Shown: piece by piece, positions 1 to 38,185 of the stretch
How the letters are laid out: each line of letters begins with the position of its first letter
How positions within the stretch are numbered: the first letter of the stretch is position 1
From: Phycisphaerales bacterium
GTDB lineage: Bacteria > Planctomycetota > Phycisphaerae > UBA1845
Length of the DNA: 38,185 nucleotides
Reading direction: 5' to 3'
NCBI GenBank assembly: GCA_013140575.1
Contig: JABFSN010000205.1
Span: 1-38,185 of the forward strand
Notes under the pieces: generated by a model
The model's input: the letters and a program-made list of their open reading frames with translations, nothing else
Told to the model about the DNA's origin: nothing
Database searches by the model: none
Translations under genes and position numbers: made by a program

Positions 1-3000
1 CCCCTTCCGCCCCGTCCAACCCCTCCATCGCGAACGCATCCCGCAGGAACGAGTTCACCGGCACGATATGAATCGCATCCGCCAGCACCGTCCCATTCGC
101 GTCGTTGTTCAGTCGGACGCGGATGATCCCGTCCTCGACGACCACCACGCCCAACCGCTGCCATCGCCATCCCTGACTGTCCAAAACGTCCGGCGGCGCA
201 ATCCGCTGATTCACCCGAATCGTCAGTTCCGACGCAGCCTCGCCATCGACGAATACCTCGTACGGTGTGTTCGTCGCCCGCGACACGTTCGGCGTCACCG
301 GATCACCCGGCCACGACGCGAACACCTCGTATTCGCCCGCCGGCAGTCCCTCGAACACCCACTCCGCGGCCGCCGCATTGGACTGCGCCGCGCGCAAATG
401 CTGCCGCGAACTGCCGCCGAAGCTCGCTGCCGGACCGACCGCCCAGTTCGGGCTGGTCTCCGTGTATCCCCGTTCCGCGCCGCCCGAGTTATCCGAAATC
501 GTCCGCCCCGGTAGGTCGATCCCCGTCGGTCGCGGCCGATCCGCCGACAACGGGAACGCGATGTTGGAATCGAACGGGTAAACATCCTGAACCAGCGGAT
601 CGCCCACCAGCGCCCCGCCGCCCGGCTGGGTCACATCGTCCGGCGTGTTCGGCGGCAGCTCGCTGAACCCCACGTACAGGTAATCGTCGTCCGGATCGCC
701 GGGGAGTTGATTCGGATTGGGCACCGCGAACAGCCCCTCGTTACCCGACAGTTCATCGTTCCCCGCGCCGCCCAGAATGTGGTCATCGCCCTCGCCGCCC
801 GCGATGAAATCCTTGTTCCCCTCGCCGTAGATGATGTCCACGCCCGCGCCGCCGTACAGCCAGTCCTTGCCCTCCCCGCCGCGGATCTCGATCGACTGAT
901 ACGCCAGTCCGTTGTCCTGCACGTCACCCCGCGCCACCCCCCACGTCTCGCCGTTGAATATGTAACCCCCGTCCGCGTGGACCACGTCCACGCCGTCACC
1001 AGTGTCAATCACTGTCCGTTCGATGTCCCGCGACTGGAAATACGCGTACTCCTGCGCGAAACGCCCCGTCGCCGGGTCGGCCACGAACACATGGTTGCCC
1101 TGGTCCCACAGTAGCGCCGTCAACCGATACCGGTGCAGGAACCGGTCGTACCCGATGGCCACAAAATCGCGGATCGGCACGCCGTCCGCCCCCTCGTTGC
1201 CGCCCAGGAACAACACCTGATCGTCGCCCGCCCCGCCGTCAAACATGTCCGCCAGCGCCGCGTCGCCCGTCAGCACGTCGTCCAGGAACCGCGGGTCGCC
1301 GTTCCGCCCCGTGCTCGGCACGATCGGCTGCGCATCCGGAATCACCTGGAAAATGTCGTCCCCCGGACCGCCCCACAGCAGATCGCTCGCCTGCCGGTCC
1401 ACACCGCCCGAAAGCACATCGTTCCCCGCGCCGCCCAGCACCCAGTCCTCGCCCGTTCCGCCGACCATTCGGTCGTTGCCCGTCCCGCCCACGATCACGT
1501 CCCGGCGGTCCAGCGGCGTCCGACCCGACAAATCTTCCGACGCGCCTGCCACCAGGTTCAGCCGCGTCTTTTCGACGCCCGTCGATATTGAAAACAGTTC
1601 ATATCCAATCGCCGTCGGATCGGGCACGCCGTTGTCGTCCAGATCGCGCTCCGCCACCGTCACGCCGATCAGATACGACACGGCCGTGTCCGGCACGTCC
1701 GGCCCCAGATTGGCCAGGTCAATCACCTGCACCCCGCGGTCCACCACCACCGTCGCCGCCCCAAAATCGACCAGCTCGCCCGTGTGTACCGTCGCCAGCG
1801 CCGGGGTCACGTCTCCCTGATTGATTAAATCGTCGATCGTGACCGCCCCGCTGCCCGCCAGGAATCCCGGATCCAGTATCTGGTAAATGTTCGCGTCCAG
1901 ATCGCTGAACGCCCCCACCGATCGGATCGCGATCCCCTCGCCCGGACGCGCCGGTTCCGACAGCGTCAACTGATACCATGCCTCCTCGCCCGGCAGATTC
2001 AGCGATTCGTCCAGCACCGGCAGAACCTGATCCAGCGACGGCAACACGAACGGATCGTCCACGACCGTGTCCGCCTGCACCGCCGTCCCCACGTTCAGGA
2101 ACAGGTCGTACCGACCCCGTTCGCCGGGGTGATTCACCACCGCCTGCCGCACCACGCGAATGTAATAGATTTCATCGCCCGCGAACTGCGGCTCCGCAGT
2201 CGGTCCCAATTCCACCTGCACGTGCGCGTCATCCGCCGACGTCGTCGCCGCGGCGATCGGCGCCACGTCGTTCGCGTGATACAGCTCGATCCGCATCGCC
2301 GTGGTCGGCGTGTGCGACGTCAACCGGATCGGGTTCGTCCCCGACGTCTCCCCCAGCGTAAACGCGTACCAGTCCTCGTCGCTCGACTCGTGCAGCGTCA
2401 GACCCACCACGTCGTCGATCCGGTTGATCGGCCGGTCCGTATCCAGCACGAACGCCGTCTGCCGCGTGTCGCCCAACGGCTGACCCGTCGGCGTCAACAG
2501 CGTGTCCGGCCCGTCCTCCAGCGCCGCCATCGCGAACACCACGGCGTAGTCCGTCGGGATGTTCCCCACCGATTCCACCCGTACGGTCGTTTCCTCGTCA
2601 AGGCTGGTTTCCAGCCCGCTCAACAGCGGCACCACCACCGCCGCGTGACTGTTCCGCAGCCCCAGTTGATCCGTCGTCGCCAGCGTCGCCCCCGCGATGT
2701 TCAGGCTCGCCCCCGGGCCGAACCCCACCGTCTCGATCCGCAACCGCCCGTCGTCCAGCGACGCGTTGAAATTCGGCGAGACGATCGCCGCGTTGATGTC
2801 GTCGATCAGATCGCCCCGCGTTTCGTTCTCCGCTGTCGCCGCCGCCGTCACCAGCACCACGTCGGTGTTCAACGTGAATTGCGCGTTCGCCGTCAAACGC
2901 CCGTTCAACGGCAGCAGCACCGTCCCGATGACCGCCGTCTCCCCTTCCGGATTGCCCGCCGCGTCGAACAGCGAAAACACCAGGTCGATGTCGTCGTTGT

Positions 3001-6000
3001 CGTGCAGCGGAATCAACTGCAGCTCGTCCCCCGGCGTCGTCGGCGTTTCCGGCGCAATCAGGAACCGATACCAGTCGATATCCGGGTTGTCCGACCGGGC
3101 GCTGTCGATCGTCAGACCCGTGAACACCGAATTGTCCAACCCGATCGGCTCCAGAATCGCCCCGCCGGCGCCATGCGTGTCACTGCCTGTCCCTACCGTG
3201 CCCGGCGCCGCCGTGTCGCCCAGCGGATACGCGTCCTCCCGCGCATCGTTCCGGTTCCCCACCGGATCGGTCACGTCCGGCAGGAACGACAACTGCGGCT
3301 CGATCTCCACCAGGTCGTTCCCCGGCCCCGCGTCCACCCACACCGACGTCTGCACCGTCTCCCCCACCACCACGTGATCATCCCCGCCCAACGCGTCGAT
3401 GATGATCGCCAGGAAGTCCTCCTCGCCCAGCAGCTCGTTAATCAGGTCGAACGGCGTCAGGCTGAACGGATCGTCCAGCCGGTCATGCGTGTCCATCGGA
3501 ACGGCCGCGATGTCCGGCTCGCCCAGGTTCTCCGTCACCTCCACCGCCGCCACCATCAATTCCGTCTCGGCCTCGTACACCTCGTCCATCATCTCGTGCG
3601 TCGGATCCCCGCTCCCGTCGTACGCCGTCGCGTTGTCGAAACCGCTGAACCGCGGATCGAACGCCCCGTCCGTGCTCAACGTCACCACGTGCCGCCCGAA
3701 AAACGGGTTGTACGGATTCGTCACGAAATCCACCTCGATCGTGTCGTCCGCCGCGCTCGCCCCCAAATACCAAACCTGATCCGTGCTCCGCGCGTACTCC
3801 TTCCACGCGTCGTCCGCGAACAGCAGACCCTCCTCGTCCTGGAATTCGACGCCGCGACGTGTGACCAAACGGTCACCTGTCGCCCCGCCGCCCCCATTTC
3901 CGAACATGAAATCCAGCCCCGTCCCGCCGAAAAAGTAGTCGGTGGTGGTTTCGTTATCGCTGCCCAAAAACCGGTTCAGGCCGGTGTCCTCGAATTCGAA
4001 TGCGCCCCCGCCGTCGTCCAGCGTCAGGTTGCCGGCGTCATCGACGTAGACGCCGAAATCATCGCCCGGTCCGTCGGCCAGGAAATCTTCCACGTCAAAC
4101 GATGACACCTGATTCGCCGACACTTCGGGATGCACCGACCACGCATAGAATTGCGTCTGGTTGTTGCCGCCGATCAGGTCGTCGTTCCCCTGGCCCGCGA
4201 ACAACTGGTCGATATCCAGCACGGGATCGCCGCCGAACTCCGCGCCCCAGATGCGGTCGTTGCCGCCGAATCCGTACAACTGGTCGCTGCCCGGACCGCC
4301 GTTGATACGGTCGCGCCCCTGGCTGCCGCGGACGATGTCCTCGCCCGGACCGCCGCTGATCACCGTCACCCACGGATCGCCCGGCGTCTCGTTCGCGAGT
4401 TGTTCAATCGTCGCGTCGGACAGATGGGCCTCGATCACGTCGCGGCCCATCAATCCCGAAATCTGGAACTGTTCCACCAGCGGCAAACCGGCGCGGTTGC
4501 GCCAGCCCACGTAAATCGATCGGCCGCTGTAATCCACGTTGATCAACTGTCGTCCGGCAATCGCCGTCAGCGGCCCGCCCGACTGACCGGTGGTCAGTCC
4601 GAATAGATTCATGGCCGTCGCGTTCAGGTTGGACAGCGTGATCGTTCCAGGCGCTCCCAACCCGTTCGTTTCCAGCCGCAGGAAATCGCCCACGCGCAGC
4701 GCCCGCACCGCGTCACTGGGCAGACTCGCCGCCTGCAACGCCGCGTTGATCGCCAGATCGACGGCCGCCACCAGCCCGTCCAGCGTCAACGATTCGTCCG
4801 CCACGGTCACGTTGATCGCCTGCTGGTTGACGCCCGTGCCATTGATCGTCACCCGGAACTGCGCCGCCCCGCCCATCGACCCGTCTGCCGGCAACGCCGC
4901 GCCGCCGGTGACGAACGCGTCGATGAACGCGTCGGCGGCAATTCCCAACACGTTCGCCGTCGTCGTGTTGGCGTTGGTGACCAGCAATTCCGAAAACTGC
5001 CCCAACCCCACCGTCTGCAATCGGATGCGATCGCCCGCACGCACCGCACGCACCGACGTCGACGGCAGCCCCGCTCCGTTCAACGCCGCGGTCAGCGCCG
5101 TGTTCACGTCCGTAATCAGGTTGTCGATGTTCAGGTTGGCCGGATCGTTCGGCACGGAAACGGCGAACGATTCCATCGGCACACCCGAACCCGTCAGCGT
5201 CACCATGAAGGTCGCCGTCGTCCCGACGCCCAACCGGCCGTTCGCCGGCAGGTTGCGATCGCCCGTGATGGCCACGTCCGTCTCGGTCAGAATGATGTTG
5301 TCGTTGAACGGATTGATCTGGGCGCGGGTCTTGTCGCCCTCGACCAGCAGAATATCGACCTCGCGGGCATCGGCCACGTCCGCCTCGGCCTCGTTTCCGA
5401 AGAACCCGTCGAAATCATCGCCCAAGACGTGGTAGTTTCCGTCGACGTCCAGCACCAGAATGTCCACGCCGTTGCCGCCGAACGCACGGTCGTTGCCGTC
5501 CTGCCCCTCAACCCAGTCCGGATCGCGACCGCCGAACATGGTGTCGTTGCCCGCCCCGCCGTACAGCTGATCCTGGCCGAATCCGCCGTATAGCGTGTCG
5601 GCTGATCCGACGAAATCGCCGTCGTCGGTTTCACGGTTCTCGGCCGCCAGCGTGTTACGCGGATAGGTCGGACCTTCCAGGTAGTCGCCGTGCAGATAGT
5701 CGTTGTCGTCCCCACCCAGCAGCAGGTCCATCCGCGTATTGCCATACAGGTAATCGCCGCCCGTTCCGCCGCGCAGCTCGTCGCCGATCTTGTCGAATTC
5801 CGTCTCCGTCTCGAAACTCGGTGAATACGCGTACAGGTAGTCGAACCCCGCGCCGCCCCACAGTCGCTGACCGGCCTGATCGTTCGGGAACGCACCTCCC
5901 AATTGCCCGTGATCGGCGAACTCGAAATCGTCGCCCTCATTGCCGTACAGTTGATCGATGCCCTCGCCGCCCCGCAGTATGTCGCTGTTCAGGCCGCCCA

Positions 6001-9000
6001 GCAGCACGTCGTCGTCATCGCCTCCGCGCACGCGATCGTCGGCCTCGCCGCCGTCGACGTAATCACGCCCCGCGCCGCCGTACAGGTTGTCCTCGCCCCA
6101 GCCGCTGAAAATGAAATCGCCGCCGTGCCCGCCGTGAATCTCGTCCTCACCATCGCCCGTTGGATTGTTGTTGGCATCGAACCGATCGCCGATCCGCGAC
6201 ACGCCCGCGATCGAAACCCCCATGCCCCCCAACGGCACTGTATTCAGGAATCCGTATCGCTCGCGATACGTCGTCGGATTGAACTGTTCGGCCACCTCGA
6301 ATCCCGGCGGCTCGATGAAATCACCCGCGTCACTGAAAAACTGCCGCCCGAAATCGGCAAGCGCCAGCCACTCGTCCGGCAGGTCGCCGCCCCAGATCAC
6401 GTCACCGATCGCCGTCGCCGGCAACGGCGCGCCTGCGTCGTCCTGACCCTCGTCATCTCCCCACACCAGATCGTCGCCAAATCCGGCCACCACCATGTCC
6501 AGACCGCCGCCGCCATAAACGTCGTCGTCACCCGTGCCCGACAGCACCGCGTCGTTCCCCGGACCGGTGATGCGAACGATGTCCGCCCCTTCGTGGCTGT
6601 ACACCAGGCTGTTCCCGCCCGTCGCCGCAATCAGAATGTCGTCGTCGCCCGCCTGACCGTAAACCGTGATCGCACCCGTCCCGGCCACGATGTCGATGTC
6701 GTCCGGACCGGCCAGCGGCCCGCTAACCCCCTCGGTTCCGGCGGCCGGGGCCGTCGGCACGACGGCGCTGTCGTCGCCGTACACCGTCACCGCGCCGCTG
6801 CCGAAATTGCGAACGATCAGATCATCGTCGCCCTCGGCCAAATCGACCGTGATCGGCCCGTTGGCGTGAATCTCGACGTCGTCGCGCATCCCGCCCGCGA
6901 GCGGACCGAACTCCCCGTCGCCGAACACGGTAATCGCACCGCTCGCCAGCACCCCGCTCGGCTTCCCGATCACGATGTCGTCCGACCCGTGATCGCCGAC
7001 CACCTTCACCGGCCCCAAACCCGCCCCGTTCACCGTCACGTCGTCGTCGTGCCCGCCGGCCTGAACCGTGATCATCGTGTTGCCGACGATGTTCACCACG
7101 TCCGCGCCCTGCATTCCCAGCGCAATGGCGCCCGCGGTCCCGTCGGCCAATACGTTGATCGCACCCGCACCGCCGCGAATCGTGACGAAATCACCTAATT
7201 CCGCGGCGTTCACGTGGATGACGCCCGGCGCGTACAGATCGATATGGTCAACGCCGCCGGTCGCCAGCGCGCCCGACATGGCGTCGCCGAACACATCCAC
7301 CTGCGTGGCGCTCGTCGGACTGAACATGCTGCCGAGATCAATGTCATCCGCACCGCCGCCGCCGATGATTTCCACATCGCCGGACACGGCGCCCAAAATC
7401 GTAACCGTGTCGTTCGCCGGACCGGCATCCACCGTCACGTCGCCGTCGGCCACGATGTCAATATCATCGGCCCCCGCGCTGCCCGGCCCGGCGGCCGGCG
7501 CCGGCGCGCCGATCAGGCCCGCGGCGCCGTCACCCAGCACCAGCACGTCGTCCGCCGGCCCCCGAATATCCACCTTGTCGCCGCCTTCGCCCGCGTCCAC
7601 CATCACCGGACCGGTCGCGAATATGCGGATGTCGTCGTTGGCACCGTTGGCATCGTCCACGCCCTCGGCATCGCCGAACACGTCGATCGCCCCACCGCCC
7701 GCCAGGATGTTCCCCGCGCTGCCCAGGTCGATGTCGTCGATGCCCGACCCGCCGATCACGCCGATCTCTCCATCGCCTTCGCCAACAATGGTGACATGAT
7801 CGTTGCCCGATCCGGCGTCCACGCGAATCCGCCCGTCGGCGTTGATGTTGACCGTCTCGTTGCCCTCGCGGCCGAACACGTCGACGTTGCCCACGCCGCC
7901 GGTGATGTTCACCGTGTCGTTCTCGGTCCCGGCGTCGACGAAAATGACGTCCGCCCCGGTCCCCGCGATCAGGATGTCGTCCATCCCCTGCCGGCCATGA
8001 ACCGTCGCGCTGCCCAGATACGTACGCACCACGTCATTGCCCGGACCCGCATCAACCGTGTCGATCCCCAGGTCGCCGTAGATGAAATCGCCGTGATCGT
8101 TCGGGCTGCCCGGCGCCGCCGCGTTCGGATCCTGCACGTCGCCGTAGATGGTGTGATTCTCGCCGATGGTCGCCCCGATCTGCGCGTTCCCCGCGAAAAT
8201 GCGGTCCTTGCCCCAGCCGCCCACGATCTCGTCGCTGCCCAGCCCGCCGATCAAGCCGGCTTGTTGACCGAACGCCATGCCGTCGTCATTGCCCAGCCCG
8301 CCGTCGAGGAAATCGTTGCCCGTCTCGCCGCGCAGCAGATCGCTTCCGTCGCCGCCGAACATGGTGTCGCCGCCATCGGCCCCGACCAGATCGTCGTTGC
8401 CGCCGACGCCGTGCATCACGTCAAAACCTTCGTTGCCCAGCAACACGTCGTTGCCCGAACCCGACAAACTCCCCTCGTTGATGACCCAGTCGCCCTCGGC
8501 ATTCAGCGCGGCCGTTCCGATGTCGCCGATCAGCGCGTCCATCCCCAGGCCGCCCTCGACCGTATCGTTGCCCTCGCCGCCGGACATCAGGTCGTCGTTC
8601 TCATCGCCGAGCATGTGATCGACGCCGGCGCCGCCGTCCATCACGTCGTTGCCCCGCCCGCCGAACATCTGGTCATCGCCGGCGCCGCCCAGCAGCATGT
8701 CCACGCCGGGGTCGCCGAAAATCATGTCGTTGCCTTCACCGCCCTCGACGTGGTCATCGCCCGTGCCGGCGTTGATGATGTCGGCGCCCTCGCCGCCGAA
8801 CAGCATGTCGTTCGCCCGGCCGCCGGTCAGCTTGTCGTTCCCGGCGTCGCCGTAGAACACGACCGCGCCCTTCGACGCCGTCAGCGTGTCATTCCCGGCG
8901 CCACCGTGAACCTCGACCGGGATTTCCAGCCCGCCCGCGACCACGATGCTGTCGTTGCCCGCGCCGGCGTCGGCGATCATCACCCGCTGCACGCCCGAAT

Positions 9001-12000
9001 ACGTCTGCCGCAGCCCGTACGCCTCGACGGTTACGTCGCCGGCGTTGTCGCCCGGCTTCAGAATAAACGACTCCGCCCCGTCGGCCGTGTCGCCGTGTTC
9101 GCGCATACCTGCCCGCGAGCCCACGTTGATGTTCAGCGTGCCCATGCCGTCCTTCTCGGCCAGCACTGGCGTGGTATCCGGCCGCGGCAGCGTGAACTCA
9201 AAAACGGTGACGTCGATGATGGTCACGTCGAAATTGAATATCAGCAGAATCTCGAGATAGGCCCGCAGGAACGCGTCGATCTTGGCGCTGATGTCAAAAA
9301 TGTGAATGCCCGCGTCGCCCAGATTGAAATTCTCGATCAGCTCGTTCAGCCGGAACTTCCCGTCGTCGTCCAAATCGTGCAGATTGAAATCGATCGTCCC
9401 GCGGATGCCGCCTTCCACGCCCGCCCGGCCGACGGCCACGTTCACTTCCACGCCCGCCGCGATCTCCACGACGAGCTGCACCTCGGGCACGTCCTCGCCC
9501 GCGTCGTTCAAATCCTTGATGAAGAACCCCTCGAATATCGCCCCGAAATTGTTGAAATCGCTTTCCGCGAACTGGCGAATGCCGTAGGTGTCGAAACCGA
9601 ACCCGAAATCGAAGAACGCCCCCACCGACCCCGTCACCTGGGCGCCCAGCGGCCCGATGATCGGGAAATACTGCGAATACTGGAATCCCAATCCGAACTT
9701 CGGGAAGTCGTATTCGATCATCGACGGATTGCCGCCCAGCAGAAGCTGGAACATCATCTCCGGATGCTCGAACATCGGGAAGCTGAATCCCACGTTCGCG
9801 CCCGCCGGCGTCGGCGTCGTCGGATCGATCCCCATCGCCCCCACGTTGCGGGCCATGTTGAACGCCATGCCCGCCTGCGACATCGGATCAACCTGACCCA
9901 GCGGATCCATCACAATCTGATCGATGGGCGACAGACCGCCCATCATGTTCTCGTCCATCGCGTCCGCGCCGCTGACCTGGAAACTGCCCACGTCGAGGAA
10001 CACGCTCCCGCCCATCGAATCGAAGTTGTCCAGGAAGTCGATCAGCTCGACCACGTCGACAACCGCCTCGATGAACTCGCCCACGTTCTCGAACTCGCTG
10101 GCGAAAATCTCGGCGATGTCGATCAGCGTCGTCGGTCCCGCCAGATCTGAAATCAGCGGAATCGGTGTGGTCAGAATCTCCACCACGTCCGCCGCCGGAC
10201 CGATGATGTCCCCCACCGAATCCACCACCGGCCCCAGTACGTCGCCGACCAGCGTCCCGAAATCCACACGCACGTCACGGAACCAAATCGTAGGCACCTC
10301 GTCGAAATCCAGCCCCGTGGCCGTGCTCGCCGACGCAGCCCAGTCCAGATCGAAGAAGAAATCCAATGACGGGAACTGCGCCAGACCCGCGAAACTGGCC
10401 GTCCCCTCCAGATTCAAATCCACATTCAGATTCGCAAACGCCTCGAAATCGGCCAGGCCGCTGAACACTTCCGTCAACGGGAATCGTCCGCTGCCCGCGG
10501 CCCCGTCGAGATCGATGCCGAACGAAAGCCCGAGCGAACTGGCGTCGTACTGGTCGCCGTCGTCGCCGAACGCGTCTTCGTCATTGATATCCAGTTGCAA
10601 GAACAACAACGAACCGGTGGCGTTGAAACCGGGGACGCTCGCCTCCAGGTCCAGCGTGATATCGTCGCCCTCGCCGAACGGATCGAAATTGAAGAACACC
10701 CCCTCGTCCAGATTGACGCCGATGCCCAGGTCCAGCTCGAACGACGACTTGAACGAAACCTCGCCCTCGGCCGCCAGACCCAGCCCCGGTAGGCCCACGT
10801 CGAAATCGAAACCCGAATCGCTGGGAATCAGTTCCATGTCCGGTTGACCGATCCGCATCCGGAACTCGATCGAATCGCCGTCGTCGATCACCACGATGTC
10901 TTCAATGTTGACGCCGGCGCCCGTCCCCGGCGCGTTCAACAGCCAACCCGTGTCGCCCAGCCCGTCGAACAGCGCCTGCCGCATCGCATCCACCGGGTCG
11001 AATCCGAACGATTCGCCCGCCGCCCGCGACGCCGCCTCGGCTTCGGTCAGCATCAGGTCGTCCGGGTCCAGCACGCCGATGACCGCGTCGCGCATCACGC
11101 CGAAAAAGTCGGACGCCGACTGAAGGTTGTCGCCGATGATCGGCAGCTCGATGCCCTCGAATTCGCCGTCGAGCGCGTCCTCCAGGAACCCCATCAGGCC
11201 GATCCAGCCGTCGACCAGCGCCGCCAGGTTGTCGCGCAACGACAGGCTGTCGAGCGCCGAACTGAAATCGGGAACCTGCGTGGTCGTCGTGCCCGCGATG
11301 TCCGTCAGATCGCCGATGGTCAGGTTCAACGCGCCGATCGAATTCGTCGCGGTCGGGAAAAACATGGGCAGATTGGCCATGATCTGCGCGTCGAGGTCGA
11401 TGGTTGCGTCCGAAAAATCGAGGTCCGCGATATCGATCCGGCCGTCGCTGTCGCTGTCGTCCAGACCGATGGTGAATCGCGCCGGCTGATTAATGTTGTT
11501 CCGCCGGCCGAGCGCGACCAGACCGTTCTGAATGAAGATGCCCAGCGGTCCCAGCGCCGCGGACATGTCCATGTCCGTGGCTCCCGCGCCCAGCGTCAGC
11601 ACGATCCCGGTGCTGTCGCGAATGAACGGCGTGGGGCTTAGCGGGTCGGACAAATCAATGCCGAAATCGAGCGCCAGCGCCGCCCCGCCGTTGACCTGCA
11701 TCAACGCGTCGCCGCCGACGTCGACCAGATTGCCCAATTCGTCGAGCCCGACCAATTCGCCGAGGTCCAGGTTTAGCGGCATCTGCTCCTGAAAACTGCG
11801 CATCCACATGAAACCGAAATTCAGCACCGGGCCGCCGCCCGCGGCGCCCGGAACGGCGGCGGCCGGGGTGGCCCCGACCGCGTCAAACGCCACCTCCACC
11901 AGATTGGCCGGGATCCCCAACGTTTGCGCCAGGCTCGACGCCAACGTTTGCAGGCTGGACGCCGGATTATCTTCAAACCGCTCGATGTCCTCGGCGAACA

Positions 12001-14752
12001 TGTCCACGAAGTTGATCAGGTCACTGATGCTCGTGTTCAGCAGCGGGAGCTCCAACTGGAAGAACTCATCGAACGCCTCGATGTCGCGGAAGAAATCGAG
12101 CAGGCCGCCGTCGCCGGTGAACGCGTGGATGATGTCGGCGATGCCCAGATGTTCGAAACTGGCCAAGTCCTCGAGATTCATCAACATCGGGTCGAAGACG
12201 TCCGGCGCGGCCGCGTCCCACACCATCATGATTCGCGGCCCCATCCCCGGCATGACCGACGGCTCGAGGTTCAGAATCTCCGCCTCGATCGGCAGGTTGA
12301 CCATGAAATGCCCGGTCGGCGTCGGCAGTCCGTTCCCATCGACGATGCCGTCGACATTGCCGTCCTTCACCGCGTCGATCAATTCCGAAAGGAATAGCTC
12401 GCCGCTGTCGTTCGGATCATCCAGACCGACGTTGATCTCCACGAACCCCGACGCCCCACCGTTCACCACGCCCAGGTCAACAAACCCGAACCGCGCCGTT
12501 GCGTCGATGTCGGCGGCGACCGCGTCGATTCGCCCCTCGAGAAACGCGTCGTCGCGGAAGAACATGCGATCGGCCAGCGACTCCCCGTGCAGCGCCGTGC
12601 CCTTGATCAGGAATTCGCCGCCCACCTGTTCGCCGCCCGCCAGCAATCCCAGAACGTAAATCGCAAACGAACTGTTCGCCGCCCGAACCGTGAAATTACT
12701 GTTCCCGGTGATGCCCGCCGGATGCACGAGGTCCAGTCCGTTCATGTCGCTGTTGATTCGGGCCATGTTCGGCACGGCCTGGTTGATCCGCGTGATGACC
12801 TGCCCGATCGTGGTGACGCCCTCGAGGTTGATGTTGTGTTTGACGCCGTTGCGGAGCGTGATGACCAACTCGTGGCCGCTGGATTTCAAGAATGCGGAAT
12901 CGGTAAACGACATGTCCTCGAATCCGGCGTTGGCCATCAACGAATTCAGCGTCGTCGCGTTGGTCAGAACGAAACTCGGCGCCAACTCTTCCAGCAGGAA
13001 TCCGAACGTGAACCCACCGGAAACGGTGGACATGATCGACATGTTGCTCGACGTGCTGAACCCGCCCAGCGCTTCCACCGGGAATTCGTAGTTGAAATTC
13101 AGCGGCTTCTGCGCCGCCAGCAGCGTCTCCGCGAACGAAACCTCGAACGTCAACTCGTGCGTCGCCGGGTTGTAGTTGGGCGTGATCGCCCCCGCCGGCG
13201 TCGGTTCCAACGCGTTGGACAACAACGTCGCCAGGCTTTGGATCGAGTTGAACGGCAGTCCCGACGCCTGCTGGTTCTGCTGGAACCCCACGCCCGCGCC
13301 GGTGTGGGTGATGCGCATGTTGCTGACCTTGCTGGGGTTGCCGATGAACTCGATACGCCCATCGGCGTTGTGGGCCTCCAACATGCCGCGGAAGTCGTTG
13401 TCGCTGTCCTGGGCAAACAGCTGATTCAACTTCGTCGTGATCTGGGCGTTGATCGCCGCCACCAGCGCGTCGGCGTTGGCGAAATTCCCGGACAGCGCGA
13501 TGGCCACGTTTTGCTCGTCGTTGATCCGCACGGTCAGCGTGGTGATGACGCTGCCGGTCGGTGCGTTGTTGTTGGCGGTCAGGCGGATGGACTGCAATTC
13601 CTCGGTGAAGGCTTCGGTAATGACCCCTCCCAGGTTCAGCGCCGACAGGTCCACACCCGACAGAAACGGCAAATCGAGTCCAAACACCTCGCTCGAACCG
13701 AAATTGTCGAACCAGTTGGCCAGTTGGTTAAACGCGCTGATCACCGCCGCCGGGGTGGCCACGTCGAAACTCAGGAACTGGTCCAGATTGGTCACGTCGT
13801 AATCGAACGATGGCCCGGTCCCGACGCCGAACAGGTCGGACACGGTCAGGTCCACCCGCGGCGATCCGGAAACCGAAAACAAGTTGCCAATGCCCCCGGT
13901 CAATTGCAGCGGAAACTCCGCTGCGATGCCCGACGTCGGATCGACGTTCAAGTCGGCCAGCGTGGCGATCGGCGTGTTCTGAAGTTGTGACAGCGTCTGA
14001 CGCTGTCCGTTGGCGATGTCGATGTCCAGCCCCGCGTGGAAATCGATCGATCCGTTGACCACGGACATGCCCAGGAACCCCAGCGTGGCCTGCGCATTCA
14101 AGGTTGGCGCGCTCGCGTCGATCGCCACAGTGAAATTCGGAATCTGTGCGAAAAACGCCGACGTATCCAGATCAACGCCGAACGTCACGTCCAGCACCAG
14201 GTCGGTGCTGATGTTCATGTTGGGCAAATCCAGCCCCAGCGCCAGATCGCCGCCACCCAGCTCAATCGGCTCGCGCGTCGCCAGATCGACCGATTGATTG
14301 GTCAATGATTCGTCGATGCGGACCGGAACGGTGGCCGACAGCTCGTTGTTGCTGCCGTTGAAATTCACCGTCCAGCCCATGCCCTCGAAAAACGACTCGA
14401 ACGCCGCGACATCGGGGTCCTTGTTCTCCGCGAAGAACGTGGCGATCTCGTTGATCACGTCCTCCTGAAACACATTGAACGCCGGCAGCCGCTCCAACAT
14501 GCTCCCGCCCACCAGCGGCAGCGGGGCCATGTAGGCGTCCTGCACCCCGACCGATTCCAGCACCGATCGGATGGCCAGCATCCCATTTCCGAAGGCCGTC
14601 GCGTCGCCCCCGTCGATCACCATGCCGGCCGCGCTGGCCCTGAAATGGTCCGGTCTCTCCACCGGAATTGGCGTGCCGCTCAACAGCACCCGCGGCTCCA
14701 GCGGTTCAAAACGAAAGCCCCCGTCGCGTACCCTCGGCTTGGACTTGCGCAC
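1..14752 (-). CDS. Giant LEPR-XLL, RTX-repeat calcium-binding surface/secreted protein (3' end outside window)
   Basis: An open frame of at least 4917 codons begins at GTG 14752 and leaves the window without a stop; I read most of it and saw no break. The N-terminus has LEPRVLLS at residues 18-25, the LEPR-XLL motif known from the start of very large planctomycete proteins and presumed to be a sorting signal. Order after that: a long beta-rich, Asp-rich region (about 40-1900) with EF-hand-like loops; RTX nonapeptides of GGxGxDxx type (about 1940-2180); a non-RTX beta-repeat block (about 2225-2700); RTX (about 2730-3120); two flagellin-IN-like modules (about 3150-3400); RTX (about 3455-3540); PPC-like domains with DxDWYxF motifs (about 3820-4300); RTX (about 4415-4680); a golvesin/xanthan-lyase C-terminal-like domain (about 4760-4895). 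RTX repeats bind calcium and fold outside the cell. The role is probably adhesion, matrix or S-layer-like; the substrate is unknown. The divergent cluster at 15218-21970 may export it. Confidence 0.9.
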   Translation of the reverse strand, partial: MRKSKPRVRDGGFRFEPLEPRVLLSGTPIPVERPDHFRASAAGMVIDGGDATAFGNGMLAIRSVLESVGVQDAYMAPLPLVGGSMLERLPAFNVFQEDVINEIATFFAENKDPDVAAFESFFEGMGWTVNFNGSNNELSATVPVRIDESLTNQSVDLATREPIELGGGDLALGLDLPNMNISTDLVLDVTFGVDLDTSAFFAQIPNFTVAIDASAPTLNAQATLGFLGMSVVNGSIDFHAGLDIDIANGQRQTLSQLQNTPIATLADLNVDPTSGIAAEFPLQLTGGIGNLFSVSGSPRVDLTVSDLFGVGTGPSFDYDVTNLDQFLSFDVATPAAVISAFNQLANWFDNFGSSEVFGLDLPFLSGVDLSALNLGGVITEAFTEELQSIRLTANNNAPTGSVITTLTVRINDEQNVAIALSGNFANADALVAAINAQITTKLNQLFAQDSDNDFRGMLEAHNADGRIEFIGNPSKVSNMRITHTGAGVGFQQNQQASGLPFNSIQSLATLLSNALEPTPAGAITPNYNPATHELTFEVSFAETLLAAQKPLNFNYEFPVEALGGFSTSSNMSIMSTVSGGFTFGFLLEELAPSFVLTNATTLNSLMANAGFEDMSFTDSAFLKSSGHELVITLRNGVKHNINLEGVTTIGQVITRINQAVPNMARINSDMNGLDLVHPAGITGNSNFTVRAANSSFAIYVLGLLAGGEQVGGEFLIKGTALHGESLADRMFFRDDAFLEGRIDAVAADIDATARFGFVDLGVVNGGASGFVEINVGLDDPNDSGELFLSELIDAVKDGNVDGIVDGNGLPTPTGHFMVNLPIEAEILNLEPSVMPGMGPRIMMVWDAAAPDVFDPMLMNLEDLASFEHLGIADIIHAFTGDGGLLDFFRDIEAFDEFFQLELPLLNTSISDLINFVDMFAEDIERFEDNPASSLQTLASSLAQTLGIPANLVEVAFDAVGATPAAAVPGAAGGGPVLNFGFMWMRSFQEQMPLNLDLGELVGLDELGNLVDVGGDALMQVNGGAALALDFGIDLSDPLSPTPFIRDSTGIVLTLGAGATDMDMSAALGPLGIFIQNGLVALGRRNNINQPARFTIGLDDSDSDGRIDIADLDFSDATIDLDAQIMANLPMFFPTATNSIGALNLTIGDLTDIAGTTTTQVPDFSSALDSLSLRDNLAALVDGWIGLMGFLEDALDGEFEGIELPIIGDNLQSASDFFGVMRDAVIGVLDPDDLMLTEAEAASRAAGESFGFDPVDAMRQALFDGLGDTGWLLNAPGTGAGVNIEDIVVIDDGDSIEFRMRIGQPDMELIPSDSGFDFDVGLPGLGLAAEGEVSFKSSFELDLGIGVNLDEGVFFNFDPFGEGDDITLDLEASVPGFNATGSLLFLQLDINDEDAFGDDGDQYDASSLGLSFGIDLDGAAGSGRFPLTEVFSGLADFEAFANLNVDLNLEGTASFAGLAQFPSLDFFFDLDWAASASTATGLDFDEVPTIWFRDVRVDFGTLVGDVLGPVVDSVGDIIGPAADVVEILTTPIPLISDLAGPTTLIDIAEIFASEFENVGEFIEAVVDVVELIDFLDNFDSMGGSVFLDVGSFQVSGADAMDENMMGGLSPIDQIVMDPLGQVDPMSQAGMAFNMARNVGAMGIDPTTPTPAGANVGFSFPMFEHPEMMFQLLLGGNPSMIEYDFPKFGLGFQYSQYFPIIGPLGAQVTGSVGAFFDFGFGFDTYGIRQFAESDFNNFGAIFEGFFIKDLNDAGEDVPEVQLVVEIAAGVEVNVAVGRAGVEGGIRGTIDFNLHDLDDDGKFRLNELIENFNLGDAGIHIFDISAKIDAFLRAYLEILLIFNFDVTIIDVTVFEFTLPRPDTTPVLAEKDGMGTLNINVGSRAGMREHGDTADGAESFILKPGDNAGDVTVEAYGLRQTYSGVQRVMIADAGAGNDSIVVAGGLEIPVEVHGGAGNDTLTASKGAVVFYGDAGNDKLTGGRANDMLFGGEGADIINAGTGDDHVEGGEGNDMIFGDPGVDMLLGGAGDDQMFGGRGNDVMDGGAGVDHMLGDENDDLMSGGEGNDTVEGGLGMDALIGDIGTAALNAEGDWVINEGSLSGSGNDVLLGNEGFDVMHGVGGNDDLVGADGGDTMFGGDGSDLLRGETGNDFLDGGLGNDDGMAFGQQAGLIGGLGSDEIVGGWGKDRIFAGNAQIGATIGENHTIYGDVQDPNAAAPGSPNDHGDFIYGDLGIDTVDAGPGNDVVRTYLGSATVHGRQGMDDILIAGTGADVIFVDAGTENDTVNITGGVGNVDVFGREGNETVNINADGRIRVDAGSGNDHVTIVGEGDGEIGVIGGSGIDDIDLGSAGNILAGGGAIDVFGDAEGVDDANGANDDIRIFATGPVMVDAGEGGDKVDIRGPADDVLVLGDGAAGLIGAPAPAAGPGSAGADDIDIVADGDVTVDAGPANDTVTILGAVSGDVEIIGGGGADDIDLGSMFSPTSATQVDVFGDAMSGALATGGVDHIDLYAPGVIHVNAAELGDFVTIRGGAGAINVLADGTAGAIALGMQGADVVNIVGNTMITVQAGGHDDDVTVNGAGLGPVKVVGDHGSDDIVIGKPSGVLASGAITVFGDGEFGPLAGGMRDDVEIHANGPITVDLAEGDDDLIVRNFGSGAVTVYGDDSAVVPTAPAAGTEGVSGPLAGPDDIDIVAGTGAITVYGQAGDDDILIAATGGNSLVYSHEGADIVRITGPGNDAVLSGTGDDDVYGGGGLDMVVAGFGDDLVWGDDEGQDDAGAPLPATAIGDVIWGGDLPDEWLALADFGRQFFSDAGDFIEPPGFEVAEQFNPTTYRERYGFLNTVPLGGMGVSIAGVSRIGDRFDANNNPTGDGEDEIHGGHGGDFIFSGWGEDNLYGGAGRDYVDGGEADDRVRGGDDDDVLLGGLNSDILRGGEGIDQLYGNEGDDFEFADHGQLGGAFPNDQAGQRLWGGAGFDYLYAYSPSFETETEFDKIGDELRGGTGGDYLYGNTRMDLLLGGDDNDYLHGDYLEGPTYPRNTLAAENRETDDGDFVGSADTLYGGFGQDQLYGGAGNDTMFGGRDPDWVEGQDGNDRAFGGNGVDILVLDVDGNYHVLGDDFDGFFGNEAEADVADAREVDILLVEGDKTRAQINPFNDNIILTETDVAITGDRNLPANGRLGVGTTATFMVTLTGSGVPMESFAVSVPNDPANLNIDNLITDVNTALTAALNGAGLPSTSVRAVRAGDRIRLQTVGLGQFSELLVTNANTTTANVLGIAADAFIDAFVTGGAALPADGSMGGAAQFRVTINGTGVNQQAINVTVADESLTLDGLVAAVDLAINAALQAASLPSDAVRALRVGDFLRLETNGLGAPGTITLSNLNATAMNLFGLTTGQSGGPLTAIAGRQLINVDYSGRSIYVGWRNRAGLPLVEQFQISGLMGRDVIEAHLSDATIEQLANETPGDPWVTVISGGPGEDIVRGSQGRDRINGGPGSDQLYGFGGNDRIWGAEFGGDPVLDIDQLFAGQGNDDLIGGNNQTQFYAWSVHPEVSANQVSSFDVEDFLADGPGDDFGVYVDDAGNLTLDDGGGAFEFEDTGLNRFLGSDNETTTDYFFGGTGLDFMFGNGGGGATGDRLVTRRGVEFQDEEGLLFADDAWKEYARSTDQVWYLGASAADDTIEVDFVTNPYNPFFGRHVVTLSTDGAFDPRFSGFDNATAYDGSGDPTHEMMDEVYEAETELMVAAVEVTENLGEPDIAAVPMDTHDRLDDPFSLTPFDLINELLGEEDFLAIIIDALGGDDHVVVGETVQTSVWVDAGPGNDLVEIEPQLSFLPDVTDPVGNRNDAREDAYPLGDTAAPGTVGTGSDTHGAGGAILEPIGLDNSVFTGLTIDSARSDNPDIDWYRFLIAPETPTTPGDELQLIPLHDNDDIDLVFSLFDAAGNPEGETAVIGTVLLPLNGRLTANAQFTLNTDVVLVTAAATAENETRGDLIDDINAAIVSPNFNASLDDGRLRIETVGFGPGASLNIAGATLATTDQLGLRNSHAAVVVPLLSGLETSLDEETTVRVESVGNIPTDYAVVFAMAALEDGPDTLLTPTGQPLGDTRQTAFVLDTDRPINRIDDVVGLTLHESSDEDWYAFTLGETSGTNPIRLTSHTPTTAMRIELYHANDVAPIAAATTSADDAHVQVELGPTAEPQFAGDEIYYIRVVRQAVVNHPGERGRYDLFLNVGTAVQADTVVDDPFVLPSLDQVLPVLDESLNLPGEEAWYQLTLSEPARPGEGIAIRSVGAFSDLDANIYQILDPGFLAGSGAVTIDDLINQGDVTPALATVHTGELVDFGAATVVVDRGVQVIDLANLGPDVPDTAVSYLIGVTVAERDLDDNGVPDPTAIGYELFSISTGVEKTRLNLVAGASEDLSGRTPLDRRDVIVGGTGNDRMVGGTGEDWVLGGAGNDVLSGGVDRQASDLLWGGPGDDIFQVIPDAQPIVPSTGRNGDPRFLDDVLTGDAALADMFDGGAGDDQVLFLGGNEGADGVPIRDFVAIGYDRFLHRYRLTALLWDQGNHVFVADPATGRFAQEYAYFQSRDIERTVIDTGDGVDVVHADGGYIFNGETWGVARGDVQDNGLAYQSIEIRGGEGKDWLYGGAGVDIIYGEGNKDFIAGGEGDDHILGGAGNDELSGNEGLFAVPNPNQLPGDPDDDYLYVGFSELPPNTPDDVTQPGGGALVGDPLVQDVYPFDSNIAFPLSADRPRPTGIDLPGRTISDNSGGAERGYTETSPNWAVGPAASFGGSSRQHLRAAQSNAAAAEWVFEGLPAGEYEVFASWPGDPVTPNVSRATNTPYEVFVDGEAASELTIRVNQRIAPPDVLDSQGWRWQRLGVVVVEDGIIRVRLNNDANGTVLADAIHIVPVNSFLRDAFAMEGLDGAEG

Positions 14753-14759
14753 TTCGTCA

Positions 14760-14765
14760 CTCCTT
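14760..14765 (-). promoter_or_regulatory. Ribosome binding site AAGGAG that fixes the giant gene's GTG start
   Basis: On the minus strand AAGGAG lies 7 nt before GTG 14752. No in-frame ATG lies closer, and this start places the LEPR-XLL motif 18 residues from the N-terminus, as is usual for that motif. Confidence 0.8.
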
Positions 14766-15100
14766 GACCAGGCGAATACAACGCTACCCCGATGAATTTT
14801 CGCAATGCCGGGTTGTAGTCCCCTCGCGCGCGGAACTTTCCCCTGCCCGACGCATACCCCGACCCCGTTTCGGACGCCTCAATATATAGAATCCGCCGAC
14901 CCGATGCTACCCCGAATTCACGGTTTCTCGTCGATTCGGGCCGGGCCACGACCGATTCGCGCGTATACGGTGCGAAATGCCACCCATCAAAAATGCGAAG
15001 CCCCAGGCGCTTAATGGCCCATTCGCGGCCGCCGGCGACGATTCGGGATTCCCCGGGGCAAGCGATCGCCCGCAGAAACCCGCGGTTCGCCCCTCTCGAT

Positions 15101-15129
15101 TTCACCGATTGGGCAGGCTATGCTGTAAT
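15101..15129 (+). promoter_or_regulatory. Candidate sigma70-type promoter for the DUF3467/HlyD/M50/SecA-like cluster
   Basis: TTCACC (15101-15106), a 17 bp spacer and TGTAAT (15124-15129), with an extended -10 TG at 15121-15122. It lies 88 bp upstream of the ATG at 15218. The spacing is ideal and the hexamers are imperfect. Pattern match only. Confidence 0.4.
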
Positions 15130-15217
15130 CGCGGGTGAATCGGCCGGGGTAGCGTCAGCATGGTCGCGACGCTCGGCGGAACGATGGCATGATAATTAAA
15201 GAAAGACGGTAAACGGA

Positions 15218-15610
15218 ATGGCTGACTCGAAACGGACGGAAAACGCCGATTCCAAGCGCGGCGAAAACGCGGAAATGCAGGTCGAACAACAAGCGCAGGA
15301 ACAGACCGGTCAGCGGCAGGTCCGCCTCCGCATCGATCAGCGCGACGTGCGTACCACGTACGCCAACGGCTTCCGCACCCAGTTTACGGCCGAGGAGGTC
15401 ATCATCGATTTCGGCGTCAACCTCGTCGAGCAGGCCACCACCCCCCAAAAAAGCGACGCCACCATCAACTGCGTGTTTTCCGTCGGCGATCGCGTGGTCA
15501 TGAATTACTACTCCGCTAAGCGGTTGGCCATTTCACTCGGACAGCAGATCCGGCGTTACGAGGAGCAGTTCGGCCCGTTGGAGTTGAACGTGGCCAAGCG
15601 CCGAAAATAA
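15218..15610 (+). CDS. DUF3467 domain protein
   Basis: A 130-residue protein. The first 35 residues are charged and Gln/Glu-rich (KRTENADSKRGENAE, then EQQAQEQTGQRQ), probably disordered. The remainder matches the DUF3467 pattern: YANGFRTQFTAEEVIIDFGVN near residues 48-70, then VFSVGDRVVMNYYSAKRLAISL and RYEEQFGPLE. The family has no established function; members are small and cytoplasmic. It is the first gene of the plus-strand cluster and is followed after 37 bp by the GAF-HlyD gene, so the two are probably co-transcribed. The ATG is preceded by a weak purine-rich AAACGGA. There is no signal peptide or membrane segment. Confidence 0.85.
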   Translation: MADSKRTENADSKRGENAEMQVEQQAQEQTGQRQVRLRIDQRDVRTTYANGFRTQFTAEEVIIDFGVNLVEQATTPQKSDATINCVFSVGDRVVMNYYSAKRLAISLGQQIRRYEEQFGPLELNVAKRRK

Positions 15611-15647
15611 TATGGATCGCCGTTGATCCCCTCCGAAAGTTGCAACC

Positions 15648-17564
15648 TTGGAGCGTGTCGCTAGACCAACGTCCGTCGGCGAGTCGGGACCGTCGGTCTC
15701 ATTCGAACAACTGGCCCATTTTGAAGGCCCGCCGGACGAGTTTCTCGATCATCTGCTCGCGGGGCAATGCTCCCTCGCCGATGCCGAACGCGGCGCCATT
15801 CTGCGCATCAACCCCGACGGCGCGGTTCAACCGTTGGCCGTCCACCCCCGATTGCCCCGGTCGGCGACCACCGCCGTGTGGCTGGCGATGGCCGCCGAAT
15901 CCGCGCGGCGTTTGATTTCGTCCGACGCCGGCACGAGCGTGCTGCCGCTGCGCGAAGGCGAGTCGGACAACCCGAATGCCCTGCAGCGTCATCTGCTGAC
16001 GCTTCCCATCCGCAGCACGTCCGCGGTCCGGGGCGCGGCCGCTTTCGTCATCGCCATTGACCCCCGGGCGCCGGCTTCCGAACTTCCCGCCCGCCGCGAA
16101 CGACTCGAATTGTCGATGCAGTTGCTCAGCCTCTACGAAATGCGGCTGACGCTCGACGCCCGCGAAACCGACCTGCGGCACATGAAAGTCGCCCTGGAAG
16201 TCTCGGCCGCGGTAAATGCCCACGACCGCTTCGTGAGCGCGGCGATGGCATTGTGCAACGAGGTCGCCTCGCGCTGGCACGGGCAGCGCGTCGGGCTGGG
16301 CTTTCTGAAGGGGCGGTATGTCGTGTTGCGGGCGATGAGCCACACCGAGAGATTCGATCGCCGCATGCAGTTGATTCAGGACCTCGAGGCCGCCATGGAG
16401 GAATCGCTCGATCAGGACGTCGAGGTGCTCCATCCGCCCGATGCGTCGGCCGGTTACGTCTCCCGTGCGACCGGGAACTTTTCCCAACGGCACGGCCCGG
16501 TCGCGGTGGTCAGCGTTCCCATTCGCGGGCCGTCCCTGATCGGCGCCTCCGCGGGTGAAGATTCTGCCGAGCCGCGCGCCGTGCTGACAATCGACCGCCC
16601 CATCGACGACCCATTCGACGCGGCGCAGATTCGCACGCTTCGCCTGGCCTGCGACTTGTGCGCCACCCGGCTCGTCGACCTATACCAACGAGACCGTTGG
16701 TTCGGCGCCCGGGCCGCCGCGAGCGCCCGCCGGGGACTGGCCACGCTGATTGGGCCGACGCACACCTGGGCCAAGTTGTTGTCGCTCCTGGGATTCGCGG
16801 CGATTCTGTTTCTGGCGTTTGCCCGCGGCCATTACCGCGCCGAGGGTTCGTTTGTCATCGAACCGACCCGTCGCCAGATCGTTTCGGCCCCGTTTGACGG
16901 CTATCTCGAAAGCGTGCACGTGAAGATCGGCGACCCGGTTCAGGCCGACGTGACGGTTCTTGCGGATTTCGAGACGGCCGAGTTGCGATTGCAGTTGGCG
17001 TCGGCCCGCGCCGAGGCGACCGCGGAACGCAAGCGCGCGGCGCTCGCCCGCCGGCAGGGCAAGGAAGCCGAGGCCCAGATCGCCGACGCCGACGCCGCCC
17101 GGATCGACGCGCAAATCGATCTTCTCGAACATACCATCGGTCAGGCGGCAATCCGATCGGCTACCAGCGGCGTGGTCGTGGTCGGCGATCTCGAACGCCG
17201 TCTGGGCGCGCCGTTCAAGACCGGAGACCTTCTCTTTGAAGTGACGTCTTTGGAGGATCTTCGGGCGGAGATCGCCGTCCCCGAGGACCAGATTTCCGAC
17301 GTTCGCGTTGCGCAGACCGGGCAACTTGCCACTGCGTCGTTCCCCGGCGACTTCCTGCCGTTCGTGGTGGAACACATCAATCCAGTGGCCGAGGTGTTGC
17401 AGGACCAGAATGTCTTCAAGGTCCGCGTCCGTCTCGACGAGTCGCGACCCTGGCTCCGTCCGGGTATGGCCGGAACGGGCAAGATCGACGTGGATCGGCG
17501 CAGTTACTTGTGGATCTGGACCCGGCGGTTCGTCAACTGGGTGCGTATGAAGCTTTGGATTTAA
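15648..17564 (+). CDS. GAF domain-HlyD membrane-fusion (periplasmic adaptor) protein
   Basis: A 638-residue fusion. Residues 1-375 are cytoplasmic; about 185-355 look like a GAF domain (VSAAVNAHDRFVSAAMALCN, then VVSVPIRG and a LTIDRP strand). One membrane segment follows (LLSLLGFAAILFLAFA, about 377-393). After it come a HlyD-type lipoyl half (VSAPFDGYLESVHVKIGDPV), an Ala/Glu/Arg-rich coiled coil (about 440-490), the second lipoyl half (SATSGVVVVGDLERRLGAPF) and a beta-barrel ending RPGMAGTGKIDVDRRS. HlyD adaptors bridge the inner membrane and an outer channel in export systems; a GAF sensor on the cytoplasmic side is unusual. The start is the only start-like codon after the upstream stop: TTG 15648 with a weak GAAAG 8 nt before it, so the start is uncertain. 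The partner is probably the M50-HlyD gene downstream. Confidence 0.85.
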   Translation: MERVARPTSVGESGPSVSFEQLAHFEGPPDEFLDHLLAGQCSLADAERGAILRINPDGAVQPLAVHPRLPRSATTAVWLAMAAESARRLISSDAGTSVLPLREGESDNPNALQRHLLTLPIRSTSAVRGAAAFVIAIDPRAPASELPARRERLELSMQLLSLYEMRLTLDARETDLRHMKVALEVSAAVNAHDRFVSAAMALCNEVASRWHGQRVGLGFLKGRYVVLRAMSHTERFDRRMQLIQDLEAAMEESLDQDVEVLHPPDASAGYVSRATGNFSQRHGPVAVVSVPIRGPSLIGASAGEDSAEPRAVLTIDRPIDDPFDAAQIRTLRLACDLCATRLVDLYQRDRWFGARAAASARRGLATLIGPTHTWAKLLSLLGFAAILFLAFARGHYRAEGSFVIEPTRRQIVSAPFDGYLESVHVKIGDPVQADVTVLADFETAELRLQLASARAEATAERKRAALARRQGKEAEAQIADADAARIDAQIDLLEHTIGQAAIRSATSGVVVVGDLERRLGAPFKTGDLLFEVTSLEDLRAEIAVPEDQISDVRVAQTGQLATASFPGDFLPFVVEHINPVAEVLQDQNVFKVRVRLDESRPWLRPGMAGTGKIDVDRRSYLWIWTRRFVNWVRMKLWI

Positions 17565-17572
17565 TGCAGATG

Positions 17573-17745
17573 AATCACCGCAGAGACGCAGAGAGCGCGG
17601 AGAAGATATGAAGAGTTAGCTCTTGGCAGCGCAATAACTCACTCTCCTGGTCAATAGTATGGAAGACGCCGAGTTGATCTGTTTGCACCACTGTGATTTC
17701 CACGACCTCTTTCCTCGGCGCCCTCTGCGCCTCCGCGGTGAATCT
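17573..17745. repeat. MITE-like element with terminal inverted repeats, inside the cluster
   Basis: The left end (17573-17606) reads AATCACCGCAGAGACGCAGA and onward; the right end (17711-17745), read on the minus strand, gives ATTCACCGCGGAGGCGCAGA and onward. About 26 of 31 positions of the two ends pair. CACCGCAGAGRCGCAGAG is a motif I know from dispersed intergenic repeats in many bacterial genomes, often beside GxxExxY-type genes. The roughly 105 bp interior holds no intact gene. The element fills most of the 216 bp between the HlyD and M50 genes and ends 35 bp before the M50 start. Confidence 0.7.
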
Positions 17746-17780
17746 TTTGGAACTGTCGCCGCCAAGACTGGGTCGATGAT

Positions 17781-19952
17781 ATGCCGACATTAAGAACCAC
17801 GTTCAGCGAATCCTGGCACAAGGTCGCGGCTTTGACCCCGCGACTGCGAACGACGGTGCACATCTATCGCCAGCAATACCGCGGCGAAACGTGGCACGTG
17901 GCCCGCGACACGGCCAATAACCAACATTTCCGCCTCAACGATCCCGGCTATCGATTCGTCGCCCTGTTGGACGGCCGCCGGTCGGTTGCCGACGCGTGGA
18001 ACCTCTGCAACGAGGCTCTCGGCGACAAAGCCCCAACGCAAAACGAAGTCATTCAATTGTTGGGACAATTGAACGCCGCGAACCTCCTTCACGGCGAACT
18101 GCCGATCGACGCGGGAATGCTCTTCCGCCGGTATCGCACCCGAGTGCGTCGGGAGATTCAGGGACGACTGTCGAGCATTCTCTTCGCCCGGATTCCACTT
18201 CTGGATCCCAATCATTTTCTAGGTCGCTGGGTCTGGCTCTTCGGGCGCCTGTTTACGCCCCTCGGCGCCATGGCCGTCGCCGTAGTGTTGATTGTCGCAT
18301 TGGCCACTCTTGCCTCCCACCAAAGCGCGCTCTACAGCGGTACTTCCGCCGTCCTCAGCCAGGACAATCTGCCGTGGCTGTATCTCTGCTTCGTTCTGAC
18401 GAAAGTGCTGCACGAATTCGGACACGGATTCGCCTGCAAGCGATTCGGCCGGCGAAACGGATCCGGCGGCGACGTGCATGAAATGGGAGTGATGCTGCTG
18501 GTCTTCACGCCGGTACCTTATGTGGACGCATCGAGCGCGTGGACGTTTCGCAGCAAGTGGCAGCGCATCGCCGTCGGTGCAGCCGGCATGTGTGTTGAAT
18601 TTTTGCTGGCCGGCACGGCTGCCATTGTCTGGGCCAACACTTCCGATGGCACACTCACGCACGCTCTTTCCTATAATGTGTTGTTCATCTCGGGTGTTTC
18701 GACGTTTCTGTTCAATGCGAATCCACTTTTGCGTTACGATGGGTATTATATCCTGTCGGACCTTCTGGAGATCCCGAACCTCGCCCTGCGGAGCCGGCAG
18801 TATCTCTATTATCTGGTCAAGCGCCACGCCTGGGGCGTGAAGGGCGCCATCAATCCCGGCGGAGGCGGCGAACGTTACTGGCTCTTTTCCTATGCCGTCG
18901 CATCCACGGTCTACCGGGTCTTTATCGGCGTCTTCATCATACTGTTCATTGCCGACAAGCTTTTCTTCGTCGGGGCGCTGCTCGCGGTGGGCGCGATCGT
19001 GACTTGGGTGCTTGTGCCGCTGGTCACGCTGGTGCGCTATTTGGCCACCAGCGGCGAACTGTCCCGCGTCCGCCGTCGGGCCATTAACAGCACGGCAATT
19101 GCCTTCGGCGTCTCACTGATCTTTATCTGTCTTGTCCCGGCGCCCGACCATCTCCGCGCCGACGGCATCGTCGAGCCGCGGCGGATGGCATTTGTCTATG
19201 CCGGCGCCGATGGGTTCATCCGAAGTGCCGCAGCGTCCGGAGCGTCGGTCCGCCAGACGGAGACTCTGCTCGTCGAGACCGAGAACCGTCAATTGGCCGC
19301 GGCTTTGGACGCCCTTGCAGCTGACAAACGCCGGACCGAGGTCCGCCGGAAATGGGCTTTGCGCGACAGCGAGGTGGCCGCTTTGCAGGTCTTTAACGAG
19401 CAGAACGCGGCATTGGATGACCAGATCAGGCGGCGGGAAGACGATCTGACTTCGCTCCGCGTCTTTCCGCCGTTCGACGGCACATGGATTTCACCGGAAA
19501 TCCGCGACTTGATCGGCGTCTATGTCCGCCAGGGCGACCCGCTGGGCATGGTTGCCGACGTGACCGACTATCGCATACGCGCGACGGCCGATCAATATGC
19601 GGCCGCCCTACTGATGACCGACGCAAGCGGCCGGGTCGAAATCCGCGGCCGCTCACGGCCCGATATTCAATGGCGGGGGACGGTCGCCGAGATTTATCCC
19701 GCAGGTCAACACCAACTGCCGTCGCAGTCGCTCAGCGTACTGGCCGGCGGAAATGTGGAAGTGTCCGCCGACGATCCCACCGGGCGCAAATCGGCCGACC
19801 CATTCTTCGAAATACGCATCGACGTCGACGGCACCCAGTCGCTTTTCACCGGTCAGCGCGTCGTCGTCCGGTTCGACCTGCCGGCCAAGCCGCTGGCGCT
19901 GCAATGGTGGCGATCGATCGAACAATTGATTCAGAAACGATTCCGGGTCTGA
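17781..19952 (+). CDS. PqqD/RRE-like - M50 site-2-protease-like - HlyD-like fusion
   Basis: A 723-residue membrane protein. Residues about 26-108 resemble PqqD/RiPP-recognition (RRE) domains: HIYRQQYRGETWHV, FRLNDPGYRFVALLDGRRSV and an APTQNEVIQLLGQL helix. Then come several membrane helices with HEFGH at 211-215 and NPLLRYDG at 314-321, the two zinc-ligand motifs of the M50/site-2 protease family, so the catalytic residues look intact. After the last helix (about 430-450) is an HlyD-like part: a lipoyl half-motif (AGADGFIRSAAASGASV), a coiled coil (about 500-550), the second lipoyl half (FPPFDGTW to YVRQGDPLGMV) and a barrel (about 590-710). This matches proteins often called putative peptide zinc metalloproteases. 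It likely recognises and cleaves or passes on an exported polypeptide. The SecA-like gene starts 2 bp downstream. Start: ATG 17781 with only a weak upstream GGTCGATG. Confidence 0.85.
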   Translation: MPTLRTTFSESWHKVAALTPRLRTTVHIYRQQYRGETWHVARDTANNQHFRLNDPGYRFVALLDGRRSVADAWNLCNEALGDKAPTQNEVIQLLGQLNAANLLHGELPIDAGMLFRRYRTRVRREIQGRLSSILFARIPLLDPNHFLGRWVWLFGRLFTPLGAMAVAVVLIVALATLASHQSALYSGTSAVLSQDNLPWLYLCFVLTKVLHEFGHGFACKRFGRRNGSGGDVHEMGVMLLVFTPVPYVDASSAWTFRSKWQRIAVGAAGMCVEFLLAGTAAIVWANTSDGTLTHALSYNVLFISGVSTFLFNANPLLRYDGYYILSDLLEIPNLALRSRQYLYYLVKRHAWGVKGAINPGGGGERYWLFSYAVASTVYRVFIGVFIILFIADKLFFVGALLAVGAIVTWVLVPLVTLVRYLATSGELSRVRRRAINSTAIAFGVSLIFICLVPAPDHLRADGIVEPRRMAFVYAGADGFIRSAAASGASVRQTETLLVETENRQLAAALDALAADKRRTEVRRKWALRDSEVAALQVFNEQNAALDDQIRRREDDLTSLRVFPPFDGTWISPEIRDLIGVYVRQGDPLGMVADVTDYRIRATADQYAAALLMTDASGRVEIRGRSRPDIQWRGTVAEIYPAGQHQLPSQSLSVLAGGNVEVSADDPTGRKSADPFFEIRIDVDGTQSLFTGQRVVVRFDLPAKPLALQWWRSIEQLIQKRFRV

Positions 19953-19954
19953 CC

Positions 19955-21970
19955 ATGCCCCAGGTTTCCCCCACTGTCGTGACGCCTGCGGTCGTTCCCA
20001 GCCTCTCCTGGCGAAGTCTGTCGAAACCTGCGCGGCCGCGGCGTTTACCGGCAGGTCTTGATGCGGGATGGGACCGTTTGCACGGGGTCTTCCGACGGGT
20101 GGAGCGGCGGTCGCGGCTCTTTCTGCGGCGGGCCGACGATGTTCTTGCAAGGGAGCGCGAAATCGGGGATCTGTCCGACGCGCCCTTGCAGAGCGCCGCG
20201 GGGCAATTGGCCGAACGATTTCGCCGCCGGCGCGAGTCGCCCGTTGATCTGGATCGCGCCTTGGCGATTCTGCGCGAGGTCGCGTTCCGCAAGCTCGGCG
20301 AGCGTCCCTACCGCGAACAGATCGCCGGGGCGCTGGCCTGCGACGCCGGCTGCATTTGCGAAATGGCCACCGGCGAAGGCAAGACGCTGGTCGCGGCCAT
20401 TGCGGCCACTCTGGCCGGCTGGCGCGGCCGGGGCTGCCATGTGGTGACGGTCAATGATTATCTCGCCGGGCGCGACGCCGAATGGATGGGAAACCTGTTT
20501 CGATTCTGCGGACTTTCCGTCGGGTTCATTCAAAACGAGACGCCGCCGGTCGGACGCCGCCTCGCCTACGCCGCGGACATCACTTATGCAACGAACAAGG
20601 AGGTGACCGCGGACTATCTGCGCGACCGACTGGTCCTTGGCGGTCGCCGCAACCTGCCGGAAGTGTTGTTGGACGGGATGGCCGGTCGTTTTGACGCCCA
20701 GGCCCATCTCGTGCAGCGCGGTCTGCACTGTGCGATCGTCGACGAGGCCGATTCGGTGCTGCTGGACGAGGCCGTCACGCCGCTGATCATCTCCGGCGAG
20801 GCGCCCAACGCCGAGCAGGTGCAGTGTTACGCGGAGGCGGCGGCAATCGCGGGTCGGCTGAAACCGGTCGAACATTACGCCGTCAATCGCCGCTATAACG
20901 AGATCACCATGACCGACGTTGGCCGCGACGGGCTGGCCCGGGAAGTGGCGTCGTTGGGCGGCGTCTGGCGTTCGATGCGGCGGGCCGAGGAACTGGTGAC
21001 GCAGGCGTTGTCCGCCCGGGAATTTTTCCACCGCGACATGCAATACGTCGTTGCCGATGGCAAAATCGTCATCGTCGATGAATCCACCGGCCGGACCATG
21101 CCCGACCGCACCTGGCGCGACGGATTGCATCAGGCCATCGAGGCTCGCGAGGGCGTGACCATCAATCCGCCCAAGACGACGCACGCCCGGGTCAGTTTTC
21201 AACGGTTCTTTCGTATGTACGACAAGCTGTCGGGTCTGACGGGCACGGCCGTCGAGGGTCGCGGCGAATTCTGGCGGGTCTATGGTTTGCCGGTGACGGT
21301 GATCCCCACGCATCGGCCGGTTCTACGCCGGCGGCATCCCGACCGTTGCTACGCGACCGGGGCCGCGAAATGGCGCGCCGTCGTCGAGGATGTGCGTCGG
21401 GTGTACGACGAGGGGCGGCCGGTTCTGATCGGCACACGGAGCGTCAAGGACAGCGAACACGTCAGCTCGATGCTGTCGGCCGCGGGCCTTGAACACCGCG
21501 TGTTGAACGCCGTTCGCCATGCCGAGGAGGCGCAAATCGTCGCCGAGGCCGGTCAACCGGGCGCCATCACGGTGGCCACCAACATGGCCGGTCGTGGAAC
21601 CGACATCAAATTGGGGCGCGGCGTCGCGGAACTGGGCGGGTTGCACGTCATCGCCACCGAACGCCACGCGGCCGGGCGCATCGACCGTCAGTTGTTCGGC
21701 CGGGCGGCGCGGCAGGGCGACCCGGGATCGGCCATCGCCATGGTCAGCCTCGACGATGAATTGATCGCCCGTTACGCGCCCGTCGGGCTGCGGATTCTGC
21801 GGAAGGTGGCGACGGACAATCCCGAGGGGTTTTCGAACCGATCGGCGCGCGGCGTATTCGATCGCGCGCAACGCCGCGCCCAGCGCATCGCGTTCGCGCA
21901 GCGCCGGGCCGGCCTTCAAACCGACGACTGGCTTGATGAATTCCTGGGATTCGCAGGGGACCGGTTCTGA
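19955..21970 (+). CDS. SecA-type translocation ATPase paralogue, short form
   Basis: A 671-residue SecA-like protein, against about 850-950 for housekeeping SecA. NBD1: MATGEGKT Walker A at 137-144 and DEAD-box DEAD at 263-266, followed by TPLIISG. A preprotein cross-linking domain lies between them and NBD2 (VDESTGRTMPDRTWRDGLHQ near 375). NBD2: LTGTA, NMAGRGTD at 543-550 and the arginine-rich RIDRQLFGRAARQGDPGS at 575-592. The ATPase looks competent. Only about 75 residues follow VSLDDEL, so the helical wing and scaffold C-terminal part and the zinc-binding tail of SecA are missing. The first 60 residues are Arg/Pro-rich. The start at ATG 19955, 2 bp after the M50 stop, with no clear Shine-Dalgarno, suggests translational coupling. 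An earlier in-frame start would overlap the M50 gene by 150 codons and is rejected. It is probably the motor of a dedicated export route. Confidence 0.88.
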   Translation: MPQVSPTVVTPAVVPSLSWRSLSKPARPRRLPAGLDAGWDRLHGVFRRVERRSRLFLRRADDVLAREREIGDLSDAPLQSAAGQLAERFRRRRESPVDLDRALAILREVAFRKLGERPYREQIAGALACDAGCICEMATGEGKTLVAAIAATLAGWRGRGCHVVTVNDYLAGRDAEWMGNLFRFCGLSVGFIQNETPPVGRRLAYAADITYATNKEVTADYLRDRLVLGGRRNLPEVLLDGMAGRFDAQAHLVQRGLHCAIVDEADSVLLDEAVTPLIISGEAPNAEQVQCYAEAAAIAGRLKPVEHYAVNRRYNEITMTDVGRDGLAREVASLGGVWRSMRRAEELVTQALSAREFFHRDMQYVVADGKIVIVDESTGRTMPDRTWRDGLHQAIEAREGVTINPPKTTHARVSFQRFFRMYDKLSGLTGTAVEGRGEFWRVYGLPVTVIPTHRPVLRRRHPDRCYATGAAKWRAVVEDVRRVYDEGRPVLIGTRSVKDSEHVSSMLSAAGLEHRVLNAVRHAEEAQIVAEAGQPGAITVATNMAGRGTDIKLGRGVAELGGLHVIATERHAAGRIDRQLFGRAARQGDPGSAIAMVSLDDELIARYAPVGLRILRKVATDNPEGFSNRSARGVFDRAQRRAQRIAFAQRRAGLQTDDWLDEFLGFAGDRF

Positions 21971-22002
21971 ACATCATGCGACGTCCACGGTGAAATCAAA
22001 AC

Positions 22003-22020
22003 CCCGGACGCGAGTCCGGG
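22003..22020 (-). terminator. GNRA-type hairpin, terminator-like on the minus strand
   Basis: CCCGGAC-GCGA-GTCCGGG forms a perfect 7 bp stem with a four-base loop. Read on the minus strand the hairpin is followed by GGTTTTGATTT, a T-run, about 100 nt after the zinc-ribbon gene's stop. On the plus strand it lies 32 nt after the SecA-like stop but has no T-run, so it may act weakly in that direction. Confidence 0.5.
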
Positions 22021-22123
22021 ACCGAATCGAATGCGGCGTTTCAACGCAATCTTCGATACGCCCTCGTCGGCCACCATCAATCGCTGATTTTGCGGCGGGA
22101 ATAGGCTCGCCGAGATCTTCCGG

Positions 22124-22333
22124 TCAGCCCGTGGAGTGTTGGTTGGCGTTCGGCGATACCGGCTGCGCGGATGTTGCGTCGGATGCGGATGCCTTGACCG
22201 GGGACGCTCCAGGAACGACGAAATTCGTTCCGCATTTGCCGCAGCGGATCTTCTTGCCGCGCACCTTGTCCGGCACCGTCAGAATCGCGCGGCACACCAG
22301 GTTTGGACACAACAACGTGATTGTCTTGGCCAC
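22124..22333 (-). CDS. Small MJ0042-type zinc-ribbon protein
   Basis: A 69-residue protein. Residues 9-41 carry CPNLVC and CGKC separated by LTVPDKVRGKKIR and followed by GTNFVVP, the MJ0042 zinc-ribbon pattern (C-x4-C or shorter, then CxxC with a RGKxxRC lead). The C-terminus (42-69) is Ser/Ala-rich and probably disordered. Such small ribbons are very common in planctomycetes; their function is unknown and nucleic-acid or protein binding is only a guess. The start is GTG 22333 with GGAGG 8 nt before it, a strong site that argues this is a real gene despite its size. It is not in an operon with the convergent SecA-like gene and lies 305 bp downstream of clpX. Confidence 0.75.
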   Translation of the reverse strand: MAKTITLLCPNLVCRAILTVPDKVRGKKIRCGKCGTNFVVPGASPVKASASDATSAQPVSPNANQHSTG

Positions 22334-22638
22334 TTCGTTCGCCTCCGTCGTCGCGACGTACGCCCGCTGGCGGGAAGTCGCATGGCGATTACCGCGTCGT
22401 CAGCCGCAGCCGCGCCGGCGACACGCTGTCCGGCACGGCACATGTTCAGATTGTATTGATATCGTATCAAACGCGACCGCCAATCACGTCCGGTAACACC
22501 TTTCCGTTGTAAACTAACGTCAGCGCCCCGCCCGGCCACCGCCATCAGACGCCGCAACCCACTGGATATGGTCAGGCCACCACGTGCGAAACGTCGCCGT
22601 TGACGGGGCACCCCACATCGGAATGGATCGCAAATCGT
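22334..22638. other. Intergenic region upstream of the zinc-ribbon gene, with a palindrome
   Basis: 305 bp without a gene. It contains TTGATATCGTATCAA (22456-22470), an inverted repeat with 6 bp arms and a 3 bp centre, in the most A+T-rich patch here. On the minus strand TACAAT follows it. It could be an operator or promoter element for the zinc-ribbon gene. I see no terminator for clpX. Confidence 0.45.
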
Positions 22639-23937
22639 TCAGGCCGATTCCCGCGCCCGCTTGGCCCGGGGGTTGAACAGCTTCTGCGTGCCGTTGACCA
22701 CGCCCTCGCCCACCACCCACTTGCCGGATTTGGCGTGGTCCACCAGCTCGTACATGGCCGGGATCATGAATTCTTCCATGACCGCGCGCAACGCCCGCGC
22801 CCCCGTGTCGCGTTCCATGGCTTTTTCCGCGATGCGGCGCAGCGCCGACCTCGTGAACTCCAGCATGCAACCCTCGAACTCGAAAAACTTCTGGTACTGC
22901 CGCACCAGCGCGTTCTTTGGCTCGGTCAGAATGCGGATCATGGCCGACTCGTCCAGCGGGTTCAACGTAGCCACGATGGGCAACCGGCCGACGAATTCCG
23001 GGATCATCCCGTAGTGGATCAGATCATCCGGGGTGATTCGGTCCAGCAGTTCGGCATCTTCCTGCGTCCGCGTCTGCGTATCCCCTTCGTTGGCAAACCC
23101 GATGCTCGCCTTGCCCACCCGCCGCCGGATGATCTCCACGATGCCGGTGAACGTCCCCCCGCAGATGAACAGGATGTTGGTCGTGTCCATCTGGATGTAC
23201 TGTTGCTCGGGATGTTTGCGTCCGCCCTGCGGCGGCACGTTTGAAATCGTCCCCTCCAGCATCTTCAACAACGCCTGCTGCACGCCCTCGCCCGAAACAT
23301 CCCGCGTGATGCTGACGTTTTGCGTGGTCCGCCCGATCTTGTCGATCTCGTCGATGTAGATGATGCCCCGCTGGGCCAGTTCCAGATCGTATTCGGCCGC
23401 CTGCAGCAACCGCAGCAGCACGTTTTCGACGTCCTCACCGACGTAACCGGCCTCGGTCAGCGTCGTCGCGTCGGCAATGGCGAACGGCACGTTCAGGATG
23501 CGCGACAGCGTCCGGGCGATCAGCGTCTTGCCCGATCCCGTCGGGCCGACCATCAACACGTTCGATTTATCCAGTTCGACATCGTCCGATCCGGCGTCGC
23601 GATGGGCCAGCCGCTTGTAATGGTTGTGTACGGCGACGGACAACGCCAGCTTCGCCCGTTCCTGGCCGACGACGTATTGATCGAGGAATGCCTTGATCTG
23701 TTTGGGTGCCGGCGTCCCGCCGACCAGCGTGCGGGCCGTGCTTGTTTTGCGGATTTCCTGGCGAATGATGTTCTGGCACAGCTCGACGCAGGACTTGCAG
23801 ATATAGACGTTGCGAGGCCCCTCCACCATCGGCCCGGCGTCGCGCTGCGTCTTGCCGCAAAAACTGCACGTGGTTGTGCGCCCGCCGCGCCCGCCGCTGC
23901 TGGTACTGCTTCCGCCGCCATTGATCCGTTGGGTCAT
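22639..23937 (-). CDS. clpX: ATP-dependent Clp protease ATP-binding subunit ClpX
   Basis: A 432-residue AAA+ unfoldase that feeds substrates to ClpP. The N-terminal zinc-binding domain has CSFC (24-27) and CKSC (47-50). Walker A is GPTGSGKT (131-138), the pore loop GYVGED (164-169), Walker B IIYIDEID (192-199), the RKH loop GGRKHPEQQ, and sensor 2 GARALR near the C-terminus. The usual DKIxRKSEN stretch reads DKIGRTTQN here; the following [17 protein letters not shown] is normal. ATG 23937 is preferred over GTG 23976: GGGCGGA lies just before the ATG and the extra 13 residues are Arg/Gly-rich shadow sequence. The Gly/Ser/Arg-rich N-terminal tail is still longer than in E. coli. No clpP is adjacent in the window. 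Confidence 0.97.
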
Positions 23938-24016
23938 GATCCGCCCACTTCCGCGGCCACCTCGCCGCCGTCCCACCTGTCGTTATCGTCACCCGGCGTC
24001 CGGCCGCTCCAGCCGT

Positions 24017-24544
24017 TCAATCGGCCCCGCCGCCATCCCCGCACGAACCGCCGTCCGACGCTGCATCTCCACCGTCGCTGCCGAACGCGGCACCGCCGTC
24101 GTCGACAGAACCGCCGCCATCCCATCCGATGAACGGTACGCCGCCGTCACCCAAATCGGACCGAAGTTTCGCGCCGGCCGCCGAGGCGCGGGCGCCTCGC
24201 AAACCGCCCGACGATCGGACGCCCGCGACCGTCCGCGCGCGCAACCGTTCGTACTCCTGAATCGTGATTTCACCCGTATCGCGCAGTTGATTCAGGTCGT
24301 GCAACGTCCACGCGCTCGACGACGAATCCCGGGCGTCCACCATCCACCGCTTGACCAGCACGATGGCCGCGATCAGCGCGACGAACATCGCCGCCATCAC
24401 GCTTGCCCAAAACACAATGGCGCCGGTGCCCGGGTTCAACGGCCGTTCTCGGTTCGGCGACTCGTCGGTCCGCGGCCTCGCCAACCCCACACGGGCGTTC
24501 GCGCCGCTCCGCTCGATCCTAGCCGCCCCCGCGAACTGAATCAA
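24017..24544 (-). CDS. Single-pass membrane protein with SHOCT-like motif and Gly/Asp-rich tail
   Basis: About 175 residues if it begins at TTG 24544, which overlaps the upstream gene's stop as TTGA. GTG or TTG codons further in (before the membrane segment) are alternatives, so the start is uncertain. Residues about 41-64 (GAIVFWASVMAAMFVALIAA) form one membrane helix. Residues 80-103 (TLHDLNQLRDTGEITIQEYE) fit the SHOCT pattern of a short helical pair, LxxLxxxGxIxxxEYxxLRxR. The C-terminal 50 residues are rich in Gly, Asp and Ala. SHOCT segments are found in many small membrane proteins and may mediate oligomerisation. It follows the DUF6504-like gene and precedes clpX by 79 bp, so the three may be one transcript. 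Confidence 0.6.
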   Translation of the reverse strand: MIQFAGAARIERSGANARVGLARPRTDESPNRERPLNPGTGAIVFWASVMAAMFVALIAAIVLVKRWMVDARDSSSSAWTLHDLNQLRDTGEITIQEYERLRARTVAGVRSSGGLRGARASAAGAKLRSDLGDGGVPFIGWDGGGSVDDGGAAFGSDGGDAASDGGSCGDGGGAD

Positions 24545-24915
24545 CGCGGCGCCGGTGTTCCGGAATCGTTCTGGTGCACGACGGACAGCAGAAACCACCG
24601 CGTCCGCGCCGATCCGGTCGAACTGGGCTGACGCGTGAAATACACCTCCCACTCCGTTCCGTCGTTCATCCGCAACCGGTAGCAGTGCCTTCGCAAGTAG
24701 ATTTGGCCGTCCGCCGGTCCGCCCGTGCGTTGCGATTCCTTCCATCGGGCGACGCACGACTCGATCGTGTACGTCCGATCGCGCCACACGAACGCGTTCG
24801 GCAACCCCGGCTCGCCGCGCCCCATCGCCGACGTGTCGAACCCGCCGCCCGCGGGCCGGATCGCCTCGCTGACGAACTCGCTGCACCGGTCGTTCGACGC
24901 TTCCGATTTCGACAT
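24541..24915 (-). CDS. Small DUF6504-like protein
   Basis: A 124-residue soluble protein. The core (about 37-115) has PNAFVWRDRTYTIESCVARW, then YLRRHCYRLRMNDGTEWEVYF and TRWFLLSVVHQ. This layout (FxWRxRxYxxxxVxxxW, then an RxxYRL strand and a WxLxxV end) resembles the DUF6504 family, whose function is unknown. I am not certain of the family; the pattern of alternating strand-like segments and clear codon structure still supports a gene. The start is ATG 24915 with AGG 6 nt upstream. Its last codons overlap the start of the SHOCT-like gene by 4 bp, which suggests translational coupling. Confidence 0.65.
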   Translation of the reverse strand: MSKSEASNDRCSEFVSEAIRPAGGGFDTSAMGRGEPGLPNAFVWRDRTYTIESCVARWKESQRTGGPADGQIYLRRHCYRLRMNDGTEWEVYFTRQPSSTGSARTRWFLLSVVHQNDSGTPAPR

Positions 24916-25037
24916 CTTGAACCTGAATCACCGAATCTCGAACCGTCGCGCGTTCCGATCAGAACCCGCCACGCAAGTGGCGTGCCGCCGGCCAATCACG
25001 TTCACACACCCATTCATCCCTGTACGGCCGTTGGGTG

Positions 25038-25067
25038 GCACTGGCAAGCGTACTGGCTTGCCAGTGC
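25038..25067. repeat. Perfect 12 bp inverted repeat, REP-like hairpin
   Basis: GCACTGGCAAGC (25038-25049), six-base loop, GCTTGCCAGTGC (25056-25067): a perfect stem with no T-run on either side. GGCACTGGCAAG...CTTGCCAGTGC hairpins recur between genes in several planctomycete genomes as I remember them; only one copy is visible in this window. Confidence 0.6.
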
Positions 25068-25155
25068 TTCCGCCTCATCTGCGATCGGCGGGGCTTCTCA
25101 ATCAGTCTTGGGAACACACGGCTGTCGTGCACATCGACCCGATGACCAGACAAAT

Positions 25156-25189
25156 GCCCCCGTCCCGACGCAATCGCCGGGACAGGGGC
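25156..25189 (-). terminator. Rho-independent-like terminator after the NxxGxxAF/HYR gene
   Basis: A 15-nt stem with two mismatches closes over a four-base loop (25171-25174): GCCCCCGTCCCGACG pairs with CGCCGGGACAGGGGC. On the minus strand it begins 31 nt after the stop at 25221 and is followed by ATTTGTCT. The stem is strong; the T-run is short. Confidence 0.65.
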
Positions 25190-25220
25190 CAAGTTTCATA
25201 TCACAGCGAAACGCCGAACG

Positions 25221-28200
25221 CTACCGTTGCCGAACGCGCGTCCGGGCTTCCTTGCCGTCGGACGGCTTGTCCCGTTCGGATTTCTCGTGGATCAACCCCT
25301 GCCGTCGCAGTTGATTCACATCAAACCCCCGCGACAACGCGTAGTCCGGCGTCAACCGAATGCCGACCTTGCTCCTGATGTCGTACCGCCGACCGTTGTG
25401 CGTGATCGCCATCGCGGTCTGCGTCGGCACCAGGTCGCTGCCGACTTCCGTGACCGTGAACTGCACGGCCGCCACCTCGTCATCGACCTCGGTGCCCAGG
25501 TTCTCGTGATCGGCCACGAATCCTTCCGGCGGCGCCACACTCACGTTGACGCCCCAGTCGCCGACGGCCTCGAACCCGAACGGGTATTCCTGTTCCGGTT
25601 CGTCCCAGATCATCATGTCCGGTTCGGCCACCAGCAGGTCCGATCCCGTGAAGTGCCAGCATTTGGCAGCCAGTTTCTTGCCCCGCGGCGTCACCAGCAG
25701 CCGCAACCGTACGTCTTCCGTTTCACCGCAGGTCACGTTCCGGGCCGGATGCCCGATGAAATGGTCGAATTCGCCGTTATCGTCGAGGTCCAGACGCGCC
25801 ACCACCAAATAATGCCCCGGCGGCACGTCCATCTCCACGATGCCGTTCGCACCCGTCACGCCCTGATTCACCACCGGCGACTCTTCACAGTCGTCGAACA
25901 GGTGCCGCCACCAGTGCCACCCGTGCCACCACCCCAGGTGATGACCGCAGAACTCGTGCGCGTGACGATTGAACACCACCACCTCCGCGCCCACGATCGG
26001 CACCAGCGTGACCACCGGATGGTGCCCGATCGAAAACCGCATTTCGTGCACCCGCACCCGCAGCTTGGCGCCATACTTCACGGCCACGTCCAGCGAGTCG
26101 CTGGTGTCATTCCCGCAATCATCGCTCGCCGTGATGGTCACCGTCGTCGTTTCACCCGCGTCCAGCGCCGCCGGCGCGTCCGACGTAATCGTCACGTCGT
26201 CGTCGCAATCGTCCACCGCCGTCGCCGGCGGCAACGACACCGGCTCGTCGCCCGAACAATTCACGTCCACGATCGTCACCGGCGACGTGTCCACGGTCAG
26301 CACCGGCCCGTCGTCGTCCGTCACGGTGATCGCCTGGTTGCACGACGCCGCGTTTCCGCAGGCGTCCGTCGCCGTCCATGTCCGCGTAATCACGAACTCG
26401 TCGTCGCACGCACCCGGCGTGGTCGCATCCGCATGGGACACCGCCGGCGCCGCGTCGCACACGTCGTCCGCCGTAGCCGATCCCGTCGTTCCCGGATCGG
26501 CCGGCGAATCGCACGCCACGGTCACGTCGACCGGACACGAAACCGTCGGCGCAACGATGTCGATGACCGTGATCGTCTGGTCGCACGACGCGGCGTTTCC
26601 ACACGCATCCGTCGCCGTCCAGGTGCGCGTAATGACGTACGCATCGGCGCACGACCCGGCCGTCACCACGTCGGCATGCGCCACCATCGCCGCCGCATCG
26701 CAAGCGTCGCCCGCCGTGGCCGATCCCGTCGTCCCCGGATCGACCGGCGAATCGCACGCCATGGTCACGTCGGCCGGACACGTGATCGTCGGCGCAATCG
26801 TATCGTTCACCGAAATCGTCTGGTCGCACGTGATCGACCCGCCCGACCCATCGTCCGCGCTCCACGTCCGTGTGATCGTTTCCGTCACCCCGCAACCCGC
26901 CGCCGAAACGTCCGACGACGTCACCGGAATCGACGCCCCGGTGCAACCGTCCGCGGCCGTCGCCGTGCCGTTCGACGCCACCGTCGTTTGCTCCGGACAT
27001 TCGAGCACGGCGTCGGCCGGGCAGGTGATCGTCGCCGTCCCGCCGCCGCCCGCGGCGACGTGGGCGACGTAAATCCCGCCCGCGAAATTGCTGAACGAAA
27101 CGAAAAACGCCACGTCGTTCCCGTTGTTTAGCGACCGCAGGTGGCCGCGCCGGGTATTGACGCCCGTGTGAATTGCAAACCGCCGGTCGCCCGACGTGCC
27201 GAACGTACCGCTCAAGTCGGCCGATGCCGTTAAATCGTCGGCGATGCGGCTGAACGACCCGTCGCAGCCACTGTAAAAATACAACCCGAACAACGTCGCC
27301 GAACCGTCCGCGCCCGCGCCAGCCAACGCGATGTTCCCGTCATCGTTGATCGGCGGGCCGTCGAACAGCGGCTGAAACGATTGCAACACCGCGGGCGCGA
27401 CGCGCCCCGGCGGCGGATCGTCGAACGTGTTGATCAGCAACGTCGGCGGCCCGTTCGCGACGCTCGTCGCGTGCATCCCCCCGTTGTTCGCGATCGGATC
27501 GGCGTCCAACGCCAGGAATCCCATCTCGCCCGACGCATTGATCGACGCGGACTGAATATCCGCGAACAGCACGCCCGTCTTGCCCGGCACCGCAAACGTC
27601 GTATCCACCACCCGGCTCAACGGCCCGCCCGTCACCGTCCCCGCGTACAGCCCGTTCAGCGCCGTCGGCGAACTTCCGAACTTGTGCCGGAACACCACCG
27701 TCCCCGCGTCGTTCACGTCCGCCCGGGCCCACAAATCCGCGAACGTCAGAACGGTCCCCGGGGCCGCGCCCCCCTTGATCGCCACCGTTTTCGGCAATGA
27801 AGTGCCGGCCACCGGCACCGCGAAAATCCCGCGGAACCGTGACGCCGACGGCGTCGACGCGATCCCCCCCTCGAACACCACGAAACCCGCGCCGTTGATC
27901 GCCGCCTCGTCCTTCACCTCCTGAAACGGCACCGCCTGATCCACCGGCAGCATCGTCCCGGTGTTGTCCACCAGCCGCACCGGCGTCCCGCCGGCCACGC
28001 TCGTGCCATACAAACCGCCCGATTCAAACGGAAACCCAGTGCGGTCAAACCGGCCGAAAAATACCACTTCGCCCGCGTCGTTCGCGGAGATCATCAGCCG
28101 ATCGATCCCCGAAAACGAAAACCCCTTGAACAGCGACGCCGGAAATCCGGGCACCGCGTCCGTGGTGTCCACGATCTTCACCATCGCCCCACCAGTGGTC

Positions 28201-28631
28201 GTCGTCGCGTAAAACCCCTCACCGCCGCCGCCCGGACCCGCCCATCCGGCGAAAAACAGCACGTCCCCCGAATTCGTCACGATCGGATCCTTGAACGATC
28301 CGAAATTCGTCCCCGCCGGCTGGCCCGGCACCGCGAACGTCGGCACGCCCGACGTCTGCGTCGTGTCCACCAGCACGTCCAGCGCCTCCCCCGGCCGCTG
28401 CACATACAATCCCGCCGCGCTGTTCGACCCGCCCGACGCCTGACTGTTCCCGCGGAACACGACGACTCCCCCGTCGTTAATCGACGGAATCCCGAACAAC
28501 CGCACGAATCCCACGCCGCTGCGCCCCGGCGGCGTGTCGCCTTCGCGCGCAATCCGATCAAACGTGACCGCGCCCCGCGCGGACACCCCCATCACCAAGG
28601 TCGCGATCGCAAGGGTGGCAATAGACCGCAT
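25221..28631 (-). CDS. Secreted NxxGxxAF-type tandem-repeat protein with HYR-like Ig repeats
   Basis: 1136 residues. The signal peptide is about 1-21 (MRSIATLAIATLVMGVSARG). Residues about 25-490 hold seven repeats of 50-75 residues marked by (I/V)N(D/A)xGxVxF: INDGGVVVF, VTNSGDVLF, ANDAGEVVF, INGAGFVVF, VNDAGTVVF, INASGEMGF, INDDGNIAL. This is the NxxGxxAF type repeat; seven copies would fit a beta-propeller (inference). About 529-774 are three cysteine-rich HYR-like Ig repeats (ITCPADVT, ITRTWTATDACGNAASCDQ), two nearly identical with an 81-residue period, then a fourth divergent one to about 854. About 855-955 looks like a prealbumin-like (carboxypeptidase-regulatory) domain, TGANGIVEMDVPPGHYLVVA, interrupted by a His/Trp-rich loop (HHLGWWHGWHWWRH) between two cysteines. 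No C-terminal anchor is seen. GGAGGAGG lies just before ATG 28631. The role is unknown, presumably cell-surface. Confidence 0.85.
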   Translation of the reverse strand: MRSIATLAIATLVMGVSARGAVTFDRIAREGDTPPGRSGVGFVRLFGIPSINDGGVVVFRGNSQASGGSNSAAGLYVQRPGEALDVLVDTTQTSGVPTFAVPGQPAGTNFGSFKDPIVTNSGDVLFFAGWAGPGGGGEGFYATTTTGGAMVKIVDTTDAVPGFPASLFKGFSFSGIDRLMISANDAGEVVFFGRFDRTGFPFESGGLYGTSVAGGTPVRLVDNTGTMLPVDQAVPFQEVKDEAAINGAGFVVFEGGIASTPSASRFRGIFAVPVAGTSLPKTVAIKGGAAPGTVLTFADLWARADVNDAGTVVFRHKFGSSPTALNGLYAGTVTGGPLSRVVDTTFAVPGKTGVLFADIQSASINASGEMGFLALDADPIANNGGMHATSVANGPPTLLINTFDDPPPGRVAPAVLQSFQPLFDGPPINDDGNIALAGAGADGSATLFGLYFYSGCDGSFSRIADDLTASADLSGTFGTSGDRRFAIHTGVNTRRGHLRSLNNGNDVAFFVSFSNFAGGIYVAHVAAGGGGTATITCPADAVLECPEQTTVASNGTATAADGCTGASIPVTSSDVSAAGCGVTETITRTWSADDGSGGSITCDQTISVNDTIAPTITCPADVTMACDSPVDPGTTGSATAGDACDAAAMVAHADVVTAGSCADAYVITRTWTATDACGNAASCDQTITVIDIVAPTVSCPVDVTVACDSPADPGTTGSATADDVCDAAPAVSHADATTPGACDDEFVITRTWTATDACGNAASCNQAITVTDDDGPVLTVDTSPVTIVDVNCSGDEPVSLPPATAVDDCDDDVTITSDAPAALDAGETTTVTITASDDCGNDTSDSLDVAVKYGAKLRVRVHEMRFSIGHHPVVTLVPIVGAEVVVFNRHAHEFCGHHLGWWHGWHWWRHLFDDCEESPVVNQGVTGANGIVEMDVPPGHYLVVARLDLDDNGEFDHFIGHPARNVTCGETEDVRLRLLVTPRGKKLAAKCWHFTGSDLLVAEPDMMIWDEPEQEYPFGFEAVGDWGVNVSVAPPEGFVADHENLGTEVDDEVAAVQFTVTEVGSDLVPTQTAMAITHNGRRYDIRSKVGIRLTPDYALSRGFDVNQLRRQGLIHEKSERDKPSDGKEARTRVRQR

Positions 28632-28690
28632 GTTCCTCCTCCTTCTTTTGAAATGTCAGAAGCCCGACTGACCCGACCGTTACATGACAA

Positions 28691-28711
28691 CCGGTGGCAT
28701 TGGTCCACCGG
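28691..28711. promoter_or_regulatory. Inverted repeat upstream of the NxxGxxAF/HYR gene
   Basis: CCGGTGG, seven-base centre, CCACCGG: perfect 7 bp arms, about 60 bp before the start codon on the minus strand. It could be an operator. A weak TGGACC/TGTAAC pair with 17 bp spacing overlaps it on the minus strand. Tentative. Confidence 0.3.
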
Positions 28712-28758
28712 AAAAACGCACGACCGGTGATAACGTCCGACGGAGTGCCCGCCCTCGT

Positions 28759-28865
28759 CAGTGACACGCATTGTCGCACATCACAGGTTGTGATTCAAGT
28801 TAATTTTCTTGTCGGTGGCACGTATTGTCGCACTCCACGGGTTGGGATTCAAGCCACTTTTCTTG
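28759..28865. repeat. Tandem pair of 53 bp units, 54 bp period
   Basis: Unit 1 is 28759-28811 and unit 2 is 28813-28865. Both contain CACG(C/T)ATTGTCGCA, GATTCAAG and TTTTCTTG at the same offsets; about 42 of 53 positions agree. Read on the minus strand, both give LESQPV-CDN-CH in the same frame, but unit 1 has stop codons, so any coding origin has decayed. Confidence 0.7.
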
Positions 28866-29210
28866 CCCGATCACTTTTTGAACCACGTCACCGTATTTCC
28901 CTGAACGCGGAATCCCGGGCGACACAGGCTCATCGTTTATCCGCCGAGTTGGCGAATCGCCCATGCAGCGTCGGAAACCGGCCTGTTTCACCCCGTTTGC
29001 CTGTTCGGTGACCCGCCCGCGACCGTGGAGGAAGCGTGAAGGGAGCGGTCCGCGACGACCTGCAGGTTTAAGTGAATCGGTGCATCAGTTGGTTAGCGTG
29101 GCGGGTTCGGATCCGCTGTTCAGGCTCGCCCTGCGGGGCGCGACGTCGAACGAGCGCTCTCATATTAGGGAAGTCGTCCTGACGACGGCGAATGCGATGG
29201 GTCCCCCGCG

Positions 29211-30851
29211 TCACGCCACCGGTCCCGCGTTGCGGATCGCGGGCCCGGCGTTGGGGAACTTCTCGAAGTTCTTGCGGAACAAACCGGCCAATTCGCGGGC
29301 CTTGGCGTCGTATCGTCCGCCGTCGGACCATGTCTCCCGCGGGTGCAGCACGGTCGGGGGGACGTTCAGGCAGACGTTGGGGATTTGCAGGCCGAAAAAC
29401 GGCTCCCGTTCGAACGACCCGTCCGTCAACGCCCCGGACAGCGCCGCGGTCACCATCGAACGGGTGTGGTGGATGTTCATCCGCTTGCCCACGCCATACC
29501 CGCCGCCGCTCCATCCGGTGTTGATCAGCCAGCAGGTCGCCCGATGCTTGGCCAGTTTTTCACCCAGCATTTTCGCGTACGTCGTCGCCGGTAACGGCAT
29601 GAACGGCGCGCCGAAACACGTGCTGAACGTCGCCTGCGGTTCCGTCACCCCCGCCTCCGTCCCCGCCACCTTGGCGGTGTACCCGCTCATGAAATGGTAC
29701 ATCGCCTGTTCGGGCGTCAGGCGCGACATGGGCGGCAGGACCCCGAACGCGTCGCACGTCAGGAACACCACGTTTTTCGGATGATCCGCCACGCTGGGGA
29801 TCAACGCATTGTCGATGAACGACAGCGGATACGCCGCCCGCGTGTTTTCCGTGATGGCGGCCGACTCGAAATCGACCCGCCCGGCCTCGTCCATCACCAC
29901 GTTTTCGACCACGGCCCCGCGCCGGATCGCCTGGTAAATCTGCGGCTCGAATTCCCGCGACAGCTTGATGCACTTCGCGTAGCAGCCGCCCTCTATGTTG
30001 AACACCCCGCGATCCGACCAGCCGTGTTCGTCGTCGCCGATCAGCCGGCGTTGCGGATCGGCCGACAGCGTGGTCTTGCCCGTTCCGCTTAAACCGAAGA
30101 ACAGCGCCACGTCGCCCGCCGCCCCCACGTTGCCCGAGCAGTGCATGCTGAAAACGCCCCGCTTGGGCAGCAGATAGTTCATGATCGAGAATACGCTCTT
30201 CTTGATCTCGCCCGCGTACTGCGTGCCGCCGATCAGCACCAGCCGTTCCTTGAAGTTGATCACCACGAATACTTCCGACGGCGTTCCGTCGGTCTTCGGG
30301 TCCGCCGGACACCACGGCGCATTCAGGATCGTGAAATCCGGCCGGAAGCCCTGCAGATCGTGCGCGTCGGGTTGAATGAACATGCACGCCGAGAAAAGAT
30401 TGTGCCACGCCCGCTCGTTGATCACGCGCACCTTCAAGCGCGACGCGGGGTCCGCCCCCGCGTAACCATCCCGCGCGAACACCGGCCGACCCTTGAAATA
30501 CGCGAGAACCTTTTGATGCAGCCGCCGGAAATGTTCCTCGGCCAGCGGAATGTTCACCGCGCCCCAATCGACGTCGTTCGTGTCCGGCGTTTCGACGATG
30601 AACCGGTCCCGCGGCCGCCGGCCTGTGCATTTGCCCGTCGTCACCGCCAGCGCCCCGGTCTCGGTCAGCCGACCGTCGCCATCCGCGACGGCCCGGTCGA
30701 TCAACTCGTCGGCGCTCAGGTTCCAGAAAACGTCGCCGGTTCCCACCAGCCCGTGTTGTTCCAATCCCATCACGCTACGCTGCGGCACGTCGTCATCCTT
30801 GATAAACGGGCCTCGAACCGTCCGTTCCTCGATCAATTGGGAATTCGTCAT
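29211..30851 (-). CDS. pckA: Phosphoenolpyruvate carboxykinase (ATP)
   Basis: A 546-residue cytosolic enzyme converting oxaloacetate and ATP to PEP, CO2 and ADP, the first step of gluconeogenesis. The size fits the ATP-type family (about 530-550). Diagnostic motifs: [12 protein letters not shown] near residues 74-85, [13 protein letters not shown], the P-loop GLSGTGKT at 253-260, IGDDEHGWS and [13 protein letters not shown], then [20 protein letters not shown]. All catalytic motifs look intact. The start is ATG 30851, preceded by GGGGGTGG. An earlier in-frame start at 30941 would add 30 residues without family likeness and is rejected. It is a single-gene unit, divergent from the ABC operon at 31136. 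Confidence 0.97.
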
Positions 30852-30876
30852 GCTACCACCCCCTGCTGCCCAGACA

Positions 30877-30886
30877 AGTTGCAACT
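30877..30886. promoter_or_regulatory. Palindrome in the pckA leader
   Basis: AGTTGCAACT, a perfect 10 bp palindrome, lies 25 bp before the pckA start. It could be a regulator site, but a 10 bp palindrome can occur by chance. Confidence 0.2.
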
Positions 30887-31004
30887 GCACAATCCCATGC
30901 CCGGCGTTAACAAAAGCCGCTGACGCTCCCGCAGCCCGCAACCGCTAGGTGCCCGATCGCGCCGGATTTAGGTTGTACGCCCTTGTCGCCAAGCACGGTC
31001 CGTC

Positions 31005-31034
31005 TTGACACCCCACCCTCGCCATCGGTAGAAA
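31005..31034 (+). promoter_or_regulatory. Candidate sigma70-type promoter for the ABC operon
   Basis: TTGACA (31005-31010), an 18 bp spacer and TAGAAA (31029-31034), about 100 bp upstream of the first ABC gene. The -35 is perfect and the -10 matches 4 of 6. Pattern match only. Confidence 0.45.
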
Positions 31035-31135
31035 ACGCGCTCTGCGACCCGTATCCGGCGAACCGCGGTGACCGCCGCTTCGTACATGACATGACCCGCC
31101 AGTCGGCCGGGCATTCTTGAAGGCTGTGCGTAGAA

Positions 31136-32092
31136 ATGATCGAAGTTAGGAATCTCACCAAACGTTACGGGCCGATACCCGCCGTCGACGACGTCTCGTT
31201 CAGCGTCGAAACCGCGTCCACCGGCAATATCATCGGTTTCCTGGGTCCAAACGGGGCAGGAAAAAGCACCACCATCCGTATCCTGACCTGCTATTTGCCC
31301 GCCACCAGCGGATCGGCTTCGGTCGCCGGTTACGACGTGTTCACCCAATCGTTGCACGTTCGGCGGAACATCGGATATCTACCGGAAAGCGCCCCGCTGT
31401 ACCCCGAAATGCGGGCCCGCGAATATCTGAATTTCCGCGGCAAGCTGCACGGCATGACCCGCCACGACCGCGAATCCGCCATCCGCCGCGTCACCGAACG
31501 CTGCTGGCTGGGCGAATTCATCGACCGCCCCATCGGTCAGCTTTCCAAGGGCATGCGCCAGCGGGTCGGTTTGGCTGACGCTTTATTGCACGATCCCAAG
31601 GTGCTGTTCCTCGATGAACCGACCATCGGACTTGATCCTACCCAGATTCGCGAGACGCGCCAGCTTATCCGCGACCTCGGTCAACGGCACGTTATCTTTT
31701 TGAGTTCGCATATTCTTCCCGAGGTCGAGGCCACCTGCACCCACACCATCGTCATCGCCAACGGCCGCGTGCTCGCTTCCGGGTCGCCCACCGAATTGCG
31801 CGACCGCATCGGCGCCGGGTCGCGGCTGATCGCGGAAATCAAGGGCAAATCCGACGAAGTGCGCGGGGCCATTTCGGGCATCGCCGAGGTCAGCCGCGTC
31901 GAGATCGAACCGGTCGGTCCGTGGAATCGGCTGACCATCGAGGCCAACGGCAGCGGCGACGTCCGCGAGGAGGTTTTCCGCGTGACCGCGGCCCGCGGCT
32001 GGACGCTGCGCGAGATGCGCCGCGAAGTGGCCAGTCTCGAGGACTTCTTCATCAAGATCACCGCCGAGCAGCGCGCCGCCCGGGCTAAATGA
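31136..32092 (+). CDS. ABC transporter ATP-binding protein (ABC-2/Gld type)
   Basis: 318 residues. Walker A GPNGAGKS at 37-44, Q-loop region YLPESAPLY, signature LSKGMRQR at 136-143, Walker B VLFLDEP at 156-162, and the H-loop in LSSHILPEVE. A C-terminal extension (about 225-318) is the usual regulatory part of this subfamily. It hydrolyses ATP in the cytoplasm to drive the permease encoded next. The order ATPase, ABC-2 permease, GldG-like protein and DUF4340 protein is a conserved planctomycete and Bacteroidetes arrangement. In Bacteroidetes the homologues GldA/F/G act in gliding; in planctomycetes the substrate is unknown. The ATG at 31136 has no clear Shine-Dalgarno. Confidence 0.93.
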   Translation: MIEVRNLTKRYGPIPAVDDVSFSVETASTGNIIGFLGPNGAGKSTTIRILTCYLPATSGSASVAGYDVFTQSLHVRRNIGYLPESAPLYPEMRAREYLNFRGKLHGMTRHDRESAIRRVTERCWLGEFIDRPIGQLSKGMRQRVGLADALLHDPKVLFLDEPTIGLDPTQIRETRQLIRDLGQRHVIFLSSHILPEVEATCTHTIVIANGRVLASGSPTELRDRIGAGSRLIAEIKGKSDEVRGAISGIAEVSRVEIEPVGPWNRLTIEANGSGDVREEVFRVTAARGWTLREMRREVASLEDFFIKITAEQRAARAK

Positions 32093-32147
32093 CCCTGAAA
32101 AATCGCCTGCGGCGACCAACCGGCGTCGCAAAAGGAGTCGACTCGAC

Positions 32148-32867
32148 ATGCGAAATGTCATGACCATCACCCGGCGGGAATTAGCCGCCTGGTTCTATTC
32201 CCCGATGGCCTACGGGGTCATCACCCTTTTTCTGGTGCTCGCGGGCATCATGTTCGACCTGCTCACGTTTGAACCGGGGGCGGAGGCGTCCATCCGCGGC
32301 GTCTTCGGCCCGTGGATGCTGCTCATTCTCGCCTTCATGCTGGCCATGCTGACCATGCGTCTGCTCAGCGAAGAATACCGCAACGGCACGATTGAAACGT
32401 TGATGACCGCCCCAGTCACCGACGCCGAGGTCATCGGCGGCAAGTACCTCGGCGCCCTCGTTTTCTACGCCGTCATGCTCCTCGGCACACTGATCTATCC
32501 CGTCCTCGTCTCGAAATACGGCGGACTCGATTCCGGATTGACGTTCGCGTGTTACCTGGGACTGCTGCTCACCGGCGCGCTCTACATCGCCGTCGGACTG
32601 TTCTTCAGCGCCTGCACCCAGAACCAGATCGTCGCCGGGCTGGCCGCGTTCGTCGTTCTGGCCGTTTTCACCTTCCTGACCAACTTCATCGGCCAGATGC
32701 AGGAGGGCACGCTCCGGGTGACGCTGCAACACCTGTCGGTGGCCGAACATTACGAAAGCTTCATGCGCGGCATGATCGACTTCACCCATGTAACCTTCTT
32801 CATCACCACGACGGCCGTCTTCCTGTTCCTGGCCGTCAAGGCACTGGAGTTCCGGCGATGGCGGTAG
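32148..32867 (+). CDS. ABC-2 type permease, GldF-like
   Basis: 239 residues with about six membrane helices, among them YGVITLFLVLAGIMFDLLTF, WMLLILAFMLAMLTM, FYAVMLLGTLIYPVLV and FFITTTAVFLFLAVKAL. The short conserved piece RLLSEEYRNGTIETLMTAPV between helices 2 and 3 is typical of ABC-2/GldF permeases. It forms the membrane channel for the ATPase at 31136. AAAGGAG lies 10 nt before the ATG. The last 10 bp overlap the start of the GldG-like gene. Confidence 0.92.
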   Translation: MRNVMTITRRELAAWFYSPMAYGVITLFLVLAGIMFDLLTFEPGAEASIRGVFGPWMLLILAFMLAMLTMRLLSEEYRNGTIETLMTAPVTDAEVIGGKYLGALVFYAVMLLGTLIYPVLVSKYGGLDSGLTFACYLGLLLTGALYIAVGLFFSACTQNQIVAGLAAFVVLAVFTFLTNFIGQMQEGTLRVTLQHLSVAEHYESFMRGMIDFTHVTFFITTTAVFLFLAVKALEFRRWR

Positions 32868-35023
32868 CATCGAAACCAAACCCGGGCGGAACCCCCCCGG
32901 GCGCCCGTTCCGATTTCAAGGGGCGGCATCTGGCCATTGGCGGGAACGTCGTCTTCACGGTCGGCGTGGTGATCGCCATTGCCGTCGTCGTGCAGTGGCT
33001 GGCCTATCTCGTCGGCGGGCAGCTCGACGTGACCACGTCCGGCGTCAACAGCCTGTCGCTCGGCACCGAAAAACTTCTCCACGACCTCGACCAAAAGGTC
33101 CACCTGACCTCGTTCTATTTCCAGACCGATCTCGAGGAGGGCGACCAGTCCAAATACCGCTCGCGCATCGACGACCTTTTGGCGCTTTATCAATCCGCCA
33201 ACCGCAGTCAGATCGAAATCGAGCAGATCAACCCCCTGAAAGACCTCGCCAAACGCAAGAAGCTCGTCGAACGCATCAGCGGCCTGAAACGCTTCCAGGA
33301 CGAAATGAAACCGCATCAGGCTGTTATCGACTACATGCAGGACACCTTGTCCAAACGCATCACCGACACGCTCCAGGAATCGCTCGACGCCGTCACGCCG
33401 CTGGTCGGCGAGGGCGCCGCCGAGGCCGAACGCAACGATCTGCTCCAGATTCACGGCGTGCTCGAACAATGGCCCCGCGAAATCGCCGACCTGTCCCAGG
33501 CCATCGACGACGCGACCCACGCCCCGCAGCCCATGTACGGCGCCGCGACGTCCAAACTGGGCGCCATGTACGGCGAACTGGGCGGCAATCTGAAGGCCAT
33601 CGCCGACTACGCCGGCAAGCTCCTCGAGCAGCGCCCCGGCCTGTCCACTCCGGCGCGGTCGTTCCTGACGGACGCCCAGACGAAGTACGCCGGTCTCATC
33701 ACCGAGCTGGAGGCCGAGGCCGCCAAAATCCGCGAACTTAAACCCCTTGAACTGGAAAACGTCCTGCAGCAATTGGGCGACACGACCAACGCGCTGGTCG
33801 TCACCACCGACGACAGCGCCAAGGTCGTCGCTTTCAGTGATGTGTGGGACGCGGCCGACCCCAATCTCCCCAACCCCGGCATCGAGCACCGCATATTCCG
33901 CGGCGAGCAGAAACTGACCGCGGCGATCCTGAACCTGACGCAGAAAGAAACCGCGGCCGTCGTATTCGTCCGCTATGGCGGCGAGCCGCTGTTTTTCGCG
34001 GGCATGCCCGGTCAGCAATTCGCCCGGGCGCCGTACGCCCAACTGAAATCCCTGCTGGAAGACGCCAATTTCACGGTCCACGAGTGGGACGTTTCGACGG
34101 CCGCAAGCGCCCCGGAAATCGACCCGCCGCCGACGCGTTCCATCTACGTGGTCTTGCGGCCGTCGCCGCCACCGGGCGGACCGTTCGCCCAGTCGCAGCA
34201 GCAGCCGTTCAACGACACCCACATGCAGTCGGTGGTCAACACCATGGGCGACAAGGCCCGGGCCGTGTTCCTGGCCGGCTGGGCGCCCAGCGCCTTCGGC
34301 ATGATCCCCGCCCCCTATGAATACGCCCCCTATCTGAACGACCAATGGGGCATCAACATCGACTCCAATGTGCTGGTTCTGAAAGTCGCCGGCGTCGGAC
34401 CCGGAAAATTCCAACTGACCCAGGCCAGCGGACAGGTCCGCGAATTTAACCAGGCCGACCACGTGCTGGTGCGAAATATCACCGGACAAACGGCCTCGTT
34501 CCCGCTGGTCGCCCCCGTTGAAATCATGGAAAAGAAACCCGACGGCGTGACCGTCGAGCCGCTGCTGTGGGCTCCGCGATCGGAAACTCTGTGGGGCGTC
34601 CACAATCCCTCGGATTACGTGCAGAAAGCCCGCGCCGGCGAGGATTTCGAAAAAACCGCGGAAGACGAACTCGGCCCGTTCAATCTGGCCGCCGCCGCGC
34701 AGAAGGGCGAATCCAAAATCCTGGTGATCAGTTCCCCCAACTGCATGACCGACGACGTGGCCCTCGCCCCCGCTCTGGTCCGCACCTCGCGCGGGTATAT
34801 TCTGCGCCAGCAGAACCCCGGCAACGTCTCGCTGCTGCTGAACGGACTGCACTGGCTCAACGACAAGGTCGAGTGGATGGAACTCGGGCGTCCGGCAAAC
34901 ACCGGCTCGATTGAAATCGCCCAGGGACCGACGCTGACGTTCATTAAAGTGTTCGCCGCCGGCATCTGGCCCCTGCTGGTGGTCGGCTGCGGGCTGGTCG
35001 CCTGGCGGATTCGGCGGAGGTAA
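32858..35023 (+). CDS. GldG-like ABC-system auxiliary protein
   Basis: 721 residues. One N-terminal membrane helix (about 28-50, NVVFTVGVVIAIAVVVQWLA) is followed by the GldG family start DVTTSGVNSLSLGTEKLLHDL and by a large extracytoplasmic region; another helix lies at the C-terminus (FAAGIWPLLVVGCGLVAWRI). Residues about 120-320 are helix- and charge-rich, longer than in typical GldG, so they may be a lineage-specific insertion. The GldG family domain (PF09822 type) is thought to bind or present the substrate outside the membrane; function is unproven. The start is ATG 32858, which overlaps the permease gene by 10 bp; an earlier in-frame start would lie within the permease gene. Confidence 0.85.
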   Translation: MAVASKPNPGGTPPGARSDFKGRHLAIGGNVVFTVGVVIAIAVVVQWLAYLVGGQLDVTTSGVNSLSLGTEKLLHDLDQKVHLTSFYFQTDLEEGDQSKYRSRIDDLLALYQSANRSQIEIEQINPLKDLAKRKKLVERISGLKRFQDEMKPHQAVIDYMQDTLSKRITDTLQESLDAVTPLVGEGAAEAERNDLLQIHGVLEQWPREIADLSQAIDDATHAPQPMYGAATSKLGAMYGELGGNLKAIADYAGKLLEQRPGLSTPARSFLTDAQTKYAGLITELEAEAAKIRELKPLELENVLQQLGDTTNALVVTTDDSAKVVAFSDVWDAADPNLPNPGIEHRIFRGEQKLTAAILNLTQKETAAVVFVRYGGEPLFFAGMPGQQFARAPYAQLKSLLEDANFTVHEWDVSTAASAPEIDPPPTRSIYVVLRPSPPPGGPFAQSQQQPFNDTHMQSVVNTMGDKARAVFLAGWAPSAFGMIPAPYEYAPYLNDQWGINIDSNVLVLKVAGVGPGKFQLTQASGQVREFNQADHVLVRNITGQTASFPLVAPVEIMEKKPDGVTVEPLLWAPRSETLWGVHNPSDYVQKARAGEDFEKTAEDELGPFNLAAAAQKGESKILVISSPNCMTDDVALAPALVRTSRGYILRQQNPGNVSLLLNGLHWLNDKVEWMELGRPANTGSIEIAQGPTLTFIKVFAAGIWPLLVVGCGLVAWRIRRR

Positions 35024-35029
35024 CGGGTT

Positions 35030-37480
35030 ATGAATTTCAAAACCAGCATCGCGCTTACTTTTCTCCTGGTCGTGTCCATGTTGGGACTGCTGCTGGTCCA
35101 GGGACGCAAGCCCCAGCGGACGGTCAAGTCCGGACCGGATGACGCAACCACGGCCCCCGGCTTCGAGAAGTCGCTGTTCGACAAGCCGATCGAAGACGTG
35201 AAACAGGTCGTCTGCGTCCGCCCCGACGGCGCCGAATGGCGTTTCGAATCCGAAAAAAAGGAGGGCCAGGCCGCCGCCGCGTGGACGCTCGTTAAGCCGG
35301 TTCTGGGCAGCGTCTCCGCCTACATGGTCGATGGCATCGTCAACCAGCTTAAGAACCTCAAGTACAACATCCGGTTCGCCCCCGGCGCGGCCGACGCGGT
35401 TACGCCGGCCGACGCCGGTCTCGAATCGCCACGGGTCACGGTCACGGTCACCGGCGATGGCGGCGATATCGTCGTCAAGATCGGCAAGGCCGTCTCCGCC
35501 GACAAGACCTACGTTCGCCTCGGCGACGGCGACATCTACGTGGTCAACGCGTCGCTCGACAGCCTGATCCGCGAGCGCGTCGAGGAGTATCTCGACAAAG
35601 AACTGATCAAGTTCGACCTCGGCGATGTCAAGACCGTAACCATCGGCCACCGACCGGAAGGCGGCGAACTCGTCACCTATCGCCTCGAAAAACGCGACCC
35701 CGACAAATGGGTCTTCACCGAGCCGTTCAACGCCGACGCCGACGACAAGGCCATAGAAGACGCACTGCGGGCGCTCTCGCGCCTCCGCGCCAACGACTGG
35801 GCCGCCGCCGGCGCGGCTGAAGACCTGGGCCGGTTCGGGCTGACCGCGCCCATGCTCACCTGCGAAATCACAACCGAAAAAGAGCTCGTTGTTCAAACCG
35901 ATGCCGACGCAACAAAAACCGACGACGCCGCCGATGCCGAATCCGACGCCGATGCCGATGCCAATGCCGATGCCGAAAAACCAAAACCCGAACCCGTGAA
36001 GGAAATCAAGACCGATCGGTTTCAGCTCGCCGTCTCCGACCGCGGCCCCCTCGGCAAGGACAATCAACGCTACATCCGCGCCGGCGACCGCGGCGGCGTG
36101 GCCACGCTCATCAAGGCCACCGCCGACAAGTTCACTCCCGACGTCGAAAAATGGCGGAACATGAAGCTGCTGCGGCAGTCCGTGGTTGCCGCCGACCGCA
36201 TCAAAATCAACCGCGCCGCCGGTGAATCCACCGATCTCATCAAGGGCGAGGACGGGAAATGGTCGTACGCCGATTCCGGCGTCGCGGCCGAATCCGCCGC
36301 CGTCACCGGGCTGCTGCACGGCATCGACGCGATGAAGGCCGCCGCGTTCGTGGACGACGCCGACCCCGCCGACCCCGCGCTCGGCTTCCAATCGCCGCAG
36401 ACGGAGCTTGTGTTCTCGCTTCCCGGTGACGACCAGCCCCTGCGCATCCAGGTCGGAAACCCCACCGACGCGGAAAGCAAGCGTCTCTTCTATGTGCGAA
36501 TCAACGAATCGCGATCTGTCGCCAAGGTCCGCGCTGCCGAAGCCGGCGTGCTCCAGCGGCCGTCGCTGGCCTTCGAGAATCACGACGTCTTCGTCGTCGC
36601 CCCCGGCGACCTGCGCACGATCGACATCGCCCGCCCCAACGCCGTCACCGGCGAGACCGAGGCGTTAACTTTGCAACGCGAGACCGATGCCACGTGGAAA
36701 ATAATCATGCCCACCGCGGCCGGCACCGACCCCGTCGCCGCCACGGCGTTGACCTCCGCTCTCGCCGCGCTCCGCGCCCAGTCCGTCGCGTCGCGCGACG
36801 GCGCCCCGTCCGAATTCGGTCTCGACAAACCGGCCGTGCATGTGGCGATCACTTATCAAGGCCCCGCAACGGTCAACGCCGGCGAAACTGATTCCGCCGA
36901 CGCCCAGCCCCCGGCGCCCGAATCGTTAAACGTCATGCTCGAAATCGCGACGCACTCCAACAATGTCTACGCCAAACGCTCCGACCGCCCGACCATCTAC
37001 CAGTTGCCGCAAGCGTCCTACGACGCGTTGATCGCCGACTTCCGCACCAAGGACGTTTGGTCGTTCGAAATCGCCGACGTCGCAGGCCTCACAATCACCA
37101 CCGACGACCGCACCGTACGATTCGACAAGACCGGCAACCAATGGACGTACACGCCCGAGGCGGACCTGCCCATCGACGGTCCGAAGGTCGACGCCCTCGT
37201 CCAGACGCTTCACGACCTCAAGCTCGAACGGGTGGTCGCCTACCACGCCGCGGAACTGGCCGCGTTCCGCCTGGACCGCCCGCGGCACACTGTCACCCTG
37301 CGCACCGGCGACGGCACAACCATGACCCTCCGCGTTTCCGCGGCCGCTTGCGTCGCGACTCAACCCACGGGACACTGCGCCGTGCTCGAGGGTTCGACCG
37401 ACGTCTTCCTGTTGACCGGCGACGCGGTGTCTCCGATGGACGTCCGCGTCGAGGACTTCGAATCTGCCGCGGGCTCCTGA
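35030..37480 (+). CDS. DUF4340 domain protein
   Basis: 816 residues. A signal-anchor helix (about 7-25, IALTFLLVVSMLGLLLVQG) precedes repeated DUF4340-type modules of beta-strands, for example KPVLGSVSAYMVDGIVNQLK, KVDALVQTLHDLKLERVVAY and PRHTVTLRTGDGTT. Residues about 292-322 are a low-complexity Asp/Ala/Glu linker (DADADANADAEKPKPEP). DUF4340 proteins follow GldG-like genes in many genomes; function is unknown and the protein should face the periplasm. GGAGGT lies 9 nt before the ATG, which is 6 bp after the upstream stop. The next gene's ATG abuts this stop. Confidence 0.88.
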   Translation: MNFKTSIALTFLLVVSMLGLLLVQGRKPQRTVKSGPDDATTAPGFEKSLFDKPIEDVKQVVCVRPDGAEWRFESEKKEGQAAAAWTLVKPVLGSVSAYMVDGIVNQLKNLKYNIRFAPGAADAVTPADAGLESPRVTVTVTGDGGDIVVKIGKAVSADKTYVRLGDGDIYVVNASLDSLIRERVEEYLDKELIKFDLGDVKTVTIGHRPEGGELVTYRLEKRDPDKWVFTEPFNADADDKAIEDALRALSRLRANDWAAAGAAEDLGRFGLTAPMLTCEITTEKELVVQTDADATKTDDAADAESDADADANADAEKPKPEPVKEIKTDRFQLAVSDRGPLGKDNQRYIRAGDRGGVATLIKATADKFTPDVEKWRNMKLLRQSVVAADRIKINRAAGESTDLIKGEDGKWSYADSGVAAESAAVTGLLHGIDAMKAAAFVDDADPADPALGFQSPQTELVFSLPGDDQPLRIQVGNPTDAESKRLFYVRINESRSVAKVRAAEAGVLQRPSLAFENHDVFVVAPGDLRTIDIARPNAVTGETEALTLQRETDATWKIIMPTAAGTDPVAATALTSALAALRAQSVASRDGAPSEFGLDKPAVHVAITYQGPATVNAGETDSADAQPPAPESLNVMLEIATHSNNVYAKRSDRPTIYQLPQASYDALIADFRTKDVWSFEIADVAGLTITTDDRTVRFDKTGNQWTYTPEADLPIDGPKVDALVQTLHDLKLERVVAYHAAELAAFRLDRPRHTVTLRTGDGTTMTLRVSAAACVATQPTGHCAVLEGSTDVFLLTGDAVSPMDVRVEDFESAAGS

Positions 37481-37990
37481 ATGGATCTGCTCCTCATCCG
37501 CCACGGCGAGGCGTTGCCCGTCGGTCGCGACGGCATCGCCTCCGATTACGACCGCGTTCTGTCCAACATCGGCAAGCGCAAGAGCACGGCCGCCGGCGAA
37601 GCCCTGACCCGCCTCGGGGTCCATCTCGACGCCATTCTGTTCAGCCCGTTGCCTCGCGCCGAACAGACCGTCGGCGCGCTGGTCGAACGCTTCGAAGGTC
37701 ATCCCGCCTGCCGCGCCTGCCCGGAAATGGCCCCCGGGGCCAATTGGGACACGCTGGTGAAGGAACTGCGCCGCAACAGCGAATTGTCGGCCATCGCCCT
37801 CGTCGGTCACGAACCCGATCTGTCCGGCATGGCCGCCCGCGTCCTCGGCGGCGACGATCTGCCCCGCTTGATCTTCCACACCGGCTCGATCGCCTGCATC
37901 CACCTGGAACTGAAGTCCGATCCGCCCGACGCATCCCTCCGTTGGTTCCTCGACTCCGCCCAACTCGAATGGATCGCCCGCGGGCAGTAG
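37481..37990 (+). CDS. sixA: Phosphohistidine phosphatase SixA-like (histidine phosphatase superfamily)
   Basis: 169 residues, about the SixA size of 160. The catalytic RHG is at 7-9, the second conserved block is SPLPRAEQT near 49-57, and the GHEPDLS motif with the second histidine is at 109-115. These are the histidine phosphatase catalytic features; SixA removes phosphate from phosphohistidine on signalling or PTS proteins. Its ATG follows the DUF4340 stop without a gap (TGA|ATG), so it is translationally coupled to the transport operon, although why is unclear. It is the last gene in the window on this strand. Confidence 0.85.
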   Translation: MDLLLIRHGEALPVGRDGIASDYDRVLSNIGKRKSTAAGEALTRLGVHLDAILFSPLPRAEQTVGALVERFEGHPACRACPEMAPGANWDTLVKELRRNSELSAIALVGHEPDLSGMAARVLGGDDLPRLIFHTGSIACIHLELKSDPPDASLRWFLDSAQLEWIARGQ

Positions 37991-38025
37991 TCGACGAGAC
38001 GGAAGAGCGATACTGGTGTCGTTTT

Positions 38026-38185
38026 CGCTGGTGCGAGAATTCGCTGGTGCAAGAATCCTTTCTCGCACCCACTCTTCGCGGGAATCCCGTCCCGCGAATT
38101 CCCCCAACCCCGCCCCCGGTTTGATGCCATCCTCCATCCCGCTGGTGCGAGAATCCCTTCTCGCACCCACTCTTCGCGGGAATCC
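38026..38185. repeat. Intergenic repeats with paired hairpins, cut by the window end
   Basis: Two 46 bp copies, 38042-38087 and 38140-38185, differ at 2 positions; a partial copy is at 38026-38040. Each copy has a near-perfect hairpin, GGTGCGAGAA-TCCC-TTCTCGCACC in the second copy, with one mismatch in the first. A further hairpin follows the first copy: TTCGCGGGA (38075-38083) with TCCCGCGAA (38090-38098). The region lies just after the SixA-like stop. The second copy runs to the window edge, so more copies may follow. Confidence 0.75.

Follow-up and report, generated by a model that had tools for sequence, protein, structure and literature searches.

The closest described counterpart of the locus analyzed here was reported by Kamneva, Poudel and Ward in 2015 (PMC4452313). 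As given in the main text of that paper, the locus consists of a secondary SecA_DEAD protein, an M50-HlyD protein, a GAF-HlyD protein, an HlyD protein and sometimes an OEP, contains no ABC transporter, and occurs in PVC bacteria, Proteobacteria and Nitrospirae. The authors suggested a function in secretion, with the SecA-like protein as the ATPase and the M50 protein as the pore, and called the biological role of the locus 'completely unknown' (PMC4452313); the main text makes no mention of PqqD, LEPR or a giant cargo. The cassette described below is the same as the one in that account, to which we add the RRE/PqqD domain and the links to LEPR and to giant cargo. What is new is the cargo link, which connects LEPR-XLL giants to the 2015 locus; the cassette itself was already known. 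Surface proteins of giant size, many thousands of residues long, occur widely among bacteria, and we found no description of an export route for LEPR-XLL proteins in open-access papers; other prior work may exist.

A second point of comparison is daptide biosynthesis, where an RRE domain fused to a site-2 protease (MpaP/DapP) is found beside precursors that share an ELExMEAP motif and has been assigned leader removal. Daptide products are cut just after this motif, and the mutational proof of a contact between RRE and leader concerns MpaB, not the protease (PMC10036551, PMC12338566). The 723-residue protein at the center of our locus shares with MpaP/DapP an N-terminal RRE fused to an M50 intramembrane protease, and among curated families its nearest relative is NF041824, the daptide metalloprotease, at 167 bits against a cut-off of 300. 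In contrast to the daptide enzyme, it carries a C-terminal HlyD arm and is accompanied by no RiPP enzymes, and its putative cargo reaches up to 18,012 residues instead of a short peptide. An alignment of MpaA ELDPMEAP with LEPR spans few residues only and was not used as evidence.

Three other systems show partial similarity. Type I secretion systems share HlyD-type adaptors, a TolC-type channel and RTX-repeat cargo with the cassette, which differs in having a SecA-like ATPase core, no ABC exporter and an N-terminal tag. In accessory SecA2 systems, too, the housekeeping SecA is joined by another SecA-like ATPase, whereas the cassette protein has neither the helical scaffold domain (HSD) nor the C-tail, scores under the curated cut-offs and is paired with HlyD proteins. 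The EpeP/YydH epipeptide proteases share the M50 core and are thought to couple cleavage and export, but the match to them scores 35 bits against a cut-off of 225, and no RRE-HlyD fusion has been described for them (PMC10885120).

The window, meaning the whole 38,185-nt stretch of DNA analyzed, belongs to an assembly of 5.05 Mb in 268 contigs, and the named relatives point to a Phycisphaerae-type planctomycete as its most likely source. Its minus strand (2–14752) encodes a giant protein of at least 4917 residues with RTX calcium-binding repeats, which runs off the window. The GTG start (14752) is preceded by an AAGGAG Shine-Dalgarno sequence 7 nt upstream (plus-strand positions 14760–14765). 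Residues 13–30 of the giant match the NCBIfam model for LEPR-XLL (NF012209) at 27.0 bits, over a cut-off of 17, and this match is the only one in the genome. Placed close to the start of a long protein and scoring over the curated cut-off, the motif, FRFEPLEPRVLLSG (14663–14716, minus strand), qualifies as a LEPR-XLL domain. The leader consensus consists of a basic stretch followed by [FL]E-x-LEPR-x-LLS-[AG]-D, and a search for a hydrophobic signal core in LEPR-XLL leaders, that of the window's giant included, revealed none.

The cassette is transcribed divergently from the giant, on the plus strand, in the order DUF3467, GAF-HlyD, RRE-M50-HlyD and HSD-less SecA-like ATPase. The first gene (15218–15610) encodes a DUF3467 protein (PF11950, 62 bits), and the second (15648–17564, start codon uncertain) an adaptor with PF16576 and PF13437 above cut-off and a GAF domain below the Pfam cut-off. 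The RRE-M50-HlyD fusion (17781–19952) has an ATG start. The SecA-like protein (19955–21970, 671 residues) aligns to residues 8 to about 606 of Bacillus subtilis SecA only, hence it is without the helical scaffold domain and C-tail, and the alignment and the curated scores (611 bits versus 814; under every SecA and SecA2 cut-off in NCBIfam) agree that it does not have the full SecA architecture. It retains the preprotein-crosslinking domain (PPXD; Pfam), and a full-length SecA is encoded elsewhere in the same genome. No OEP (TolC-type) gene was found in the window; one may be encoded elsewhere. The cassette contains no ABC exporter, and no ABC family occurs among its widely recurring neighbors.

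A scan of public genomes with the 723-residue protein as query yielded 80 named loci in Planctomycetota, Verrucomicrobiota, Proteobacteria, Nitrospirota, Desulfobacterota, Omnitrophota and Rokubacteria; because the loci were picked by similarity to the query, the counts describe this subfamily. Of the 73 loci that could be assessed, 70 have a GAF-HlyD gene upstream of the M50 gene and 67 a SecA-like gene directly downstream of it. A further HlyD gene is present in 49 of the 80 loci and an OEP (TolC-type channel) in 25, as well as in 9 of a set of 40 loci; DUF3467 precedes the cassette in other genomes as well. Since the gene order recurs across phyla, the arrangement is not due to chance. Homologues of the M50 protein occur in 32 of 149 sampled genomes of the phylum and 67 of 101 of the class, and are absent, with the cassette, from every one of the five genomes of the same family that the class sample includes. 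A misbinned contig was considered and rejected, as the ClpX beside the cassette is 77–79% identical to that of same-family genomes. The cassette is patchy within the family, which suggests gain or loss.

The cassette and the LEPR-XLL leader occur in the same genomes. In Planctomycetota, a strong M50 match (E<1e-100) is found in 8/8 genomes with a LEPR-XLL protein versus 3/141 others (8/0/3/138; p=3e-11), and in the window's class an M50 match is found in 43/44 versus 24/57 (43/1/24/33; p=4e-10). The corresponding numbers for Gammaproteobacteria, with a threshold of E<1e-70 chosen after the hits were seen, are 16/19 versus 6/255 (16/3/6/249; p=2e-18). All three p values treat genomes as independent, which sampled genomes are not. 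The association is incomplete: among the 22 gammaproteobacterial genomes with a strong M50 match, 6 have no LEPR-XLL match, and the same holds for 24 of the 67 genomes of the class that encode the M50 protein. Conversely, 23 of 30 cassette genomes picked by their M50 match encode LEPR-XLL proteins, the longest frame reaching 18,012 residues. When these 23 genomes were checked, a leader-bearing frame and the M50 gene lay no more than 15 kb apart in 12, on the same strand in 10. Among the first 40 homologue loci of the phylum, the window included, only 3 have a leader protein adjoining the M50 gene.

Complete operons stand on finished plasmids. Methylosinus plasmid pMSC49a carries a giant (LEPRVLLNAD), DUF3467, HlyD, RRE-M50, SecA-like, HlyD and TolC genes, and a finished Alisedimentitalea plasmid carries giant, HlyD, M50 and SecA genes. 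The annotated start of the Alisedimentitalea giant misses the leader, and a 5' extension of the frame exposes LEPRLLLAAD. Genome-wide co-occurrence and physical linkage strongly support the pairing of the 723-residue protein with LEPR-XLL proteins. The original prediction is supported in part, on the pairing; its model had no place for a second adaptor, a TolC partner or the SecA-like ATPase, and did not take in the 2015 description. Conservation of leader and cassette across phyla makes LEPR-XLL proteins a candidate substrate class for the 2015 locus.

The 723-residue protein has an AlphaFold model with a pLDDT of 86.9, computed with 40 homologues, in which a β-β-β-α-α-α N-terminal domain leads into a membrane core of helices and then into the adaptor arm. 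The core contains a Peptidase_M50 domain (residues 202–288; 28.7 bits, Pfam cut-off 27.2) with a HEFGH zinc-binding motif (residues 211–215, 18411–18425) and the NPLLRYDG third-ligand motif of site-2 proteases (residues 314–321, 18720–18743). HExxH is invariant in 41 homologues, as are the N and D of the second motif. HExxH, N-P-x-x-x-x-D and a Pfam score over cut-off together define the protein as an M50 site-2 protease. None of the four zinc-ligand and catalytic positions (H, E, H, D) varies within this set, so the protease looks active. The C-terminal arm (19137–19892) is an HlyD/membrane fusion protein domain, with the barrel-sandwich and hairpin fold, by its HlyD_D23 match (PF16576, residues 464–641; 34.2 bits, Pfam cut-off 30) and by Foldseek matches to MacA, MexA and AcrA, with E values down to 1.8e-12. 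An RRE-like domain ahead of an intact zinc protease and an HlyD-like arm, the architecture first proposed for this gene, is thus borne out by Pfam, invariant residues, AlphaFold and Foldseek.

The N-terminal domain (17832–18095) is of the RRE/PqqD type. Its PF05402 match (residues 43–103, 17907–18089) scores 21.4 bits when the whole protein is searched and 25.9 bits in the genome search, against a cut-off of 23.4; the genome holds a second PqqD match, at C12. A true PqqD of PQQ synthesis was rejected, with 14.7 bits for TIGR03859 against an equivalog score of 46. Modelled alone, the domain reaches a pLDDT of 87.2, and the order of its three strands and three helices, with a wing, fits a winged helix. 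The five best PDB matches in Foldseek are complexes of TbiB1 with a lasso leader peptide (E 0.018–0.047, which is modest; probability about 1), and TglHI and LynD, likewise RRE proteins, rank lower. Modest as the E values are, the consistency of these matches is telling. A structure prediction without a winged-helix RRE fold had been named beforehand as grounds for abandoning the proposal; the predicted fold is present, and RRE–leader complexes head its matches.

Because the cassette is found together with leader-tagged giants across several phyla, and often beside them, it is likely the machine that recognizes, trims and exports these proteins. In this dedicated LEPR-XLL exporter, the 723-residue protein is probably the subunit that handles recognition and maturation at the inner membrane. 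The cytosolic RRE domain would capture the N-terminal leader of the nascent giant, a probable step with good, though indirect, support from the co-occurrence and linkage of leader and cassette and from the daptide RRE-site-2 protease as nearest studied relative. The SecA-like ATPase core, as Kamneva et al. proposed earlier for the ATPase, may then power feeding of the unfolded chain; its action as a motor on polypeptide is putative, since the HSD with its two-helix finger is missing. The chain would then reach a TolC-type channel in the outer membrane by way of the M50 membrane part and/or the HlyD arms, with the GAF-HlyD adaptor taking part. The M50 active site, by analogy with the daptide RRE-site-2 protease, would more plausibly than otherwise clip the leader. 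The reading suggests that leader recognition by RRE domains may also serve protein export and, if true, would mean that RRE-based substrate choice is not confined to small natural products but includes bacterial proteins of the largest size.

It is unlikely that the M50 part is instead a pore or gate that leaves the leader uncut and retains the protease signature for a zinc-dependent structure. Such a reading would fit the proposal of Kamneva et al. that the M50 protein is a transmembrane pore (PMC4452313) and the cleavage and export together attributed to EpeP, another M50 protein (PMC10885120). Against it, the 41 homologues keep HExxH and NPxxR/KxD with little or no variation, as catalysis would predict.

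Covariation of RRE and LEPR-XLL sequences, a check set for RRE-mediated reading of the leader, gave a divided answer. In 33 leader/protein pairs, leader distances correlate with those of the RRE (Mantel r=0.49, p=0.0002), and equally with those of the core (r=0.53) and the HlyD part (r=0.50; each p=0.0002). With the core accounted for in a partial Mantel test of the same pairs, the correlation of leader and RRE drops to r=0.07 (p=0.24), so there is none beyond the rest of the protein. At the sequence level, the covariation therefore supports co-inheritance, not RRE specificity.

A distant M50-HlyD subfamily was compared as well. NF012209 matches occur in 1/16 of its genomes versus 16/22 (p=4e-5), but it was rejected as a clean negative control because several of its loci lie beside variant leaders that score under the model cut-off. 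M50-HlyD loci without a SecA-like gene also stand beside leader-like proteins, which begin LEPRMMFDGA, LEQRVVLDAA or LEPRVMLSAD, so the SecA-like part is not universal. The N-terminal domain of these SecA-less relatives is diverged yet homologous to the RRE-like domain (hhalign, 96.6%). Their position beside leader-like proteins hints that leader proteins have their constant partner in RRE-M50-HlyD rather than in the SecA-like protein. Variants LEPRMMFDGA and LEQRVVLDAA are encoded beside distant M50-HlyD genes, and LEDRILLDAN in a genome that has such a gene on another contig (L257 9430–17738, L258 5915–10479, L247 7490–19999). By their sequences, these three variants point to a leader family wider than the one that NF012209 models.

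These results also bear on the distinctly improbable case that the cassette exports LEPR-XLL proteins while another component, the PPXD of the SecA-like protein or the N-terminus of GAF-HlyD, reads the leader, and the RRE-like domain has another ligand or a structural role. Retention of the PPXD would suit such a reader, as does the finding that leader similarity follows the M50 core no less than the RRE. What speaks against it is an RRE fold whose top matches are leader-bound RREs, the persistence of that domain in SecA-less loci beside leader-like proteins, and the daptide precedent. With the RRE as reader, we put at about even the chance that the whole forms a distinct giant-protein secretion system, in which the SecA-like core would take the place of an ABC exporter in a TolC/HlyD conduit, an adaptor-fused intramembrane protease would remove the LEPR-XLL leader, and SecA-less variants would serve related leaders such as LEPRMMFDGA and LEQRVVLDAA.

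A daptide-like RiPP pathway, in which the substrate of the M50 protein would be a short precursor that escaped notice, with the giants as bystanders, is very improbable: the daptide metalloprotease is the best NCBIfam relative, yet under its cut-off, no daptide gene cluster or recurring daptide-type enzymes were met among the neighbors, the recurring ones being HlyD, SecA-like and OEP proteins, and co-occurrence with LEPR-XLL is strong. Regulated intramembrane proteolysis with a GAF sensor in place of secretion is hardly credible. In its favor are the core, which is that of a site-2 protease, and the weakly matching GAF domain; against it, the same loci hold a SecA-like ATPase, channels of the TolC type and HlyD adaptors, two or three in number, and no recurring anti-sigma factor was found among conserved neighbors.

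Several smaller observations concern the window and individual genomes. ARAGORN calls a tRNA-Ile(TAT) at 21247–21340 (plus strand), inside the SecA-like gene, which is probably a false positive, and two long frames on the minus strand (32750–36583 and 36926–38170) are without any Pfam match. In Neptuniibacter caesariensis MED92, a SecA-less group (L240 4027–16697) comprises HlyD, M50-HlyD, HlyD and a 2553-residue LEPRVMLSADP protein, and the same genome holds a second, giant-first system with a SecA-like gene. On pMSC49a, the annotation labels the gene in the SecA-like position (L261 16204–18120) 'prepilin peptidase' and calls the M50 protein a 'PqqD family protein', which hides the system from searches by annotation. 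The plasmid of Alisedimentitalea scapharcae (L264 1–678, minus strand) carries a 24-kb calcium-binding protein gene whose deposited start drops about 50 leader-holding residues. The 18,012-residue open frame belongs to Thiomicrospira microaerophila (L274 / G266 C10), with LEQRILLSAD as its LEPR-XLL match.
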